From Flavipsychrobacter sp. (GTDB lineage Bacteria; Bacteroidota; Bacteroidia; Chitinophagales; Chitinophagaceae): a DNA stretch of 64,000 bases. This document shows, piece by piece, positions 1 to 64,000 of the stretch. Both the position numbers and the translations under genes were made by a program. Position 1 is the stretch's first letter, and every line of letters begins with the position of its first letter. The DNA lies in contig JAFIGV010000019.1 in the NCBI GenBank assembly GCA_017849575.1, positions 186,001-250,000 on the forward strand. Reading direction: 5' to 3'. Below the pieces are notes generated by a model that searched no databases, had not been told where the DNA came from, and saw only the letters and a program-made list of their open reading frames with translations.

Positions 1-1101
1 CAGATCCAGAAGGAGATTGAAGACGGCATAGCCGCAGGTTTTGCTGCTGCGCCTGTAGTGCCGGACACGGCAGAAGAATTAGCTGATGTATATGCCCCGC
101 TGAGCGTGCGTGTCACACCGGCCACGGGCGCTGCAGCTACGGAAAAGAAATTTATTCAGGCCATAAGCGACGGCCTGCGGCAGAGCATGGAGCGCCACGA
201 AAATCTGGTGCTCATGGGCCAGGATATTGCAGAATATGGCGGAGCCTTCAAAGTGACCGAAGGGTTCGTGCAGCAGTTTGGCAAGCAACGCGTGCGCAAT
301 ACCCCGCTATGCGAGAGTGCTATTGTGGGTGCAGCACTCGGCCTTTCCATCAAAGGCTTTAAAAGCATGATGGAAATGCAATTTGCTGATTTTGTGACGG
401 TGGGCTTTAATCAGATCATCAATAACCTGGCAAAAATCTATTATCGCTGGGGGCAAAATGCGGATGTGGTGGTTCGGATGCCGACGGGCGGCGGTGTGGG
501 AGCAGGGCCTTTCCATTCGCAAAGCAATGAAGCCTGGTTTGTACACACGCCGGGCCTGAAGGTTGTATATCCTTCCACCCCGGAAGATGCAAAAGGTCTT
601 TTGATTGCCGCTTTAGAAGATCCGAATCCGGTAATATTTTTCGAGCATAAGGCTTTGTACCGAAGCATTAGCGGTAGGGTGCCCGATGAGTATTACTCCA
701 TAGAGATTGGTAAGGCTCGTTTGGTGCAGCAGGGAGAAGATATCAGTATCATCACTTACGGAAGCGGCGTTCATTGGGCGCTCGACTATGCCGCGGAGCA
801 TGCTGGCATCTCATTCGATATTCTGGACCTTCGGTCGCTCCTGCCACTCGACTACGAAGCTATTGCCGCCTCGGTGCAGCGAACCGGAAAAGTGCTTTTG
901 CTGCATGAAGACACCTTAACCGGCGGCATAGGAGGCGAAATCGCCGCCTGGATTTCGGAAAATTGTTTCGAACATCTCGACGCTCCGATTGTACGTTGTG
1001 CCAGTCTCGATACGCCGGTGCCTTTTGCAATACCGCTTGAACAGAATTTTCTGGCAAAAGGCCGTATGCATGAAGCTGTGCAAAAGTTGCAGCAGTATTA
1101 G
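1..1101 (+). CDS. 2-oxoacid dehydrogenase E1 component, beta half of a fused alpha/beta protein (5' partial)
   Basis: The reading frame is open from the first base, so the gene starts before the window and the internal GTG at 58 is not its start. The visible residues are a complete E1-beta transketolase-like unit: pyrimidine-binding part (GQDIAEYGGAFKVTEG, then CESAIVGAALGLS) followed by the C-terminal transketolase domain ending around VRCASLDTPVPFA. A short linker precedes it, as expected for the fused alpha-beta E1 proteins common in Bacteroidota. These act as branched-chain 2-oxoacid (2-oxoisovalerate) or pyruvate dehydrogenase E1, decarboxylating the substrate with thiamine diphosphate and acylating the lipoyl E2. 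The exact substrate cannot be told from the part seen. No E2 or E3 gene follows. Confidence 0.9.
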   Translation, partial: QIQKEIEDGIAAGFAAAPVVPDTAEELADVYAPLSVRVTPATGAAATEKKFIQAISDGLRQSMERHENLVLMGQDIAEYGGAFKVTEGFVQQFGKQRVRNTPLCESAIVGAALGLSIKGFKSMMEMQFADFVTVGFNQIINNLAKIYYRWGQNADVVVRMPTGGGVGAGPFHSQSNEAWFVHTPGLKVVYPSTPEDAKGLLIAALEDPNPVIFFEHKALYRSISGRVPDEYYSIEIGKARLVQQGEDISIITYGSGVHWALDYAAEHAGISFDILDLRSLLPLDYEAIAASVQRTGKVLLLHEDTLTGGIGGEIAAWISENCFEHLDAPIVRCASLDTPVPFAIPLEQNFLAKGRMHEAVQKLQQY

Positions 1102-1185
1102 GCGAGCATTAGTTTTCGCTGATTGTGTCCCTGCGCTGTGGGTTGTAAACTGTGTTTGCTATTTTCGTACAGAAACCGGAAAAAC

Positions 1186-2022
1186 ATGACGTTAAGGTCG
1201 ATCTCCATTTTACTGTCTGTACTGTTACTATGTTCCTGCGGCGAAAATAAGAAGCAGGCAAAGGGTCCTATTGTAATGGGCGACTCATCGACGATCGTGA
1301 CCGAAACAGATGAAAAATATCTCGGCGATTATGTGGATGATATAGAGCTGAAAGTTTTTCCAAAGGATACGTTTTCTACCAGCGATACGGATAGCAGTAG
1401 CGCACCGGTCGCTGCCCCGGAAAACCAACCCGTGGCTTCGACAACCGTCGCCCCGGCTTCAGCCGCCACCGATGCGAAAAGCGGCCTTAAGATACCCTTC
1501 AAAGAAGTTACAGTTTTCATTCCGGGCATTGAGACCCGCACTTTCCGGGAGCAGGATTATGCCACAGCTTCCGGCGCAAGCTTTCAGCTCACCCAGGGCG
1601 AATTGAGTGGTAAGAAGCTGGAACTCAGCGGTGCCAATATCACCAAAGTCTATCAGCGTTTTCTTGTGCATGTGGTGGCAAAAAACGAACTGGGCACCTT
1701 GCCCGTGGATGCACTCAACGACCTTTCGGAATGGGCGCCTGTAAGCGGGAAGGGCAATACCTACACCATTAGCGGGCTCAGTAGGGCACATGGTAAAAAT
1801 CTTAGCGCAGCCCAATTGCGAAATGCCGTCACCCGGGCTGCCCGCAGTAAAAGACTCAGCCGGCAAATGATCCAGAAATGGGAGCGGTCTTTGCGTAAGA
1901 CACGTTCTGTAACGCAGCCGCCTTTCAAAAATGTTTTACGCAGTGTGATGTGGAAAATTGAAGGTAAAGACGCCAACGGAAGGCCTTTCCAGAAGCAGGT
2001 GCGCATAGATTTGCCCGCCTGA
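1186..2022 (+). CDS. Secreted lipoprotein of unknown function
   Basis: The product is 278 residues. I chose the ATG at 1186 because it gives a clean signal peptide (MTLRSISILLSVLLLCSC) with a lipobox before Cys; the longer frame from the TTG at 1123 has no signal. After the lipid anchor comes a low-complexity Ser/Thr/Ala/Pro linker (to about residue 95) and then a globular C-terminal half of about 180 residues rich in basic residues (AVTRAARSKRLSRQMIQKW). A likely -7 promoter box, TATTTTCG at 1160-1167, lies 18 bases upstream (7/8 match to TAnnTTTG). I do not recognise a family. It is expected to be anchored in the cell envelope. Confidence 0.75.
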   Translation: MTLRSISILLSVLLLCSCGENKKQAKGPIVMGDSSTIVTETDEKYLGDYVDDIELKVFPKDTFSTSDTDSSSAPVAAPENQPVASTTVAPASAATDAKSGLKIPFKEVTVFIPGIETRTFREQDYATASGASFQLTQGELSGKKLELSGANITKVYQRFLVHVVAKNELGTLPVDALNDLSEWAPVSGKGNTYTISGLSRAHGKNLSAAQLRNAVTRAARSKRLSRQMIQKWERSLRKTRSVTQPPFKNVLRSVMWKIEGKDANGRPFQKQVRIDLPA

Positions 2023-2072
2023 AAAAGGCTTTGAGTCGGGCCAGTTCACAGACAGAGAAAGCCTCGTATCTT

Positions 2073-2489
2073 TTATTCTATCGTAGCAATGCACTTTAAT
2101 TCGATAGCAATTGCGGAAGGAAGTGAGTTGACACTGACGGTAGTGCGGCAGGGCTGGTTGTCCTTGAAATATTCTGCGTAGATACGGTTGTAAATATGAA
2201 AGTCGCGTTTCATGTCCACCAGAAACACGGTAACATCAACGAGCTTATCCCAACTGCTGCCACTCTCTTCCAATACCGTGCGAACGTTCTTAAATACGCT
2301 GTGGCACTGGGCTTCAAAATCGAAACTTTGAAACTGACCGTGTTTATCAAGCTTCAGACCGGGTATCTCATCCGTCTCGGCGTTGCGCGGACCAATACCC
2401 GAAAGGAAGAGCAGATTGCCTACACGGCGTGCATGCGGATACAATCCCATGGGCTTGGGCGCTTTTTCAGTCGATATTTTTTGAGACAT
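2073..2489 (-). CDS. RidA/YjgF family deaminase, 2-aminomuconate deaminase-like
   Basis: The 138-residue protein has the RidA fold signature: an N-terminal LFLSGIGPR strand, a central FKNVRTVLEESG helix, and the catalytic-type Arg115 in QPCRTTVSVNSLP with a terminal IELKCIATIE strand. The segment GIGPRNAETDEIPG resembles 2-aminomuconate deaminase of the bacterial kynurenine/aminophenol route more than housekeeping RidA, which has SGQIP there. A kynurenine 3-monooxygenase gene lies far away in this window (56.2 kb), so a role in tryptophan degradation is possible. A generic imine/enamine deaminase is the alternative. It stands alone and is convergent with the lipoprotein gene upstream. Confidence 0.85.
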   Translation of the reverse strand: MSQKISTEKAPKPMGLYPHARRVGNLLFLSGIGPRNAETDEIPGLKLDKHGQFQSFDFEAQCHSVFKNVRTVLEESGSSWDKLVDVTVFLVDMKRDFHIYNRIYAEYFKDNQPCRTTVSVNSLPSAIAIELKCIATIE

Positions 2490-2635
2490 TTTTGCAATTT
2501 GCTGCTAAGATAATCTGCTTAAAATAATCTGACGATTCTACAACGTCAATACCCAGTAGCACGGATATTTTTTACCGTGTAAGCGGTATTGAGCCGAATA
2601 AAAGGATAGCGCATTTTTGTTATAAATATTTCCTT

Positions 2636-3679
2636 ATGAAAAATGCTTTATTCATCCTCGCGGCGTTATGCCTTTTCACAAGCTCAGCAAATGCAGCGCT
2701 GCTGCGTGTTAACAACATTACAGGCATCACCGCCGGCTACACCAGCTTGCAGGCAGCAGTAACCGCAGCCAACACTGGTGACACTATTTATGTGGAACCT
2801 ACAACCACCAATGTAGGCGGAGCCACAATTGCAAAAAAGCTCACCATTATCGGAAACGGATATTTTGGCACCACTTCCACGCTCACTTTGCACACAATGA
2901 ACAGCGGTTTGCAAGCCAATATGACCAGCTCCAAGATTAGTACACTTTACTTCAATCCGGGCAGTGAATACAGCACCCTTATGGGATTGGAAAGCAATGG
3001 CGATGTTTATATTAACGTCTCCAACATTACGGTGAAGAGGTGCTACATCGGTAGTTACATCCGGCTGAGCAATTATCAGAATGGTAACTACGTAAATGTT
3101 ACCAACATTGATATCCGCCAGAATGTGATTGCCTATGGCATTATCAGCTATCAGTTCAGCACCAATTCCGGCGCAGTGAGCATGACGAATGTAAACATCC
3201 AGAACAATCTTTTGAACACGTACTATTACAACCAGGTGCAATTACCCGTAGGTATCAGCGGTTTTATGATGAACAATGTGTTCTACACACCCTACTACTA
3301 TCTTGATGTGTATAATTTCCAATTGAACAACAACATTTCGGTTGGTGGCAGCTTCAACGGCAACAACAATGTGTATTTCAATAATATCGCCACCAATAGT
3401 TACTGGGGTACTGCCAATGGTAACCAGGCAAATATTTCTACAGCCAGCCTGTTTGCCAACTATGGCACGGGTTCGGCAGATACCAGTTATGTGCTCAATC
3501 CTTCAGGCCCCGGCATCGGTTCCGGTTTCAACGGAGTGAATGTGGGCCCTTACGGTGGTCCTGATCCTTATCGTAAAAGCGGAATACCTCCTGTGCCTGC
3601 CATCTATCAGTTTTCGGCACCGGCTACTACTACCACCACTACGCTGCCTGTAACCATCAGTACGCGCAGCAACGACTAA
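2636..3679 (+). CDS. Secreted right-handed beta-helix-like protein
   Basis: The 347-residue protein starts with a standard signal peptide (MKNALFILAALCLFTSSANA). Residues 25-60 (TSLQAAVTAANTGDTIYVEP) are the typical entry strand of Bacteroidetes parallel beta-helix proteins. The remainder is rich in short Asn/Val/Ile/Tyr strands (ITVKRCYIG, NIDIRQNVIAYG, NVNIQNNLLN), consistent with stacked helix turns. A Thr-rich stretch (ATTTTTTLPVTIST) ends the protein. I see no obvious T9SS sorting domain. It may bind or cleave a polysaccharide, but no catalytic residues can be assigned. It lies 67 bp ahead of the repeat protein gene on the same strand. Confidence 0.75.
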   Translation: MKNALFILAALCLFTSSANAALLRVNNITGITAGYTSLQAAVTAANTGDTIYVEPTTTNVGGATIAKKLTIIGNGYFGTTSTLTLHTMNSGLQANMTSSKISTLYFNPGSEYSTLMGLESNGDVYINVSNITVKRCYIGSYIRLSNYQNGNYVNVTNIDIRQNVIAYGIISYQFSTNSGAVSMTNVNIQNNLLNTYYYNQVQLPVGISGFMMNNVFYTPYYYLDVYNFQLNNNISVGGSFNGNNNVYFNNIATNSYWGTANGNQANISTASLFANYGTGSADTSYVLNPSGPGIGSGFNGVNVGPYGGPDPYRKSGIPPVPAIYQFSAPATTTTTTLPVTISTRSND

Positions 3680-3731
3680 GTGATCTGTTTCGGGGATTAT
3701 CGCGCAGCACTACGGTGCTGTAATTGATCAC
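3680..3731 (+). other. Nested inverted repeats between the two secreted-protein genes
   Basis: An inner hairpin CAGCAC-TACG-GTGCTG (3705-3720) sits inside an outer pair GTGATC (3680-3685) / GATCAC (3726-3731). No T-run follows, so this is not a classical terminator. It could be an attenuating or mRNA-stabilising structure. Confidence 0.4.
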
Positions 3732-3746
3732 GCTAAAAATTTAAGA

Positions 3747-6071
3747 ATGAAACAGATCATACAAAAGGCTTGTATGGTAGTGGCAGTGTTGCTGCTTGCA
3801 TGGTCGGGCAGGGCACAAACCAACATCACAGCCGCTGAATATTTTTTTGACAACGATCCAGGTTTTGGTAACGGCACCCAGGTGTCGGTAACACCTGCCG
3901 CCAACCTTTCGGGTCTGCTCTTCAATGCTAATGTGGCCGCGCTTTCTACAGGCATACACACACTGTATGTGCGTACAAAAGATGCCAACAACAAATGGAG
4001 CCTTACCTACAGCTACTACATAGCGAAAGTGCAGAACGTAGGGGCCAATCCTAATACAACAAGCAATATTTCGACCGCTGAATATTTTTTCGACAATGAT
4101 CCGGGGTATGGAAACGGATCGGCCATCGCTATTGCCGGTGGAAGCTCTAATATTTCCTCGCTGGCGTTCAACGCAGCCGTTGGCGCACTAAGCACGGGCA
4201 TCCACACGCTTTATGTCAGGAGCAAAGATGCCACAGGATGGAGCCAGACTACAAACTATTATTTTGCGAAAATCCAGGCTGTGCAGGGCAATCCGAATTC
4301 GATAAGTAATATCGTAAAGGCCGAATACTTTTTCGATACAGACCCGGGCTATGCCGGAGGCACCGATATTCCGCTTACACCGGGCACGGATATCTCCGGA
4401 CTGGTTTTCAATGCAACCGTGTCTTCACTAACCAATGGAGTGCACACGCTCTATGTGCGTACAAAGGATGCGCAGGGAAAATGGAGCATAACTAATGCAA
4501 TGTTATTTGCAAAAGTGCAGAGCCTGGCAGGAAATCCTAACACGGTTTCCAACATTACCAAGGCGGAGTATTTTTTCAACACAGACCCGGGCTATGGCAA
4601 TGGTGTCGATATACCACTTACTGCTGCAAACGACGTAAACGGACTCGTCGCCAACCTCAACATCGCTTCGCTGCCTACGGGTCTGCACACCTTGTATCTG
4701 CGTACAAAGGATGCACAAGGCAAGTGGAGTATTACCACCTGGTATCAGTTTTCCAGAATCCAGGGGCTAAGTCCTAATCCGGCCAGCCTGAGCAAAATCA
4801 ACAAGGCCGAGTACTTTTTCGATACCGACCCAGGTTTTGGCTTCGGCACCAACATTCCTATTCCTTCTCCGGCATACGACGTTAACGCTCTCACTTTTAA
4901 TGCAGACGTGTCGGCACTCAGCAGTGGCATGCATACTTTTTATGTACGCACCCGCGACTCTTCCGGTCAATGGAGTGTCACAAGGAACTTTTATTTCGTA
5001 AGAGTGCAGCCCCTTGCCACCAACCCACACACGACCAGCAACATCGTAAAGATGGAGTATTTCTATGATGCGGACCCGGGCTATGGCAACGGTACTGACG
5101 TGCCGGTAACCCCCGCGCTCGACATTTCCGGTATCACAATGAACGCCAATGTTACTGCGCTGACCAACGGTGTACATACTTTGTTTGTGCGTAGCAAGGA
5201 TGCTCAGGGCAAATGGAGTATTGTCAGTACGGTGAATTTTGCCAAAGTACAAGCTTTGGGTACAAACCCGCATAGCAAAAGCAACCTTACCCGCATTGAG
5301 TATTTTGTAGATACCGACCCCGGTTTCGGCAATGGTATTCCGCTTTCTTTCACTCAGGATACCAATGTGACGTCGCTTGCCTTTAATGTGGACATGACGG
5401 TGCTCGTCAATGGAGGACATACGCTCTATGTACGTTCGAAAGATGCTCAGGGTAAATGGGGCATTACGTATGTTCATCAGTTTAATGGCGGAACCGCTGC
5501 ATTGGCGGTAAAACTGATATCGTTCGATGCCATGCTACAACCGGAGAAAACTGTGAAACTTCAATGGCTAACCGCTGAAGAAAGAAATGTGGACCGTTAC
5601 GAAGTGGCAAGAAGCGCCGATGCCAGCAACTGGTTCACCATCGGAACGGTAGCGCCCAATGAACCCGGCAGTGACGGCAGGCATCATTATAGCCTTGACG
5701 ATGCAACGCCAGGCAGAGGTGTCATCTACTACAGGCTTACCGAAGTAGATCATAATGGTTCTACCACGCAGGCTCCTATTCGCTTTGTGACCATACGTGA
5801 CGATGAAACCACCTTTGCAAGTCTGTTCCCCAATCCTAATGATGGAAAACAGCTAACCATCAGTTCTTCTATTTTTAAGGACGGAGAAGTGCTGCTGACC
5901 ATTGTAGCCGCCGATGGAAGACTTGAGATGCAGCAGTTGATCAACAATAAAATGATCGATCAGTTTACCTTGAATAATCTTTCGCTGGCAGCCGGAAATT
6001 ACTTTGTGAATCTGGTAAGTAAGGAACATTCGGAGACACTGAAGCTACAGGTGACAGGCGATAGACTCTAA
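3747..6071 (+). CDS. T9SS-secreted protein with seven tandem EYFFDTDPGYGNG repeats
   Basis: The 774-residue protein has a signal peptide (residues 1-23, ending SGRAQ). Seven repeats of about 81 residues follow, from about residue 27 to 580, each reading (K/T)AEYFFDTDPGYGNG, then a strand pair, then HTLYVRTKDAQGKWS and an AKVQ...NPN linker. After these comes a fibronectin-like region (FDAMLQPEKTVKLQW...YYRLTEVDHNG) and a type A T9SS sorting domain (SLFPNPNDGKQLTISS to the end). The acidic DxDPGxGNG loop could bind calcium, but that is inference. The protein is expected to be exported through the outer membrane and attached to the surface. The repeats resemble many Bacteroidetes surface proteins, though I know no named domain for them. 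Confidence 0.88.
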   Translation: MKQIIQKACMVVAVLLLAWSGRAQTNITAAEYFFDNDPGFGNGTQVSVTPAANLSGLLFNANVAALSTGIHTLYVRTKDANNKWSLTYSYYIAKVQNVGANPNTTSNISTAEYFFDNDPGYGNGSAIAIAGGSSNISSLAFNAAVGALSTGIHTLYVRSKDATGWSQTTNYYFAKIQAVQGNPNSISNIVKAEYFFDTDPGYAGGTDIPLTPGTDISGLVFNATVSSLTNGVHTLYVRTKDAQGKWSITNAMLFAKVQSLAGNPNTVSNITKAEYFFNTDPGYGNGVDIPLTAANDVNGLVANLNIASLPTGLHTLYLRTKDAQGKWSITTWYQFSRIQGLSPNPASLSKINKAEYFFDTDPGFGFGTNIPIPSPAYDVNALTFNADVSALSSGMHTFYVRTRDSSGQWSVTRNFYFVRVQPLATNPHTTSNIVKMEYFYDADPGYGNGTDVPVTPALDISGITMNANVTALTNGVHTLFVRSKDAQGKWSIVSTVNFAKVQALGTNPHSKSNLTRIEYFVDTDPGFGNGIPLSFTQDTNVTSLAFNVDMTVLVNGGHTLYVRSKDAQGKWGITYVHQFNGGTAALAVKLISFDAMLQPEKTVKLQWLTAEERNVDRYEVARSADASNWFTIGTVAPNEPGSDGRHHYSLDDATPGRGVIYYRLTEVDHNGSTTQAPIRFVTIRDDETTFASLFPNPNDGKQLTISSSIFKDGEVLLTIVAADGRLEMQQLINNKMIDQFTLNNLSLAAGNYFVNLVSKEHSETLKLQVTGDRL
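3825..5490 (+). repeat. Seven in-frame tandem repeats of about 243 bp
   Basis: Each unit encodes one EYFFDxDPGxGNG...HTLYVRxKDAQGKWS module. Units start at intervals of about 81-82 codons and are diverged at the DNA level, so they are old duplications rather than a recent expansion. Unit 7 is the most divergent (EYFVDTDPGFGNGIP). Confidence 0.85.
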
Positions 6072-6089
6072 ACAATGGAAGGATACTAT

Positions 6090-6123
6090 GCAGGCAGGCT
6101 GAAATGTCTGTCTGCTTTTTTTT
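6090..6123 (+). terminator. Rho-independent terminator after the T9SS repeat protein
   Basis: GCAGGCAG and CTGTCTGC pair (one G-U) across a 10-base loop and are followed by a run of eight or more T. It lies 19 bp after the stop codon. Confidence 0.8.
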
Positions 6124-6206
6124 GCGGTGCAACAATCCTGGCAGTCTTCAACCTACATTTCTAAGCCATTTGTTATAAAGATCCGGCAGTGATTTCCGAT
6201 GTCATT

Positions 6207-6382
6207 TCAGATATTATCCATTTTAGGAAGAAAAAGCCTGGTCACACGCTTTTCGGTTTCCACAAATATTACATCATTAAACTTTAGGGAGCGTTGGTTT
6301 TCTTCAGGTTCATTTTCATAAAGGTATATAACGACATTATATACTCCGGGGCAGAAGGGACTTGTAAAAAGATCTATTCCGC
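6207..6382 (-). pseudogene. Possible 3' gene remnant behind the acyltransferase
   Basis: On the minus strand, immediately behind the acyltransferase stop, a start-less frame of about 58 codons reads GGIDLFTSPFCPGVYNVV and continues to VTRLFLPKMDNI before a TGA at 6207. The PGVYNVVIYLYENE segment looks like a beta-sandwich strand pair of the kind seen in Wzt-type carbohydrate-binding domains. With no start codon and no upstream part it can only be a remnant, or a chance open frame. It occupies most of the otherwise gene-free 6124-6373 stretch. Confidence 0.3.
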
Positions 6383-7234
6383 CTTACGTTGGTGTTTCCA
6401 GCGTTTGTGCGTCCACATCCAGTTTTCAGGTTGTTCGCAAATTTGACGCTCTACAAAACTGACATAGGCCTGTAGGATATCGCCGGCATGAGTCTGCGAT
6501 GCATCGTCGCAATATTTATAAAGATGAATACGATAAGAACCCCGTTTTATTTTTTTGATACCCGCAAACACAACCGCTGCCTTTGCGCGTCTTGCCATTT
6601 GCTCCGGTCCGCGAAAAAAAGGCGCTTCGCGATGCAGGAAAGGAATCCACTCAGCTACCTCGGGCGATGAAGGATTTTGATCTGCAGCAAGTGCAAGAAT
6701 GTATTGTGTTTCTTTCAGTCGTGCCAGTCCGCTTTTCAAGGCTTTCATCGACACCATCCATGCGCCGGATGCCGACCTTATCTTTTGCATCAACCGGTCG
6801 AAAGCATTGTTCGATAGCGGCAGGTACACACAGGCATATTGCTGCGGTGTATGGTATGGGCAGGCTACATTTGCCCATTCCCAGTTAAAGGTATGCCCCA
6901 GTATAGCGTAGGTGTTTTTGCCGTCGGTCGCCAATTGTTGAAACACTTCCCAGTTGCCGGTAAACCTGCGCGTCAATTGCTTTTTTGAAATAGAGAGCAG
7001 TTTCAGAGTCTCTATCCATTGGTCGCAAAAGTTTCGGTTGAATCGCTTTTGTATGGTCCGCAGTTCCGATGCTGGTTTTTCAGGAAAGGCATGTTTCAGA
7101 TTATCCCAAACAAGCGCTTTCCGGTACTTGAAAATGCCAAACAAAACTACATTCACGAAATCCGAAATCAGGTATAATACCGGCAACGGAAGCAGTGACA
7201 AAGGATACAACAAAATGTAGATCAGGTAGTACAC
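6374..7234 (-). CDS. LpxL/HtrB-like lysophospholipid (lipid A) acyltransferase
   Basis: The 286-residue protein has an N-terminal membrane anchor (MYYLIYILLYPLSLLPLPVL). It carries the HX4E acyltransferase motif with His114 and Glu119 (GHTFNWEW), then ALAADQNPSS and PFFRGPEQMARRAKAAVVF, which are conserved in the LpxL/HtrB/LABLAT family. These enzymes add a secondary acyl chain to lipid A or related lipids at the cytoplasmic face of the inner membrane. The length is typical for Bacteroidetes members. The ATG start gives the anchor at once. It stands alone, upstream of and in the same direction as the remnant at 6207-6382. Confidence 0.88.
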   Translation of the reverse strand: MYYLIYILLYPLSLLPLPVLYLISDFVNVVLFGIFKYRKALVWDNLKHAFPEKPASELRTIQKRFNRNFCDQWIETLKLLSISKKQLTRRFTGNWEVFQQLATDGKNTYAILGHTFNWEWANVACPYHTPQQYACVYLPLSNNAFDRLMQKIRSASGAWMVSMKALKSGLARLKETQYILALAADQNPSSPEVAEWIPFLHREAPFFRGPEQMARRAKAAVVFAGIKKIKRGSYRIHLYKYCDDASQTHAGDILQAYVSFVERQICEQPENWMWTHKRWKHQRKAE

Positions 7235-7261
7235 CGCCGCAAATTACATACTGTTTGCCGA

Positions 7262-7927
7262 CTACGATTTTTCCTCGTCATACTCCGAGGGTAATGTGGT
7301 AAGATCGTAGATCTCCTGTATGTCTTTCAGAATTTTTGTGAAGTTGATATTCAGGTCCTTCAAAATTCCTGTGTGCAGATCAAACACCCAGCCATGCACT
7401 ACCGGATACCCGTTGTGTACATACGATTTTTGAACAGCCGCCGTCTTGATGATATTCGTTGCCTGTTCCCGTACGTTCAGTTCTACCAGTCGGTCGTAGC
7501 GTTCATGTTCGTTCTCAATAGCCAGAAGTTCTTCATGGTGCAGACGATACACATCGCGTATGTTGCGAAGCCATGGGTTAAGCAAACCCATGTCTTTGGG
7601 TGTCATGGCTGCTTTTACACCACCGCAGTTGTAGTGGCCACAAACAATAATATGCTTCACATGCAGATGGCGAACGGCATAGTTGATCACCGACATTACG
7701 TTGAGGTCGGTGTTGTTTACAAGGTTGGCAACATTGCGATGCACAAACACCTCTCCGGGCTCCAGACCCATAATTTCATTGGCCGGCACACGACTGTCTG
7801 AGCACCCGATATAGAGGTAGTCGGGCGACTGATCGCGGGCCAGTTTTTCAAAGAAGTCCGGATCGCCTTTTGTCATTGAGGCAACCCATTGTTTGTTGTT
7901 TTCAAATATCTCTTCGTAAGTAGCCAT
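7262..7927 (-). CDS. can: Beta-class carbonic anhydrase
   Basis: It catalyses reversible CO2 hydration in the cytoplasm. Zinc ligands and catalytic pair are visible: Cys42-x-Asp44-x-Arg46 (GCSDSRV), His98 and Cys101 (CGHYNCGG). The family signature FVHRNVANLV is at 61-70. I chose the second ATG (7927, MATYEEIF) over the one at 7945 because it matches the family N-terminus and has an AG-rich stretch (agaaagaa) upstream; this gives 221 residues, the usual length. It is divergent from the FAH-family gene, sharing an 82-bp intergenic region. Confidence 0.95.
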   Translation of the reverse strand: MATYEEIFENNKQWVASMTKGDPDFFEKLARDQSPDYLYIGCSDSRVPANEIMGLEPGEVFVHRNVANLVNNTDLNVMSVINYAVRHLHVKHIIVCGHYNCGGVKAAMTPKDMGLLNPWLRNIRDVYRLHHEELLAIENEHERYDRLVELNVREQATNIIKTAAVQKSYVHNGYPVVHGWVFDLHTGILKDLNINFTKILKDIQEIYDLTTLPSEYDEEKS

Positions 7928-8009
7928 AGTGTGTTCTTTCTGCAATGATAAAATTTTAATGACTATTCGTGCCGATTGGAATATTTTTACGCGCTCAAAC
8001 TATTCGTTC

Positions 8010-9026
8010 ATGAAACTCGTTACATATCGGAACAATGGCAAAGAACAGCTTGCCTTTTGCATCAATAATAATCTTTACGACTGCAATGTAGCCCATCCGG
8101 AGCTGCCGGGCACAATGATGGAATTGCTGGAAGGCTGGGAACAATATATTGCCCTGGCAAAATCAACTGAAGCAGATATCCGCTCGGGAAAAAATACAGT
8201 GGTACCCTACGGCACTCTGGATACAGAAGAGATTCTCGCGCCAGTACCCAGGCCCACGTCTTGCCGCGATGGTTATGCTTTTCGCCAGCACGTGGCAGCA
8301 GCCCGCCGCAACCGTAAGGTGGATATGATTGCCGAATTTGACCAGTATCCGATTTTTTATTTTACCAATCACAATGCTGTTCAGGGTCCTGGCGACATTC
8401 CGTGTATGCCCGATCATTTTCAAAAACTCGATTTTGAACTCGAAGCAGCCATCGTGATCTGTAAAAAAGGCAGAAACATTAAGGCGGAAGAAGCTGATGA
8501 CTACATAGGCGGATACATGATCATGAACGACATGAGCGCCCGCACCTTGCAGATGGAAGAGATGTTGCTGAACCTGGGTCCTGCAAAGGGCAAGGATTTT
8601 AGTACCGTGATCGGTCCCATGCTTGTGACGCCAGACGAGCTTGAGCCATTTAAAATTCCCGCCAAACCCGGACATGTAGGCAACAACTACAACCTGAAAA
8701 TGAAGTGCTGGGTAAACGGAATAGAAGTGAGCTCGGGCAATATGGGAGATATGGACTGGACCTTTGCAGAAATCGTAGAACGCTGTGCTTATGGCGCAGA
8801 TATTTTACCCGGCGATGTAATCGGCAGTGGCACGGTGGGCACCGGTTGTTTTCTGGAGCTCAATGGTACAGGGCTACTCAACGATCCTAACTATAAAGTG
8901 CAATGGCTGCAGCCCGGCGATGTGGTGGAAATGGAAATAGACGGATTGGGTAGGTTGAGCAATAAGATCGTTGCCGAAGACACTGACTGGAGCTTGTTGA
9001 AAAAGAAGAAGATGGCACATCAATAA
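8010..9026 (+). CDS. Fumarylacetoacetate hydrolase family protein
   Basis: The 338-residue protein has the FAH C-terminal catalytic fold. Metal ligands appear as Glu143-x-Glu145 (DFELEAAIVI) and Asp174 (MNDMSAR). DGYAFRQHV (His94 a candidate general base), GPMLVTPDEL and GDVIGSGTVGTGC complete the signature. The N-terminus MKLVTYRNNGKEQLA fits this subfamily, so I used the ATG at 8010 rather than the longer frame. Likely roles are fumarylacetoacetate cleavage in tyrosine degradation or a related acylpyruvate hydrolysis; fumarylacetoacetase itself is usually longer (about 420 residues) except in this bacterial subgroup. The following dehydrogenase gene starts 17 bp downstream, so the two are probably one operon. 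Confidence 0.88.
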   Translation: MKLVTYRNNGKEQLAFCINNNLYDCNVAHPELPGTMMELLEGWEQYIALAKSTEADIRSGKNTVVPYGTLDTEEILAPVPRPTSCRDGYAFRQHVAAARRNRKVDMIAEFDQYPIFYFTNHNAVQGPGDIPCMPDHFQKLDFELEAAIVICKKGRNIKAEEADDYIGGYMIMNDMSARTLQMEEMLLNLGPAKGKDFSTVIGPMLVTPDELEPFKIPAKPGHVGNNYNLKMKCWVNGIEVSSGNMGDMDWTFAEIVERCAYGADILPGDVIGSGTVGTGCFLELNGTGLLNDPNYKVQWLQPGDVVEMEIDGLGRLSNKIVAEDTDWSLLKKKKMAHQ

Positions 9027-9043
9027 AGCGAACGGTAACGAAG

Positions 9044-10195
9044 ATGAATAACGAGTCAAAAATTGGAATTGTAGGTTCCGGAGCCATGGGTGCCGGTATC
9101 GCTCAGGTAGCCGCTATGGCGGGTCACGCCGTAGTCGTTTATGACAACAACATGCAGGCTTTGCAGCGGGCGGAAAAAAGCCTCGAAGCTACCCTCAAAA
9201 AATTAGAAGATAAAGGAAAGATCGACAGCGCTGCGGAGATTTTTTCACGCTTCCGGTTCAGCGATCAGATGGCAGACTTTGCCGGTTGCGCACTCATCAT
9301 CGAAGCCATTGTCGAAAAGCTGGAAGTAAAAAAAGCAGTATTCGCCGAACTCGAAAAAATCGTCGATGAGGTTTGCGTGCTGGCTACTAACACGTCTTCA
9401 CTTTCTGTTACATCAATCGCTGCTGCTTGTCAAAAGCCAGATCGTGTGATCGGATTACATTTCTTCAATCCCGCTCCTTTGATGGCCTTGGTGGAAGTGA
9501 TACCTGCCTTGCAGACAAATGGCGCACGGACTGCAGAAATGAAAAGTCTGATGCTGCAATGGAAAAAGATTCCGGTACTCACTAAGGATACGCCAGGCTT
9601 TATTGTAAACCGTCTGGCGCGCCCATTTTACGGCGAGGCGCTTCGGATTTATGAAGAGGGTATCGCCGATATGGCCACCATAGATTGGGCTATGACTGAG
9701 CTTGGAGGTTTTCGTATGGGCCCGTTTACACTCATGGACTACATTGGTCATGACGTGAACTATGTAGTCACCGAAACTGTGTTTCAGTCGTTTTTCTTCG
9801 ATCCCCGCTACAAACCTTCTTTTTCGCAAAAGCGTTTGCTCGAAGCGGGCTGGCTGGGGCGAAAAAGTGGGCGTGGGTTTTATTCTTATCAGGAAGGTGC
9901 AGAGATGCCTCAGCCGGAAAAAAATACGGAGCTCGGGCATCGGATTTATAACCGTATCCTCGCGATGCTCATCAACGAAGCGGTGGATGCTCTGCACCTG
10001 AATATTGCCAGTGCCGAAGATCTGGATCTTGCCATGACGAAAGGTGTCAATTACCCGAAGGGGTTGCTGCAATGGTGCGAGGAAATCGGTGCGGCGAGTG
10101 TATTGCAGACACTCGATGCACTTTATAGCGATTACCACGAAGACCGTTACCGGGCAAGTGTGTTGCTCCGCAAAATGGCGGCAGGCAGGTCCTGA
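9044..10195 (+). CDS. 3-hydroxyacyl-CoA dehydrogenase (PaaH/Hbd type)
   Basis: The 383-residue protein oxidises (S)-3-hydroxyacyl-CoA with NAD. The Rossmann motif GIVGSGAMGAGIAQVAAMAGH starts at residue 8. The catalytic segment VIGLHFFNPAPLMALVEVIP (His-Phe-Phe-Asn-Pro) is in place, and TKDTPGFIVNRLARPFYGEALRIYEEG opens the first C-terminal 3HCDH domain. A second, shorter 3HCDH domain (NRILAMLINEAVDAL...GVNYPKGLLQW) makes it longer than simple 280-residue Hbd enzymes and closer to PaaH, the 3-hydroxyadipyl-CoA dehydrogenase of phenylacetate degradation. Pairing with the FAH-family gene suggests aromatic amino-acid catabolism, by inference. Confidence 0.92.
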   Translation: MNNESKIGIVGSGAMGAGIAQVAAMAGHAVVVYDNNMQALQRAEKSLEATLKKLEDKGKIDSAAEIFSRFRFSDQMADFAGCALIIEAIVEKLEVKKAVFAELEKIVDEVCVLATNTSSLSVTSIAAACQKPDRVIGLHFFNPAPLMALVEVIPALQTNGARTAEMKSLMLQWKKIPVLTKDTPGFIVNRLARPFYGEALRIYEEGIADMATIDWAMTELGGFRMGPFTLMDYIGHDVNYVVTETVFQSFFFDPRYKPSFSQKRLLEAGWLGRKSGRGFYSYQEGAEMPQPEKNTELGHRIYNRILAMLINEAVDALHLNIASAEDLDLAMTKGVNYPKGLLQWCEEIGAASVLQTLDALYSDYHEDRYRASVLLRKMAAGRS

Positions 10196-10252
10196 ACGGG
10201 TACGTAAACTGCGCTTTTCGGCCGATGCTTTTGGGAGCAGAAGTGTGGAATT

Positions 10253-10510
10253 TTATTTGCAGGCGCGGATCTCAGGGTCGTCGGCAATGTCCTGCAGATG
10301 TTCCATAGCCTCCGAAAAATCCGGGTATTTTTTCATGACCTTTTCCAGTCGGCAGTCGCACATGGATTGGGCAGCACTTTCGTCCATATTGTTTTCACGT
10401 GCTGACTCCATGCAGCCCTGATGAAACAAGCGCCTTCCTTCCTCGTCCCAGGAGCCGCTGCAGGAGGTAATCAGAAACATTATCGTCGCAGCGTAAACGG
10501 TTTTTTTCAT
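10253..10510 (-). CDS. Small lipoprotein
   Basis: The 85-residue product from ATG 10510 has a lipoprotein signal (MKKTVYAATIMFLITSC, Cys at 17). The mature part is charged and contains further cysteines (HQGCMESA, MCDCRLEKVMKKYPDF), arranged much like the short Cys-containing helical lipoproteins seen in Bacteroidetes. Its function is unknown. The longer frame from 10651 has no sensible N-terminus. It is divergent from mfd. Confidence 0.7.
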   Translation of the reverse strand: MKKTVYAATIMFLITSCSGSWDEEGRRLFHQGCMESARENNMDESAAQSMCDCRLEKVMKKYPDFSEAMEHLQDIADDPEIRACK

Positions 10511-10582
10511 GTGGTTGGCTTTCCATAAAAATAACTTAATAAAGTCGGAAGGAATGCGGCAAGGTTTTACTGTGCAAAAACA

Positions 10583-10590
10583 TAAATTTG
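10583..10590 (+). promoter_or_regulatory. Bacteroidetes -7 box of mfd
   Basis: TAAATTTG is a perfect match to TAnnTTTG. Only 7 bases separate it from the GTG start codon of mfd, which would place the transcript start at or almost at the start codon. No clear -33 TTTG is seen at the right distance. Confidence 0.6.
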
Positions 10591-10597
10591 CAGCCTT

Positions 10598-13500
10598 GTG
10601 AATTTGCAGGTATTGCTGGGAATGTATCAAAATGATATCCGCCTGAAACAACTGGCGGCGGGTATCTCTTTGTCCGGACCAGCGTTGCGCCTGTATCTTG
10701 ACAACCTGAGAGGCTCAGCAGTAAGCTTTGTAGCAGCCGCAGTATGGCAACTCACGGACGCCAATCATGTCTTCATTCTCAACGATAAAGAAGAGGCTGC
10801 TTACTTCCACAATGATCTCGAAAGCCTTACCGGCGCCCTCGACATCTGCTATTTTCCCGATAGCTTTAAGAAAACCGGTGCTTTCAGTGAACTGAACAGC
10901 AGCCATGTGATGCTACGCACGGAAGCGCTTACAAAGTTCAGCGCAGACCGCGTTCATAAAAAAGTTCTGGTCACTTATCCCGAGGCGCTTTTCGAACGTG
11001 TGGTAAACCCGCGCACACTTGCCGGCAATATGATCGGGATAAAAGTGGGGGAAGCCCTGAAGGTGGACCAGTTGATGGAGCAGTTTGTGGGACTTGGTTT
11101 CCGGCGCGAGGACTTTGTTTATGAGCCGGGGCAGTTTGCCATGCGTGGGGGCATCCTTGACATCTATTCTTTTGGTAACGAACACCCCTACCGCATCGAG
11201 CTCTTTGGCGATGAAGTGGATAGCATCCGCATCTTCAACCCCGAAACTCAGCTCTCTGAAAGAAAGCTGCTTCAGGTATCCATCCTTCCCAACATCGAAA
11301 CAAAGTTTGATACTACAGAAAAGGTTTCGCTGCTCGACTATCTGCCTGCCAACACCGCAATCTGGGCCAAAGACTTCGACTTCACGCTCGCTAAGCTGGC
11401 AAAGTTGGAGCAAGCATTGCCCGAAAAGATAGAGTTGGGAACAGTGGCAGTAGATCATGAGGAAGAATGGCTGAAAGAGCTTGGCCGGGATGATTTTGAA
11501 ACCGCAGAAGGCTGGCAGCATCAACTAAGACAACGCCATCTGATTGAGTGGTACAACCGCTCGCTTACCGATATCACGGGCGATGAGGTTCCCGCCACAC
11601 TTCAATTTGCAACAGAAGAACAACCGGTTTTTAACCGACAGTTCAATATGCTGATCGAAGACCTGAAAAAGCGCTGTGGCAGCCAGTGTACGCCTTACAT
11701 TTTTGCAGAAAATCCCAAACAACTTGAAAGGCTGCGCAGCATTTTTGAAGATCTCAATGCGGAGATCAATTTTGTGCCCATCCCCGTCTCTATCAGCAAG
11801 GGCTTTATTGATCACGAAAAAAATATACTCTGCTACACCGATCATCAGATCTTTCAGCGCTACCATAAATACAAAGTAAAGCAGGCGTATAGCCGGGGGA
11901 AAGCTCTCACCCTGCGCGCGCTCAAAGAACTGCAGCCTGGCGACTACGTTACCCATATCGATCATGGAGTAGGCGTATATAGCGGCTTGCAGAAGATAGA
12001 GGTAAATGGCAATATGCAGGAAGCCATACGGATCATTTATCGCGACAATGATGTGCTGTATGTCAACATCAATTCCCTGCACAAGATCAGTAAGTACACA
12101 GGCAAAGAGGGATCGCCACCAAGGGTGAATAAACTTGGAAGTGATGCCTGGGAAAAACTGAAGAACAAGACAAAGAAACAGGTAAAAGACATTGCCGCCG
12201 ACCTGATTAAGCTATATGCCAAGCGGAAGGCTTCGCAGGGATTTGCATTTACCCCCGACAGTTATCTGCAAACGGAGTTGGAAGCTTCTTTCTTTTACGA
12301 AGACACGCCCGACCAAAGCAAGGCCACGGCCGATGTGAAGCGAGACATGGAACAGTTGTCGCCTATGGACAGGCTGGTATGTGGCGACGTAGGCTTCGGT
12401 AAAACTGAGGTGGCCATACGTGCAGCGTTTAAAGCCGTGGGCGACAGCAAGCAGGTGGCTGTGCTGGTGCCGACCACCATCCTCGCCTTTCAGCATTACC
12501 AGACCTTTCGGGAGCGACTGCACGACTTTCCCTGCACGGTGGACTATATCAACCGGTTTAAATCAACACGCGAGAAGAAGGAGACTTATAAACGCCTGGA
12601 AGAAGGTAAAATTGACATTCTTATCGGCACGCATGCTATACTTGGCAAAGACGTAAAGTTCAAAGACCTGGGCCTGCTGATCATCGACGAAGAACAGAAG
12701 TTTGGTGTTTCTGCAAAAGAAAAACTTCGGGAGCTTCGCGCTAATGTTGATACCCTCACCCTTACTGCCACACCCATCCCGCGGACGCTGCAATTCTCGC
12801 TGATGAATGCCCGCGACCTGAGCATTATGAACACGCCGCCGCCCAACAGGCAACCTGTTCAGACCGAGGTCACACACTTCGACGAATTCACCATTCGCGA
12901 TGCCATCTATTATGAAACTGAGCGTGGCGGTCAGGTTTATTTCATTCACAATCGGGTGCAAAGTCTTCCCGAAATGGTAACGCTTCTTCGGAATTTATGT
13001 CCGGACCTTGCTATAGGAATGGCCCATGGCCAAATGGAGGGCCATAAGCTTGAAGAGGCTTTATTTTCATTTATCGAGCAGAAGTATGATGTGCTTTGCT
13101 GCACCAACATCGTGGAGAGTGGGGTGGATATCCCCAATGCCAATACCATTATCATCAACAACGCGCACCAGTTTGGCCTCAGCGATCTGCATCAGCTTCG
13201 CGGACGGGTAGGACGTAGCAACAAGAAAGCTTTCTGCTACCTGCTGGCCCCGCCGATGAGCACACTCCCCAATGACAGCAGAAAGAGACTACAGACGCTG
13301 GAGCAATTCAATGAACTGGGCAGCGGTTTTCAAATCGCCATGCGCGACCTCGACATTCGGGGCGCGGGCAATCTGTTGGGCGGCGAACAGAGCGGCTTTA
13401 TTGCAGAAATTGGATTTGAGATGTACCAAAAGATTCTTGACGAAGCCATCCGCGAACTGAAGACCACAGATTTTAAGGATGTTTTCAGAGAAGAATATCA

Positions 13501-14002
13501 GCGCAAGAAGGAGTTTGTGAGCGACTGCACGATCGATACGGATCTTGAAATTCTGATACCCGACGATTATGTAGAGAATATCACTGAACGGTTGTCGTTA
13601 TATACCCAGCTCGACGACGTGGCCGGAGAAGAAGAATTACTGCGTTTTGCAGACGAGCTCCGCGATCGTTTTGGCCCCATACCACCACAGGTGGAAGAGT
13701 TATTTACCACTCTTCGTTGTCGCTGGGTAGCCCGGGAGCTCGGCTTTGAGAAACTGATCCTGAAAAATGCACAAGTACGGCTGTACTTTATCAACAACCC
13801 GGAGTCTCCGTATTTCGAGTCAGAAACGTTCAATCATATCATGCAGTACATCCAGACCCGAACCAACCATGCCAGGCTGAAGCAAACGGGTAAGATGTTT
13901 ATGCTCCTTGCCGACCGGCTGCCCACCATGCAGGATGTGTATGAATTTCTGTCGGGCATAGTTGCTTCCATGCCAGAAACGGCTGGTAAACAAACCGGCT
14001 GA
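10598..14002 (+). CDS. mfd: Transcription-repair coupling factor Mfd
   Basis: This 1134-residue DNA translocase removes stalled RNA polymerase and recruits UvrA. Domains in order: UvrB-like N-terminal part (about 1-330), RNA-polymerase-interacting domain (GDYVTHIDHGVGVYSGLQKI near residue 447), RecG-like helicase with Walker A GDVGFGKTE near 595 and DEEQ near 695 (IIDEEQKFG), TATPIPRTLQ, a second helicase half with GRVGRS, and a C-terminal TRCF domain from about 980. The length is near the family norm. The GTG at 10598 gives the MNLQVLLGMYQ start typical of relatives; the ATG at 10622 is the alternative. Confidence 0.97.
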   Translation: MNLQVLLGMYQNDIRLKQLAAGISLSGPALRLYLDNLRGSAVSFVAAAVWQLTDANHVFILNDKEEAAYFHNDLESLTGALDICYFPDSFKKTGAFSELNSSHVMLRTEALTKFSADRVHKKVLVTYPEALFERVVNPRTLAGNMIGIKVGEALKVDQLMEQFVGLGFRREDFVYEPGQFAMRGGILDIYSFGNEHPYRIELFGDEVDSIRIFNPETQLSERKLLQVSILPNIETKFDTTEKVSLLDYLPANTAIWAKDFDFTLAKLAKLEQALPEKIELGTVAVDHEEEWLKELGRDDFETAEGWQHQLRQRHLIEWYNRSLTDITGDEVPATLQFATEEQPVFNRQFNMLIEDLKKRCGSQCTPYIFAENPKQLERLRSIFEDLNAEINFVPIPVSISKGFIDHEKNILCYTDHQIFQRYHKYKVKQAYSRGKALTLRALKELQPGDYVTHIDHGVGVYSGLQKIEVNGNMQEAIRIIYRDNDVLYVNINSLHKISKYTGKEGSPPRVNKLGSDAWEKLKNKTKKQVKDIAADLIKLYAKRKASQGFAFTPDSYLQTELEASFFYEDTPDQSKATADVKRDMEQLSPMDRLVCGDVGFGKTEVAIRAAFKAVGDSKQVAVLVPTTILAFQHYQTFRERLHDFPCTVDYINRFKSTREKKETYKRLEEGKIDILIGTHAILGKDVKFKDLGLLIIDEEQKFGVSAKEKLRELRANVDTLTLTATPIPRTLQFSLMNARDLSIMNTPPPNRQPVQTEVTHFDEFTIRDAIYYETERGGQVYFIHNRVQSLPEMVTLLRNLCPDLAIGMAHGQMEGHKLEEALFSFIEQKYDVLCCTNIVESGVDIPNANTIIINNAHQFGLSDLHQLRGRVGRSNKKAFCYLLAPPMSTLPNDSRKRLQTLEQFNELGSGFQIAMRDLDIRGAGNLLGGEQSGFIAEIGFEMYQKILDEAIRELKTTDFKDVFREEYQRKKEFVSDCTIDTDLEILIPDDYVENITERLSLYTQLDDVAGEEELLRFADELRDRFGPIPPQVEELFTTLRCRWVARELGFEKLILKNAQVRLYFINNPESPYFESETFNHIMQYIQTRTNHARLKQTGKMFMLLADRLPTMQDVYEFLSGIVASMPETAGKQTG

Positions 14003-14103
14003 AAATCTGTTATAACAACGCTATAATAATTGACAGAGTATCGTAATTTGGTGAAACGACTCATCGCTGCCTGTAATTATTTACCTCTAACGTTTTAAGC
14101 TGC

Positions 14104-14748
14104 ATGGACAAAATCCGTATTGTGGTTGCTGATGACCATCATATACTTCTCGATGGACTTCGGGCGTTGCTGCAGAAGCAGAAGGATATCGAGATTTTGG
14201 GACTTTTCGACAATGGAAAGAAGCTTTTTGATGCGCTCGAAAATCTTAATCCGCAGGTAGCATTAATTGATATCAACATGCCCGAAATGGACGGGCAGAC
14301 ACTCACCCGCAACATTCGCCAGGCGTATCCGGGTATTGCCATCATTGTACTCTCAATGTATGACGATGCTACCCACATCATGAACCTCATAGAGGCTGGG
14401 GCATCGGGCTATCTGCTCAAAAACATCACCGACCGCGAGCTGCTTGAGGCCATAAGGTCTGTGGCCGCGGGTAAATTGTATTTTTCGCCGGAAGTTTCAG
14501 AGAAAATAACGGCTTATGCCCTGCAGCAACAAAAAAAGCAGGAGCAGCATGAGGAACCCAAGCTTACCGACCGCGAGCTGGAAATATTGAAGCTGATTGC
14601 TCAGGAATACAGCAATGCGCGGATTGCTGAAACCCTTTTTATCAGCGAGCGCACTGTGGAGACTCACAGAAAAAATATGCTTCGAAAAACCAATAATAAA
14701 ACCATGGTAGGCTTGCTGCGATACGCGCTTGAGAACCATATGCTGTAA
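14104..14748 (+). CDS. NarL/FixJ-type response regulator (orphan)
   Basis: The 214-residue protein has a receiver domain with acidic pocket Asp10/Asp11, phosphoacceptor Asp56 (ALIDINMPEMDG), a conserved Ser in VLSMYDD and Lys in GYLLKN. A LuxR-type HTH follows (LTDRELEILKLIAQEYSNARIAETLFISERTVETHRKNML). It probably binds DNA as a dimer on phosphorylation. No histidine kinase gene is adjacent, so its partner lies elsewhere. The ATG start is unambiguous. The 101-bp gap from mfd holds a weak promoter-like sequence (TAATTTGG). Confidence 0.94.
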   Translation: MDKIRIVVADDHHILLDGLRALLQKQKDIEILGLFDNGKKLFDALENLNPQVALIDINMPEMDGQTLTRNIRQAYPGIAIIVLSMYDDATHIMNLIEAGASGYLLKNITDRELLEAIRSVAAGKLYFSPEVSEKITAYALQQQKKQEQHEEPKLTDRELEILKLIAQEYSNARIAETLFISERTVETHRKNMLRKTNNKTMVGLLRYALENHML

Positions 14749-14805
14749 GTTCTTCACCCACGGCATCCGTACTGGCACGGAGTAGAAAATACCTCTGACG
14801 CGGTA

Positions 14806-14835
14806 TTGAACGGCGACCTGTGCCGGATAGTTTTG
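14806..14835 (+). promoter_or_regulatory. Promoter of the lipoprotein gene at 14865
   Basis: A TTG (14806-14808) and a perfect -7 box TAGTTTTG (14828-14835) are separated by 19 bases, as in the Bacteroidetes sigma-A consensus. The leader to the ATG would be about 25 bases. Confidence 0.6.
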
Positions 14836-14864
14836 CATTTAGTATTTCAACAAAACTATTGCTC

Positions 14865-15614
14865 ATGAAGAAATTGCTGATGGTAGGCCTGGCCATTGTA
14901 GTACTCGGGTCTTGCTCCAAAACTGAAGACGCTGCTCCTAATAATCCCGCGCAGGGACCTACACCCTTCACGCCGGGTGCAGGCAATTCTGACGGCTTTT
15001 TTGCTGCGGTGAAGATGAAGTTTGCTTACACCAACGATCAGATTCCCATTCCCATAGAGATTGTTTCTGATATCGGGACCGGCGGTGTTTACACCAGCAC
15101 AGGCTCCAACACTTTTGTAGATGTCGGAGCAGTGACTCTGAATAGCTACAACCTCGACAAACAAAGCAACAACAGTTATCTAAAGGCGGCTTTTATTGGC
15201 GGCACTCCGAGCACGCTCGACCTCGACAACGGCGCTAACTGGAGTGTAGCCGGTGCGAATGGTGTGGCCGGTTTTAGCTACAACCACACGGGCAGCTTCC
15301 CCAGTTTCACCGGCACGTTGCCCAACAGTCTTACCCGCTCTTCCGGCATCACAGTACCCATGACCGGCCTCAGCGGTGCCGACTCGGTATATATCTGTGT
15401 AGCCACCACAGGCAAAACAATTGTTAAAGGTTTTGCAGGAAATTCTTCAAGCATTTCCTTAAGCGCTGCAGAGCTACAAGACCTGCCTGCTGTGACCGAC
15501 AACACGGCTTATCTCGAAGTGATACCCGTGAAGTTCTCCACGCAGTCGATCAACAGCAAGCAGTACGTATTTATTAAAGAATGGGCGTCGGTGACCACTG
15601 TCAATATCAATTAA
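14865..15614 (+). CDS. Secreted lipoprotein of unknown function
   Basis: The 249-residue product from ATG 14865 has a lipoprotein signal (MKKLLMVGLAIVVLGSC). A short Pro/Thr/Asn linker follows, then a beta-rich, Thr/Ser/Gly-rich body with GVAGFSYNHTGSFPSFTGTLP and ADSVYICVATTGKTIVKG, suggesting an Ig-like or carbohydrate-binding sandwich. Relatives are common as single-copy Bacteroidetes hypotheticals, but I cannot name a family. A promoter with a perfect -7 box lies upstream and a terminator downstream, so it is a single-gene transcript. Confidence 0.75.
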   Translation: MKKLLMVGLAIVVLGSCSKTEDAAPNNPAQGPTPFTPGAGNSDGFFAAVKMKFAYTNDQIPIPIEIVSDIGTGGVYTSTGSNTFVDVGAVTLNSYNLDKQSNNSYLKAAFIGGTPSTLDLDNGANWSVAGANGVAGFSYNHTGSFPSFTGTLPNSLTRSSGITVPMTGLSGADSVYICVATTGKTIVKGFAGNSSSISLSAAELQDLPAVTDNTAYLEVIPVKFSTQSINSKQYVFIKEWASVTTVNIN

Positions 15615-15705
15615 AGTTTTCCATTTACCCCAGATAAAGCACCATCCTTGCTAACATTATTTATTGCATTGAACTCATAACGTTAGAGGGTGGATTTTAA
15701 TCCAG

Positions 15706-15742
15706 CAGCGGGACTTTTCGTCAGTCTCGCTGTTTATTTTTT
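15706..15742 (+). terminator. Rho-independent terminator
   Basis: CAGCGGGACT pairs with AGTCTCGCTG (one G-U) across a 7-base loop and is followed by TTTATTTTTT. It lies about 90 bp after the lipoprotein stop and overlaps the end of the tiny minus-strand ORF at 15741-15812. Confidence 0.75.
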
Positions 15743-15812
15743 AGGGCAGGAAGAAACTGGCCAACGCCAGAATTGAAGTGATAACAAACACCAGTACATA
15801 TCCTTTCCACAT
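15741..15812 (-). CDS. Candidate 23-residue hydrophobic small protein
   Basis: On the minus strand an ATG preceded by AAAGGAGGTGGTT, a complete Shine-Dalgarno 4 bases from the start, opens a 23-codon frame: MWKGYVLVFVIT then SILALASFFLP and TAA. One transmembrane helix would span most of it. Strong SD sequences are unusual in this window, which argues that the frame is translated. It could be a small membrane-complex subunit or a type I toxin-like peptide; neither can be shown here. The rest of the 15615-15960 intergenic stretch holds only the two terminators. Confidence 0.5.
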   Translation of the reverse strand: MWKGYVLVFVITSILALASFFLP

Positions 15813-15906
15813 AACCACCTCCTTTTTATCGTTTTCAAATTATTTCGCTTCAATAGGGGTGAAAGATTGTGCCAGCGACACACTTATAAGTCAGACTTTA
15901 GGAAAT

Positions 15907-15938
15907 AAAAAAACAGCGACCCTTTGGGGTGGCCGCTG
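15907..15938 (-). terminator. Terminator of the gene pair at 15961-18842
   Basis: On the minus strand CAGCG...CGCTG with inner CCC/GGG pairing is followed by seven T. It lies 22 bp after the stop codon of the secreted helical protein. Confidence 0.75.
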
Positions 15939-15960
15939 CCGTTTGAAAATTTGTTCATGA

Positions 15961-16614
15961 CTATTCGGAATCTTCGCCCATGGCTTCTTTATAGAATCCT
16001 TCGTTCGTTCTTTTTCCCCAATGCGGACGCAAAATATCGTCGGAGTTTTCTTTAGCAAAAAGGCTGTCTGCTTTTTCAAAATAAGGTAGCGCTGCTTTTT
16101 TGCCCCCGCCAAACATTTTGGGCGTAAAACGTTTGCTTACTCCCTGCAGGTAATAGATGCGTGGATTATCTGCATTCAATTCTTTGGCTTTGGTGAGATT
16201 TTCTTCAAATACCTTCCCGAATTTCTGCCAGCGTTGTTGAGGTTTTACCGCCAGCCTTGCATTGGCGATCATGGCTGCAAGCACATAGGTTTCGTCATTC
16301 TCTTTTTTGAGCAGGGCTGTTGTTTCTTCCTGCTCTTTCTCTGCTTCATCAAGGAAGACGTCACGCCGGGCTTCATCACTTTCGTTGTATGAAAGTATGG
16401 TTTTGGCCAGTGCATTGTAATAATGTGCTGCCCATTCGTCGGGCCATTTTTTTGCAATAAGCCCCAGCTTATTACTCATTTCGGTTCTTGTAGTAGCGTC
16501 GCTTGTGGTATCGAAACTTACCCAGGTCTTTTCGAGCATAGCTTTAAAGTCCTGAGCAAAAGCATTAAGCCAGGTAAAGGCTACAGCGGCGACAAGCAGA
16601 ATCAGTTTTTTCAT
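15961..16614 (-). CDS. Secreted TPR-like helical protein, partner of the TonB receptor
   Basis: The 217-residue product has a signal peptide (MKKLILLVAAVAFTWLNAFAQ). The rest is helical, with TPR-like pairs (WAAHYYNALAKTILSYN; PRIYYLQGVSKRFTPKMFGGGKKAALPYFEKAD). The LxGxxxRFxPxxFGGGKxxALPYFxxA pattern is conserved in a Bacteroidetes family of periplasmic proteins. It follows the TonB-dependent receptor gene after 26 bp on the same strand and shares its terminator, so the two are co-transcribed. It could be a periplasmic accessory to that receptor; the function is otherwise unknown. Confidence 0.8.
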   Translation of the reverse strand: MKKLILLVAAVAFTWLNAFAQDFKAMLEKTWVSFDTTSDATTRTEMSNKLGLIAKKWPDEWAAHYYNALAKTILSYNESDEARRDVFLDEAEKEQEETTALLKKENDETYVLAAMIANARLAVKPQQRWQKFGKVFEENLTKAKELNADNPRIYYLQGVSKRFTPKMFGGGKKAALPYFEKADSLFAKENSDDILRPHWGKRTNEGFYKEAMGEDSE

Positions 16615-16640
16615 CGTTTTTTTATTTTATAAAGGTTTGA

Positions 16641-18842
16641 TTATAATTCGTCTTTGTTGAACTTACTCAGAGACATGTTGATGCCTACAAAATACGAGCG
16701 GTATAACGCAGGCACCATGGGGTAGCGCTTCGATCCGTCGGCATTATATCGATAGCCAAAAATGTTTTTTTGATTGGTGATATTGTCCACGCCGGCATAA
16801 ATCACCGTGAACCACTTCCCGATGCTGCGAAGGTGATTGATGGTAAAGGAGAGATTGTGATAGTCGGGGGTGCGGTCGCTGAGGAAATCCGTTTGGCCAG
16901 GGTCGTAGTAGGGGCGACCACTTGCATAGCTGTACGTCATATTGATCTGTGTGGTGATCTTGTCTATCCAGTATTTGCCAACTACGTTCAAGTTATGTGT
17001 GGAGATAAATTCCGGCGTGGCCTGTGTGGGGTAATTATTATACAAGCGCCGGGTGTCTATATAGCTGTACGAAATCCAATAGTCAGCATTTTTGATCGAT
17101 TTTTTATCACGCCAGAAGAGCTCAGCTCCTGTGGCATATCCATACCCGCTGTTGTTTATATGCACAGTTCCGTCGGCAATGCTCTGCTGCAGCGACCGGT
17201 AGGTATTCGGATCGTAGGGAGCAGTTTTCCATTGTTCGCGGATCAGGTTCTGATAGTCTTTGTAATAGCCTTCTATTCTAAACGTTCTTTCTTCATGCTG
17301 CCACTGGTAATTGGCAATGTAGTGTATTGCTTTTTGGAATTCATACTGCTGATTAAAAGGTGCCACAGCATAGAGGTACAGGTTGCCGGGGTTCTGATAG
17401 AAGACACCCGTAGCCAGAGATACCTGACCGTGTCTTCCTGCTTTGAGCGCGAGTGAAAAACGCGGAGCTATGCTGCTTTGAGCCAGCAAAGCACTTTGTT
17501 CGTACCGGACACCGGGCTTGAGGGCGATCCAATACACGGGTGTCCATTCTCCTTCAAGATATCCTGATAAAAGTTGCTCATTGATGCTGCGCTGCGATGA
17601 CCCGTATTGGTTGTCCACTTCGAAATGCTGATAGTCCGACCCTACCAGAATGTTGAGCCGTGTGGTGGCCAGATATTTCGCTTCCAGTCGTCCCTGCGCT
17701 CTTTGTTCTTTCAGCGAGCCGGCAATGCTGTCAAAACGACTATCATCAAGATTGTAGCTATAAGCCCCTGCCGCATATAATATCCATTTGTTGTGCAACG
17801 TTTGTTTGTATGATGCTTGTCCGGTATAGGTATCATTTTGCAGCCCATATCGCACTGTGCTGCCCGGTTCGCCCGGGTTGGGTACTGCTATTCCGCTGGA
17901 GAAATGGCTTATGTTGGCCATCAGCTTTACGATGCCCATCTTGTTGGGTTGCCAGGCATAGCGTGCGGAACCGCCGTAGCCTTTGGGTACATCATAATAA
18001 TCGAAGTTGGTCTTTACCACGCCATAAAATGGCTGGAGGTTGTTATAAAATGCGGTAACATCGCCACCACTGTTCTTCCAGAGTTTGCTGCCGCTGGCAT
18101 ACACACCCGCCATGTTGAGGCCCAGGTTGATCGTGCTTTTTTCGGGCAGGTCCAGCGAGCTTAGTTCTAATACGGAAGACAAAGCTTGCCCGTAGCGCGC
18201 ACTGTAACCGCCGCTGCTGAAGGACACTCCCTTAAACTGAAAGGCGTTGAAACGGCTGCGGGTGGCCACGCCCGGAGGTCCGCTGAAAAATGCATTTTGT
18301 ACCACCATACCATCTATCACAAAAGAGGCTTCGCTGGCATCTCCGCCGCGTACAAACAGTCCGTTTTGGGTGCCCTGTTTTTGTGTGCCGGGTAGTGTTT
18401 CTATAGCGCGTACTACATCGGCCTGCGAGCCTGCCGTGGTTACAATGTCGAGCGGTTTCAACACAGTCTTGTCTTTATCATTGCTGGCCTCAAAGGCACC
18501 CGCTGTAATGGTCACTTCTTCAAGGCTACGGGCTGTGTTTTTCAGGGTTAGGGAAATACCGCTGACATCGCCGTTAATATTAAGCGGAAGCCCGGCATTT
18601 GCGTAACCGACAGCCGTGGCCACAAGAGTTTGCGCCCCCTTTTCTGTAGTCTTGAAGCTAAACTTGCCCGCGCTGTCGGTTGATGCTCCGTCAAGAGTAT
18701 TGTCCAGATAAACGCTCACACCGGATAGCGCCATTCCCTTCTCGTCTTTTATCGTTCCGCTCACGGTGCTCTGAGCGGAGAGATTCAACGAAAGAAAAAG
18801 CATTGCAAGACTAAAGAGATATTTTATACTTACCGGATTCAT
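16641..18842 (-). CDS. TonB-dependent receptor with CarboxypepD_reg-like N-domain
   Basis: The 733-residue outer-membrane protein from ATG 18842 has a signal peptide (ending LNLSAQ), a CarboxypepD_reg-like domain (STVSGTIKDEKGMALSGVSVYLD, about 25-110) and a plug domain (TAGSQADVVRAIETLPGTQ, LFVRGGDASEASFVIDG). The rest is a beta-barrel ending in an aromatic-rich strand. It resembles receptors for siderophores or other TonB-imported ligands; the substrate is unknown. A perfect -7 box TAGTTTTG sits 5 bases before the start codon. The upstream in-frame extension to 18917 is therefore unlikely. Confidence 0.92.
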   Translation of the reverse strand: MNPVSIKYLFSLAMLFLSLNLSAQSTVSGTIKDEKGMALSGVSVYLDNTLDGASTDSAGKFSFKTTEKGAQTLVATAVGYANAGLPLNINGDVSGISLTLKNTARSLEEVTITAGAFEASNDKDKTVLKPLDIVTTAGSQADVVRAIETLPGTQKQGTQNGLFVRGGDASEASFVIDGMVVQNAFFSGPPGVATRSRFNAFQFKGVSFSSGGYSARYGQALSSVLELSSLDLPEKSTINLGLNMAGVYASGSKLWKNSGGDVTAFYNNLQPFYGVVKTNFDYYDVPKGYGGSARYAWQPNKMGIVKLMANISHFSSGIAVPNPGEPGSTVRYGLQNDTYTGQASYKQTLHNKWILYAAGAYSYNLDDSRFDSIAGSLKEQRAQGRLEAKYLATTRLNILVGSDYQHFEVDNQYGSSQRSINEQLLSGYLEGEWTPVYWIALKPGVRYEQSALLAQSSIAPRFSLALKAGRHGQVSLATGVFYQNPGNLYLYAVAPFNQQYEFQKAIHYIANYQWQHEERTFRIEGYYKDYQNLIREQWKTAPYDPNTYRSLQQSIADGTVHINNSGYGYATGAELFWRDKKSIKNADYWISYSYIDTRRLYNNYPTQATPEFISTHNLNVVGKYWIDKITTQINMTYSYASGRPYYDPGQTDFLSDRTPDYHNLSFTINHLRSIGKWFTVIYAGVDNITNQKNIFGYRYNADGSKRYPMVPALYRSYFVGINMSLSKFNKDEL

Positions 18843-18847
18843 TGCCG

Positions 18848-18855
18848 CAAAACTA
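18848..18855 (-). promoter_or_regulatory. -7 box of the TonB receptor unit
   Basis: On the minus strand TAGTTTTG, a perfect TAnnTTTG, lies 5 bases before the ATG. The transcript would start at or within a few bases of the start codon. Confidence 0.55.
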
Positions 18856-18917
18856 ACCGCTAATTTTTTTCTCGCTTTATGAATTCGGTTAATAAACTGT
18901 GGTGGTCGGTAAGGCAC

Positions 18918-18948
18918 AAAAAAGGGTCGGTAAAATAGTACCGACCCT
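18918..18948 (-). terminator. Terminator of the T9SS protein at 18971
   Basis: A perfect 10-bp inverted repeat (AGGGTCGGTA / TACCGACCCT, 6-base loop) is followed on the minus strand by six T. It lies 22 bp after the stop codon. Confidence 0.9.
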
Positions 18949-18970
18949 GAGCTTGGTAAAAAACGTTGTC

Positions 18971-20407
18971 TTATTGCTTCAATACTGAGGTTTTGAACAC
19001 TCTTTCACCCTTATTGTTGGTGACGGTAAGCCAGTAGATACCCGGCGTAAGATGACTGATGTCGAAGGATTCCGTTCCGTGTACGCGAGTCACAGTTTCA
19101 CTATAAACCATCTGACCTGCTGCGTTCACCATAGCGATCTGAACCGGCTTGCCATCGGCTTTCCATTTCAGGTTCAGTGTGTTTACTGCCGGGTTGGGAT
19201 AGGCGGTCATGCTTTCCAGAGCTTCAGTAGCCTTTACCGATGCGGGGTCAAAATTCTGATAGTAGAAAAAGTAGTGGTACACATCTTCGTAGGTGCTGCC
19301 CGTCAGGTTGTAAATTTCCATTTGCGTGGGGTTGTCATAGCTGTTATAGCTGGTATGCATAAACGCCGAAAGATTGTACGTGCCGGGAGTAGGCGCAGGC
19401 GCCAGATACCAGGTAGTGTCGGGTAGTCCGCCGGCGTTTACATTGCGAAGGGTCAGGCTATAACTGTCCCATGCACCTGCTGTTGCATTGTAGGTGCGAA
19501 TTTCCTGGTAGGTGCGGTATTTACCACCGGGCTCCCAGGCCATAGAGTCGAGCTCGTAAGGTGCCAGTCCTGCTCCGCCAAGGTTTACGTCAACCAGCAC
19601 GGTTTTCAGGTCGTTGTTGGGATAATAGCTGAAGTGCGTCTGATAGATATCCGCAAATGTTCCTGAAAGCGATTGATCCATGCGTACCAGCGCCGAAGTA
19701 AATTGTCCACCGGTGTAGGTGTAAATTCCCACTTGCGCTGGCAGCCAATCGCCCTGCGAATTGACAAACAATGTGTCGGCAGTCACTTCGTCCTGCGCAT
19801 TGTAGTCTATTCTGCGCAGGTAGGCACTGTCCCACTGCTGGGTAGCGTTGTTGTAGTCAAAACCGTAGAGCGTCACCAGCCGGCCAAGGCCATCGTAATA
19901 GTTCAATACCCTTTGGTTTAGTCCGTTAGAAACTCTTTTAATGTTGTACAGCGAGAGCTTATTGGCTGCCGTGTATTGCGCATACATTTCTTCCTCGAGG
20001 TGAGCCGTAGTGTCGAAGCTAAAATAGCGTGCGGTATCAGCGTTTACTTTGATGGTTCCATAGGCAAAGGGGTCGATCGCGGGGTCGGTATCACCGGGGA
20101 AATAATAGTCGTGATAGGTTTCGTCGTAGTTGAATACCGAGCTCCGCCCATTGGAGTACCTGAAGTAGGTAGTGTCTGATTTAGTAATTGCGGTGCCCAC
20201 TACATCATAACCGCATTCTGCAGTCACCCGCTGCATCATCGTTGTCGGCTTTTGTGGTGCATGTGCTGAGCCCCGTTGAGCTTTTGCAATCATCTGTTCG
20301 CGAAAGATCTCATATCCTTTCATGGGCTTTCTGTCGCGCTTCAGTGCTTGCGCGTTCAGCGTCGATGCGCCGATCATCAATAAAGAAAGTGTCAATAATT
20401 GCTTCAT
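18971..20407 (-). CDS. T9SS-secreted protein of unknown function
   Basis: The 478-residue product starts at ATG 20407 with a signal peptide (MKQLLTLSLLMIGASTLNAQ). The middle consists of many beta strands with repeated YNNATQQWDSAYLRRIDYNAQDE-like and YYDGLGRL-like segments, recalling YD/RHS-type strand repeats. The C-terminus is a type A T9SS sorting domain (AYPNPAVNTLNLKW...LTPGIYWLTVTNNKGERVFKTSVLK). It should be exported and surface-attached. No enzymatic motif is visible. It is a single gene with its own perfect terminator. Confidence 0.88.
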   Translation of the reverse strand: MKQLLTLSLLMIGASTLNAQALKRDRKPMKGYEIFREQMIAKAQRGSAHAPQKPTTMMQRVTAECGYDVVGTAITKSDTTYFRYSNGRSSVFNYDETYHDYYFPGDTDPAIDPFAYGTIKVNADTARYFSFDTTAHLEEEMYAQYTAANKLSLYNIKRVSNGLNQRVLNYYDGLGRLVTLYGFDYNNATQQWDSAYLRRIDYNAQDEVTADTLFVNSQGDWLPAQVGIYTYTGGQFTSALVRMDQSLSGTFADIYQTHFSYYPNNDLKTVLVDVNLGGAGLAPYELDSMAWEPGGKYRTYQEIRTYNATAGAWDSYSLTLRNVNAGGLPDTTWYLAPAPTPGTYNLSAFMHTSYNSYDNPTQMEIYNLTGSTYEDVYHYFFYYQNFDPASVKATEALESMTAYPNPAVNTLNLKWKADGKPVQIAMVNAAGQMVYSETVTRVHGTESFDISHLTPGIYWLTVTNNKGERVFKTSVLKQ

Positions 20408-20590
20408 AGGTTTTGTTTTAAGTAGTTTTTTAGTGAATCGAATTTTTGTTAGAAAGGTTACAAAATACCGCAAAATTTTCCATACCTCGGGGCGCTGCAG
20501 TCTCACCGGATCGTAAAAAAATTAGGTTGATTTTTCGAACCTGTTCCGGATCAGGGGCGGCTACAACTGCAGGGGATAAGTACCGGACAT

Positions 20591-20621
20591 AAAAAAACTG
20601 TCCCCCGTTTGTGAGGACAGC
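20591..20621 (-). terminator. Terminator of the receptor/DUF4249 operon
   Basis: On the minus strand CTGTCC pairs with GGACAG around an imperfect stem and is followed by seven T. It lies about 25 bp behind the DUF4249 gene. Confidence 0.75.
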
Positions 20622-20646
20622 TTCTTGTATTGCTGTTGTTTGAGTG

Positions 20647-21432
20647 TTAAGGGATCTGGGTGGATTTTATCGATCGGGTGAAGGCACCAAAATACCCGAG
20701 AGCGCCGCCGGTAATATTGGAGTTCGGGTTGGCCGGGGCGGGTCCGTTTTGATTGTTCAGCATTTCATTCAGCGAGGTGAAAAAATCGAACACAGCCTCG
20801 TCCATGCCCCGTAGTTCGAAGGCAATCTTATCACCGGGTTCAAATCTTCTGAAGAGATCTGCTTTTACCAGTTTTCCGTCGTTGTATTTGTCGTTGAGCA
20901 GATACAGATCTTTGGGCTGGTTTTGCAAGGTGTCGTTGATGGTATAGACCACACGATAAAAATTCTTGGTGCCGGCCGGATCCGTGAAGTTTGCCGCCAC
21001 CTCGTAGCCCTCTTTGCGGAAGTCGGCTTCCTTAAAGATGCGCGATACACTGTCTATACCCACCATCTGTGGCATCACGGAGGTGGCGTTAAATTCCTGA
21101 CCGGCTACGGTTACCTTCAGAAAGTATCTGCGACCCGGAACGCCATTGAAGCCGGGTAGCTGATATTGACCGTTGCCGGTAAATGGTATTGTAGTGTTAT
21201 TCCCCTGATCATCAGTGAGCAGAACTACTGCATCGTTGATCTGCTGTTGCGGAGCGAAACCGTAGTAATCCGTTGTTTTGGCAACATGCACCTTCACCGT
21301 GTCATTGCCGCTATACACCTCGCCTTCCACCACATATTGCGGAGCGGCATCGTTAAGATCTACATTGATCACCTTTTCGCAAGAGGCAAACAGCAAGGCC
21401 GCCACAGGCGCCAGTAAAATATGTTTTCTCAT
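20647..21432 (-). CDS. DUF4249 outer-membrane-associated lipoprotein
   Basis: The 261-residue protein has a lipoprotein signal (MRKHILLAPVAALLFASCEK, Cys18). The body matches DUF4249: VINVDLNDAAPQYVVEGEVYSG, a GNGQYQLPGFNGVPGRRYFLKV beta segment and the terminal NPNSNITGGALGYFGAF motif. DUF4249 proteins are nearly always encoded directly behind a TonB-dependent receptor, as here (7 bp gap), and are thought to be its surface-exposed partner. The ligand is unknown. Confidence 0.93.
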   Translation of the reverse strand: MRKHILLAPVAALLFASCEKVINVDLNDAAPQYVVEGEVYSGNDTVKVHVAKTTDYYGFAPQQQINDAVVLLTDDQGNNTTIPFTGNGQYQLPGFNGVPGRRYFLKVTVAGQEFNATSVMPQMVGIDSVSRIFKEADFRKEGYEVAANFTDPAGTKNFYRVVYTINDTLQNQPKDLYLLNDKYNDGKLVKADLFRRFEPGDKIAFELRGMDEAVFDFFTSLNEMLNNQNGPAPANPNSNITGGALGYFGAFTRSIKSTQIP

Positions 21433-21439
21433 CTCAGTT

Positions 21440-23764
21440 TTAAAATTTGAAGTTGTAAGTAATAGAAGGCACCCAGGTAAAGAGCGCTACCCGCACCGCT
21501 TCTGTTTGCTGCGGATTGTCTTCGTTCTGACGGAAGTTAATGGTATAGGCATTTTGTCTGCCATAAGCATTGTAGAGCGAGAAGTTCCAGCTTCGTTCCG
21601 TGCGTTCTGTTTTGCGGGTCACCCAGGTAAGGCCGAGGTCGAGGCGGTGATAGGCCGGCATCCGGTATCCGTTGCGCTCGGTATAGTAGGGCACCTGCAT
21701 TCCGTTGAGCTCATACTTTCCGGACGGGAAGGTCACGGCACTGCCTGTATAATAAATCCAGTTTGCAGAGATCTTCAATTTTTTATTCAGGTCGTACATG
21801 GCCACAATAGCGAGATCGTGAATGCGGTCTTGCCGCGCCGGGAATTCGCTTCCATTGTTGATGTCGTCAAATTGTTTGAGCGAGCGGGAGAGGGTATAGC
21901 TTACCCATCCTGTGAGGCGGCCTGTTTGTTTACGCAGCAATACTTCTACGCCATAGGCCCTTCCCTTTCCATACACCAGTTCTCCTTCTACTTCTTCGTT
22001 GAAGACGAGGTCGGCGCCATTGCGGTAATCAATCTGATTTTGCAGGGTTTTGTAATAGGCCTCCACTGATAGCTCGAACATATTGTCTTTGAAATTGCGG
22101 AAGTAGCCTGCCGAAATCTGATCGACGATCTGGGGTTTTACGTTGTTGCTGCTGGGCACCCAAAGGTCTGTGGGTGAAGAAGTAGTGGCATTAGACAGCA
22201 GGTGCATATACTGATAGTTCCTGTTGTAGGATGCTTTTACAGAGCTGGTTTTTGTAAGCTCGTACTTAGCTGCGATACGTGGCTCCCAACCGCCATAGTA
22301 AGTGATGCTCTCCCAGTCGGAATAGGTTTTTGACGAGGTTTTGTTGCCGTCTTTGTCGAAGGTGTACACCGTAGCACCGCCCATAAAATTGAAAGCGGAA
22401 TAGCGCAGCCCGTATTGTACACCGAGCCTGTCGGAGATGCGCATATCATTTTGTATGTACAGTGCGCCTTCGAGGGCTTTGCGGCCCGTAAGGTCCTGAT
22501 CATTGAAGTTGCTGTTCTCGCCTACGCGTATAGAACCGGGCTTGAAGGTATGGTGAATGATGTTGAGGCCGAATTTGATATTGTTGTTGGGGTTAGGCGT
22601 AAAGGTGAAATCCTGCTTCAGGTTCCAGTCTTCAATGGCCGATTTTATGGTAATGTCCTCGTTGTCGAAGCCAAGCTTGATACGATAATTGTAATTGCTG
22701 TAGATGACCGAAGTGTTGGAGAAGATTTTATTACTGATGATGTGGTTCCAGCGCAGGGTGGCGGTTGCATTGCCCCAGTCGAATCCAAATATATTACTGA
22801 AGCCAAAAACATCGCGACCAAAATAACCGGAAAGAAACAGCCGGTCTTTTTTGGTGATCTGATAGTTAGCCTTCATGTTCAGATCGTAGAAATAGAGCTT
22901 AGACTTGTTCAGCCGGGGTTCGTTAGAAAGTTTAAGGAAAAGATCGGCATAGGTGCGTCGTCCGGAGATGATGAAAGATCCTTTGTCTTTGACGATCGGC
23001 CCTTCCACGGTAAGTCTTGACGCTATGAGCCCGATACCACCCGAAGCACTCAAACGTTTATTATTGCCATCCCGCATTTTTACGTCCATTACCGACGATC
23101 CGCGTCCGCCGTACTCTGCCGGCATGGCTCCTTTGTAGAGGGTTACGTCCTTCAATGCATCCGAATTGAACACAGAGAAGAAGCCCAGCATGTGTGATGC
23201 ATTATAAACCGGAGCCTCATCCAGCAGGATAAGGTTCTGATCGGTTGCACCGCCCCGAACATAAAATCCCGCATTGCCTTCTCCGGCCGCTTTTACACCT
23301 GGAGTGAGCTGCAGGGTTTTGATAATGTCTTTTTCACCAAAAAGCACCGGCACGGATTCGATCGACTTGGGGTCAAGTTTAAAGACACTCATCTGGGTGC
23401 TGCTGATGTTTTTGTCGGCGCGTTCTGTACGCACAACCACTTCATCAAGGTCTTTGGAAGCAGCGTTGAGGCTAAGATTGAGGATCGTATCGCGTTGCAG
23501 CGTTAGGGATTGCTCTTTGGTATTGTAGCCCACATATTGGTACAGCAGGGTGTATTCGCCGGCCGGCAGCGTAAGCGAGTAAAATCCATAGCTATTGGTT
23601 GCAGCCCCTTTGCTGGGCTGGCCTTTTACGGTAACAATGGCACCGATCAGATCTTCTCCATTGGCGGCATCTTTGATATTACCGCTGATGGTGACGTTCT
23701 GAGCCATGCCGAAAATCGGAAAAAGAAGCAGCCCATACAGAAGCTGCGTTGTTCTGGCAAGCAT
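21440..23764 (-). CDS. TonB-dependent receptor (DUF4249-associated)
   Basis: The 774-residue outer-membrane protein starts at ATG 23764 with a signal peptide (LLYGLLLFPIFGMAQ). A CarboxypepD_reg-like domain follows (VTISGNIKDAANGEDLIGAIVTVKG), then a plug (SVPVLFGEKDIIKTLQLTPG, FYVRGGATDQNLILLDEAPVYN) and a 22-strand-type barrel ending VPSITYNFKF. It heads a two-gene operon with the DUF4249 lipoprotein. An AT-rich leader with a 7/8 -7 box (TATCTTCG, minus strand, 23862-23869) lies upstream, and the in-frame extension to 23881 runs through it, so it is not coding. Confidence 0.93.
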   Translation of the reverse strand: MLARTTQLLYGLLLFPIFGMAQNVTISGNIKDAANGEDLIGAIVTVKGQPSKGAATNSYGFYSLTLPAGEYTLLYQYVGYNTKEQSLTLQRDTILNLSLNAASKDLDEVVVRTERADKNISSTQMSVFKLDPKSIESVPVLFGEKDIIKTLQLTPGVKAAGEGNAGFYVRGGATDQNLILLDEAPVYNASHMLGFFSVFNSDALKDVTLYKGAMPAEYGGRGSSVMDVKMRDGNNKRLSASGGIGLIASRLTVEGPIVKDKGSFIISGRRTYADLFLKLSNEPRLNKSKLYFYDLNMKANYQITKKDRLFLSGYFGRDVFGFSNIFGFDWGNATATLRWNHIISNKIFSNTSVIYSNYNYRIKLGFDNEDITIKSAIEDWNLKQDFTFTPNPNNNIKFGLNIIHHTFKPGSIRVGENSNFNDQDLTGRKALEGALYIQNDMRISDRLGVQYGLRYSAFNFMGGATVYTFDKDGNKTSSKTYSDWESITYYGGWEPRIAAKYELTKTSSVKASYNRNYQYMHLLSNATTSSPTDLWVPSSNNVKPQIVDQISAGYFRNFKDNMFELSVEAYYKTLQNQIDYRNGADLVFNEEVEGELVYGKGRAYGVEVLLRKQTGRLTGWVSYTLSRSLKQFDDINNGSEFPARQDRIHDLAIVAMYDLNKKLKISANWIYYTGSAVTFPSGKYELNGMQVPYYTERNGYRMPAYHRLDLGLTWVTRKTERTERSWNFSLYNAYGRQNAYTINFRQNEDNPQQTEAVRVALFTWVPSITYNFKF

Positions 23765-24024
23765 AAATTGTGTAGTGTGTTTGGTTAATTTTTTGCAATT
23801 GTGAGTGAAACGTTTTTCTAAAGGAAATGTTACAATAAGGCCCGGTTGTGTTAAAGCGGCGCGAAGATAAGGGCAATACATTTTTACATATTGTTAAAAA
23901 CATCGGGGTAATGCTCCTGAATACTGAGGCGGAAAATCGCGACAACGAAACCCGATTTTCCGAAAACATTGCCGGGAGCCTTTCCGGCGGCACATTGTTT
24001 TTATAGGGTTCGGAAAAAGAGGTT

Positions 24025-24225
24025 ATGGAAAAACGAATTTTCGGAATCATCCTCACCGTTTTGGGCATTGCCGGGCTCATCATGGCTGCAGTAGGCTTTG
24101 TGAATAGCGACGACAACTGGCGGCAGCTTATCGTTTACGGCACCCTCGGACTTATATTTTTCTTTTCGGGTATTGGCCTTATTCGCTCAACGCACGATGC
24201 TGTGAATGAAAATGAACGAGCCTGA
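24025..24225 (+). CDS. Small two-helix membrane protein
   Basis: The 66-residue product has two predicted transmembrane helices (IFGIILTVLGIAGLIMAAVGF and LIVYGTLGLIFFFSGIGLI) joined by a short charged loop (VNSDDNWRQ), and a charged C-terminus. It resembles small inner-membrane proteins widespread in Bacteroidetes. AGAGG just before the ATG may act as a ribosome-binding site. It precedes the 24249 gene by 23 bp, so the two are probably co-transcribed. Confidence 0.7.
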   Translation: MEKRIFGIILTVLGIAGLIMAAVGFVNSDDNWRQLIVYGTLGLIFFFSGIGLIRSTHDAVNENERA

Positions 24226-24248
24226 TTTTTTATTTAAACCATATCACG

Positions 24249-24629
24249 ATGAATACCGCTGTATTTGTGCTGCTATTTTTTGCTCACGCCTTTCCTACGG
24301 CCACACGCCAATACGTTTATGATCAGGTAGAAATACGTGAAGACGGCTGGCAAAATTTCAAGACAGACACCTATGAGCTTACTGAGGCAAAAGGATGCTT
24401 ATCCCTTGGGCACGGACAACTCCGGATAGGGGAGGAAGTGTTCCGGCTCAAGCCCACAAAACTGCGCCATCAATATCGCATCCCCGGCGGCCGGGTTCAA
24501 TTAATCTACAAAAATCAACGCCTTAGTGCGGTCCGGTTAGTGAAATACCGCCAGGTCTTTTTGTTTCATATCGCGGGGGAAAGCAGTGCTTCGCAGGATG
24601 CCGAAATTGTTTTAGCCCATGAGCGTTAA
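24249..24629 (+). CDS. Hypothetical secreted or membrane-anchored protein
   Basis: The 126-residue product begins with a short hydrophobic stretch (MNTAVFVLLFFAHAFPTATR) that could be a signal peptide, followed by a beta-rich basic domain (DQVEIREDGWQNFKTDTYEL; RIPGGRVQLIYKNQRLSAVRLVKYRQVFLF). I do not recognise it. It overlaps the 3' end of convergent ligA by 18 bp. Confidence 0.6.
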   Translation: MNTAVFVLLFFAHAFPTATRQYVYDQVEIREDGWQNFKTDTYELTEAKGCLSLGHGQLRIGEEVFRLKPTKLRHQYRIPGGRVQLIYKNQRLSAVRLVKYRQVFLFHIAGESSASQDAEIVLAHER

Positions 24630-26699
24630 GAACTCATCTTCCGTAAGAATGGTGACCGTGCCCAGCTTTTTTGCTTTCTCGAGTTTCGAACCGGCGTCTG
24701 CACCCACTACCAGATAGTTGAGTTTGCTGCTCACGCCGCTGAGGATCACACCCGATTTTTCTTCTACCATGGCCTCCGCATCGCTGCGCTTCAGCTTGTT
24801 CAGTGTGCCGGTAAACAGAAAGGTTTTTCCTGCCAGGGCTCCTTCTCCTTGGTCTGAAGATTTGTGATGATTGTAGAGGCTAACGCCCTGCTGCTCCAGT
24901 TCATCGATCATGTGCCGGTTTTCGGCAAGATGGAAAAAATCACAGGCGGCGGCAGCCACTTTCGGGCCTACATCCTCCAACGCCTGAAACTGATCTGCGG
25001 TCCAGTCATAAAATTCTTTCAGGTAGCTTACGGCGTGGGCCAGGGTTTTCGCCATGGTTTCCCCTACATGACGGATACCCAGTCCGAAGATCAGGCGATT
25101 AAGTGGTTCTGTTTTTGACTGTTCTATGGCATTGCTGAGATTGCTGATGGATTTTTCACCAAAGCCCCCCAGTTGCTCTACGCGGCTCCAATCAATACGG
25201 TACAGGCTGGGAATGGTCGTAATGATACCCAGATCAAAAAATTTTTTTACGTTGGCGGCGCCCATACCGCGGATGTCCATGGCATCTTTGCTGCAGAAAT
25301 GGCTGAGGCGTTCTACCACTTGTGCGGGGCAGGAAATGTTGATACAACGCCACACTGCCTCATCGGCTGGTTTTTCCAGGGGTTGCTCACAGTCGGGGCA
25401 GAGAGTCGGAAAAATGATGGGTTGTTCGCTGCCATCGCGGAGCTCAGGCATAGCTTTTACGATGTAGGGAATTACATCGCCCGCACGCTCCACGAGTACG
25501 GTATCGCCGAGGTGCAGGTCTTTTTCCCGTACCACATCTTCATTAAATAGCGAAATAGAAGCCACTGTGACACCGCCAATAGGTACGGGGTCTATTTTGG
25601 CCACGGGCGTAATGCTGCCCGTACGGCCTACCTGAAATTCTACTTTGCGCAGCTTGCTCGTGGCCTGTCGTGCCTTGAACTTAAAGGCCACAGCCCAGCG
25701 CGGGTGGTGGGCCGTCATCCCCATTTTTTCCTGTAGGTCGAAGGAGTTTACTTTTATCACCAGCCCATCTACTTCATAAGGCAGCTCGTCGCGGCGGTGC
25801 TCAAACTCGTGGCAAAAAGCAATGACTTCTTCAATGCTGCGGAATCGTTTCATCTCCTGCACGGGTGTAGGAAAGCCCAGTTGATAGAGATATTGCAAGG
25901 CATCAAAGTGCGTGTGCAACGGTTCCGGTATTTCATTGCCGCTCAGCAAAGTGTAATCGCTGATGTGGTACAGCACAGCCGAAAGTTTTCTTTTCCTTAC
26001 TTCCTCAGGGTCGAGTATGCGCAAGGTGCCGGATGCGGCATTGCGCGGATTAGCGAGAGGCGCCAGTCCTTCGGCAGCCCTTTGTGCATTATAGGCGGCA
26101 AATACCTTTTTATGGATTACTACCTCACCGCGAATTTCGATCTGCGTCAATCCATCCTGCACAAAGGCTGCAGAAAGCGGAATGGAGCGTATCTGTCGTA
26201 CATTGGTGGTTATCTCTTCACCCATCACGCCATCGCCGCGGGTAGCCCCTCTCGTCAGCAAGCCCTGTTCGTACACCAGTGAGATGCTGGCTCCGTCGTA
26301 CTTAGGCTCTACACAATATTCAATGTCGGCTGTGCCGGCCAGATCTTTGCATCGTCTGTCCCAGTCGAGAAGGTCTTCTGCATTATAGGTGTTGTCGAGG
26401 CTGAGCATGGGCACGAGATGTGCAACCGGTGGAAACTTTTCGCTCAGGCCTTTGGCCACTCTTTGTGTAGGAGAATCGCCGGGTATGGATGCCGGAGACA
26501 TTTTCTCAAGCTCGGTAAGTTTTTTATACAACTGGTCGTATTCATAATCCGAGAAGACGGGATCGTTCTGCACATAATACTTCCAGTCGGCGTAGTTGAT
26601 GATGCTGCGCAACAGATCGGCCTGCGGGGGCTGCACCTGGGCTGCGAGCAGTTCTTTGCCGGAGTCATAAAGGTTCTTTTCCTGCACGGGCGTGTACAT
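24612..26699 (-). CDS. ligA: NAD-dependent DNA ligase LigA
   Basis: The 695-residue enzyme seals nicks in replication and repair. An Ia domain is followed by the adenylation domain with the nucleophile Lys133 (EPKYDGASISL) and GATRGDGVMGEE. An OB fold, a four-Cys zinc finger (CPDC...CINISC), helix-hairpin-helix repeats and a C-terminal BRCT domain (GALAGKTFLFTGTLNKLKRSDAEAMVEEKSG) complete the standard order and length. ATG 26699 (MYTPVQEKNLYD) fits the family better than the frame extended to 26768. Confidence 0.97.
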   Translation of the reverse strand: MYTPVQEKNLYDSGKELLAAQVQPPQADLLRSIINYADWKYYVQNDPVFSDYEYDQLYKKLTELEKMSPASIPGDSPTQRVAKGLSEKFPPVAHLVPMLSLDNTYNAEDLLDWDRRCKDLAGTADIEYCVEPKYDGASISLVYEQGLLTRGATRGDGVMGEEITTNVRQIRSIPLSAAFVQDGLTQIEIRGEVVIHKKVFAAYNAQRAAEGLAPLANPRNAASGTLRILDPEEVRKRKLSAVLYHISDYTLLSGNEIPEPLHTHFDALQYLYQLGFPTPVQEMKRFRSIEEVIAFCHEFEHRRDELPYEVDGLVIKVNSFDLQEKMGMTAHHPRWAVAFKFKARQATSKLRKVEFQVGRTGSITPVAKIDPVPIGGVTVASISLFNEDVVREKDLHLGDTVLVERAGDVIPYIVKAMPELRDGSEQPIIFPTLCPDCEQPLEKPADEAVWRCINISCPAQVVERLSHFCSKDAMDIRGMGAANVKKFFDLGIITTIPSLYRIDWSRVEQLGGFGEKSISNLSNAIEQSKTEPLNRLIFGLGIRHVGETMAKTLAHAVSYLKEFYDWTADQFQALEDVGPKVAAAACDFFHLAENRHMIDELEQQGVSLYNHHKSSDQGEGALAGKTFLFTGTLNKLKRSDAEAMVEEKSGVILSGVSSKLNYLVVGADAGSKLEKAKKLGTVTILTEDEFLTLMG

Positions 26700-26864
26700 G
26701 TTGCTAAGATAAGGGGAATAAGGATTGCTGAGGGTGCCTGATAACAACAAAGCCGGTGAACCGAGCATTGGGTCAAGCTGTTGGTGTAAGCTTGAAAAAT
26801 GAAATGCTACATGGCTTGTTTTACCGTAGGCAGGTAACTGCCCCGGTGCGTTACCTGTCTGAAG

Positions 26865-28406
26865 TTATGTCTTGTCGGTTGCCACTTTGTATGCGGGATC
26901 CTCAATGATATTTACATCAATTATCTCTTCTGCATTTTTTAGCAACCGACGGCAGTCTGCACTTAGGTGTCTTAAATGCAACTGTTTACCCGCCCTGTGA
27001 TAGCGCTCAGTGATGCGGTTCAGCGCTTCAATACCGGACATGTCAACAACACGGCTTTCTTTGAAATCAATAATCACTTCTGCAGGGTCGTTTAACACAT
27101 CGAATTTTTCGTTGAAAGCGGTGATGGAGCCAAAGAATAGTGGGCCGAAAATTTCGTAATGCCTGACGCCGTAAGCATCAATATATTTTCTGGCTCTGAT
27201 GCGTTTGGCATTTTCCCAGGCAAAGACCAAGGCAGCGATAATAACGCCGATGAGCACCGCCAGGGCAAGGTTGTGAAGCAGTACCGTTACGCCGGCGACC
27301 ACCACAATGACCAACACATCATGCAGCGGCATTTTACCGAAGGTGCGGAGGCTTGCCCATTCAAAAGTGCCCATGGCTACCATTATCATTAAACCGGTCA
27401 AAGCGGCCATCGGCATTTTTTCGATCAGGCCGGCGCCGAACATGATAAATACCAGGAGCATCACTGCAGCAACAATTCCGGAAAGCCTTGCCCGTGCACC
27501 TGACGATATATTGATAAGGCTTTGCCCAATCATGGCGCAACCGCCCATGCCGGAGAAAAAGCCGGAGGTAACATTGGCCAGACCCTGCGCCACACACTCT
27601 TTGTTTCCCCGGCCTTTGGTCTCAGTAATCTCGTCAATAAGGTTAAGGGTCAGCAGGCTTTCGATCAGCCCGACACCAGCGACAATTAGAGCGTATGGAA
27701 AGATCACGTGCAGCGTTTCCCATGAGAAGGGTACTATGGGAATGTGGAACGGCGGGAAACCACCTTTGATGGAGGCGATATCGCCCACTGTCCTCGTCTC
27801 AATGCCCAAACCAATGATAAGGGCAGATACCACTAAAATAGCCGTTAACGATGCGGGAACCACCTTCGTTAATTTTGGAAGAATCCAAATAATCAGCATC
27901 GTGAGCATCACAAAGCCCAGCATGATATAGAGACTTTTACCTGTAAGCCAATGCTCCACACCGGCGGCATCCACGGTCTTAAACTGCGCCAGTTGAGCAA
28001 GGAAGATAATGATAGCCAGACCGTTGACAAAGCCATACATGACAGACTGCGGTACCAGGCGAATGAACTTACCTAATTTCAAAACTCCGGCAAGCATTTG
28101 AATTAACCCTGCAAGAATTACGGTGGCGAAAATATACTCGGGCCCGTGGGTTTTCGCCAGTGCTGCGATCACCACAGCTACTGCTCCAGTGGCACCGGAA
28201 ATCATACCCGGTCTGCCGCCCACGACCGCGGTAATCAATCCCATCACAAATGCGGCGTAAAGTCCAATCAACGGCGAAAGCCCGGCAATAAGTGAAAAGG
28301 CAACAGCTTCAGGGACGAGCGCAAGCGCCACAGTTAACCCTGATAATATTTCGGTTTTGTAGTTGACTTTCTGCTTAAAGTCGAACAAATTAAATACGCC
28401 CTTCAT
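26865..28406 (-). CDS. SulP family inorganic anion transporter
   Basis: The 513-residue inner-membrane protein has the SulP transmembrane core starting at YKTEILSGLTVALALVPEAVAFSLIAGLSP, the typical FIRLVPQSVMYGFVNGLAI and MGGCAMIGQSLINISSG segments, and a C-terminal STAS domain (about 400-500; PAEVIIDFKESRVVDMSGIEALNRI). Members carry sulfate, bicarbonate or other anions; the substrate is not readable from sequence. ATG 28406 gives the usual short N-terminus. It is transcribed alone from a canonical promoter 140 bp upstream. Confidence 0.93.
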   Translation of the reverse strand: MKGVFNLFDFKQKVNYKTEILSGLTVALALVPEAVAFSLIAGLSPLIGLYAAFVMGLITAVVGGRPGMISGATGAVAVVIAALAKTHGPEYIFATVILAGLIQMLAGVLKLGKFIRLVPQSVMYGFVNGLAIIIFLAQLAQFKTVDAAGVEHWLTGKSLYIMLGFVMLTMLIIWILPKLTKVVPASLTAILVVSALIIGLGIETRTVGDIASIKGGFPPFHIPIVPFSWETLHVIFPYALIVAGVGLIESLLTLNLIDEITETKGRGNKECVAQGLANVTSGFFSGMGGCAMIGQSLINISSGARARLSGIVAAVMLLVFIMFGAGLIEKMPMAALTGLMIMVAMGTFEWASLRTFGKMPLHDVLVIVVVAGVTVLLHNLALAVLIGVIIAALVFAWENAKRIRARKYIDAYGVRHYEIFGPLFFGSITAFNEKFDVLNDPAEVIIDFKESRVVDMSGIEALNRITERYHRAGKQLHLRHLSADCRRLLKNAEEIIDVNIIEDPAYKVATDKT

Positions 28407-28544
28407 GACAATGTCCTGAATTAAATGTTTACAACAAATTGGATTAAACAGCCTTGCGGAAAAACGGCAGCACAACAAACAAATCCTTGTCAGATCAAGG
28501 TGGAGTAACGGCTGATGTGAAACAAATACAGGCCATAAAGTGCG

Positions 28545-28576
28545 CAAAACTAAGTTCTGCGTTCAACTAAAGCAAA
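28545..28576 (-). promoter_or_regulatory. Canonical Bacteroidetes promoter of the SulP gene
   Basis: On the minus strand TTTG (28573-28576), a 20-base spacer and TAGTTTTG (28545-28552) match the consensus fully. The implied leader of about 135 bases to ATG 28406 is long for this window and contains a CCTTG-ATCTGA-CAAGG hairpin. Confidence 0.75.
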
Positions 28577-28679
28577 CTAACGCCGGAAACAAGACTGATT
28601 TGTAAGAAAGGAGTTCGTACTCCATGAGCCGTAGCAGAAACGAAGTTGAACAGTGAGCCTGCCGTTGAATACAAGCAAA

Positions 28680-29300
28680 CTATTGTATCAGGTGCTCCCA
28701 TTTGCCCGCGCCTTCGCGCAACAGCGAAGGCACACCCTGGCTGCAGTCTATGATGGTGGAAGGCACCGTGCCGCCTGGTCCGCCGTCTATTACCATATCC
28801 ACCTGGTTTTCGAAGGTTTCGTAGATAATTTCCGGGTCGGTATAGTAGGCTACGTCGGTCTCCATGGGCAGAGACACACTCATGATGGGGTGACCCAGTT
28901 CTTTGACGATGGCCTGGGTAATATTGTGATCAGGCACCCGTATGCCCACGGTGTCTTTTTTGCTTTTCAGCATTTTGGGCACCTGTTTGCTGGCTTCAAG
29001 TATATACGTGTAGGGGCCAGGCAGTGTGCTTTTAAGAATGCGGAAAACGGGCGTGTCCATGCTTTTTGCATATTCGCTGAGGTGGCTTAGTCCTGCACAC
29101 ACAAATGAGAAATTTGCCTTTTGGGGGTCAAGGTTTTTAATGCGACAGATACGGGCGATGGCGCTCGTGTTGTAGATATCGCAGCCCAGACCGTAGATGG
29201 TATCGGTGGGATAGATGATGACGCCTCCGCTACGCAGGGTTTCCACCACATTTTTGATGAGGCGAGGCTGCGGATTATCGGGGTGTATCTGTACGATCAT
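28680..29300 (-). CDS. YciO/TsaC/Sua5-family protein, YciO type
   Basis: The 206-residue protein has the YrdC fold. Its N-terminus (MIVQIHPDNPQPRLIKNVVETLRSGGVIIYPTDTIYGLGC) and the segments ICRIKNLDPQKANFSFVC, LPGPYTYILEASKQVP and GIRVPDHNITQAIVKELGHPIMSVSLP follow E. coli YciO closely rather than TsaC. YciO relatives bind ATP and RNA. Some YciO-type members may make threonylcarbamoyl-AMP for tRNA t6A37; whether this one does is open. It is the last gene of the pnuC operon, 11 bp after the kinase gene. Confidence 0.88.
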   Translation of the reverse strand: MIVQIHPDNPQPRLIKNVVETLRSGGVIIYPTDTIYGLGCDIYNTSAIARICRIKNLDPQKANFSFVCAGLSHLSEYAKSMDTPVFRILKSTLPGPYTYILEASKQVPKMLKSKKDTVGIRVPDHNITQAIVKELGHPIMSVSLPMETDVAYYTDPEIIYETFENQVDMVIDGGPGGTVPSTIIDCSQGVPSLLREGAGKWEHLIQ

Positions 29301-29311
29301 GGCCTGTAAAT

Positions 29312-29836
29312 CTATCCAAAGGTAGCGCTAATTGCCGCGAGCGCGAGCTGCAGTCTTTCAGCACGGTTTCCTTTTATCAGTTGCCAGGGCACGCCGCTGT
29401 TGATTACTACATCTTTGTACTGCTGAAAGAAATATGCCCGCATGTCCGGGTCGGGGTGTTCCCGCAGCGGATCATCTTGCCAGGGTACATCCGTATAGGT
29501 AAGCAAATAAAGATCATAGGGCCTTGTGGCGATATGTTGGAGCACCGGGGCGGCACAATGGCCAAACCTATGCTCGCTCCATACTTTGATCACGTAGAGG
29601 TCGGTATCGCAGATGAGAAAGCGTTGAGCGTGTGCAAGCAATTTATCTTCTGCCTGCAACTGGCCCAGGGCAATGTTCAGCAGGTCGTGCTCGTCATAGT
29701 CACCTTGTCGTTGCGCGAGGTAGGCGCGCGCATATTCTTCTGTCCAGACCGTATTCAGCGCACCGGCAATATCGGCGCACAGGGTACTTTTTCCTGTGGA
29801 CTCCGGGCCGATCACTGCAATTTTTCTGACGCTCAA
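29312..29836 (-). CDS. NadR-like ribosylnicotinamide kinase-type ATPase
   Basis: The 174-residue protein has Walker A at residues 10-17 (GPESTGKS), EEYARAYL, and the CDTDLYVIKVWSEHRFG segment typical of the kinase domain of NadR. That domain phosphorylates nicotinamide riboside to NMN. The adenylyltransferase and repressor parts of NadR are absent. It starts with a 4-bp overlap (ATGA) on the PAP2 gene and sits in an operon with pnuC, which supports a nicotinamide riboside salvage role. Confidence 0.9.
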   Translation of the reverse strand: MSVRKIAVIGPESTGKSTLCADIAGALNTVWTEEYARAYLAQRQGDYDEHDLLNIALGQLQAEDKLLAHAQRFLICDTDLYVIKVWSEHRFGHCAAPVLQHIATRPYDLYLLTYTDVPWQDDPLREHPDPDMRAYFFQQYKDVVINSGVPWQLIKGNRAERLQLALAAISATFG

Positions 29837-30453
29837 TCCTCCAGTTTTTTTTCAGTTCTTTTTTTCCAAAGCCCCCTGAGCCATACATTTCCTTTATAGC
29901 TCACCCAGGCCGACGCTGCGCCGACCAAAGCCCCTGCCAGAACATCGGTGGGATAATGCTGTCCCAGGTGCACCCGCGCGTACCCTACCGCGCCGGCATA
30001 CAAAAACGCGGGTGCTACTACATACCACCTTCGATACTGAATGCTTAACTGCGTAGCGGTGGCGAAGGCAAAGGACGTGTGACCCGACGGGAAAGACGGA
30101 CTTGTGTCATATTCATACGGTATATACTCGGGGTGCTGAACGTAGGGGCGGTCTCTCCTTACGGTGTACTTTAGTCCGTAAACCAGCACGGTATTGAGTA
30201 TAAGCCCTGTGGCCGATTGCACGGCATATTCAATTTGTTTTTTGTCGCGACCGGCTAATCCGGCTATGCACTGCAAAGCCGGCACGGCCAGAGCAACAGG
30301 ATAGGTTGATTGGCTCAGTGCATTCATGGCGCCATCCAGAGAAGTGTTACGGTGCACATGCAGGTCCTCGTAGAGATGCACATCAAAGTTCTGGCCGCGG
30401 ACCGAAGCGGATGTCGCAAGGAAGAGCATTACAAACAATAATCTTTTCAGCAT
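29833..30453 (-). CDS. PAP2-family phosphatase, exported
   Basis: The 206-residue protein has a signal peptide (MLKRLLFVMLFLATSASVRGQ) and the three PAP2/vanadium haloperoxidase motifs: KYTVRRDRP, PSGHTS and RVHLGQHYPTDV, with catalytic His in each of the last two. Several hydrophobic helices surround them. Such enzymes act at the periplasmic face on lipid or soluble phosphate esters. Its position between pnuC (7-bp overlap) and the NR kinase (4-bp overlap) suggests a link to nucleotide salvage, perhaps removing phosphate from NMN before uptake; this is inference. Confidence 0.9.
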   Translation of the reverse strand: MLKRLLFVMLFLATSASVRGQNFDVHLYEDLHVHRNTSLDGAMNALSQSTYPVALAVPALQCIAGLAGRDKKQIEYAVQSATGLILNTVLVYGLKYTVRRDRPYVQHPEYIPYEYDTSPSFPSGHTSFAFATATQLSIQYRRWYVVAPAFLYAGAVGYARVHLGQHYPTDVLAGALVGAASAWVSYKGNVWLRGLWKKRTEKKLED

Positions 30454-31052
30454 GATGTTTGGCTTTGCCGGTACATGATTTTTTTCCAGCGCAGGTATCC
30501 AAAAATAGCTACTACAAACAATACGGCGGTAAGCAGGGCATACATCGGAATGCCTTTATGGAACTGTAGGGGTATGGCAAATAAGTTGGAAAGATTGAGC
30601 AGCAGCCAGTTTTCCAGTTTTCGCCTGGCCAGCAGCCACATGCCGGCCCAGGCTGTAGCAGATACCCAGGCATCCCACAGCGGCACATCGGAGGGCGTAA
30701 AATGGCTGAGAACGAGATATAAGAAAAGACAGCCCGGCACTATGATGACAGATGCTATCCACCACTCCTTTGTTGTGGTTAGGGTAATGGGCAGAGACGA
30801 ACTGCCTTTATGTCGAAGCCAATGCTGCCAGCCGTAGATGCTCATGATGAGGTAATAGAGATTGAGAAAAGACTCGGCATAAAGCTTTACATCGGCCAGC
30901 ACATATACAGAGCAGGTGGTGCTGATGATGCCTGCCGGATAGAGCCATACACTGTTGCGCCAGGCCAGCAGGACCTGCAATATCCCCGTTGCCACGGCTA
31001 TAAGCTCCAGGAGGTGCTCCTGCACGAGCTGAAATATGGCAGCGGTACTCAT
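30447..31052 (-). CDS. pnuC: PnuC nicotinamide riboside transporter
   Basis: The 201-residue inner-membrane protein has about seven hydrophobic helices and the PnuC motifs LLAWRNSVWLYPAGIISTT, YAESFLNLYYLIMSIYGWQHW and NWLLLNLSNLFAIPLQFHKGIPMYALL. PnuC proteins move nicotinamide riboside (or, for PnuT/PnuX, thiamine or riboflavin) by facilitated diffusion trapped by phosphorylation. The NadR-type kinase in the same operon favours nicotinamide riboside. I see no THI-box in the short 40-bp upstream region. Confidence 0.93.
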   Translation of the reverse strand: MSTAAIFQLVQEHLLELIAVATGILQVLLAWRNSVWLYPAGIISTTCSVYVLADVKLYAESFLNLYYLIMSIYGWQHWLRHKGSSSLPITLTTTKEWWIASVIIVPGCLFLYLVLSHFTPSDVPLWDAWVSATAWAGMWLLARRKLENWLLLNLSNLFAIPLQFHKGIPMYALLTAVLFVVAIFGYLRWKKIMYRQSQTSC

Positions 31053-31057
31053 GGGTG

Positions 31058-31085
31058 CAAAATAACGTTCGTAAGTTTATGCAAA
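31058..31085 (-). promoter_or_regulatory. Probable promoter of the pnuC operon
   Basis: On the minus strand TTTG (31082-31085) and TTATTTTG (7/8 match) are spaced by 16 bases. The leader is only a few bases long in the 40-bp divergent gap. Confidence 0.4.
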
Positions 31086-31092
31086 GAACTGT

Positions 31093-32370
31093 ATGGCCAC
31101 AGAATTTGTGCACAATGCGCCGGCCCGTGAGCAACTACGATGGAAAGTGCTGGGCAGCCTGCTCCTCATCCTCGCTGTTGTACATGTGGTGGCAGAATGG
31201 AATGAGGTGGGCGACTTCCTTATTTATTATCAGGCATCCGCCGACATCCTTGGGCAGAAGGATATTTATACCCTGATGTATGGTTCTGCCCATCAGTTAC
31301 CTTATCTCGCTAGTCCTGTGCTGGCACTATTGCTGGCGCCCTTCTCGCTTTTGCCCTATGCGGCAGCAGCGGCCTTGTGGAAGATTTTTTCCCTGGTGCT
31401 GCTCTACCGTATATGGATCAATCTGGAGCGTTATTTTCCGCTCTACCGGCTAAGCGACAGGCAATACACAGCGCTGGTCATTGGCAGTTTTGCTTCGGTG
31501 TGTTTTGTACTGTATCGAAATCTTCACATGGTTCAGTTCACGATTTTCCTGCTGTTTGTCATGCTTGAGGGGATGCGCCTCACAGAGCTGGGTAAACCGG
31601 CAGCCGGAGCTTCGCTGCTGGCTTTGGGAATTGTGGTGAAACTACTGCCTGTGGTGATGGTGCCCTATTTGCTTTACCGGCGCTATTTCGGCGCTGCATT
31701 GCTTACCCTCTTATTTACAGTGCTTCTGTTTTTTCTTCCTGTAGTTTTTGGCGGGTGGGATTATTTTACTTTTCTCAACGGTCAATGGCTGGTATCTATC
31801 AATCCGGGTAAGGAGATCAATGTGCTCGATTACATGACGGAAGACATTCATACCCTTGCTGCATGGATATCTTCCCTGCTGGTAAAAAATCTGAGTTCCT
31901 ATCCGGGTGCGCCCCCTTATCGCCGTCATCTGGCCGACCTACCAGTACATACCGTGGTGATCATCATTCAGTGTACGCGCGTTTTTTTTGCTGGTTTTAT
32001 GCTGTACTTCCTCAGATCGCGGCCTTTTTGTGCAGAGCCGAACAAACAAAAAAGGCTTTGGGAGCTGGCCTATTTATTCATGGCCACTGCACTCATCTTT
32101 CCACAGCAGAGAACCTATGCTTTTCTTTTGGTGCTGCCCGCATTATTTTACCTCAACGTGCTGTTGTTTACCAAGTTGAACAGGAAGACAGGCGCAAAGA
32201 AAGCGTGGCTAAAAGGAATTTACATGACTGCGCTTGTGGTCTTTAACCTGGAACTATTGCTGGGAAGTTTTCGCGAGCTATACTGGTATTATAAGACGAT
32301 GACCTATGCGGTACTACTGTTTGTGCTGGTGCTGGCGGTAATCCGGCCCCCGGCGGTAGAAAAGAGATAA
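31093..32370 (+). CDS. GT87-like (DUF2029) polyprenyl-sugar-dependent membrane glycosyltransferase
   Basis: The 425-residue protein has ten or more hydrophobic helices. The first extracytoplasmic loop carries GDFLIYYQASADILGQKDIYTLMYG, and further features are LASPVLALLLAPFSLLPYAAAAALWK, a FGGWDYFTFLNGQWL stretch and FPQQRTYAFLLVLPALFYL. The loop Asp after the first helix and the Y..A..ilgg.dlY pattern are typical of GT-C fold GT87/PIG-M-like mannosyltransferases. The acceptor is unknown. It is divergent from pnuC by 40 bp. Confidence 0.85.
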   Translation: MATEFVHNAPAREQLRWKVLGSLLLILAVVHVVAEWNEVGDFLIYYQASADILGQKDIYTLMYGSAHQLPYLASPVLALLLAPFSLLPYAAAAALWKIFSLVLLYRIWINLERYFPLYRLSDRQYTALVIGSFASVCFVLYRNLHMVQFTIFLLFVMLEGMRLTELGKPAAGASLLALGIVVKLLPVVMVPYLLYRRYFGAALLTLLFTVLLFFLPVVFGGWDYFTFLNGQWLVSINPGKEINVLDYMTEDIHTLAAWISSLLVKNLSSYPGAPPYRRHLADLPVHTVVIIIQCTRVFFAGFMLYFLRSRPFCAEPNKQKRLWELAYLFMATALIFPQQRTYAFLLVLPALFYLNVLLFTKLNRKTGAKKAWLKGIYMTALVVFNLELLLGSFRELYWYYKTMTYAVLLFVLVLAVIRPPAVEKR

Positions 32371-32387
32371 GCCTTATTTGGAATTTA

Positions 32388-32420
32388 TTTGTTCAAAACA
32401 AAAAATCTTTGTTACCTTTG
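32388..32420 (+). promoter_or_regulatory. Canonical promoter of rplU-rpmA
   Basis: TTTG (32388-32391), a 21-base spacer and a perfect TACCTTTG (32413-32420) match the Bacteroidetes consensus. The leader to ATG 32443 is about 15-20 bases. Confidence 0.8.
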
Positions 32421-32442
32421 CGCGAAATTATTTAGGGTAGTC

Positions 32443-32739
32443 ATGTTCGCGATTGTAAACATAGCAGGTCAACAATTTAAGGTTTCTAAAGACCAGGAAT
32501 TGTTTGTTCATCGCCTCGAAGGAAACGTAGGCGATAAGGTAGAATTTTCAGAAGTTCTGATGTCTGGCAGTGAAAATAATATTTCGTTGGCGGGTGCAGT
32601 AAAAGTTCAGGCTGAGATTCTGGATCATCTTAAGGGCGATAAGGTGATAGTGTTCAAGAAAAAGCGCCGTAAGGGATATCAAAAGATGAATGGTCATCGT
32701 CAGTATTTGACGAGGATCAAAATCCATGATATTGCATAA
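32443..32739 (+). CDS. rplU: 50S ribosomal protein L21
   Basis: The 98-residue protein begins MFAIVNIAGQQFKVSKDQE and ends KRRKGYQKMNGHRQYLTRIKIHDI, the conserved L21 rRNA-binding region. ATG 32443 is set by the family N-terminus and by the promoter, since the longer frame from 32389 would run through the promoter. rpmA follows after 43 bp. Confidence 0.97.
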   Translation: MFAIVNIAGQQFKVSKDQELFVHRLEGNVGDKVEFSEVLMSGSENNISLAGAVKVQAEILDHLKGDKVIVFKKKRRKGYQKMNGHRQYLTRIKIHDIA

Positions 32740-32782
32740 TTGAAATATTCTTTTGTAAATTCGTAAATAGAGTTATAAAACA

Positions 32783-33052
32783 ATGGCACACAAAAAAGGT
32801 GAAGGTAGTGTAAAGAATGGTCGTGACTCGCAGAGTAAACGTCTGGGAGTAAAGATCTACGGTGGTCAGCCTGCTGTTTCGGGAAATATCATCGTTCGTC
32901 AGCGCGGCACTGTTTACCATCCTGGTGATAATGTGGGCTTAGGAAAGGACTTTACCATTTTCGCAACTACTGATGGTATAGTAGAATTCCGGAAGACACG
33001 CACCAAGACATTAGTATCTGTAAAAGAAGTATCAGCTACAGCCGAGGCCTAA
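32783..33052 (+). CDS. rpmA: 50S ribosomal protein L27
   Basis: The 89-residue protein has the L27 signature [22 protein letters not shown] followed by [23 protein letters not shown]. The N-terminal tail reaches the peptidyl-transferase centre. There is no cleavable N-terminal extension as in Firmicutes. It is co-transcribed with rplU. Confidence 0.97.
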
Positions 33053-33109
33053 CCCCCTCGGCTGTTTGCCATAAAAGTTTTTTTGTTTAACCCTTAAATT
33101 CACACAGTT

Positions 33110-33406
33110 ATGGCAACAGCAAAAAAGGCAGCACCAAAGAAAGCTGCAGCAAAGAAAGCAGCTCCTAAAAAGGCTGCGCCAAAAAAAGCAGCAGCACCAA
33201 AGAAAGCAGCTCCTGCTAAAAAAGCGGCTCCGAAGAAGGCAGCTGCACCAAAGAAGGCGGCACCTGCTAAAAAAGCAGCAGCCCCGAAGAAAGCAGCTCC
33301 TGCTAAGAAGGCAGCAGCTCCTAAAAAAGCAGCAGCTCCTAAAAAGACGGCTCCTGCTAAAAAGAATGCTGCTCCTAAAAAGACAGCCGCTAAAGCAAAG
33401 AAGTAA
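33110..33406 (+). CDS. Lysine/alanine/proline-rich histone H1-like protein
   Basis: The 98-residue protein is almost entirely built of APKKAA, APAKKAA and AAPKKT units; Lys, Ala and Pro make up nearly all residues. It resembles the basic tails of eukaryotic H1 and of bacterial Hc1/AlgP-like proteins, and should be an unfolded polycation binding DNA or RNA. It has no folded domain. It lies 57 bp after rpmA and before a strong terminator, so it may be expressed with the two ribosomal proteins at high level. The DNA is repetitive and so prone to length change. Confidence 0.85.
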   Translation: MATAKKAAPKKAAAKKAAPKKAAPKKAAAPKKAAPAKKAAPKKAAAPKKAAPAKKAAAPKKAAPAKKAAAPKKAAAPKKTAPAKKNAAPKKTAAKAKK

Positions 33407-33432
33407 AACGACCTTGTGTTTAGCGAAATTGA

Positions 33433-33467
33433 AAGAGACTGTTTTCGGACAGTCTCTTTTGTTTTTG
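33433..33467 (+). terminator. Terminator of the rplU-rpmA-histone-like unit
   Basis: A perfect 10-bp stem (AAGAGACTGT / ACAGTCTCTT, 6-base loop) is followed by a T-rich tail (TTGTTTTT). Confidence 0.9.
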
Positions 33468-33590
33468 CCTGAATGTTGTATTACGAAACACTATATACGT
33501 TTTTTAATAAGGTTACAACGGCTTATGTACGGCGTATGTATGGAGTATCTAGGAGTATCTATAAAGAATCGTAGAGCGTTATCTGCTGTA

Positions 33591-34016
33591 TTACTCGTCC
33601 TTTATCAGCGTAAAACTCTGCGATGCCTGCGTTTCATCCTCCCTTGTTACGAGCACAGTGACAATATAACTACCCGGTGCATAAGGGCTTATATCGCCGC
33701 TGATCTCCCAACACTGACTTCTTGATACGGACGAGAGTTGCTCCCCATTTATGTTTGAAACCGTCATCACTACAGACAAAACAAATTCATTCAATTCAAC
33801 TGCAAATGGTCCTGCAGTAGGATTGGGATAGATCACGCCATAGAGAGGCTTGTCAGTAGGATGGGCTGGACCATCGTATATACAATTGTACTTGCGCTGT
33901 ATGCGCTCCCCATTTGCATCATAACTGTAAAAAATGCCGCATACAGTTTGCTGACTTTGTGCTTTGCCAGCGCTGGCGTACACGAACAAAATAATAAGAA
34001 AGGTAAGGTGCTTCAT
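33591..34016 (-). CDS. Short secreted protein: YD-like header plus T9SS-type sorting domain
   Basis: The 141-residue protein has a signal peptide (ending SAGKAQ), then a single RHS/YD-like segment (FYSYDANGERIQRKYNC), a linker, and a C-terminal domain beginning GVIYPNPTAGPF and ending PYAPGSYIVTVLVTREDETQASQSF, which looks like a T9SS type A sorting domain. There is no room for a catalytic domain. In Bacteroidetes such short YDANGxRIxR proteins often sit next to RHS-family toxin genes, which fits the remnants that follow upstream on this strand. Its function is unknown. Confidence 0.75.
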   Translation of the reverse strand: MKHLTFLIILFVYASAGKAQSQQTVCGIFYSYDANGERIQRKYNCIYDGPAHPTDKPLYGVIYPNPTAGPFAVELNEFVLSVVMTVSNINGEQLSSVSRSQCWEISGDISPYAPGSYIVTVLVTREDETQASQSFTLIKDE

Positions 34017-34073
34017 GTTATTGTGTTTTTAAAAAATGGAATTTTTTATACGAAATACAATCAAAAAATGAAT

Positions 34074-34616
34074 CTATAAACCGAAATGGAAACCGATGCT
34101 GATTGTTATAGGCAAAGGTTCACTGTCAAATTTCACGCTCGGGTTGTTTTTCAACTTATCAAAATCTTTCTGGTATTGATCGCTGCGAAACGGATAATAG
34201 ACTCCGAAAAACAGCTTATTGGGTGCCCTGCCCACTTTCCAATCTAGCCCCACGCCTGCACTCGGACCATAGTAGGTCTTATTGTACTCAGACGCCCCAG
34301 CCACCACAATTACTGCATTGTAGCCATACATAGCTTGTATGGTAGGGCTGAGTTTCTTCTTGGGCAATGCCTTAAACGAAAGACCGCCATTGAAGCCCAG
34401 ACCTTTGAAATTAAATCCTGCACCGGCAAATATGCCAAGGTAAGGAATGGGTACCGCCTCCACTTTAAAGCCAAGCCCTCCGTAGTCTAAACCGGTACCT
34501 AGACCAAAGAATACATTACGCTCCCGTTCATCGTCTCTATACCGCTGCGCCGAGGCAGTATGCAATCCGCAAAAAAGCAGGATGCTGACGATTACTGTAA
34601 ATTTTATTGAATTCAT
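34074..34616 (-). CDS. Secreted beta-barrel-like protein, copy 1
   Basis: The 180-residue protein has a signal peptide (MNSIKFTVIVSILLFCGLHTASA). Short glycine-rich strands follow (FFGLGTGLDYGGLGFKVEAV; GFNFKGLGFNGGLSFK; SISIGFHFGL-type C-terminus) in the alternating pattern of a small outer-membrane beta-barrel. The protein is closely related along its length to the one encoded at 41930-42472 (shared YGYNAVIVV, YGPSxGxGLDWKVGRAPNKLFF, YPFRSxQYQKD). No function is known. The ending in an aromatic-plus-Leu strand fits an outer-membrane insertion signal. Confidence 0.8.
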   Translation of the reverse strand: MNSIKFTVIVSILLFCGLHTASAQRYRDDERERNVFFGLGTGLDYGGLGFKVEAVPIPYLGIFAGAGFNFKGLGFNGGLSFKALPKKKLSPTIQAMYGYNAVIVVAGASEYNKTYYGPSAGVGLDWKVGRAPNKLFFGVYYPFRSDQYQKDFDKLKNNPSVKFDSEPLPITISIGFHFGL

Positions 34617-34851
34617 TGTGTTTGACCTTTGAAACTTGAAATAACCTAAAGCTGCTCTACAAGAAATGTTTTTTGCATATTTAACAGCTTGAGAACTTTA
34701 ATAATATTTTATTTTAATTCGACATGCGCGAGTTACTTGAAAGAAACCGGTGCACAATGGCGCATGATAAGTCTATTCCCTGCAACCATGTTCACCGAAT
34801 ACGGGGGGAGCCCCCTCTATGCTTCCGGATGACTCGCCCGGGGCAGAATTA

Positions 34852-35259
34852 CTAAGGATAAACAATTGTCCAGTTATTTTTCTCCATCGAATCAACAGTT
34901 AATAAATATTTCCGACGGACAATCTGTTCCTGATGATATTGTTCATCACCCTGATACTTAATAAGCGAATCCCGGTTAACAACAAAAAATATCAATACAC
35001 CTAATGCGTTTTCATTAAACCTTCCCTTCCAACCCTTATCGTATGCAAGACTTATTGTATCTGGAAAACTCATAGAGCATACAGAAAAAGAATTTTTTAG
35101 GGTTGTATCTGGATAATCTGTTGAGTAAAACATGTTTATGTTCTCCCCTGTTTTATTAAGAACAGTGATAACACCAATTTCATTATATGTAGGTTTGCAA
35201 CTATTGCTCAACAAAAGTATCATCAACAATGACACTGAAATAACAAAAAAATTTTTCAT
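34852..35259 (-). CDS. Lipoprotein, possible immunity protein
   Basis: The 135-residue protein has a lipoprotein signal (MKNFFVISVSLLMILLLSNSC). The mature part is a beta-rich domain (IGVITVLNKTGENINMFYSTDYPDTTLKNSFSVC...). It lies 15 bp behind the truncated zincin-tip frame on the same strand, the usual place for the immunity gene of a polymorphic toxin. Base composition is AT-rich like its neighbours. The immunity role is inferred from position only. Confidence 0.7.
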   Translation of the reverse strand: MKNFFVISVSLLMILLLSNSCKPTYNEIGVITVLNKTGENINMFYSTDYPDTTLKNSFSVCSMSFPDTISLAYDKGWKGRFNENALGVLIFFVVNRDSLIKYQGDEQYHQEQIVRRKYLLTVDSMEKNNWTIVYP

Positions 35260-35274
35260 AAATGTTAATTTGTG

Positions 35275-35652
35275 TTAAGGATTCATCCACCAATTGAAGC
35301 GCCCAAAAGGAAAATCTGCAATTGACATCAGCCACTGATAGGTTTGGAGGTCAGCACTACCTGGCCAATAGTCTTGCCAACCGGTTAAATCAACCCCTTT
35401 TCTCTGAAAATAGTCATGTCCCATATTAGAAGCATTCCGTTCATACCAAGCATTCTCATCATGTTCATCTCGATTAAAGAGACTATTTATACCCCCCCTG
35501 GTATAACCCTTAAAGCCATACCTCCTGCTTTGCAGGTAATGCCCGTATTCATGCATAAGGTATTCTGAAGCGGGTTTCAATTTACCATATTTGTCATAAG
35601 CTATACCTTCATACTTGAGAACCCTTATGTAGTTTCCTAAATCCTGTCCCCG
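35275..35652 (-). pseudogene. Truncated RHS-type toxin tip with HExxH zincin motif
   Basis: On the minus strand the frame reads GQDLGNYIRVLKYEGIAYD then SEYLMHEYGHYLQSRRYGFKG and ends RFNWWMNP. HEYGH is a zinc-metallopeptidase HExxH motif. The sequence looks like the C-terminal tip of a polymorphic toxin, but nothing of the toxin body is left. The upstream side is cut at a REP-like hairpin (35653-35679), beyond which a transposase gene lies in a different frame. The open frame extends upstream to 35772 only by reading through that element. Without a start codon of its own it is probably not expressed. Confidence 0.6.
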
Positions 35653-35679
35653 TTCGGCGTAGCTTGCAGCTACGTCGCA
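35653..35679 (+). repeat. REP-like hairpin A
   Basis: TTCGGCGTAGC-TTGCA-GCTACGTCGCA: CGTAGC/GCTACG stem with conserved TTCGG head and TCGCA foot. It lies one base beyond the 3' end of the transposase frame. Confidence 0.75.
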
Positions 35680-35680
35680 A

Positions 35681-36106
35681 TTAAACCAACAACTCCAAAT
35701 CAACAAGTCCTTTTGTGCCGGTAAAATATTCCTTAGCGCTACTATAAAGATAATCCTCCTCCCTTTCCACAATTCCCGATCTAACTGGATTCTGATGGAT
35801 GTAATTCAATTTCTGTTGAAAAAATTTTTCACTGCTTAATTCTATTGCATGGTTCTCATGCGTCCATACCTGGTAACGTTCGTTGCGTTCGTGTTGCGCT
35901 GCTGCCTCACCAAATATTCTTAACAGCCATTCCCGTCTGCTTTCCGGCTCTCTTTCTATCGTAGCAATTATTTCCTTACTCGTGTGCCTTTTGAAATCTC
36001 GAACGATGGCGGACAAATTGCCTGCTTGTGATGATGCTATCAAATGAATATGGTTGCTCATAATTACATAAGCATGAAGCCTAAGACTCAGTTCGGCGTA
36101 GTCTCC
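35681..36106 (-). pseudogene. REP-associated tyrosine transposase (RAYT, Y1), 5'-truncated
   Basis: The frame contains LRLHAYVIMSNHIHLIASS (HxH/HUH metal motif) and KLNYIHQNPVRSGIV, which holds the catalytic-type Tyr of Y1/RAYT transposases, with DYLYSSAKEYF after it. An ORF with ATG starts at 36061 (126 residues), but homology clearly begins earlier, and the frame continues upstream (DYAELSLRLHAYVI) to a TAG inside REP-like hairpin B. The first 40-60 residues of a normal RAYT are missing. These enzymes mobilise REP hairpins. This copy is probably inactive. Confidence 0.8.
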
Positions 36107-36120
36107 GGACTACGTCGCAG
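36092..36120 (+). repeat. REP-like hairpin B
   Basis: TTCGGCGTAGTC-TCCG-GACTACGTCGCAG has the same head, stem and foot as hairpin A and cuts the 5' end of the transposase frame. Confidence 0.8.
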
Positions 36121-36226
36121 CGGCAATTGTTCTCCGAACAATAATATTACATGTTTAACCACCCTCTAAAGTTAGCCACTGCATTTGTTAGAAACCTTGA
36201 TTTGCAGTCGGGAGACTGCTATCCAC

Positions 36227-36274
36227 TGCGACGTAGTCAGCTACACACAAGCCTTACCTTCAGACTACGCCGAA
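36227..36274 (-). repeat. REP-like hairpin C, inverted, long loop
   Basis: TGCGACGTAGTC (36227-36238) and GACTACGCCGAA (36263-36274) are the foot and head of the same element in opposite orientation, with a 24-base loop. A degenerate fourth copy, with head CTACGCCGAA, ends at 37116. Confidence 0.7.
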
Positions 36275-36322
36275 CAGGCAATATCAAATACTTCATAACA
36301 TTACAAATAATTTAATTTAAAT

Positions 36323-36775
36323 TTATTTTTTTCGCTTTGCTAGTTTTTCTACGGCTTGTTGAAAATCCTTTGGATAAAGTGATATTTCAATGCTTAAATT
36401 TAAATTTCCAGCCAGTTTCAATAATTCGTTAGGTATAAACGAAGACTGCGAGAGTACGTTTTCTTTATCAATAGTCATTTCTATACCAAATCTTAATGTA
36501 GCATATTCGATTTCCTTTGTTAATCCAACATGTTTAAGCTTAGATTTATTACTCTTTAGAAACTTCACGGCATCTTTTATCTGAGTTTCAAACTCAGTAA
36601 AATCAGCATCACTTACTTCAATAGATAAAGCTGAGTACATCATTTTTGCCCCATTAGGTCGATTAGGTGATTTAGCTTCCCCTATGTACCTTTTCTTGTG
36701 TGGGCTTAGTTTGCTTTTCTCAACAAACGAATCGATGTCTAATTCTTTTCCGATAATTGACAATACACAACTCAT
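36323..36775 (-). CDS. DUF4279-like protein, candidate immunity gene
   Basis: The 150-residue protein starts MSCVLSIIGKELDIDSFVEKSKLSPHK and continues SIEVSDADFTEFETQIKDAVKFLKSNKSKLKHVG and FGIEMTIDKENVLSQSSFIPNELLKLAGNLNLSIEISLY. This pattern of an N-terminal strand, SxxVSDADF and a final LxLSIEISLYP strand resembles DUF4279-type small proteins often found as orphan immunity proteins. It has no signal peptide and acts in the cytoplasm. It is AT-rich. A remnant frame overlaps its start from upstream. The family assignment is tentative. Confidence 0.6.
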   Translation of the reverse strand: MSCVLSIIGKELDIDSFVEKSKLSPHKKRYIGEAKSPNRPNGAKMMYSALSIEVSDADFTEFETQIKDAVKFLKSNKSKLKHVGLTKEIEYATLRFGIEMTIDKENVLSQSSFIPNELLKLAGNLNLSIEISLYPKDFQQAVEKLAKRKK

Positions 36776-36917
36776 TGAAAATATTTTTTAAATGATTAGG
36801 GCCTAAGATAGGGACTCCACCCACAACAGGTATAGGATACCGTATACTCTGAGCTACTTGATTCCAGTCAACAAGAGATCCTGATCCTACCATACTGGCG
36901 AGCCCCCTAAAAAGCGT
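36740..36917 (-). pseudogene. Short frame that may be the end of a lost toxin gene
   Basis: A start-less frame, closed upstream by TAG at 36915-36917, reads TLFRGLASMVGSGSLVDWNQV then AQSIRYPIPVVGGVPILGPN and runs past the start of the DUF4279-like gene before its TGA. A toxin C-terminus overlapping the start of its immunity gene is a common arrangement. The evidence is only the open frame and its position. Confidence 0.35.
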
Positions 36918-37200
36918 CTAGTTGAGTCACCCAGGACGGAAGAAAATTGCCGGCTTCTTCCTTTCGAATGCCAGTTGAAAACCGGCTGTTCATATATGAC
37001 ACGAGAGCGCTGCGCTAACTCTCGCGCCAGAGAGTGTATGTATAGCCCCAAGTGTTCCGTTGCCCCCTCGCGACCTAGTTAACTACCTAGAGTGCTTGGC
37101 TTTAAACTACGCCGAATCGGCACTGTAGATCGCATCTTGCTTTCTAGTCTTGAGTCTCAAGACCAAGAAGACACAGAAACAACTCCCTTTTTCGTAATCA
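36918..37200. other. Gene-free spacer with decayed sequence
   Basis: No gene is supported here. The stretch is GC-richer than the flanking cassette genes, contains a CTCTCGCGCCAGAGAG-like imperfect palindrome near 37020 and ends in a degenerate REP-like head (37106-37116). On the minus strand an open frame (SLARELAQRSRVIYEQPVF) has no start codon. Confidence 0.4.
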
Positions 37201-37974
37201 TTACCGAAAAAAAGTTATGGTCGAAATTGTTTTTTGAATTTCATAGAAATTTTTTATATTCTTGTTCACTAATAAAAAAGATAAATTAATCTCCTCAATA
37301 TCTATCATAAAAAAATATAAATCCGGTAAGTTGGGCAAGAGTATTTTACTGTAAGGAAATAACCATGGTGTGATAGTTTGTGTTTGCCTAAATTTTTCGT
37401 AATCTCCGGAATTTACTTTATTATTTTCATCAAAATTTACGTTGAATATTAAAGGTAGATTGCCCATATATAATTCAGAAGTTTCATCAAGAATATTATA
37501 CAGATACAATGTATCAAAATATTCTATTCGACTCAAATTGTACATAATACTAATTATTTCCATTTGTGGGATACTAAAATTCACAGGATGGGCGGAGTAA
37601 TCTTCCCTGTTCAAAACCTGTAGTAAACTATCTTTCTTGTTAAATATTTTGTAGTAGCTGTTTAACAAATTAGTCGGTAAGCCACTAAGGGATATTTTCA
37701 TGAAATTATCAATTTGAAGGTCTGTATTTCCATATAATTCTACCATCTTGAAGTTGATTGTGAAAGGTAGGTCCATGATTTCCAAACTGTCGGAAGTAGT
37801 ATCTAGTACCATTAACTTCTATCCATTGCACGCTGTTTCCGATAGGGGCGGTGATTGTACCATATCTTAAATTGCCGCACATTTCCTTTTTCCGAGATCT
37901 TCGTCGATGTTTACTTTTGTTGACTTTTGAGTACACCCCAAAATAAAAATATATAGACCACAAATATATTTCAT
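37201..37974 (-). pseudogene. Broken lipoprotein gene (two frames)
   Basis: A minus-strand ATG at 37974 opens a lipoprotein signal, MKYICGLYIFILGC, that stops after 35 codons. In the same phase, 162 bases further on, a 203-codon frame begins (37812; MVLDTTSDSLEIMDLPFTINF) and runs to 37201. The gap is bridged by a different phase (CGNLRYGTITAPIGNSVQW, then EVNGTRYYF) that is open from 37963 to 37709. The simplest reading is one lipoprotein gene of about 255 codons with two compensating shifts. Alternatively the 203-residue frame alone is expressed. AT-rich; no family recognised. Confidence 0.5.
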
Positions 37975-37978
37975 CTAT

Positions 37979-38167
37979 TTATGTTTTTAGTATTTTAAAT
38001 ATTATCCAAATCATGAGTATAAGCAGACTACCAAATAGGGAATTTAATAGTGGATCGTCGTCCAATATTGCCTTCCAACTCCTAGTAAATCCGGTTAGTA
38101 ACCAACGAAAAAAGGCGCCAGGAATCAATAACAAAAAGTCTATTATTAATTCTACGATTTGACTCAT
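37979..38167 (-). CDS. Small membrane protein
   Basis: The 62-residue product has two hydrophobic helices (IVELIIDFLLLIPGAFFRWLL and LLNSLFGSLLILMIWIIFKIL) separated by a short charged loop (SWKAILDDDP). It ends 4 bp before the lipoprotein signal at 37974, so the two are translationally close. It could be a small inner-membrane immunity protein or an unrelated peptide; the sequence does not decide. Confidence 0.5.
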   Translation of the reverse strand: MSQIVELIIDFLLLIPGAFFRWLLTGFTRSWKAILDDDPLLNSLFGSLLILMIWIIFKILKT

Positions 38168-38544
38168 GGATTAATTTTTTATTCCAGTAGCATCCCACTG
38201 ACGCGAGATTTCCGAAAGATGTCCCGTGTCCTCTTTATATCGTCTTACGCGATTCTCCTGAAAGGGACTCGCGCACATCAGGGTAATAGCAGTTTGGTTC
38301 CATCATCTGTCTGCTTGCAATTTAACTACGGACTAACTGGAAATACTTCCAACAAAATTTTCGAACTTTCATGGTTAAATTTAGGGAATTGCGCCCCAAT
38401 GCGGGCGAGTCCTTCTCTCCTCATAACATAAAGATAGTCACCCCTTTATTTCGGCTATAAATATTAAGGCAAATCAAAAATATTTCAGAATAACTTTTGC
38501 ACAACTTCACTTTTTGTGAACTTTCGCTACTTTTACATCATGAT
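38168..38544. other. Gene-free spacer ahead of the HigBA locus
   Basis: I see no supported gene. The plus-strand open frame at 38159-38431 has no coding character. On the minus strand a 33-codon frame (MRREGLARIGAQFPKFNHE) has no family resemblance. A GACTCGCCCG motif here (minus strand, 38403-38412) also occurs on the plus strand at 34832-34841, near the other end of the cassette region. Confidence 0.4.
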
Positions 38545-38878
38545 ATGAAAGTCCATTTGATAAAAGAAAAAAACAATCAGGGATTACATAGCTGGGAATA
38601 GTGGTAACAAGGCATCGTTTGAAGAATGGCTTTCAAAAGTAAAATTAGCTGATTGGACTACCACTGAAGATGTAGTTCAAACTTTCCCTTCTGCTGATTT
38701 TTTAGGCAATAGTTCTGACAGAGTGATTTTTGATACTGCAGGGAATAAGTACAGGATGATTTGTAAATATTCATTTGGCAGCACAAGTATCAGATTGTAT
38801 GTATGCTGGATAGGCACTCATGCAGCCTATGACAAAGTTTGCAAACAGGAAAAACAATATACGGTCTTTGACTATTAA
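38545..38878 (+). pseudogene. higB: HigB-type mRNA interferase toxin, frameshifted in an A7 run
   Basis: From ATG 38545 the frame reads MKVHLIKEKN and stops within 18 codons. Removing one A from the A7 run at 38567-38573 restores a full HigB: MKVHLIKEKTIRDYIAGNSG, then KASFEEWLSKVKLADW, NSSDRVIFD, KYRMICKYSF and CWIGTHAAYDKVC, ending QYTVFDY at 38878. The total length is 3n+1, as expected for a single inserted base, and there is no other damage. HigB toxins cleave mRNA on the ribosome. The antitoxin follows after 10 bp. Confidence 0.85.
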
Positions 38879-38888
38879 AATAAGTGCT

Positions 38889-39362
38889 ATGGAAACATTG
38901 AAATATAAAATAATTAAATCCAAAAAGCAATACAATGAATATTGCCAGGCACTTCACGATTTGGATTTTGCTACAAAAAGGAAAACCAAAGCAGTAGAAG
39001 ATGAAATGGAATTGCTCACTTTTTTGATTGAAAAATACGATGAAGAAAACAGCAATTTTGAAATACTTGAACCTATTCCATTACTAAAGTCTCTGATGAA
39101 AGAGCATAAAATGAAGGCGGTTGATTTGGCAAAGCTCCTGAATGTAAGCGAAGGCTTGGTTTCTGACATGCTTAATTACAAGAAGGGCTTATCAAAAGAT
39201 ACCATCCGCATTCTTTCAGAGAGGTTTAAATTGAACCAGGAGGCGTTTAACAGACCCTATGAATTGCATGTGTCTGTAAGCTCCAAGTTTAAAGATGCAA
39301 AAATGATGAACACAAGGAAGAAACTGGCTATACCACCCAGTGCGGGGTACAGTGGGCGGTGA
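38889..39362 (+). CDS. higA: HigA-type antitoxin, XRE family
   Basis: The 157-residue protein from ATG 38889 (METLKYKIIKSKKQYNEYCQ) has the N-terminal helix typical of HigA partners. A helix-turn-helix follows (MKAVDLAKLLNVSEGLVSDMLNYKKGLSKDTIRILSERF) and a C-terminal RPYELHVSVSSKFKDAKMMNTRKKLA segment. It binds its own promoter and the toxin. The last residues (IPPSAGYSGR) look like read-through into non-coding sequence, so the 3' end may have been altered. The start at 38820 lies inside higB in another frame and is not used. Confidence 0.88.
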   Translation: METLKYKIIKSKKQYNEYCQALHDLDFATKRKTKAVEDEMELLTFLIEKYDEENSNFEILEPIPLLKSLMKEHKMKAVDLAKLLNVSEGLVSDMLNYKKGLSKDTIRILSERFKLNQEAFNRPYELHVSVSSKFKDAKMMNTRKKLAIPPSAGYSGR

Positions 39363-39403
39363 AAACGGTGGCAAAGCAAGCAGGCATCATCAAGACATTT
39401 CAC

Positions 39404-39547
39404 AACCACCCCGCCCTACGGGCACCCCGCCTTAATAAGGCAGGGAGTTGCCCAACTTCAGTTCTTTGATGCAGCTTAATCGAAGTGCTCAAGCGGGGAC
39501 AATCCTTCCCTTCACAAGGGAAGGTGCCCGAAGGGCGGAAGGGTTGG
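39404..39547. repeat. MITE-like element with imperfect terminal inverted repeats
   Basis: The left end AACCACCCCGCCCTACGGGC (39404-39423) is an imperfect inverse of the right end (39523-39547, GGTGCCCGAAGGGCGG...). Between them lie further hairpins: CCCGCCTTAATAAGGCAGGG, and CCTTCCCTT-CAC-AAGGGAAGG (39504-39524). No ORF is present. It occupies part of the gene-free stretch behind higA. Confidence 0.5.
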
Positions 39548-39591
39548 ATCTGAATTCCTATCATTTGTCAACATACCACGCAACGTCCGTT

Positions 39592-39678
39592 ACATTAGCA
39601 CATTAGCACATTAGTACATTAGCACATCAGCACACTAGCACATCAGCACACTAGCACATTAGCACATTAGCACATTAC
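39592..39678. repeat. 8-bp tandem repeat (ACATTAGC), about 11 units
   Basis: Units of ACATTAGC with ACATCAGC, ACACTAGC and ACATTAGT variants run from 39592 into the stop codon of kbl (39675-39677). Variant units alternate in the middle, which suggests block duplication. Confidence 0.9.
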
Positions 39679-40865
39679 TTAATCACCCCGAGCTCTTTCC
39701 CCACTTTTGTAAAGGCGGCGATTGCCCTATCGAGCTGTTCACGGTTGTGCGCCGCAGAAATCTGCACACGAATACGCGCCTGACCTTTTGCTACCACAGG
39801 ATAGAAAAACCCGATCACGTAGATGCCTTCGTCGAGGAGTTTTGCAGCCATTTGCTGCGCCAGCACGGCATCATAAAGCATGATGGGTGTGATAGGGTGC
39901 GTGCCGGGCTTTATATCAAAACCTGCTTCGGTCATCTTACTGCGGAAGTACGTGGTATTGTCTTCCAGTTTGTCGCGCAGCTCCGTGGTTTGGCTCAGCA
40001 TATCGAGCACGGCAATAGAAGCGCCCACTACCGATGGAGCCACGGTGTTGGAAAATAAATAGGGACGGCTACGCTGCCGCAACATTTCGATCATTTCCTT
40101 CTTGCCGCTGGTAAAACCGCCCGATGCTCCACCGAGTGCCTTACCTAATGTGCCGGTAATGATATCTACACGGTCCATAACGCCGCAAAGTTCATGTACC
40201 CCTCTGCCGGTCTTTCCCATAAAGCCGGATGAGTGACTTTCATCAATCATCACCACGGCATCATATTGATCGGCGAGGTCGCAGATCTTATCGAGTTGCG
40301 CAATGGTACCATCCATAGAAAATACAGAATCCGTTACGATCATCCGCGTACGCGCATCTTCCAACGACTGCAACTGAGCTTCGAGATCTGCCATATCATT
40401 GTGACGATAGCGGGCGCGTTTCGCTTTACATAGACGCACACCGTCTATTATTGACGCATGGTTCAGTTCATCAGAAATGATAGCATCTTCCTCTCCCAGC
40501 AAGGGCTCGAACACACCTCCATTGGCATCAAAGCAGGCAACGTAAAGAATAGTATCCTCCGTGCCGAGAAATTCAGAAAGCTTATGCTCCAGTTCTTTGT
40601 GAATATCCTGTGTGCCGCAGATAAAGCGTACGGAGCTCATGCCATAGCCGCGCTCATCAACCGTTTTCTTGGCAGCTTCTAGCACGCGGGGATGGGAAGA
40701 AAGTCCCAGATAATTATTGGCACAGAAGTTCAACACCTTTTTGCCATTTACGGTAATCTCGGCTCCCTGCGGAGATTCGATAATGCGCTCTTTTTTATAA
40801 AGTCCTGCATTTTCTATTTCCTGAAGTTCGTTGTGTAAACGCTGGTAGAACGACTGACTTGACAT
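39675..40865 (-). CDS. kbl: Glycine C-acetyltransferase (2-amino-3-ketobutyrate CoA ligase)
   Basis: The 396-residue PLP enzyme of the alpha-oxoamine synthase family cleaves 2-amino-3-ketobutyrate with CoA to glycine and acetyl-CoA in threonine degradation. PLP-binding Lys242 lies in [32 protein letters not shown] and [10 protein letters not shown] are family motifs. ATG 40865 ([15 protein letters not shown]) matches the usual start. A promoter-like TTTT-N19-TTATTTTG lies 22-52 bases upstream. No threonine dehydrogenase gene is adjacent. The tandem repeat abuts its stop codon. Confidence 0.94.
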
Positions 40866-40998
40866 ATTGCCCAATGATTTTATCCGGCAAAATAAGCATA
40901 AAGCGGGCAGATAGAAAACGCAGTGTAGCTGCAGATGCCTTTGCTCCAAAAATTAGTTAAATCAAATCTGTAACAAGAATGCAGATAGTGCGATCTAC

Positions 40999-41006
40999 TA
41001 CATTTG
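40999..41006 (+). promoter_or_regulatory. -7 box of the gene at 41025
   Basis: TACATTTG is a perfect TAnnTTTG, 18 bases ahead of the TTG start proposed at 41025. No good -33 element is seen. Confidence 0.5.
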
Positions 41007-41024
41007 CAGATTAGTCAAATTCTC

Positions 41025-41759
41025 TTGTTTCGATTTCTTTTTACCATAATGCTGGCCCTGTTGTCAGGAATATCTTCGGCGCAGGTGCTGAAAGGCGAGG
41101 TTGTAGATGGCGAATCCGGCAAGCCGTTGCCCATGGTCGCGGTGTATAACTCAAGAAGTCAGCAATATGTCTATACCGATGTTGCGGGCCGTTTTTCTAT
41201 TTCCGCAGAGCCGGGAGCGATTATCAGTTTTAGCTGTATCGGGTACAAAACACAAACGAAGGTTGTGCCCGTTTCTGATGGTACGGCCACCATGCATATA
41301 GACCTCTTTAAGCTAAGTTATGAATTGGATGAGTTTGTTTATCATCCCCTGTACACGCCCTATCAGATGGACTCTATGGAAAGGAAAAGCACATATCAGC
41401 GCGCGCTGGCAAGAGAACGTGTAAAGAGCGTCATGTCACCGGTAACCTTATTGGCGGATATGCTTTCCAAAAAAAGCAAACAGGTATATCGCTTCCAGAA
41501 GAATTTTAACTACTGGGAGACGATGAAATTTATTGAGTCAAGGTATTCGCCCGAGCTTGTTACCCAAATGACGGGTCTCACGGGCGACACGGCTGCCTAT
41601 TTCATCAATGCGAACCCCATGCCCTATGACTATGCAAGAGTGGCATCCGACCTTGAGCTGAAAATGTGGATACGGGAGCATTACCGGGAATGGATCAAGC
41701 ATCCTGAGTTCGAGAAAATGCCGCAAACTGCGGATTCCACCGCTGTGCAAAGCAAGTAA
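41025..41759 (+). CDS. Secreted CarboxypepD_reg-like domain protein
   Basis: The product of about 244 residues has a signal peptide and a CarboxypepD_reg-like domain (LKGEVVDGESGKPLPMVAVYN...ADVAGRFSISAEPGAIISFSCIGYKTQ, written here in parts). A charged helical part with unknown role follows. The start is unusual: the only ATG in the signal region (41049) would leave too short a signal, while TTG at 41025 gives FRFLFTIMLALLSGISSAQ after the first residue and lies 18 bases behind a perfect -7 box. Domain 1 resembles the N-terminus of TonB receptors, but no plug or barrel follows. Confidence 0.8.
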   Translation: MFRFLFTIMLALLSGISSAQVLKGEVVDGESGKPLPMVAVYNSRSQQYVYTDVAGRFSISAEPGAIISFSCIGYKTQTKVVPVSDGTATMHIDLFKLSYELDEFVYHPLYTPYQMDSMERKSTYQRALARERVKSVMSPVTLLADMLSKKSKQVYRFQKNFNYWETMKFIESRYSPELVTQMTGLTGDTAAYFINANPMPYDYARVASDLELKMWIREHYREWIKHPEFEKMPQTADSTAVQSK

Positions 41760-41822
41760 GCAATCCTCGCCATTCCGCGCAATAACGTTTTCGGACATTT
41801 TTTAAAATGGGCATCTTCTACA

Positions 41823-41882
41823 TGCGGATTGCAAATCCGCAACATCCTTTCGTTCAGAATGCCCCTTCGAAACATTCTGAAC
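41823..41882. repeat. Two consecutive hairpins between convergent genes
   Basis: GCGGATT-GCA-AATCCGC (41824-41840) is followed by GTTCAGAATG / CATTCTGAAC, a perfect 10-bp stem with an 11-base loop (41852-41882). Neither has a T-run. They may act as a bidirectional terminator or be a dispersed repeat. Confidence 0.6.
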
Positions 41883-41929
41883 AACGAGAACAACGAGAGT
41901 CCGCCAATACAAAAGTCACTTTGCCCCGA

Positions 41930-42472
41930 TTATAAGCCAAATTGAAAACCGATACTGATCGCAATGGGCAGGGGCTCATTGTCGAACTTGATCATAGGAT
42001 TTGATTTCAGCGCGTCGAGGTCTTTTTGATATTGTTCGCTACGGAAGGGAAAATAGACGGCGAAGAATAATTTGTTTGGCGCTCGGCCCACTTTCCAATC
42101 TAATCCTGCACCGACACTCGGCCCATAGTAGGTTTTACTGTAGCGATCCGCGTCTTTGACCACTATGACGGCGTTATAGCCATACATAGCCTGCAGCGTA
42201 GGGGTGACCTTGTTTTTGGGAAGCACCTTGAAGGAAAGTCCGCCATTGAACCCCAGACCCTTAAAATTGTAACCCGCGCCCCCAAATATGCCGAGGAAGG
42301 GAAAGGGTACTACTTCGAGCTTTAGTCCTATACCACCAAAATCAAGGCCGGTACCGGGTCCGAAAAAGAAAATGCGTTCTCTGTCGGGGTCTGCATATCT
42401 CTGTGCCTGAAGAGTTCCGGGTCTGGAAAGGAATAAGGCAGCGGCAAGGGCGACTACTTTGGTAAATGTCAT
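41930..42472 (-). CDS. Secreted beta-barrel-like protein, copy 2
   Basis: The 180-residue protein has a signal peptide (MTFTKVVALAAALFLSRPGTLQA). The body is nearly the same as that encoded at 34074-34616, including QRYxDxxRER, GGxGxKxEVVPxPxLGIFxGAG and the final SISIGFQFGL-type strand. Both genes lie on the minus strand, have equal length (180 residues) and bracket the accessory region. Codon use and GC are higher here than in copy 1's neighbours. Likely a small outer-membrane barrel; function unknown. Confidence 0.8.
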   Translation of the reverse strand: MTFTKVVALAAALFLSRPGTLQAQRYADPDRERIFFFGPGTGLDFGGIGLKLEVVPFPFLGIFGGAGYNFKGLGFNGGLSFKVLPKNKVTPTLQAMYGYNAVIVVKDADRYSKTYYGPSVGAGLDWKVGRAPNKLFFAVYFPFRSEQYQKDLDALKSNPMIKFDNEPLPIAISIGFQFGL

Positions 42473-42724
42473 TACGAGTTGATTTATAAGTTGTTAAAGA
42501 ACAAGATAGTGCCTTTTTATTGAACACACTACTTTTTCACTGGTGCACACGAACTGCCAAAAATGTTTGGCATTTAGCGCACGGCCGATATGCCCTGAAC
42601 CGACAAAAAAGCAAGAGGTGCCGGATTTTTGAAGCGTTGAAGCGCTTTGCCATAACCAACGCACATATCCCCATCAGTTCAATCCTTCCGCGGGCTTTGC
42701 GCTTTTGCCTAACTTGCAGCCTCT

Positions 42725-43441
42725 ATGATTCCGCAGTGGCAAAAAGGTATTGTACGACAGATGGAACAGGCTACGCCCAACACGCGGCGCTATTGGATTG
42801 AACTTCCTGAAACAGAAAATTTTTCCTTTAAGCCCGGTCAGTTTGTTACGCTCGATCTGCCTATACACGAGCAGCGCAACCGCCGCTGGCGCAGCTATAG
42901 CATCGCCTCGGTGCCTGATGGCAGCAATGTAATAGAGCTGGTCATTGTGCATGTAGAGCATGGTGCCGGCACCAACTATTTTTTTAGTGATGTAAAGGAA
43001 GGCTGTGAGTTAACGCTCCGTGGACCGCATGGCATCTTTACGCTGCCGCAGCAGATAGAAAAAGAGATGTTTCTTATTTGCACAGGCACGGGTATTGCAC
43101 CTTTTCGCAGTATGGCAAAATACATTCACCGCCACAACCTGCCGCACCACAACCTCCACCTGATATATGGCTGTCGTACTAAAGACGACTTGCTCTATGC
43201 CGATGAAATGCAACTCCTCGAAAAGGAATTGCCAGGTTTTCGCTACCATCCTACGCTTTCGCGCGAGAGCTGGAGCGGACGTACCGGATATGTGCATCAT
43301 GTATATGAGGAGCTATGTAGCGACCGGCAGCCCGCAACTTTTATGCTCTGTGGCTGGAGGAATATGATTGATGAAGCCAAACACCGCCTGCTGGATATGG
43401 GCTACGATAAAAAAGATATTCACCTCGAGCTTTATGGCTGA
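42725..43441 (+). CDS. FAD/NAD(P)-binding oxidoreductase of the ferredoxin reductase family
   Basis: The 238-residue protein has an FNR-type FAD domain with FKPGQFVTLDLP and RSYSIAS. The nucleotide domain follows with GTGIAPFRSM, IYGCRTKDDLLYADE and a terminal MLCGWRNMIDEAKHRL. It passes electrons between NAD(P)H and a carrier such as ferredoxin or flavodoxin. There is no fused [2Fe-2S] domain. A near-match -7 sequence (TAACTTGC) lies just before the ATG. Confidence 0.9.
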   Translation: MIPQWQKGIVRQMEQATPNTRRYWIELPETENFSFKPGQFVTLDLPIHEQRNRRWRSYSIASVPDGSNVIELVIVHVEHGAGTNYFFSDVKEGCELTLRGPHGIFTLPQQIEKEMFLICTGTGIAPFRSMAKYIHRHNLPHHNLHLIYGCRTKDDLLYADEMQLLEKELPGFRYHPTLSRESWSGRTGYVHHVYEELCSDRQPATFMLCGWRNMIDEAKHRLLDMGYDKKDIHLELYG

Positions 43442-43575
43442 TGCACCCGTGGTTAGCGGCTCGGGCCACGCTATAAAGGCCTTGCAGGTACAGTAGGCAG
43501 ATGAGCCAGCTCTGCCTTTGGCATGTTCTTTTTTATTTATTGTCCTACAGCCAACCCCTGTAAAACACTGCTGCT

Positions 43576-45804
43576 ATGACTTCTGGAAAAAGAGTGCTGA
43601 TCGTCTCAAACAGGCTTCCTGTAAAGATCACCCGAAAAGACGGGGAGATCGCCTATCAAACCAGCGAAGGCGGTCTGGCAACCGGACTGGGCAGCATCTA
43701 CAAACAAGGCAATAACTTATGGATCGGATGGCCCGGCGCGGATCTTACAGATGCCGAGAAGGCTGGGGTCACACAGGATCTTTCCGTCCAGAATCTCTTT
43801 CCGGTATTTCTCACGCAGCAAGAGATCAATGATTATTACGAAGGTTTTTCCAACGAAACCCTGTGGCCTTTGTTTCACTATTTCCCCACTTATACTGAAT
43901 ATAATCCTCAGTATTGGGAAGGCTATCAGAAAGTAAACCGGAAATTTGCCGATGCTATCATTAAGTCGGCCAGCAAGGAAGACGTGGTGTGGATACACGA
44001 TTATCAGTTGATGTTGGTGCCGCAAATGGTGCGCGAGGCAATACCCGAGGTGAGCATCGGATTTTTTCAACACATACCTTTTCCGTCCTATGAAGTCTTT
44101 CGGCTGATCCCCTGGAGGAAGGAATTGCTTAACGGTTTGCTTGGGGCCGATGTTATTGGTTTTCACACCTATGATGACGTTCGCCATTTCATCAGCGCGG
44201 CTAACCGTATTACCGGTCTGAACAATGTGGCCAACGAGGTAGGAGTAGATAGCCGTACGGTGGTTGTAGATGCCTTTCCCATAAGCATCGACTATAAAAA
44301 GTATCGCTCGCTGGCCGAAGATGCCAACACGCGTAGAAATGAACGCAAGCTTCGCCAGCTTATCAACCACAACAAGCTGATCATTTCGATCGACCGGCTC
44401 GACTATAGCAAGGGTATTATAGACCGGCTGCGGGCTTATCAGCTCTTTCTCGAAAATCACCCGGAGCTGCGGGGTAAGGTTTCGATGATACAGTTGGTGG
44501 TACCCTCGCGCGACAACGTGCCGAAATACAAAGAGCTGAAAGAAGAAATGAACCGAATGGTCAGTGAGATCAACGGAAGGTTTTCGACCCTCGGCTGGCA
44601 ACCCATACAGCATTTTTACCGCTCCTTTCCTATCCATTTGCTCTCGGCGTTGTACAAGGCCGCCGATGTGGCATTGGTGACGCCCATGCGCGATGGAATG
44701 AACCTGGTGAGTAAAGAATTTATTGCCAGCAAGACCGATCAGCATGGCGTATTGATCTTAAGCGAAATGGCCGGCGCCTCACGCGAACTTTCAGAAGCCA
44801 TCATCATCAATCCTAACGATGTCTGGGATTTTTCCGAAAAGATATTTCTGGCCCTCAACATGCCCGAGGATGAGCAAAGACGGCGCATGTCGGCCATGCA
44901 GCAGACAGTATCGCGGTTTGATATTTTCAATTGGGTGAAGAATTTCATGGACAAGCTTACTGAGGTGAAAGCCCAGCAGCAGGCCATGCTCACGCGCAAT
45001 ATCAACACTTCCATCCGTCAGAAAATTGCCATCAGTTACTACTATGGCATGAAGCGCATTATTTTTTTAGACTATGATGGTACACTGGTGCCTTTTAATA
45101 AAAACCTTTTGGGCGCTGTGCCCGATGAGCCTTTGCTGGACCTGCTGAAAAAGTTGTCTGCCGATCCGCACAACAAAGTAGTCATCACCAGCGGCAGAGA
45201 CTACCAGACCCTCGACAAATGGCTTGGTCATCTGCCCGTTGACATCATTGCCGAACATGGTGCCTGGTATAAAGACCATGGGAAATTCTGGCGTAGCCGG
45301 CGCGATCTCAACGATGCCTGGAAACAAGAGATCTATAGCGTCATGAATCAGTATGCCCGCCGCACCCCCGGGGCTGCCATAGAAGAAAAAAGTTATTCCC
45401 TGGCCTGGCACTACCGCAAGGTGGAAAATGGCCTGGGCGATCTGCGGGCGCAGGAACTTACGGCAGATATGAAACATCTCGTAGCCGACCGCGGACTACA
45501 GTTGCTGCAGGGCGATAAGGTCATTGAAGTGAAAAGCATTTCGGTGAATAAGGGAAGAGCAGCAAAACGCTGGCTGGAGAAGGAAGAGTATGATTTTGTT
45601 ATGGCAATAGGTGATGATCCTACCGACGAAGACACTTTTAAAGTGATGCCCGAAGGTGCAATCACGATAAAGGTGGGCAGCAAAATTTCTGCTGCTGCTT
45701 ATTTCCTGAGCACCAGCGAAGAGGTGCGGGCACTGCTGTTGGAAATGATCAATTCGCCACATACGGTAGATGAGGCACATCAGTTGCTCAAAGAAGCGAG
45801 CTAA
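43576..45804 (+). CDS. Bifunctional trehalose-6-phosphate synthase/phosphatase
   Basis: The 742-residue fusion makes trehalose from UDP-glucose and glucose-6-phosphate. The GT20 synthase part (1 to about 475) carries [56 protein letters not shown] and [16 protein letters not shown]. The HAD phosphatase part (about 490-740) carries [11 protein letters not shown] near 498 and [10 protein letters not shown] near 679. The ATG start gives the standard N-terminus. The GH15 gene is convergent, and the two together suggest trehalose or glucan metabolism and osmoprotection. Confidence 0.95.
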
Positions 45805-45826
45805 ACGCCTTGCACCATCGTATTCT

Positions 45827-47611
45827 CTATTCGATAAAGCCCGGATAATCCAGTTTTTTGGCTATCCGGTAGGCTGCATTCATGAGCCCTACATGGCTAT
45901 AGGCCTGTGGAAAATTACCCCACTGACTTCCATCCTGCGCATCCACATCTTCACTTAGTAGTCCCAGATGATTGGTAAAACGCAACAGATTGTTGAAGTT
46001 TTCTATAGCCTCTTCCACACGCCCTACGCAGGCAAGAGCTTCTACATACCAGAAGGCGGTGATGAGAAATGTTGTTTTGGGTTTGCCAAAATCGTCGGCG
46101 ACTACATACCTGTAGAAAAGTCCGTGCTCTGCTTTTAATTCTTTTTCCACTGCAGACAAATGGTCTCTGGCCCGCTGCGACGAAGGATCGAGATAATGCA
46201 TCATGATCAGCTGCAGGGTGCTCGCATCGAGTGCTTCAATACCGTCTGCCATAGTATATACTTTCCGCTTTTCATCGTAGCAGCTTTCTATACGTGCGGC
46301 AGCCTGGTGCATCAGCTTTATGGCACGTTCCAACAGATGTTCGTCGCCAATATGCCGCGCCATTTTTATAGCGGCTTTGCACCCCGCCCATTGAAAAAGA
46401 TTGGTGTAGCAGTGATGGTGGGCTAGTGTGCGAAACTCCCAGATGCCCGCATCTGCTTCATCAATAGTTGCCTCTATCTGCGTGAGTATTTCATTGATCC
46501 ACCGCGACGAATCCTGTCTTTCTTCAAAAATAAACCGCCGGTCGGTGTACAGGGGCAACAAAGAAAGCATCACCTGCCCGTAGGTATCGTTTTGTATATG
46601 CTCCACAGCCTGATTGCCGACACGTACGGGTTTATTGCCTTTATAACCTTCAAGGTCCAGTATTTTTTCTTTGAAATCGGCATTCCCGGTTATGGTGTAC
46701 AGCGGGTTGTAGCGTCCGCCTTCGCGGGTAGGAAGGTTGGCAATAAAATGAAAGTATTGTTCGCCTTCCTCAAAATGACCAATATTGTTGAAAGCATTGA
46801 GAATATAGTAAGCATCACGAAGCCAGCAATACCGATAGTCCCAGTTGCGCCCGCTGCCATCGTATTCCGGAAGGCTTGTGGTACTTGCAGCTATTATGGC
46901 GCCGGTATCTTCATACTGATGTATTTTTAACGCCAGTGAGGAACGAATGACCTGGCTCTGATAAAAGTTGCCGATACCGGTATTTTTGATCCAACCGCGC
47001 CAGTAGGCTATGGTTCTTGTCAAAAAATCTTCTGCGGTGGTGAGCAAAGGCGCCTCAAGCGGCAGCCCATAGGTGAGCACCAGATATTTGGTTTCGTTCA
47101 GCACAAAATGCTGTTCGTCGAGGATGAAATTGGTGGATACATTGGAGGTAAGACGCAAAGGGCGTTCGAGCCCCACAAACTCAATGTGGTTGCTGCCTTG
47201 CAAGGGGGTTAAAATGGTTTTGCCGTAGTCGCCCACCGGACGGCAGCTCACTTTTATCTTCGGGCTACCTTCTACCTGTTCTATTTTTCTAATAAACATC
47301 AGCGGCCTGAAATATCGGTCGTATAGTCGAAATCTGGGTGCGAAGTCCGTCACCTTATAGCGGCTGCCGTCTTCACATTGTACCTCTGTCACCAGCACGT
47401 TTGTATTTTCAATATAGCGTTGCGAAGACGTCCAGTTTCCCTGCGGCTGAATGGAGAATTCGCCTCCTCGTTTCGTATCAAGCAAGCTCCCGAAAACAAA
47501 GCTGCTGTCGAAACGGGGCCAGCAAAGCCAGCTTACATTGGTGTCTTTATGAATGTGCGCCAGAAAGCCGCAGTTTCCGATAATGCCGGATTCGTAAATA
47601 TGACGTGCCAT
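45827..47611 (-). CDS. Glycoside hydrolase family 15 protein (glucoamylase/trehalase-like)
   Basis: The 594-residue protein has the bacterial GH15 layout: an N-terminal beta-sandwich (IGNCGFLAHIHKDTNVSWLCWPRFDSSFVFGSLLD) and a C-terminal (alpha/alpha)6 barrel with GRNWDYRYCWLRDAYYIL, DAGIWEFRTLAHHHCYTNLFQWAG and the final WGNFPQAYSHVGLMNAAYRI. The acids in the last two segments fit the catalytic pair. It has no signal peptide, so it is cytoplasmic. Members hydrolyse alpha-glucans or trehalose. Sitting tail-to-tail with trehalose-6-phosphate synthase/phosphatase makes a trehalase role plausible, by inference. Confidence 0.93.
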   Translation of the reverse strand: MARHIYESGIIGNCGFLAHIHKDTNVSWLCWPRFDSSFVFGSLLDTKRGGEFSIQPQGNWTSSQRYIENTNVLVTEVQCEDGSRYKVTDFAPRFRLYDRYFRPLMFIRKIEQVEGSPKIKVSCRPVGDYGKTILTPLQGSNHIEFVGLERPLRLTSNVSTNFILDEQHFVLNETKYLVLTYGLPLEAPLLTTAEDFLTRTIAYWRGWIKNTGIGNFYQSQVIRSSLALKIHQYEDTGAIIAASTTSLPEYDGSGRNWDYRYCWLRDAYYILNAFNNIGHFEEGEQYFHFIANLPTREGGRYNPLYTITGNADFKEKILDLEGYKGNKPVRVGNQAVEHIQNDTYGQVMLSLLPLYTDRRFIFEERQDSSRWINEILTQIEATIDEADAGIWEFRTLAHHHCYTNLFQWAGCKAAIKMARHIGDEHLLERAIKLMHQAAARIESCYDEKRKVYTMADGIEALDASTLQLIMMHYLDPSSQRARDHLSAVEKELKAEHGLFYRYVVADDFGKPKTTFLITAFWYVEALACVGRVEEAIENFNNLLRFTNHLGLLSEDVDAQDGSQWGNFPQAYSHVGLMNAAYRIAKKLDYPGFIE

Positions 47612-47664
47612 GGGGTGTTTTGAAGTGATAGAATGACGAAAAAAAAGTGCCAGCCAGGTAAGGG

Positions 47665-48714
47665 TTAAGTAACAGAGAGATACCAGCAGGCATAGTGATG
47701 AAGGAAGTTGTTGATCAGCATTACCTTTTTTAACTGTGTGGGCTTGTGCTTTACCTTAAGACTTTCGGGTAAGCCGTCCATCATGGACCGATACAATATT
47801 CCCAGGCCAAAAGACGCATCTACCGGATAGGCTCCGCAAAATTGCTTGAAGGAACCTGTGCTCGTGTCTTTGAATAGTTCATGTTCAAGCCGGTCATAAA
47901 AGCCTTCCGTACGCAGGTCTCCGCTTCTTCCGGTCAAGACGAAATCAATATCTTCTATTGTGAGCTCGCTGCCGGCGATAAAGTTTTTCACCAGGGAAAC
48001 CGCTTCTTCAGTATCGCGTGTGGTAAAGGTGAAGATGTTGTGGATAGCCACCGACCGTTCAGCAGGTTGTCCGCTCACGTAAAAAAAAGATGCGCCTTCG
48101 CCCGCCAGGCTTCCTTTGTCCGGTGCAGCAAGCACACGCTCCGGCAGCGTCTTCTCATGGCGATATACTTTGGCGGTCTGCATTACGGACAGACTGGTTG
48201 CCGTAAGTTCTTCAATGCCACCGACAAGCACGCTTTGTCCGGCATGCTCATTCAAAAACAACGAGGCATTGATCATGGCATGTTCAAAAGAATGCCCGCG
48301 GTGTACATAGGTCAGGTTTTGGCCGTGGCATTGTGTGATCAAGGCGATCTGTCCTGCTACCGTATTGTGTGTAGATTGGATGAAGGCTGTAGGGGTTAGC
48401 ATTTGCTCATCCTGATCAATCATTTTTGAAAGAAATACCTCGGTATCGTGCAGGCAGCCCAAAGCCGTACCTACCGACAAGGCATCGGCGTTTTCTTTCC
48501 CAGACGACTGCAGGCAGATTTTTGCAGCGCCTATGCCCATCCTTACCGCTTTGCTCATTCTTCTAAGTTGCATAGGGGCAATCCAGGGGCTGTAGTCCGG
48601 CTCTTTGCAGAGCAAACTGTCGGTTTCCTGCTGCGGGGGCAAAAACGGAAATCCTGTCGCATCGCTGCTTCCTGCTGCACTTAGCATGCCGGCTCCGTGG
48701 ATGTATATTTTCAT
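47665..48714 (-). CDS. Ketosynthase-like protein without active-site Cys (chain-length-factor type)
   Basis: The 349-residue protein has the thiolase fold of ketosynthases (ALSVGTALGCLHDTEVF, TAFIQSTHNTVAGQIAL, VLVGGIEELTATSLSVM). The segment that normally carries the nucleophilic Cys reads TYVHRGHSFEHAMI, so condensation chemistry is not expected; the histidines of the C-terminal half are also absent. This pattern fits the KS/chain-length-factor partner in flexirubin and aryl-polyene systems. It overlaps the preceding ketosynthase gene by 4 bp (ATGA), so the two probably form a heterodimer. ATG 48714 (MKIYIHGAGMLSAAG) is the start. Confidence 0.85.
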   Translation of the reverse strand: MKIYIHGAGMLSAAGSSDATGFPFLPPQQETDSLLCKEPDYSPWIAPMQLRRMSKAVRMGIGAAKICLQSSGKENADALSVGTALGCLHDTEVFLSKMIDQDEQMLTPTAFIQSTHNTVAGQIALITQCHGQNLTYVHRGHSFEHAMINASLFLNEHAGQSVLVGGIEELTATSLSVMQTAKVYRHEKTLPERVLAAPDKGSLAGEGASFFYVSGQPAERSVAIHNIFTFTTRDTEEAVSLVKNFIAGSELTIEDIDFVLTGRSGDLRTEGFYDRLEHELFKDTSTGSFKQFCGAYPVDASFGLGILYRSMMDGLPESLKVKHKPTQLKKVMLINNFLHHYACWYLSVT

Positions 48715-49904
48715 GCTTTTGAAAAGACTAATGATGAACAATTGCCGCCAAAGCCAAATGAATTGGATAACACATGGCGAAGGTTGCGCCCGGTGAGGAG
48801 TTCGGTCACGGGCTTCCAGTTCAGGTCCTGCATCTGTTTTTGCCACCGCAGGTTTGGAAAGACAACACCATCGCGCAGGGCAAGTGCGCAGAATACGGCT
48901 TCTACACCGCCGCAGCCGCCCAGGGTGTGCCCCGTATATCCCTTTGTTGAGGAGGCCAGGGGAACCGCGTCGCCAAAGATAGCAGCTATCGCTTTCCCTT
49001 CCGAACTGTCGTTGTTGGCTGTGCCCGTGCCGTGCAGGTTGATGTAGTCAATGTCCGCGGGCGAGAGGCCTGCTGTCTGAATGGCCTGCTCCATAGCCAG
49101 TTTATTGCCCACACCCTCCGGCGAAGAAGCCGTCTGATGGTAGGCGTCATTGGCATTAGCATAGCCAGATACAATACATAACGGCTCGGCGCCACATTGT
49201 TTTGCTGCACGTTCGTTCATCAACACCAGGTATCCGGCGCCTTCCCCCAGGTTCAGCCCTCGTCGCTCATCGTCGAAGGGCTGGCAGGGCTGTCGATCGA
49301 GGATCATGAGTGTGTTAAACCCATTTAGGGTAAACCGGGAGAGGCAATCAGCCCCGCCGGCCAACACCACATCGAGCATGCCACTGCGTATCATTTGTGC
49401 TCCCATCATAATGCTGTTGGCAGAGGAGGAGCATGCCGTACTGATAGTGCTCACAAAGCCATGGATGCCCAGGTGCTGCGCTACGAGTTCCGTTATCGCA
49501 CCACATTCGTGATGAATGATCTCACCCACCACCTTTGGGTCATGTTGCTCCTTTATTTCCCGGTAAAGGCCTTCTGTAAGGTCCATACCGCCAACGGTGT
49601 TTGCCGATATAAACCCTGTCTTTAGCCCGGCAGTTTTGCCGGCAAAGGGCTGGCAGGCCTCCATGGCCGACACCGCACTAAGCAGGGCAGTGCGCGGATA
49701 TCCTGCATTCATTCCGGTGAGGGCTGCGAGCTGTTCGTTACTGTATTTTACCTCGCCCACCGGCAGTTCCTCCTGCCAGTGAGTTTTCAAAAAATCAGCC
49801 TTACCAATACCGGTGCTGCCAGCTTTGAGCGCCCGCAGACAAGCTTCAGTATCCGCGCCGATTGCTGTAATAACGCCCGTATTTACCCCATAAACTTTAT
49901 TCAT
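48711..49904 (-). CDS. Beta-ketoacyl-ACP synthase of pigment biosynthesis
   Basis: The 397-residue KAS II-type enzyme has the complete catalytic set: Cys158 (STACSSS), His291 (NLHGTGTANND), Lys321 and His326 (STKGYTGHTLGG). It elongates ACP-bound acyl chains with malonyl-ACP. Its partner is the Cys-less protein that follows with a 4-bp overlap. With the short KS-like protein, halogenase-like enzyme and methyltransferase encoded nearby on the same strand it points to a flexirubin or aryl-polyene-type pathway. ATG 49904 (MNKVYGVNTGVITAIG) is the start. Confidence 0.9.
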   Translation of the reverse strand: MNKVYGVNTGVITAIGADTEACLRALKAGSTGIGKADFLKTHWQEELPVGEVKYSNEQLAALTGMNAGYPRTALLSAVSAMEACQPFAGKTAGLKTGFISANTVGGMDLTEGLYREIKEQHDPKVVGEIIHHECGAITELVAQHLGIHGFVSTISTACSSSANSIMMGAQMIRSGMLDVVLAGGADCLSRFTLNGFNTLMILDRQPCQPFDDERRGLNLGEGAGYLVLMNERAAKQCGAEPLCIVSGYANANDAYHQTASSPEGVGNKLAMEQAIQTAGLSPADIDYINLHGTGTANNDSSEGKAIAAIFGDAVPLASSTKGYTGHTLGGCGGVEAVFCALALRDGVVFPNLRWQKQMQDLNWKPVTELLTGRNLRHVLSNSFGFGGNCSSLVFSKA

Positions 49905-50111
49905 CAAAAACCTGAGTTTGCACCCACGAATATAAAGACATCTTGTTGCCTGTAGCATCAGCTTCAGAGGTAACATAATAAGAAGAATGCTTGCGGATAC
50001 AAAAATCCTATTAACCCCAACTTAAGTCTCCGGTATATGCCCTTGGATGGTTGCTAATGCCGGTGCATGCCATAACCGCAAATGGCTATTCTTGAATTTG
50101 CTAAATATTTT

Positions 50112-50119
50112 TATGTTTG
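50112..50119 (+). promoter_or_regulatory. -7 box of the plus-strand insert genes
   Basis: TATGTTTG is a perfect TAnnTTTG. CTTG at 50091-50094 could be the -33 element (17-base spacer). The TTG at 50142 lies 22 bases downstream. Confidence 0.5.
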
Positions 50120-50141
50120 CTTTTGGTTAATGATTTTTTAA

Positions 50142-50591
50142 TTGAATTCTTATAGATTCGAAAGCATGGGCATGGGCGAAGAAGCAAGGATAACAAGGAC
50201 AGTTTTTGTTGAACCGGCTCAAGGGCAGGTTGCGGTCGCTTTGCGGTTTACGCATCCGGTCATTATGTCGGCAACTTACCAACTGAAGGTTTTTTCGGAT
50301 AGGGGGTCATCTTCGTGTTTGCTGAAGGCCGGTTCGAATACAGATGATCATGACGAAATGATTGGAGTTCCGGCCGACTGGCTGGCTACAGGGGTGGTGG
50401 ATGTAGTGCTTAGCGTTGAGGTCGAAGGGCAGCAGTACGAAGCCTATCCGCACTATGACATTGTGATGGAAATTTACCAGCAAGGAAAATTAGCGGGCTT
50501 TACCCATGAGCAAGGCGTGCTCGATGGGTCGCGCCGGCAGATGGATCTGGTCTTGCGGCTGAGGTGCGGTGCGGCGGAGAAAAGGGCCTAA
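50142..50591 (+). CDS. Hypothetical protein upstream of the muramidase
   Basis: The product is 149 residues from TTG 50142 (or 141 from ATG 50166). It is a soluble, beta-rich protein (ARITRTVFVEPAQGQVAVALRF; VVDVVLSVEVEGQQYEAYPHYDIVMEIYQQGK) with no signal peptide, no Cys cluster and no motif I know. The TTG start is favoured by its distance to the promoter. It precedes the muramidase gene by 47 bp on the same strand, so a joint role is possible. Confidence 0.65.
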   Translation: MNSYRFESMGMGEEARITRTVFVEPAQGQVAVALRFTHPVIMSATYQLKVFSDRGSSSCLLKAGSNTDDHDEMIGVPADWLATGVVDVVLSVEVEGQQYEAYPHYDIVMEIYQQGKLAGFTHEQGVLDGSRRQMDLVLRLRCGAAEKRA

Positions 50592-50638
50592 AATAGCTCC
50601 GGCCCCGGCAAAACTTAGGGTACTAAAACAAAATATAC

Positions 50639-51223
50639 ATGGCTATTACAGAACAACAGTACAAGAAGGTGGCTTCCAGCCTGGGTTGTGAAGTAGCGTC
50701 GATTAAGGCGGTTGAGAAAGTGGAATCGAGCGGAAATGGTTTCCTAAAAGATGGCCGGCCAAAAATTCTATTCGAAGGTCATATATTTTGGAAACAATTG
50801 CTTGCCATGGGTAAGAACCCCACAGCGCTGAGGAAGGGCAACGAAGATATTCTTTATCCTACCTGGAATATCGATGTTGTGCGGCCCTTATACAAACTCG
50901 ATCAATACCAAAGGCTCGAAAAAGCCAAGAAGATAGACGAAACGGCAGCTTTGAAATCTGCCTCCTGGGGAGCCTTTCAGATCATGGGTTTCAACCATAA
51001 GGTATGTGGATTTGCCACGGTACAAAAGTTTGTTCAGGCGCAGCAGGATGAGTTCGAACAACTCAGCGCCTTCGCCAATTATCTACTCAACACGCACCTG
51101 AGCGTCAATCTGAAACACAAAGACTGGAAAGGCTTTGCCAGAGGTTATAACGGTCCGGATTATTGGAAGAATAAGTATGATGTGAAGCTTAAAGCGGCCT
51201 ACCAGATGTTTGCGAAGGTTTGA
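50639..51223 (+). CDS. N-acetylmuramidase-family (DUF3380) peptidoglycan hydrolase
   Basis: The 194-residue protein matches the DUF3380/muramidase fold: IKAVEKVESSGNGFLKDGRPKILFEGHIFW with its central Glu as candidate catalytic acid, SASWGAFQIMGFNHKVCGF and GFARGYNGPDYWKNKYDVKL. Such enzymes cut the glycan strand of peptidoglycan and are common in phage endolysins and contractile-injection or secretion loci. It has no signal peptide and no cell-wall-binding domain, so export would need a holin or another system. None is seen here. Confidence 0.88.
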   Translation: MAITEQQYKKVASSLGCEVASIKAVEKVESSGNGFLKDGRPKILFEGHIFWKQLLAMGKNPTALRKGNEDILYPTWNIDVVRPLYKLDQYQRLEKAKKIDETAALKSASWGAFQIMGFNHKVCGFATVQKFVQAQQDEFEQLSAFANYLLNTHLSVNLKHKDWKGFARGYNGPDYWKNKYDVKLKAAYQMFAKV

Positions 51224-51281
51224 CGCTTCGGAAATAACCTTTTCCAAAGGGATTTTTTTCCTCCTTTTTAAGTTCAATTTT

Positions 51282-51575
51282 ATGATCCACGTACACGACA
51301 TCTTTGTTTGCAAACCAGGCATGGCTTCGAAGCTTGCAAAAAAATTTAAAGAAGCCATGGAGGGCGATACCAGCCTTGTACATATTATGACCGACATGAC
51401 AGGCACCTACAACAGGGTAATCATGGTGACGCAGTTTGAAAACCTCAGCGACTATGAAAAAAGTTGGGAGAAATACCAGCAGCAATCTGAGGAAATGAAA
51501 AAAATGATGGAGAAGATTGAAGGCTATCAGGAAATGTTTCTCACAGGATCGCGGGAAATTTTTAAAGTCTGGTAA
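51282..51575 (+). CDS. Dimeric alpha/beta-barrel (NIPSNAP-like) protein
   Basis: The 97-residue protein starts at ATG 51282 with MIHVHDIFVCKPGMASKLAKKFKEAM and continues THIMTDMTG-like and RVIMVTQFENLSDYEKSWEKY segments, the ferredoxin-like pattern of NIPSNAP/ABM domains. These small proteins act as dimers, sometimes as monooxygenases or carriers. The longer frame from 51210 has no sensible N-terminus. It is convergent with the ketosynthase-like gene. Confidence 0.8.
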   Translation: MIHVHDIFVCKPGMASKLAKKFKEAMEGDTSLVHIMTDMTGTYNRVIMVTQFENLSDYEKSWEKYQQQSEEMKKMMEKIEGYQEMFLTGSREIFKVW

Positions 51576-51650
51576 ATGTCCACAGCCTATTTCTAACAAA
51601 GGTTGGTTAGGAACACCCCTACCCAAGTAGTTACCAATGTATGCTGTATT

Positions 51651-52235
51651 TTATTTTGCTAACGCCGTGGGTGTGAAGGCTGCACCGTTTCCGTGTTTTG
51701 CGATCCAAAACATACTCAGGTTCGCCTGTTGGTCGTAGGCGTCCACCCAGCCGCAGAGACAAGCATCCATTTCACGATGTTCGAGCAAGTCTTTTACCCA
51801 GAAATAAATTTCTGCCGGATCAAAAGAATCCTGCACCAGACAGGTCTGCTCGCCCTTGAAACCATGGCGGATGCAGATTTCTCCCAGCATGATATTGCTT
51901 AGGGTATAGACAAATAGGGCCGGGCTTGGGATGTCGGAAACGGTTTCCTGATAGCGCTTGTCAACGTCAAGGCAACCATGCCGTGTAGCCAGCACCACCG
52001 CTATTTTCTCTTTGTCGTTTCCCTCATAGAGAAAGCTTTCGCTTTGCTTCAACAGTATTTCTGCTCCCAGCCATGCCCATTTGCTCAAGATATCCATCTT
52101 GAAAAATTTAGGATAGTTTCCGGGCAAAGAACGGTAAGCGGCTTCCGGCGACGATGTGTCAATAGCCAATGGCTTTTTGTCGCGAAGCATCACGCCCTCG
52201 CGGAGAACAACACTATGCAGGATAGAAAGATTCAC
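51651..52235 (-). CDS. Short ketosynthase-like protein of flexirubin-type loci
   Basis: The 194-residue protein starts with GTG at 52235. It has KS N-terminal features (FKMDILSKWAWLGAEILL; IAVVLATRHGCLDVDKRYQET; PALFVYTLSNIMLGEICIRHGFKGEQTCLV) and ends before the Cys-His-His half. Proteins of this size and sequence type are a regular member of flexirubin gene clusters; their role is not known. It follows the halogenase-like gene by 20 bp. Confidence 0.8.
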   Translation of the reverse strand: MNLSILHSVVLREGVMLRDKKPLAIDTSSPEAAYRSLPGNYPKFFKMDILSKWAWLGAEILLKQSESFLYEGNDKEKIAVVLATRHGCLDVDKRYQETVSDIPSPALFVYTLSNIMLGEICIRHGFKGEQTCLVQDSFDPAEIYFWVKDLLEHREMDACLCGWVDAYDQQANLSMFWIAKHGNGAAFTPTALAK

Positions 52236-52255
52236 TAACTAAATAGAGCGGTTGC

Positions 52256-53497
52256 CTATGCTGAAGCCTTTTGTGTGGTAAGGTAGCGACTAAGCGTGCG
52301 CACGTTTTTCTCGTGATTTTTTACAAATGGATTATTGTCATCCCACACATAGCCCGCCAGCACCGAGCAAATTTGTGACATGATCTCGGGGTTGCGGTTT
52401 TCTGCAAAGAAAATGTTGAAAAGACTACCATCATACCATGCATTTACATAGGTACGAAACACGTCTACGCCTGCCATCATTTGTTTCATATACTCATTTT
52501 CCCAGTCCACCGGTTCGCCCCGAAGATGCCGGATGACAAGGTGTGCGGCCAGTTGTGCCGAGACGGCGGCCAGTGTCACACCCGATGAAAACACAGGATC
52601 GAGAAACTCTGTTACGTTGCCGGTCAGCACAAACCCTTCGCCGTAAAATGTATCAGTGGTTACACTCCAGCTTTGCAGCGTGCGGGGTTCCCATAGCATT
52701 TCTGCATTGCCGAACCGGTCTCTTAATTCGGACTGTGCCTGTATCAGTTGGCGAAATTGTTCTTCCGGTGTGCCTTCATATTGCTCAAAAAACTCAGGAC
52801 TGCCTACATAGCCCACCGAGGTATTGCCGTTCGAGAAAGGGATGACCCATATCCAGGTCGCAGGGTCGTGTACAAATATGGTAATACGGTTGGGCTCAAC
52901 CGCCGCGCTTCGATTGGGGTCGGTGAGGTGGCAGAAAAGCGTTTTGCGGGCCGCCTGCGACGAAGCGCGTTCAAGGCCAAACAACTTCGGTATTACTCGT
53001 CCATAACCGCTGCCATCCACTATGAATTTTGCTTCGATCTTCTGCTCATTTCCGTCGGCAGTTTTCACTACGATCACCGAGTGGTCGCTGAAGATCTGAA
53101 TGTTTACAACTTCGGTTTCATAATGGATCGGTATATCCATCTTCACACATTCATCGGCCAGTGTAGTATCAAACTCTGCCCGTGGCACCTGCCAGGTCCA
53201 GCTCCAGCCCGGGGTAAACTGCTGAGAGAAATTGAAATCGCAAACCTGACCTTCCATCACGAACTTGGCGCCGTCTTTCTGTTGGAAATGTTTTGCCTTC
53301 ACTGCATCCAGAAATTTCGCTTCTTCCAGGGCTTCCATACACCGAGGCAACAGGCTTTCACCAATCACAAATCTGGGAAACTTCATTTTTTCAACGATCT
53401 GAACGGAAAGGCCGGCTTGCTTGATAATCGAAGCGGCTATTGTTCCTGACGGACCGGCACCTATTACCAATACGTCTACTTTTGTAATGCTATTCAT
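52256..53497 (-). CDS. Flavin-dependent halogenase-like oxidoreductase
   Basis: The 413-residue FAD enzyme has GAGPSGT at 13-19, GESLLPRCM at 46-54 and the halogenase WxWxIP motif at 215-220 (WIWVIP). A Lys at 74 in FQQKDGAKF may be the catalytic halogenase lysine, by comparison with family members. The fold is shared with geranylgeranyl-reductase-type and tryptophan-halogenase-type enzymes. Flexirubins are often chlorinated, so this is a candidate chlorination enzyme. It sits 54 bp behind the methyltransferase gene and 20 bp ahead of the short KS-like gene. Confidence 0.85.
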   Translation of the reverse strand: MNSITKVDVLVIGAGPSGTIAASIIKQAGLSVQIVEKMKFPRFVIGESLLPRCMEALEEAKFLDAVKAKHFQQKDGAKFVMEGQVCDFNFSQQFTPGWSWTWQVPRAEFDTTLADECVKMDIPIHYETEVVNIQIFSDHSVIVVKTADGNEQKIEAKFIVDGSGYGRVIPKLFGLERASSQAARKTLFCHLTDPNRSAAVEPNRITIFVHDPATWIWVIPFSNGNTSVGYVGSPEFFEQYEGTPEEQFRQLIQAQSELRDRFGNAEMLWEPRTLQSWSVTTDTFYGEGFVLTGNVTEFLDPVFSSGVTLAAVSAQLAAHLVIRHLRGEPVDWENEYMKQMMAGVDVFRTYVNAWYDGSLFNIFFAENRNPEIMSQICSVLAGYVWDDNNPFVKNHEKNVRTLSRYLTTQKASA

Positions 53498-53552
53498 AAG
53501 GGGTAAATTTCCATTTAAAAATCAGTGCTTAAATGGGGATCGGGTAATAAAG

Positions 53553-54644
53553 TTATTTCTTTTGCAGTTCCAAAACAGTATGTCCGAGGCCAATGTTATC
53601 TTTTTGTTTAACAACGGCAAAGCCCGCCTCATCAATAAATCTGAAGAAAACCTCGCTGTCATACATCTGACTGTTGCCATTGGCCATCGTGGTGAAATAG
53701 AGTGAAGTCATTTGGAGGCTAAAGGCAGAAGCCGGGAATCGCTGTACGTCCCAAAAAGTTTCGTTAATGAAAATACGGCCATCTGCAGACAAAGCCTGAT
53801 GACATTTTTTTAAGATCGAAACTATTTCCGCATCGGCAAAACAGTCCAGAAACTGGCTCATCCAGATCACATCATACCCGGAAGGCAACTCCGTTTCCGG
53901 CAATAATACATTCCGCGGATTATAGGTCACACGGTGCCCGAAGCCGGCATCTTCGATGTTTTTTCGGGCCACTTCCAGTTGTATGGGCAAATCTACAAGG
54001 CCCACTTCCACTTCCGCATCGTATTCCAGACAAGCAAGGGTGAACTTGCCCGTGTTGGCACCGATATCCATAATTTTTTTGGGCCTGCCTGCAAACACAA
54101 TGGGCAGCGCCTCCGGAAAAGCATTGTCTGAGTAGTAATGATCGAATTTGAACCAGCTTGTTTTTGCAGGTTCAGGAAGTTTGGAAAGACCCTGATAAAT
54201 AGTGTCCCAATTGCCAAGGTGATGCAGACCACGCGGCTGACCTGTTTCGAGTGAGGCTTCAAGATCGGCAGCGCCTTCGTAACATACATCGCGCATAAAG
54301 TCTGTATTGACTACAGACATGTGATGGTTGATAAAAAAGTGGCCGGTCTTACTGAGGAAATAACGGCCCTCTCGGCGCACCACCAGGCCAATGCCCAGTC
54401 CGGCCTCCAGCAATACCCGCACGGCATAATGGCTCATGCCCACTATCTGTTTTACGCCTTCTATCGAAATGCCTTCATCGCGGGCATTATCCACAGCACG
54501 CAGTATGCCTTTGTCCCTCAGCAATACTGAGGCCTGAAAGATATAAGGTGCGAAGGCAATGAACTGCGCCCGTGATATTGCTTCGACAGCAGACATCTTA
54601 TCTTCTTCGAAAAGAGATGCTTTCTTTACCGGTGTATCGATCAT
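53553..54644 (-). CDS. SAM-dependent O-methyltransferase
   Basis: The 363-residue protein has an N-terminal winged-helix dimerisation part (residues 20-110: AVDNARDEGISIEGVKQIVGMSHYAVRVLLEAGLG) and a Rossmann methyltransferase part with KIMDIGANTGKFTLAC (glycine-rich SAM loop) and VIWMSQFLDCFADAEIV. This matches plant/bacterial small-molecule O-methyltransferases. It is the first gene of the minus-strand pigment block, behind a perfect -7 box. Flexirubin aryl heads are often methylated, so the substrate may be the aromatic end of the pigment. Confidence 0.88.
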   Translation of the reverse strand: MIDTPVKKASLFEEDKMSAVEAISRAQFIAFAPYIFQASVLLRDKGILRAVDNARDEGISIEGVKQIVGMSHYAVRVLLEAGLGIGLVVRREGRYFLSKTGHFFINHHMSVVNTDFMRDVCYEGAADLEASLETGQPRGLHHLGNWDTIYQGLSKLPEPAKTSWFKFDHYYSDNAFPEALPIVFAGRPKKIMDIGANTGKFTLACLEYDAEVEVGLVDLPIQLEVARKNIEDAGFGHRVTYNPRNVLLPETELPSGYDVIWMSQFLDCFADAEIVSILKKCHQALSADGRIFINETFWDVQRFPASAFSLQMTSLYFTTMANGNSQMYDSEVFFRFIDEAGFAVVKQKDNIGLGHTVLELQKK

Positions 54645-54664
54645 ATAAAAAATTGCTAAGCTTC

Positions 54665-54672
54665 CAAAAATA
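54665..54672 (-). promoter_or_regulatory. -7 box of the methyltransferase-halogenase block
   Basis: On the minus strand TATTTTTG is a perfect TAnnTTTG 20 bases before the ATG. A CTTG about 23 bases further upstream is the best -33 candidate. Confidence 0.5.
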
Positions 54673-54746
54673 CGTAAGAATCAGCGGGTTCGGCTCAAGA
54701 GTGACAGAATTGCCCGTAAAATATTAAACGAATCCCTTCAACCCAG

Positions 54747-54771
54747 GAAAAACGGCCACAATCGGGCCGTT
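54747..54771 (-). terminator. Terminator of lepB
   Basis: AACGGCC/GGCCGTT stem with a 7-base loop and a following T-run on the minus strand, 26 bp after the lepB stop. Confidence 0.85.
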
Positions 54772-54797
54772 TGTTGCAAAACTGTGGGGGAAGATTT

Positions 54798-55994
54798 CTA
54801 CTCTTCAAGCGCATGGACGCTGCGCAGCAGGCGCTTCCAGCGAATACCATGTTCTCCGTAGCTCAGCCATACAAACCAGGCCTTGCCCACAATATGATCT
54901 TCAGGTACAAAACCCCAGTAGCGGCTATCGAGTGAGTTGTGACGATTATCGCCCATCATCCAGTAATAATCCATCTTGAACGTATAGCTTGTAGCCGGTT
55001 TTCCGTTGATGATAAACTGTCCGTTGCTTTCCTGAAAGTCATTGCCTTCATACACATCAATGATGCGGCGATACAGAGCAATGTTCTGAGTTGTTAACTG
55101 TACCGTGCTCCCTTTTTTGGGAATCTGCAGCGGGCCAAAGTTGTCAATATTCCAATGGAAATGTGCTGTGTCGTGGGGGAAAATAATCGGTAAGGGAAGC
55201 ATTTCTCCGGCTTTGCTGATCACTGGGATAAACCGGACCACCTGCGGCATCTTTTGCACCTTGGGCACCATTTCATTTTCTATGTACAGATGATATCGGT
55301 TTCCGGAAACCGCCGCCACTTCAACACCATATTCGTCGAGTGCATCTTCGTCGAGAGGGCTTCCGTTGGTAATGACCTCATAGTCCATTTTTGAGTGTGG
55401 AAAAAGAGGCGACTGCTGTCCGTTCACAAACACCACACCGTCCCGGATCTCAAGCGTTTCGCCGGCAATAGCTACGCACCGTTTGATGTAATTGTCGGTT
55501 TTATCCACCGGCCTTGTCTCGATCGTGTATTTTGTATGCACTACGTTTCGGCCTTCCTGCATCACCGCCAGATAGTAATCTTCCTCCGGCCTTTCCTTCA
55601 TAATAGTATCTCCTTCCGGAAAGTTGAAGACGACTACATCATTACGTTCTACATCTCCAAATCCCCACCAGCGATGATAGTCCCATTTCACCGCATCGCT
55701 ATAAGATTTTCCGCCAGTCACAGGCATGGTATTGTGCACCAACGGCACAGAGAGCGGCGTCATAGGGATGCGCGGACCATAAGAGATTTTACTAACAAAG
55801 AGATAGTCGTTGACGAGCAAACTGCCTTCCATAGAGCCTGTTGGGATGGTATAGGCCTCTACCAGAAAAGTGCGGATAAGTGTGGCGGCCACAATCGCAA
55901 AAATTGCAGCATCAAGCCACTCGCGCGCTACCGATTTTTTCTTTTTTTCTTTTTTATTGTCGGCTTTTTCTTTTCTCCAGAAAGCAAGTCGCAT
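54798..55994 (-). CDS. lepB: Signal peptidase I
   Basis: The 398-residue inner-membrane serine protease removes signal peptides from exported proteins. One N-terminal membrane helix (LDAAIFAIVAATLIRTFLV) precedes the catalytic Ser54 (PTGSMEGSL). The general-base Lys171 lies in NYIKRCVAIAGE, and MMGDNRHNSLDSRYWGFVPEDHIVGKA is box E. The insert between boxes D and E is long, as in Bacteroidetes homologues. The basic N-terminus (KADNKKEKKKK) is cytoplasmic. It is a single-gene unit. Confidence 0.95.
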   Translation of the reverse strand: MRLAFWRKEKADNKKEKKKKSVAREWLDAAIFAIVAATLIRTFLVEAYTIPTGSMEGSLLVNDYLFVSKISYGPRIPMTPLSVPLVHNTMPVTGGKSYSDAVKWDYHRWWGFGDVERNDVVVFNFPEGDTIMKERPEEDYYLAVMQEGRNVVHTKYTIETRPVDKTDNYIKRCVAIAGETLEIRDGVVFVNGQQSPLFPHSKMDYEVITNGSPLDEDALDEYGVEVAAVSGNRYHLYIENEMVPKVQKMPQVVRFIPVISKAGEMLPLPIIFPHDTAHFHWNIDNFGPLQIPKKGSTVQLTTQNIALYRRIIDVYEGNDFQESNGQFIINGKPATSYTFKMDYYWMMGDNRHNSLDSRYWGFVPEDHIVGKAWFVWLSYGEHGIRWKRLLRSVHALEE

Positions 55995-56100
55995 GAAGGA
56001 TAAATATTATGAGGCGTAAAAGTAGCAACTAAATGCACAAAAAATCTTAAGAATGTGCTAAGACTCGCGCAGGGTTCCGGCGACTCCGACAATTCCGGTC

Positions 56101-56132
56101 ATTGAGTAAGTCCACCAATATTTTTTACTTTG
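56101..56132 (+). promoter_or_regulatory. Probable promoter of kmo-recJ
   Basis: ATTG (56101-56104) and TTACTTTG (56125-56132, 7/8 match) are spaced by 20 bases. The leader to ATG 56154 is about 15-20 bases. Confidence 0.5.
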
Positions 56133-56153
56133 CCGAAACAAAAAATCTAAGCA

Positions 56154-57533
56154 ATGGCTCGTTCCGTTACCATATTAGGTGCAGGGTTGGTAGGTTCTCT
56201 GCTTTCCATTATTCTTAAAAAAAGAGGCTATGAAGTAACCCTTTATGAACGCCGTCCGGATATGCGCAAAGCAAGCATCGCCGCTGGTCGTTCCATAAAT
56301 CTTGCTATGAGTGCTCGAGGATGGAAAGCGCTCGACCTTGCCGGCTTGCGTAGTGATATGGAAATGTTGGCCATCCCGATGAATGGACGCTACCTGCATC
56401 AGGCAGATGGCAGCGCAGCGTTTCAGCAGTACGGAAAGAATAATGAAGCGATCTATTCGGTAAGTCGCGGCGAGCTCAACAAAAAGCTCATGACACTCGC
56501 GGAGCAGGAAGGGGTGAACATACATTTTGAACATCGCTGTACCAAAGTGGATGTGTACAGCAATACCCTGCATTTTGAGCTACCCGACGGAACCACCAAA
56601 ACTGAGGTTGCAGATCTGCTTTTTGGTGCCGACGGTGCGTTTTCTGCGCTCCGCAATTCTTATGTTACCATGGAGCGGGTAGATGCTTCGCAGTTTTATC
56701 TGGAGCATGGTTATAAAGAATTAAACATTCCACCCAATGAAGATGGCAGCCTGCGCATGGAGAAAAACGCCCTGCATATATGGCCGCGCAAGAATTTCAT
56801 GCTGATAGCCCTGCCGAACACTGATGGCACATTTACTTGTACGCTTTTCCTGCCGTTCGAAGGTGAAGTATCTTTTGCAGCGCTGAAAACGGAGGAGGAT
56901 GTGAAAAAGTTTTTTGCCACACATTTCCCCGATGCGGTGCCGATGATGCCTACGCTTATCGAAGACTTTTTTGGCAATCCCACATCTGCACTGATCACCA
57001 CGCACATCAAGCCCTGGCACTTTAAAGACAAAAGCGCATTGATCGGTGATGCCGCACACGCCATAGTGCCTTTTTACGGACAAGGTATGAACGCAGGTTT
57101 CGAAGATTGCACCGTGCTTGCGGGACTGCTTGATGCCTATGGAAGCGACTGGAATACCATCCTGCAGCACTACGACCGCATGCGTAAGCCCAATGGCGAT
57201 GCTGTTGCGCAGCTTGCTTTGCTTAACTTTGTTGAGATGAGGGATAAGGTGGCTGATCCGGTTTTCCTCGAGCGCAAGAAAATTGAGAAGGAGTTAGGAA
57301 AGCTTTTCCCCGAGCAGTTTATTTCGGTGTATGAAATGGTTTCCTTCAGCCACATACCTTACGACACGGCACTCCGCTGCATACAGGCACAAGATCAATT
57401 GCTCGGTCGTATCATGAACGAAGGTGACTTCTTTGCAAAGGATATGAACAATGGTTTTGACTCTATGCTCCGGAACTGGGTAAACGACTATCATCAGTCG
57501 GTACAACAACTGGACTTTGGTAATGAAGGATAA
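56154..57533 (+). CDS. kmo: Kynurenine 3-monooxygenase
   Basis: The 459-residue FAD monooxygenase hydroxylates L-kynurenine to 3-hydroxykynurenine. It has GAGLVGSLLSIILKKRGYEVTLYERR with the dinucleotide-binding glycines, AGRSINLAMSARGWKALDLAG (KMO-specific) and LIGDAAHAIVPFYGQGMNAGFEDC as the FAD C-terminal motif. A C-terminal hydrophobic/helical part has the family length. No kynureninase or 3-hydroxyanthranilate dioxygenase is adjacent. recJ starts inside its last codons (11-bp overlap). Confidence 0.95.
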   Translation: MARSVTILGAGLVGSLLSIILKKRGYEVTLYERRPDMRKASIAAGRSINLAMSARGWKALDLAGLRSDMEMLAIPMNGRYLHQADGSAAFQQYGKNNEAIYSVSRGELNKKLMTLAEQEGVNIHFEHRCTKVDVYSNTLHFELPDGTTKTEVADLLFGADGAFSALRNSYVTMERVDASQFYLEHGYKELNIPPNEDGSLRMEKNALHIWPRKNFMLIALPNTDGTFTCTLFLPFEGEVSFAALKTEEDVKKFFATHFPDAVPMMPTLIEDFFGNPTSALITTHIKPWHFKDKSALIGDAAHAIVPFYGQGMNAGFEDCTVLAGLLDAYGSDWNTILQHYDRMRKPNGDAVAQLALLNFVEMRDKVADPVFLERKKIEKELGKLFPEQFISVYEMVSFSHIPYDTALRCIQAQDQLLGRIMNEGDFFAKDMNNGFDSMLRNWVNDYHQSVQQLDFGNEG

Positions 57534-59229
57534 ACGCTGGACACTAAAACCTGCCAACGAGAAGCATGTAAAGCAACTTTGTGACGACCTGCACATTCAC
57601 CCTGCCCTGTGCAGGTTGCTGGCTGTGCGCGGGGTTACAGAATATGAATCGGCAAAGACTTTTTTCCGCCCGCAGTTAGACCATTTGCACGATCCCTTTC
57701 TGATGAAGGGGATGAAACTAGCTGTGGAGCGCATACATGAAGCCGTGGAATGGCACGAGCGCATTATGGTGTATGGAGACTATGATGTGGATGGAACGAC
57801 CTCTGTGGCAGTGGTTTATTCTTTTTTGTCGGAGCAGTATGACGGTGAAATATCCTTTTATGTGCCGCATCGCTACCACGAGGGCTATGGCATTTCCAAA
57901 AAAGGAATCGATCATGCACATGCCAATGGCTATACCCTTATGATCACCCTCGACTGTGGTATCAAATCGGTAGAGCTGATCAATTATGCACAGTCGCTTG
58001 GCATTGACGTAATTGTTTGCGATCACCACATGCCCGACAGCATCTTGCCACCTGCCTACGCCATACTCAATCCCAAGCAGACAGACTGCCGCTATCCTTA
58101 CAAAGAACTGAGCGGCTGTGGCATAGGGTTTAAACTGATCACCGCTTTGGCAAAGCACTGGAAGCTGCCGGAGGAAAGGGTTTTGAAATATCTCGACCTT
58201 GTAGCCACGAGTATTGCTGCCGATATTGTGCCTATTGACGGTGAAAACCGCGTGCTGGCTTATTATGGCATAAGACGCGTGAACGAAGAACCGTCCTTAT
58301 CCATCAAGACCTTGAAGGAGCTGGGCAATGTAAACCGCGAACTGTCTATTTCGGATCTTGTATTTGTGATCGGTCCCAGAGTGAATGCTGCCGGCAGAAT
58401 GGATGATGCGCGGAAGGCTGTGGAACTGTTTGTAGAAAAAGACGAGTTGAAAATTCAGGAGCTGGCGCATCAGCTTCAGTCGGATAATACTGACCGGAAA
58501 GAAGTAGATAAGAACATTACCGAAGAGGCGCTTTCGCTGATTGAGAATGATGATGCAATGCAGCGCAGAAAATCTACCGTCTTGTACAAAGAAGACTGGC
58601 ATAAAGGCGTAGTAGGTATTGTAGCGTCGCGTTTGATTGATCATTACTACAGACCCACCATCATCCTCACACAATCCAACGGAAAAGTGTCGGGATCTGC
58701 GCGCTCTGTAAGCGGATTCAACATTTACGAAGCACTTCACGAATGTCGGCACCTCCTCGAAAACTACGGAGGACACTTCTATGCGGCGGGCATGACAATG
58801 CACCCGGAGCGCGTGCAGGAATTTTCGGAGAAGTTTGAAGAAGTGGTAGCGAAGACGATTCCCCCCGAGTTGCTGATACCGGAAATAGAAATTGATGCAG
58901 AGATCAAACTGACGGATATCAAGCAGCCTTTTTACAATATCATCAAACAGTTTGAACCTTTCGGTCCCACCAATTTGCGCCCTGTATTCCTTACGCGCAA
59001 TGTTTACGATTACCGCGGTTATTCGAAAGTGGTGAAAGAACAGCACCTGAAATTTGTCGTGCATCAGCACGGCGGAGTGGTGATTGATGGCATTGGGTTT
59101 TTCCTTGGTCACCGCGAAGATGTGGTGTGCAGTGGAAAGCCTTTTGATATGGTCTATACCATTGACGACTGCGAATACAATGGTGTGTGGAAACTACAGG
59201 TGAAGGTAATTGATGTACGACCAAGTTAA
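57523..59229 (+). CDS. recJ: Single-stranded-DNA exonuclease RecJ
   Basis: The 568-residue 5'-3' exonuclease acts in RecF recombination and mismatch repair. It has the DHH motifs GDYDVDGTTS (Asp86, 88, 90), CDHHMPD, and the C-terminal DHHA1 part with GSARSVSGFNIYEALH and GGHFYAAGMT. An OB-fold end follows. ATG 57523 is in frame and overlaps the kmo stop by 11 bp, so the two are co-transcribed. Confidence 0.96.
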   Translation: MKDKRWTLKPANEKHVKQLCDDLHIHPALCRLLAVRGVTEYESAKTFFRPQLDHLHDPFLMKGMKLAVERIHEAVEWHERIMVYGDYDVDGTTSVAVVYSFLSEQYDGEISFYVPHRYHEGYGISKKGIDHAHANGYTLMITLDCGIKSVELINYAQSLGIDVIVCDHHMPDSILPPAYAILNPKQTDCRYPYKELSGCGIGFKLITALAKHWKLPEERVLKYLDLVATSIAADIVPIDGENRVLAYYGIRRVNEEPSLSIKTLKELGNVNRELSISDLVFVIGPRVNAAGRMDDARKAVELFVEKDELKIQELAHQLQSDNTDRKEVDKNITEEALSLIENDDAMQRRKSTVLYKEDWHKGVVGIVASRLIDHYYRPTIILTQSNGKVSGSARSVSGFNIYEALHECRHLLENYGGHFYAAGMTMHPERVQEFSEKFEEVVAKTIPPELLIPEIEIDAEIKLTDIKQPFYNIIKQFEPFGPTNLRPVFLTRNVYDYRGYSKVVKEQHLKFVVHQHGGVVIDGIGFFLGHREDVVCSGKPFDMVYTIDDCEYNGVWKLQVKVIDVRPS

Positions 59230-59324
59230 TGACGTACATTTTTCTAACTCTTCTAACCCGGAGATAATACAATCAGTGCTATAAAAGTCTATTCACTAAT
59301 TTTATAAGGAAAATCGAGGTACCT

Positions 59325-59522
59325 ATGAAAGGTGTAAGTTTTGTAATGGATGAAAAAAACCGTCGGAAAGCCGTCATCATCGAAATTAAGACGCTAGAAA
59401 AGCATCAGGAGGAAATCGAAGACCTGCTTGATGGTATTGTGGCAGAATCCAGGAAGGATGAAGAGAAAATTTCACTTGACGCCGTTGTCGCTAGTCTGAA
59501 GCAATCTGGCAAGGTGAAGTGA
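59325..59522 (+). CDS. Antitoxin of a RelE/ParE-type pair
   Basis: The 65-residue protein (MKGVSFVMDEKNRRKAVIIEIK...EEIEDLLDGIVAESRKDEEK) is the charged, mostly helical kind found upstream of RelE toxins. The start has a GAGG 7 bases upstream, one of few clear ribosome-binding sites here. Its TGA overlaps the GTG start of the toxin gene. Confidence 0.8.
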   Translation: MKGVSFVMDEKNRRKAVIIEIKTLEKHQEEIEDLLDGIVAESRKDEEKISLDAVVASLKQSGKVK

Positions 59523-59779
59523 GCAATTATCGTGTAATTGTCTCCAGGTCAGCGGAGAAGGAACTGCAGAAACTCCCCGGGCAAGTGATTGCGAAAATCA
59601 TTACAGCATTGCAATCTCTGATGGTCAACCCGCGACCAAATGGTTGTAAAAAGCTAAAAGGCTTTAAAGACCTTTGGCGCATTCGCATTGGGGACTACCG
59701 CATTATATACTCGATCAATGATGTAGTACAAATAATTGACGTACGAAACATAGGAAACAGGAAGGATATCTACGAATAG
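59519..59779 (+). CDS. RelE/ParE-family toxin
   Basis: The 86-residue protein begins with GTG 59519 (MSNYRVIVSRSAEKELQKLP) and carries the RelE pattern PRPNGCKKLKGFKDLWRIRIGDYRIIYSINDVVQIIDVRNIGNRKDIY, with the basic and aromatic residues in place for mRNA cleavage on the ribosome or for gyrase inhibition. Translation is coupled to the antitoxin by a 4-bp overlap (GTGA). It appears intact. Confidence 0.92.
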   Translation: MSNYRVIVSRSAEKELQKLPGQVIAKIITALQSLMVNPRPNGCKKLKGFKDLWRIRIGDYRIIYSINDVVQIIDVRNIGNRKDIYE

Positions 59780-59822
59780 GCAGTCGGATAACCAAAATGT
59801 TTCTCACAGGCGCAAACTAAGG

Positions 59823-60596
59823 TTACATTTTAAACATCTCACAAAGCAATTGGTACAATTCCGGATGGTGTTCCTGAAGCAACTCTGGCTTTTCGAAAAA
59901 ATAAGAAGCCGCAACAGCAAGGAATTCTGCTTCGTTGGTTGAAGCATACGGATTGATGTCCGAATCACCCTGACGGATCAATTGCATCTGACGGTGCATT
60001 TCCCGCAGCCACGGAGCTATATGTTGTTTGTCGAGCAGATATTCGGGCAAGCCGTCCGTAGCGCCATCGGCTTTGTCGAGCAGATGAACAAACTCATGGA
60101 TGCCCGTATTGTTGCCGTCATTCTCTGCAAGGAATCCTTGTCGCAACGCGGGCTTTGACAAGATCATCTGCCGGTGCAGCGCACCATCGCCCACCATGCC
60201 GAGCACATTTCGTCCTGCGCCCTGTGTATGAAAGTCTTTGCTAAACGTGCCCTGATAGAGCAGCACCTCAGATATATTGTTATAGCGCCAGCCTTTAAAA
60301 TGAAAAATGGGAATAATAGCGCTGCTGGCAACCAGTAATCGGTCCACATCGTCCACTTCCACGCCCCCAACACCGGTTACTTCTGTGCGCGAAAGGAAAT
60401 CGCGGATCCGCTCTCTGAATTCCACTTTTTCCGTAGCCGACAATCGCTGATAAAAAGCGACGTGTTCCTCCAGGACTTCCGGTGCGTTTCCGGGCAGTTG
60501 AAATCCCTCCAGCTTTTGTTTCCTGTGTTTGTTGTTCCAGCGAAACACAAGCATGCCAATCACGACAATAATCAACAATACGATTAGCCCTTCCAT
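59823..60596 (-). CDS. MtfA-family (M90) zinc peptidase
   Basis: The 257-residue protein has one N-terminal membrane helix (LIVLLIIVVIGMLVFRW) and the MtfA domain with His167-Glu168-x-x-His171 (HEFVHLLD). A third metal ligand candidate Glu is in NEAEFLAVAASYFFE. E. coli MtfA (YeeI) is an aminopeptidase that also binds the repressor Mlc. Here the membrane anchor sets it apart from soluble E. coli MtfA. It is a single gene, with a near-match -7 sequence just before the ATG. Confidence 0.9.
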   Translation of the reverse strand: MEGLIVLLIIVVIGMLVFRWNNKHRKQKLEGFQLPGNAPEVLEEHVAFYQRLSATEKVEFRERIRDFLSRTEVTGVGGVEVDDVDRLLVASSAIIPIFHFKGWRYNNISEVLLYQGTFSKDFHTQGAGRNVLGMVGDGALHRQMILSKPALRQGFLAENDGNNTGIHEFVHLLDKADGATDGLPEYLLDKQHIAPWLREMHRQMQLIRQGDSDINPYASTNEAEFLAVAASYFFEKPELLQEHHPELYQLLCEMFKM

Positions 60597-60620
60597 CCCT
60601 GCAATTTAGCTTTGCTGCAT

Positions 60621-60650
60621 AAAAAAGCCCGGCAATTTTTTGCCAGGCTT
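60621..60650 (-). terminator. Terminator of the PfkB kinase gene
   Basis: AAGCCCGGCAA pairs with TTGCCAGGCTT (one mismatch/G-U) around a 4-base loop and is followed by six T on the minus strand. Confidence 0.85.
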
Positions 60651-60672
60651 CTATAAAAAGTTGATCATTCGA

Positions 60673-61596
60673 TTAAACGAGATTGATCTCAAAATTCACC
60701 AGATCTACAAACTGACGGATACGGGTTTCGATATCGTCCTGCGTCAGTTCCTGCAGCCTTGACGGACCGAATTTTTCCACACAGAATGAAGCCATCGCCG
60801 AACCAACGATGATCGCCGTTTTCATATTTTCGAAAGAAACGTCTTTAGATGCAGCCAGATGACCGATGAAGCCGCCGGCAAAAGTGTCGCCTGCGCCTGT
60901 GGGATCAAAAACATCTTCGAGCGGAAGGGCGGGAGCATAAAAAACCTCTTTGCCATGAAACAATAGCGCACCATGTTCACCCTTCTTGATGATCAGGAAT
61001 TTAGGTCCCATTTCCTGTATTTTATTTGCCGCTTTTACCAGTGAGTGTTCTCCGCTCAACTGACGAGCTTCGGCATCGTTTACCAGCAGTACGTCCACCA
61101 TGCCTATGGCTTGTTTCAGATCGTCCATTGCGGTTTCCATCCAAAAGTTCATCGTATCCATAACGATCAGTTTCGGGCGGTTCTTCAATTGGTTGATCAC
61201 GCTCATTTGCACGGCGGGCACAAGATTACCGAGCATCAGAAATTCGCAGTCCTGATAATTTTCAGGCAGTTGCGGATTGAATTGTGCCAGAACGTTCAGG
61301 TCAGTTACAAGGGTGTCGCGGGTGTTCATGTCCATATGGTAGCGTCCGCTCCAGAAAAAGCTTTTGCCATCGGGCACGAGTTCTACGCCATCAAACACAA
61401 CACCGCGTTCTTCCAGTGCAGCCATTTCTTCTTTTGGAAAATCGCCGCCAATGATAGAAACCTGTTTTACCGGTTGCGTAAAGTTGCTTGCCGACCACGC
61501 TACGTAAGTCGCAGAGCCGCCTATAATGCGATCTACTTTTCCGAAGGGTGTTTCGAGGGCATCAAACGCCATTGTACCGACAACAATTAGAGACAT
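60673..61596 (-). CDS. PfkB-family carbohydrate/nucleoside kinase
   Basis: The 307-residue kinase has the first PfkB signature (IIGGSATYVAWSASNF) and the second, with the anion hole and catalytic Asp (DVFDPTGAGDTFAGGFIGHLA). The central part includes VDVLLVNDAEARQLSG. The ribokinase fold fits sugar or nucleoside phosphorylation; the substrate is not readable. A perfect -7 box TACCTTTG lies 19 bases upstream and a terminator follows, so it is monocistronic. Confidence 0.93.
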   Translation of the reverse strand: MSLIVVGTMAFDALETPFGKVDRIIGGSATYVAWSASNFTQPVKQVSIIGGDFPKEEMAALEERGVVFDGVELVPDGKSFFWSGRYHMDMNTRDTLVTDLNVLAQFNPQLPENYQDCEFLMLGNLVPAVQMSVINQLKNRPKLIVMDTMNFWMETAMDDLKQAIGMVDVLLVNDAEARQLSGEHSLVKAANKIQEMGPKFLIIKKGEHGALLFHGKEVFYAPALPLEDVFDPTGAGDTFAGGFIGHLAASKDVSFENMKTAIIVGSAMASFCVEKFGPSRLQELTQDDIETRIRQFVDLVNFEINLV

Positions 61597-61615
61597 ATGC
61601 TTGGAAATTTGCGGG

Positions 61616-61623
61616 CAAAGGTA
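61616..61623 (-). promoter_or_regulatory. -7 box of the PfkB kinase gene
   Basis: On the minus strand TACCTTTG is a perfect TAnnTTTG, 19 bases before the ATG. Confidence 0.55.
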
Positions 61624-61729
61624 GTTGCAAATGTTTATTTGTTGATTCGTTTATTCGTGCTTGCAATAGTTTATTTGTTGTTTTGTGTGTTGTTGTTTTG
61701 AGAAAGACAGCAAGTTAAATTTTGAGATT

Positions 61730-62443
61730 ATGAAGGCAATGATATTTGCAGCAGGTCTCGGCACCCGGCTGAAACCTTTCACCGATCACCATCCCAAGGC
61801 ACTGGCAGAAGTGAACGGCAAAACCTTGCTGGAGCATACCATTAAATACCTCCAACGATATGGCATTGAAGATGTGATCGTGAACGTGCACCATTTTGCA
61901 GAGCAGATAGAAAGAGCCGTTGCGGAAAATGATGGCTTCGGTAGTTGGGTCACTATTTCCGACGAGCGTGAAGCAGTGCTGGAAACCGGAGGCGGACTGC
62001 AGAAAGCTGCCGGATATTTTGAGGGTGAAGAAAATTTTGTAGTGATCAATGTGGATGTGCTCACCAATCTCGATCTGGGCAAGATGATAGCAACGCATGA
62101 GCAAAGCGGCTCGCTTGCAACATTGGCGGTGATGAACAGAGCTACATCGCGGTATCTGCTTTTTAACGATGAGATGGAGCTTTGCGGCTGGACCAATGAC
62201 AAAACCGGAGAGGTGAAAATGGCGCGGGCGGCGCAACATCCGAAGCCGTTTGCGTTTAGTGGCGTGCAGGTGCTTTCAAAAAATATTCTGAATATGCCCT
62301 TCTCCGGCAAATTCTCCATGATAGACGTCTTTTTGCATTTCGCGAGGACGGAGATCATCAAAGGATTTGATCATAGCGGCAATGTATTTATAGATGTGGG
62401 TAAGCCCGAAAGCCTGGAAAAAGCGGGCTATTTGTTTGAGTAG
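61730..62443 (+). CDS. Sugar-1-phosphate nucleotidyltransferase
   Basis: The 237-residue protein starts MKAMIFAAGLGTRLKPFTDHHPKALAEVNGKTLLEHTI, the glycine-rich nucleotide loop with Arg and Lys of GlmU/RmlA/MurU-type enzymes. FVVINVDVLTNLDL carries the metal Asp. There is no hexapeptide acyltransferase domain, so it resembles MurU (MurNAc-1-P uridylyltransferase) or a mannose-1-P guanylyltransferase. ATG 61730 is chosen for the motif; the frame from 61685 is too long. It is convergent with none and heads the strand toward rpmI. Confidence 0.9.
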   Translation: MKAMIFAAGLGTRLKPFTDHHPKALAEVNGKTLLEHTIKYLQRYGIEDVIVNVHHFAEQIERAVAENDGFGSWVTISDEREAVLETGGGLQKAAGYFEGEENFVVINVDVLTNLDLGKMIATHEQSGSLATLAVMNRATSRYLLFNDEMELCGWTNDKTGEVKMARAAQHPKPFAFSGVQVLSKNILNMPFSGKFSMIDVFLHFARTEIIKGFDHSGNVFIDVGKPESLEKAGYLFE

Positions 62444-62498
62444 CCGGAAGAGATGAAAAATCTTTTCCTAATAATCTTTTTCTTTTAGAATATTCCCT

Positions 62499-62506
62499 TA
62501 CTTTTG
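62499..62506 (+). promoter_or_regulatory. -7 box of rpmI-rplT
   Basis: TACTTTTG is a perfect TAnnTTTG, 19 bases before rpmI. The -33 position has TTTTT rather than TTTG. Confidence 0.6.
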
Positions 62507-62525
62507 CCATCCCAAAATTGAGACC

Positions 62526-62723
62526 ATGCCAAAGGTGAAGACTCATAGCCGTGCCAAAAAGACTTTTAAAGTTACCGGCACAGGTAAGATCCGCAGGTTC
62601 AAAGCGTTTAAAAGCCACCTGCTGACCAAAAAATCGAAGACACGTAAGCGCCATCTGCGCCAGTCTGCCTACGTTCATCCTGCTAACGAAGCACTGGTGA
62701 AGCGTATGCTGGGCATGCGTTAA
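62526..62723 (+). CDS. rpmI: 50S ribosomal protein L35
   Basis: The 65-residue basic protein begins [22 protein letters not shown] and contains [16 protein letters not shown], the L35 signature. infC, often upstream in other phyla, is not in this spot. rplT follows after 69 bp. Confidence 0.97.
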
Positions 62724-62792
62724 TCGTTCAGGTTCCCCGGCACGAATAGTCCCCGGGCATTTAAGTAATTTGAAAAAAGTAAAAAGTAAAAC

Positions 62793-63137
62793 ATGCCACG
62801 TTCGGTAAATGCGGTCGCTTCCCGCGCAAGAAGAAAGAAAATTTTAAAGCAAGCCAAAGGCTTCTACGGTAAACGTAAAAACGTCTATACCGTTGCGAAA
62901 AACGTACTCGAAAAAGGTCTTGGCTACAAGTATGTAGGTCGTAAGATCAAGAAACGCGATTACCGCTCATTGTGGATCGCTCGTATCAACGCCGGTTGCC
63001 GCGAAGAAGGTATCAGCTATTCTCAGTTTATGGGTAAGCTCTCTGCTAAAGGCATCGACCTCAACCGCAAGGTACTGGCAGACCTTGCCATGAACGAGCC
63101 TGCTTCTTTTAAAGCATTGATCGCTCAGGTAAAGTAA
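62793..63137 (+). CDS. rplT: 50S ribosomal protein L20
   Basis: The 114-residue protein starts [30 protein letters not shown] and ends with the globular [19 protein letters not shown] part, as in all L20 proteins. It binds 23S rRNA early in assembly. A terminator follows. Confidence 0.97.
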
Positions 63138-63170
63138 AAAGCTAACTCCCGAAAGGGTGAAATGATACAG

Positions 63171-63199
63171 ACCGCATTCAAAAGAGTGCGGTTTTTTTA
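63171..63199 (+). terminator. Terminator of rpmI-rplT
   Basis: ACCGCATTC pairs with GAGTGCGGT (one G-U) around a 4-base loop, followed by seven T. It overlaps the end of the convergent acetyltransferase gene by 3 bases. Confidence 0.85.
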
Positions 63200-63748
63200 T
63201 GGCGTCCAATCTTCCTTTACCAAACCATACAGCACATCATCCACAAGCTCGCCCGACGCAAGGCAAAAGTCTTTGCGCAACGTTCCTTCATGCCGAAATC
63301 CGCATTTTTCCGCCAGGCGCCTGCTTGCCAGGTTGTCTTCCATCGCCACGAGATATAACCGGTTAAATCCAAGTTCGCTGAAGCAATGGCTTATCAGGAG
63401 CCGGAAGGCATGAGTCATGATTCCCTTTCCTTCAAGATCCTTATCAATAAAGTAGGCGAATTCAGCTTTAGGAACCCGCCAGTTGATATTTTTCAAAAAG
63501 AATAGTCCTTGCAAATCACTGGCTTCGTCCACAATTACAAAGCAAAACCATGCTCTATTAGTCCTTTCTGCTAACTGCCGTTCAAAATATTGCCGGCAAC
63601 TTTCCTCCGAAGTAATCGCCGAAACAGTTACGGGAAAGTAGTCCTGTAAACGATTGCGATTCCGGTCGATCATGTCAAAAAAGCTACCGACATCGGTCGG
63701 AGCCAGTTCGCGCAAAAAAAGTGAAGGTTCAATGGGTAGTGGTTTCAT
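63197..63748 (-). CDS. GNAT-family N-acetyltransferase (RimJ/RimL type)
   Basis: The 183-residue protein has the GNAT fold with FAYFIDKDLEGKGIMTHAFRLLI (acetyl-CoA pyrophosphate loop) and LYLVAMEDNLASRRLAEKCGFRHEGTLRKD, typical of RimJ/RimL acetyltransferases. The substrate is a protein N-terminus or a small amine. It starts with a 4-bp overlap (ATGA) on ispE. Confidence 0.92.
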   Translation of the reverse strand: MKPLPIEPSLFLRELAPTDVGSFFDMIDRNRNRLQDYFPVTVSAITSEESCRQYFERQLAERTNRAWFCFVIVDEASDLQGLFFLKNINWRVPKAEFAYFIDKDLEGKGIMTHAFRLLISHCFSELGFNRLYLVAMEDNLASRRLAEKCGFRHEGTLRKDFCLASGELVDDVLYGLVKEDWTP

Positions 63749-64000
63749 AGCAAATAGTGGGAGTTGATCTTCTCAATAACTGCCTTTCGCCCTTTAGGAA
63801 AAATACCATAGAGCGCCGACCCGCTTCCGCTCATGGAGGCATAAAGCGCGCCTTGCTTATACAATTCTTCTTTTATCTCTTTCAACTGTGGATGTGCCTG
63901 AAAAACCGGCACCTCAAAATCATTACTGATGGCATCTTTCCAGTCCTCAACGCGGAGCGCCGCGATTTCTTTTAGATTAAACCCTGCCTCTTTGGGTTGC
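63745..64000 (-). CDS. ispE: 4-diphosphocytidyl-2-C-methyl-D-erythritol kinase (5' partial)
   Basis: Only the last 84 residues are in the window (from QPKEAGFNLKEIAALRVEDW to INSHYLL). ASMSGSGSALYGIF is the GHMP-kinase motif 3 of IspE, and the DWKDAISNDFEVPVFQAHPQL segment before it fits. IspE phosphorylates CDP-methylerythritol in the MEP isoprenoid route. It is upstream of and coupled to the GNAT gene. Confidence 0.92.
   Translation of the reverse strand, partial: QPKEAGFNLKEIAALRVEDWKDAISNDFEVPVFQAHPQLKEIKEELYKQGALYASMSGSGSALYGIFPKGRKAVIEKINSHYLL

What the first reader, a model, noticed from the sequence alone, without database searches (positions are those of the whole stretch)
35653..36274. 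RAYT transposase truncated at a REP hairpin and bracketed by REP copies
The transposase frame ends one base from hairpin A and is cut at its 5' end inside hairpin B, with inverted hairpin C 107 bases further out. All share a TTCGGCGTAG head and a TACGTCGCA foot. RAYTs are known to act on REPs, but a RAYT fragment lying exactly between two of them looks like a mobilised or gene-converted REP-RAYT-REP unit that also interrupted the toxin tip.
Basis: partly seen in the sequence, partly recalled or inferred. Interest (0 to 1): 0.6.

Follow-up and report, generated by a model that had tools for sequence, protein, structure and literature searches.

The report
Decayed REP-RAYT pieces beside toxin-like genes
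A broken copy of a hairpin-recognising transposase gene (RAYT) lies between small DNA hairpins left by two different mobile elements in a variable, toxin-like gene island; the remnant itself is ordinary, but relatives show such elements sitting recurrently beside RHS toxin genes.

Summary
Hairpins A, B and C are one REP family, and the frame is the C-terminal two thirds of a REP-associated tyrosine transposase (RAYT, TnpAY1 subclass 2.6-like). The reading as one 'REP-RAYT-REP unit' is only partly right. A is the fragment's own 3' REP. B is not its 5' REP: C and B are the ends of a separate 187-nt REP doublet (REPIN/MITE-like) that recurs at G000:C8:65817-66003 (87%, ending at the outer heads). 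It resembles the ends of another RAYT lineage, whose intact copy (C14) carries C-type DNA 5' and B-type DNA 3'. Gene conversion between A and B is not supported. The family is small (about 19 copies). No full-length copy of the fragment's lineage was found, only N-terminal pieces that stop at A-type hairpins. The island also holds a fourth, degenerate hairpin and two REPs of a third RAYT lineage; a same-genus genome has identical units of that lineage between toxin-like cassettes beside the same flanking gene. Side results: whole RAYT units occur as exact copies with different flanks in two genomes, and RAYTs lie near RHS cores more often than expected (7 of 65 against 0.5).

The parts
35653..35679 (+). 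Hairpin A, 3' REP of the RAYT fragment
   Evidence: A-type hairpins follow RAYT N-terminal pieces at C8:66560 and C8:67188
35681..36088 (-). RAYT fragment, C-terminal two thirds, HUH and Tyr motifs kept; the open frame runs on to 36109
   Evidence: NCBIfam REP_Tyr_transpos 2e-22; alignment; homology limit
36089..36275 (-). C-B doublet, 187-nt REPIN/MITE-like unit
   Evidence: second copy at G000:C8:65817-66003, 87%
36092..36119 (+). Hairpin B, one end of the C-B doublet
   Evidence: 96% over 55 nt to the 3' block of the intact C14 RAYT
36227..36274 (-). Hairpin C, other end of the C-B doublet
   Evidence: 97% over 75 nt to the 5' block of the intact C14 RAYT
36939..37030 (-). E, 5' REP and leader of a third-lineage RAYT unit, gene lost
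   Evidence: 90% over 69 nt to the G001 unit, 80% over 92 nt to C12
37068..37118 (-). D, degenerate hairpin of the A/B/C family
   Evidence: model match, 50.9 bits; fold not better than shuffles
38194..38238 (-). F, 3' REP of a third-lineage RAYT unit, gene lost
   Evidence: 84% to the ends of the G001 and C12 units
36323..36775 (-). DUF4279 gene next to C, possible immunity gene (memory, not tested)
   Evidence: Pfam PF14106, 5.5e-6
35275..35650 (-). Tip-like frame with HEYGH that starts at the outer edge of A
   Evidence: no family match; one weak stand-alone homologue
34074..34616 (-). Flanking gene P0003, anchor for synteny with G001

Best explanation
The locus is a chimeric remnant of two REP-RAYT lineages in a variable, toxin/immunity-like island. 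Step 1 (inferred): a REP-RAYT-REP unit of the fragment's lineage sat here; A is its 3' REP. Step 2 (that C-B is a repeated unit is shown by its second copy; its insertion here is inferred): the 187-nt C-B doublet, with ends like those of the C14-type RAYT unit, inserted in or next to that RAYT gene, probably moved in trans by the intact C14-type RAYT cutting and rejoining single-stranded DNA at the hairpins. Step 3 (inferred): the N-terminal third of the RAYT was lost in a deletion that ends at the hairpin edge, by transposase cutting or replication slippage; two other truncated RAYT copies in this genome likewise stop at the foot of an A-type hairpin. The remnant makes no working RAYT; its REPs may still be substrates.
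For: C-B recurs as a whole at C8:65817-66003, the match ending at the outer heads, with unrelated flanks. The intact C14 RAYT carries the C-type block 5' and the B-type block 3'. RAYT homology abuts B without spacer. A-type hairpins directly follow RAYT N-terminal pieces at C8:66449-66591 and C8:67001-67218. The same-genus G002 has an intact RAYT (68% to the fragment) with no hairpin inside the gene. Three other RAYTs in the genome are full length.
Against: The order of events is not observed. The missing RAYT N-terminus is not on the far side of C, so simple insertion does not suffice and a second event is needed. No strain with the earlier state is held. The middle of C-B could not be traced to a RAYT gene.
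Confidence: 0.72

Rival explanations
1. One reading: one REP-RAYT-REP unit, mobilised or gene-converted, that inserted here and broke the toxin tip.
For: The fragment does lie between two like hairpins, and in relatives whole RAYT units appear as exact copies with different flanks.
Against: B belongs to the C-B doublet. A and B each match a different lineage. The gene's N-terminus is absent on both sides.
Confidence: 0.1
2. Random decay: unrelated deletions in a non-essential island left the pieces where they are, and the match of breakpoints to hairpins is coincidence.
For: D, E and F are degenerate, and the island is variable between species.
Against: Three truncated RAYT pieces in this genome stop within a few bases of a hairpin edge.
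Confidence: 0.1
3. Cassette exchange: homologous recombination between REP/RAYT copies brought a new toxin/immunity-like cassette in and left the chimeric junction.
For: In G001 and G060, RHS-related cassettes lie between direct repeats of RAYT units (100% over 999 bp; 92% over 709 bp). Third-lineage REPs E and F flank a gene pair in the window.
Against: No reciprocal product or strain comparison is held; the B-RAYT junction shares no lineage.
Confidence: 0.08

Closest known systems
TnpAY1 subclass 2.6 / RAYT group 5 (Quentin et al. 2018, PMC6006769)
   Same: Bacteroidota, NH[LIV]H and YIH[QN]NP motifs, atypical hairpins on both sides of the gene.
   Different: The copy here is truncated and chimeric. 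[quoted passage not shown]
REPIN / BIME (REP doublets; PMC3116915, PMC6006769)
   Same: C-B is two REPs in inverted orientation with a short spacer, repeated in the genome without a transposase gene.
   Different: Only two C-B copies are seen, 187 nt long; published REPINs come in large populations.
GTAG- and CGTC-tagged REPs (Di Nocera et al. 2013, PMC3733652)
   Same: Short palindromes, GTAG-type ones found beside RAYT genes.
   Different: Here GTAG and CGTC lie inside the stem, not as the unpaired tag at the foot.
IS200/IS605 family (IS608, ISDra2)
   Same: HUH/Tyr single-strand transposase with hairpins at both ends of the unit.
   Different: The proteins score under the IS200 model's cut-off and over the RAYT model's (full-length copies).

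Membership tests
REP-associated tyrosine transposase (RAYT, subclass 2.6) | HUH motif and catalytic tyrosine in the RAYT sequence context | tested here: met
   NHIH and YIHQNP kept; REP_Tyr_transpos 79.5 bits for the fragment, just under the cut-off of 80, and 88-102 bits for the full-length relatives
REP-associated tyrosine transposase (RAYT, subclass 2.6) | Gene flanked by cognate hairpins | tested here: inconclusive
   3' hairpin A is cognate; the 5' neighbour B belongs to another element
REP-associated tyrosine transposase (RAYT, subclass 2.6) | Intact, potentially active gene | tested here: not met
   N-terminal third missing: a remnant, not a working member
REP-associated tyrosine transposase (RAYT, subclass 2.6) | Cleaves and rejoins its hairpins | not testable with these tools
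   needs purified protein and single-stranded substrates
REPIN / REP doublet (C-B) | Two inverted REPs with a spacer, repeated as a unit at unrelated sites | tested here: met
   two copies, unrelated flanks, ends at the outer heads
REPIN / REP doublet (C-B) | High copy number, dispersed between genes | tested here: not met
   two doublets and about 19 hairpins in a few clusters; draft assembly may hide more
GTAG-tagged REP | Unpaired GTAG at the foot of the stem | tested here: not met
   GTAG is inside the folded stem
RHS toxin tip (35275-35650) | C-terminal domain attached to, or displaced from, an RHS core | tested here: inconclusive
   The only RHS core over the cut-off in the genome is on C12; no family match and one weak stand-alone homologue

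The most novel reading that the evidence does not exclude
In Bacteroidota, group-5 RAYT units move as whole units and sit at the joints of RHS tip-immunity cassettes, where their repeated copies or their strand transfer drive gain, loss and shuffling of toxin cassettes. The window is a fossil of such an array.
Probability: 0.18. Interest if true: 0.7.

Novelty: new member of a known kind. Interest (0 to 1): 0.38.

Why it matters
The remnant corrects a natural misreading: hairpins that bracket a RAYT fragment need not be its own. It gives an internal record of how REP doublets may form, since several truncated RAYT copies end at hairpin edges. The side results make two questions testable: whether subclass 2.6 RAYT units transpose as units, contrary to the usual description of REPtrons, and whether they take part in shuffling RHS cassettes.

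Tried and rejected
Gene conversion between A and B: rejected, because each matches its own lineage. Empty site in relatives: the syntenic island in G001 has other cassettes and other RAYT units, so no orthologous empty site is available. Viral scan for the hairpin: 6 exact matches, about what I estimate by chance for 17 fixed bases in a collection of that size; not pursued. Viral scan for the tip-like frame: nothing. Rfam: nothing. PHROGs: weak transposase match only. Papers holding both Rhs and RAYT: none in the held library. The homologue of the tip-like frame in G045 stands alone, not on an RHS gene.

Full report
What is there. Hairpins A (35653-35679), B (36092-36119) and C (36227-36274, minus) are exactly as described, far above chance (0.01 expected), and fold as single strands. 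The frame on the minus strand is the C-terminal part of a REP-associated tyrosine transposase: the HUH motif (NHIH) and the catalytic tyrosine (YIHQNP) are kept, and NCBIfam REP_Tyr_transpos matches at 2e-22, 79.5 bits against a cut-off of 80. Its stop is one base from A. RAYT homology begins at 36088, directly at the outer edge of B.

The hairpins belong to two lineages. In the intact RAYT of contig C14 (191 aa), a C-type block lies 5' and a B-type block 3' of the gene (97% over 75 nt and 96% over 55 nt to the window). In the window, C and B come as a pair without that gene. The whole C-B stretch, 187 nt, recurs at C8:65817-66003 with 87% identity; the alignment ends at the outer heads and the flanks are unrelated. 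C-B is therefore best read as a mobile REP doublet, not as the fragment's flank. A belongs to the fragment: A-type hairpins follow N-terminal RAYT pieces (about 17 and 45 codons) at C8:66449-66591 and C8:67001-67218. The intact RAYT of same-genus genome G002 matches the window's C-terminal piece at 68% and reads, by eye, much like the N-terminal pieces.

Copy number. The exact short form occurs only twice in the 3.6-Mb genome. A covariance model built from 15 copies finds 18 places, and a degenerate one at C8:502420 is known from the DNA search; most lie at RAYTs or RAYT pieces. Contigs C5 and C12 start inside such repeats, so the draft may hide more. Full-length RAYTs of three other lineages exist (C14 twice, C12 once); none of the fragment's lineage was found.

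How it arose. Shown: a C-B doublet present twice; a RAYT fragment with its own 3' REP; a junction without spacer. Inferred: C-B inserted in or by the RAYT, and the N-terminal third was lost to a deletion ending at the hairpin. Two other RAYT copies in this genome end at the foot of an A-type hairpin, which points to hairpin-edge deletion by transposase cutting or replication slippage. RAYTs of other groups cut single-stranded DNA on both sides of REPs and rejoin it (PMC8266576); nothing of the kind was tested here for this subclass.

The surroundings. On the minus strand the order is: F (third-lineage 3' REP, 38238-38194), two ORFs (37963-37201), D, E (third-lineage 5' REP, 37030-36939), a DUF4279 gene, C-B, the RAYT fragment, A, a tip-like frame with HEYGH, a small ORF, then the flanking gene P0003. 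In same-genus genome G001 the homologue of P0003 is preceded by an RHS gene and cassettes separated by two 999-bp third-lineage RAYT units that are 100% identical; identity ends at the outer hairpin ends and the flanks differ. G038 shows the same with a 752-bp unit (99.9%). Such exact copies suggest that these units can move as units, while Quentin et al. 2018 (PMC6006769) state that REPtrons do not appear to. This is sequence evidence only; recombination is not excluded.

RHS association. In 61 genomes, 7 of 65 RAYTs (5 genomes) lie within 5 kb of an RHS core; 0.48 are expected from densities. The Poisson P of 8e-7 overstates the case because copies and RHS genes cluster; counted by genome it is 1e-4. 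This was noticed before it was tested, and the first cases are included in the count. In 80 further loci, five have an RHS core within 4 kb, all 5' of the RAYT on the same strand; none has one downstream. One C12 case in the window's genome is convergent instead. DDE_Tnp_1 transposases gave 0 of 35 near the listed RHS cores; the numbers are too small to be conclusive alone, and the RHS list was cut at about 150 rows. No paper in the held library has both terms. The plain reading is that variable islands tolerate insertions; a role in cassette shuffling is open.

Toxin tip. That the tip-like frame starts at the outer edge of A is seen directly. That it is an RHS tip is not shown: no family match, one weak stand-alone homologue, and the genome's only RHS core over the cut-off lies elsewhere. 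Its flanks were not joined.

Verdict. Observation confirmed; interpretation partly supported; a degraded, chimeric member of a known kind, with a wider pattern worth testing.

Noticed in passing
L069 (G001:C185) 6874-7872 and 8903-9901; L160 (G038:C4) 3779-4530 and 8551-9302: Whole RAYT units in exact or near-exact copies (100% over 999 bp; 99.9% over 752 bp) whose identity ends at the outer hairpin ends, with different flanks.
   Followed up: partly
L069, L073, L074, L075, L085, L101, L110, L115, L118: RAYT genes close to an RHS core or a displaced tip, on the same strand and mostly downstream of it, in several Bacteroidota.
   Followed up: partly
L061 4448-5221 (G000:C8:66447-67220): Two RAYT N-terminal pieces (about 17 and 45 codons), each running straight into the foot of an A-type hairpin, separated by a small membrane-protein ORF.
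   Followed up: partly
G000:C5:1-130 and G000:C12:1-130: Both contigs start with tandem C-type hairpins, so assembly breaks at these repeats and copy counts are lower bounds.
   Followed up: no
L017 1430-2622 (G000:C12): The genome's only RHS core over the cut-off is a fragment lying between a C-type hairpin and an intact RAYT in convergent orientation.
   Followed up: partly
L110 2664-4590: A toxin-antitoxin-like gene pair lies between two RAYT copies (89% identical), next to an RHS gene.
   Followed up: no

Follow-up and report, generated by a model that had tools for sequence, protein, structure and literature searches.

Five flx genes of Flavipsychrobacter sp. as a very probable piece of a flexirubin pathway dispersed over about ten loci

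Introduction

Flexirubins are yellow-orange bacterial pigments that serve as a standard taxonomic marker, and the gene cluster behind them is a standard target of genome mining. In Chitinophaga pinensis the cluster comprises flxA-flxY, accompanied by a separate darA/darB pair (PMC3992019); it corresponds to MIBiG BGC0000839, as cited in PMC9248904. In this pathway tyrosine is deaminated and activated, type II fatty-acid-like enzymes are proposed to build the polyene, and the product is joined to a dialkylresorcinol (PMC3992019). Flavobacterium johnsoniae UW101 holds the same pathway in a contiguous 37 kb cluster that includes darA/darB (PMC3992019). The pathway for the polysaccharide sanxan of Sphingomonas sanxanigenens, in comparison with relatives, is reported to be scattered but belongs to a different chemistry and phylum (PMC5399355). 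The open-access literature that we searched, which leaves most subscription journals outside its coverage, held no account of dispersed flexirubin genes.

We analysed a window of 64,000 nucleotides, bases 186001-250000 of contig JAFIGV010000019.1 (C8) of Flavipsychrobacter sp. (GCA_017849575.1); positions given without a contig are those of the window. Compared with C. pinensis this genome carries the same flx genes in the same order within the blocks A-B-C, D-E-F-G-H-I, J-K-L-N-O and P-Q-R-S. However, while C. pinensis holds 25 genes in one run of 25.6 kb, the Flavipsychrobacter genes occupy about ten loci and flxM is not in place. The window very probably contains one piece of an almost complete flexirubin pathway whose genes ancestrally formed a single cluster and are now divided into about ten small operons in a Taibaiella/Flavipsychrobacter/Edaphocola-like lineage of the Chitinophagaceae. 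Outside this lineage, relatives mostly retain the genes in a single block.

Results

Five flx genes in the window

Five intact open reading frames, all on the minus strand, were found at 47665-54644. The product of flxJ (53553..54644), a SAM methyltransferase, matched the NCBIfam family FlxJ_fam_MTase with 481 bits (E 1.7e-144), i.e. below the curated cut-off of 560, a value that no genome in a sample of 147 from the family reached. The gene is 49-79% identical to flxJ of relatives. Since FlxJ is only about 50% identical to the Chitinophaga type, the exact product of the pathway may differ. Downstream, flxK (52256..53497) encodes an FAD-dependent halogenase-like enzyme of the Trp_halogenase/CmlS type, and flxL (51651..52235) a half-length ketosynthase-like protein without active-site cysteine, which is syntenic in relatives, had no Pfam match and gave weak matches of the FabF type. 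Family matches and residues identify flxN (48711..49904) as a ketosynthase in which the Cys-His-His triad (C158, H291, H326) is present, and flxO (47665..48714) as a chain-length-factor-like partner in which the active-site cysteine and both catalytic histidines are replaced. The most likely corrected starts lie at 49904 for flxN and 48714 for flxO, such that the flxN stop overlaps the flxO start (ATGA at 48714-48711).

The genes are flanked by two non-pathway markers on the same strand: the signal peptidase gene lepB (54798..55994), which precedes J-K-L-N-O in the loci of many relatives, and a GH15 glycosidase gene (45827..47611), which follows it in several. A putative fused trehalose-phosphate synthase/phosphatase gene adjoins the GH15 gene (43576-47611).

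Orthologues of J-K-L-M-N-O were located within a contiguous flxA-flxU run in C. pinensis YS-16 and other named Chitinophaga, where A to U follow in order within the 21 kb fetched. An uninterrupted run was seen in five genomes (G106, G029, G127, G008 and G108) in the order ammonia-lyase, KR, KS, ACP, acyltransferase, DH, LolA-like protein, thioesterase, KS, methyltransferase, FAD enzyme, short KS, ACP, KS and CLF; in G106 it extends to Y. This run fits flxA to flxO of the C. pinensis cluster, Cpin_1853 to Cpin_1877, and we assigned the flx letters from gene position and from the functions given there (PMC3992019). The places of the orthologues in the contiguous runs thus make the window genes flxJ, K, L, N and O, with flxJ-K-L and flxN-O keeping the C. 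pinensis order. Given that the same gene order recurs in dozens of named genomes, the set is not a product of chance. The sequence-only reading had recognized five proteins of flexirubin-cluster kinds, with a Cys-less partner next to a full ketosynthase. Both assignments were borne out, the former by the orthologues inside the Chitinophaga run and the latter by the residues of FlxO and FlxN, and the synteny comparison with Chitinophaga clusters that it had proposed gave a matching J-K-L-N-O order.

Between flxL and flxN the piece is interrupted by three plus-strand genes (50142..51575) that encode a protein without assigned family (50142-50591), an N-acetylmuramidase (50639-51223) and a NIPSNAP-like protein (51285-51575). 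The block was seen between L and N in none of the 80 related loci and is therefore probably local to the Flavipsychrobacter sp. lineage. As J-K-L-N-O is unbroken in the closest relative found, the gap looks like a later interruption. Its surroundings showed no sign of a mobile element: direct repeats were absent, and the inverted repeats amounted to two weak pairs. In G117, a genome of the same genus, the N-O piece is likewise preceded by divergent genes, among them one for a lysozyme-like protein.

The remaining pathway genes

Concatenated protein queries located pathway genes at nine more loci, spread over five other contigs of this essentially complete genome (3.61 Mb, 32 contigs), which makes ten loci with the window. 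Contig C16 carries flxA-B-C (169376-174335), including the gene of a FlxA-like ammonia-lyase (172713-174335). An extra small gene, PIN-domain-toxin-like as judged by eye, sits between flxC and flxB (C16:170600-170995). Five pieces lie on C1: flxP-Q-R-S (23497-25854), darB-darA (39577-41659; 39% and 50% identity), flxW-T (263643-266539), flxU (321638-325474) and flxD-E-F-G-H-I with one extra gene between G and H (350268-354536). The others are flxV (C25:135794-137308), the aryl-CoA ligase gene flxY (C19:5794-7107; 56% identity) and a second ACP-KS-CLF trio (C30:89499-92050), whose best match is a trio near darA/darB in G029. While its counterpart lies near darA/darB, the C30 trio stands alone; its candidate roles are supply of the resorcinol alkyl chain or replacement of flxM.

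Both genes predicted to provide a 4-coumaroyl starter, FlxA-like and FlxY, are thus present. Synteny and similarity also point to genes for carrier protein, KR, DH, TE, acyltransferase and MMPL-type proteins (C1:350268-354536, C16:171275-172003, C30:91793-92050, C1:321638-325474), and dehydratase genes occur elsewhere in the genome as well. Two genes were not found: flxM is lacking from its usual place between flxL and flxN, in the window as well as in those dispersed genomes that were examined, and the concatenated query, which may overlook a short diverged gene, did not recover flxX (AcpS). Since other ACPs are present, this pair is not a pathway-defining feature.

These loci settle the choice between a dispersed pathway and a reduced or side branch that had been left at first reading. 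DarA/DarB, ammonia-lyase and ACP genes, for which a genome search had been suggested, were all found elsewhere, such that the missing core lies on other contigs and the pathway is dispersed rather than reduced. The description of the locus as split in two holds for the gap between flxL and flxN, which is real, but falls short for the pathway, which is in about ten pieces. With its genes at ten loci, the pathway is present but is not organised as what is usually called a flexirubin gene cluster.

Dispersal is old and marks one side of the rpoB tree

Dozens of genomes in the clade of the Flavipsychrobacter genome have J-K-L-N-O as a separate piece, often with lepB nearby. These include Flavipsychrobacter MAGs, and several copies adjoin GH15. 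In Taibaiella and Edaphocola strains only J-K or J-K-L are still together. On CP075895.1, the finished chromosome of a relative, we found A at about 0.19 Mb, J at 0.35, I at 1.22, darB at 1.74, W at 1.91, V at 2.07 and Y at 2.55 Mb, i.e. pieces separated by 0.15-0.87 Mb; in C. pinensis YS-16, A to Y lie inside 25.6 kb.

In a midpoint-rooted rpoB tree of 30 genomes a branch with an SH-aLRT support of 99 parts 13 genomes in which flxJ is linked to its cluster neighbours from 16 in which it is loose and one that has lost the flx genes. Linkage was checked in 13 of the 13 linked genomes, six of which (G007, G123, G119, G009, G022 and G058) themselves show partial rearrangement or incompleteness over the stretch inspected. 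Fourteen of the 16 loose genomes were mapped piece by piece, with G106 as contiguous control; for G125 and G101 the surroundings of flxJ were inspected. Contiguous genes also occur in outgroups, among them Solitalea and Chryseolinea, which makes fragmentation the derived state. A tree of the FlxJ protein with coarse stand-alone/cluster labels gave three changes and long branches, and the rpoB tree was relied on instead. Within the clade the break-up is ongoing: in G117, J-L, K and N-O are spread over three contigs. In four loci (L083, L118-L120) flxK is missing between J and L.

Co-occurrence and joint loss

Among the 147 family genomes, FlxJ and FlxW, which are unlinked in the dispersed clade, occurred together in all 41 FlxJ genomes and in 41 of the 42 genomes with either protein, and the completeness of the lone genome with FlxW but no FlxJ is 69%. 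DarB accompanied FlxJ in 40 of 41. These counts and their p values ignore shared ancestry. In the one exception, G099, DarB was not found although FlxJ and FlxW are present. In G020, a genome of the same genus, a search for FlxJ, FlxW, DarB and further markers found none of them. Its place in the tree implies an ancestor with genes already dispersed, in which case linkage would not explain the joint loss. The scattered pieces behave as one pathway.

A probable promoter upstream of stand-alone flxJ

The motif TAnnTTTG is the -7 box, the promoter consensus of Bacteroidota. It was found between 10 and 80 nt ahead of the flxJ start in 30 of the 43 copies that stand alone (the window included), compared with 0 of 21 clustered copies and 6% of shuffled sequences. 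Across the stand-alone loci the box is mostly TATTTTTG at about -27. In the window the probable flxJ promoter (54665..54698, minus strand) consists of TTG and TATTTTTG, at -28 relative to the start codon. As the box precedes stand-alone but not clustered flxJ, the flxJ piece seems to have its own promoter. A 12-mer search upstream of 11 piece starts detected no operator shared by all of them, the best motif occurring in 4 sequences as against 3-4 in shuffles, and scans for sigma-70 promoters and terminators gave no more hits than shuffles did.

Discussion

Judged from its genes, Flavipsychrobacter sp. most likely makes flexirubin from separately expressed small operons. In the scheme that we propose, a FlxA-like enzyme would deaminate tyrosine and FlxY would activate the product. 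A FlxN/FlxO-type pair would then extend the chain together with other KS, KR and DH enzymes, with FlxD or the C30 ACP, supplied from other loci, standing in for the missing FlxM. The aromatic ring would be methylated by FlxJ and halogenated or oxidised by FlxK, and DarA/DarB would make a dialkylresorcinol, with which the polyene acid would form an ester. Each piece would be expressed from its own promoter. In the open-access literature searched we found no pigment data for Flavipsychrobacter sp. and little for the lineage.

We regard it as rather probable that, early in one Chitinophagaceae lineage, a 25-gene pigment cluster fell apart into about ten operons, each with its own promoter, that the pathway went on working, and that its genes have since then been retained or lost together. 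That draft assembly or binning instead created the dispersal is extremely improbable: The Flavipsychrobacter assembly does come in 32 contigs, but most pieces are embedded deep within a contig and flanked by unrelated genes on either side, one contig carries five of them 14-222 kb apart, and the piece-by-piece maps of 14 genomes are in agreement. Moreover, the pieces are equally dispersed and far apart on finished CP075895.1, for which reason we do not take dispersal as an assembly artefact. The window genes could also be a reduced relic or side branch outside a working pathway, as the three-gene interruption and the loss of flxM in this genome and the loss from G020 of every marker looked for might suggest. 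This is very unlikely, given that the five reading frames are intact, the catalytic residues of FlxN and FlxK are kept, a conserved promoter box lies upstream of flxJ and the other pathway genes are present in the genome.

A more plausible, though still tentative, possibility is that the dispersed genes make a modified pigment that differs, for instance, in the length of its chain, the decoration of its ring or the partner in the ester, which would be a sub-case of the flexirubin pathway favoured here and not its opposite. With FlxM gone, FlxN/FlxO must use another carrier protein, which speaks for a modification, and flxM is absent from the J-K-L-N-O piece throughout the dispersed genomes examined. 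The lack of flxK between J and L in some loci, with flxK located elsewhere in G117, and G099, in which DarB was not found, point in the same direction. On the other side, darA/darB accompany FlxJ in all FlxJ genomes but that one, and nearly all other genes are kept as for ordinary flexirubin.

The predicted ring chemistry can be specified further for two of the enzymes. In C. pinensis, labelling showed that the ring that stems from tyrosine gains a methyl group from methionine and loses one deuterium (PMC3992019). By this evidence FlxJ, initially read as an O-methyltransferase, is more likely a ring C-methyltransferase of the aryl polyene. FlxK keeps the GxGxxG motif (13), the catalytic K74 and WxWxIP (215-220). 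Its closest solved chain is the flavoprotein 3NIX (541 bits), a close relative, and it shares K74 and WxWxIP with the flavin-dependent halogenases CmlS (3I3L) and PltA (5DBJ). FlxK may thus halogenate or oxidise the ring. Chlorinated flexirubins are known, but the C. pinensis flexirubin, C43H54O4, is chlorine-free (PMC3992019) despite the flxK in its cluster. From their families, FlxN and FlxO would form an elongating ketosynthase pair.

The chemistry of the pathway was already known, and the interesting part is its conserved fragmentation. If the proposed history is true, the lineage represents a natural experiment in which the flexirubin pathway is independent of physical clustering, and a group of producers that would largely escape cluster-finding software: With about ten unlinked pieces, a pathway should appear incomplete to any tool that relies on clustering. 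The sister groups with contiguous and dispersed genes offer a clean comparison that bears on why bacterial pathway genes cluster and on the fate of regulation once genes are unclustered.

Other arrangements of these genes were also seen. Two compact loci (L134 and L139) carry DarB, DarA, E, D, C, B and A on one strand and a divergent J-K, with no I or L-O nearby. Brumimicrobium (L126 and L129) has another rearranged cluster, in which H-I-L-M-N-O-P-Q-R is followed by J, thus apart from I, and then by Y-W-V on the opposite strand.
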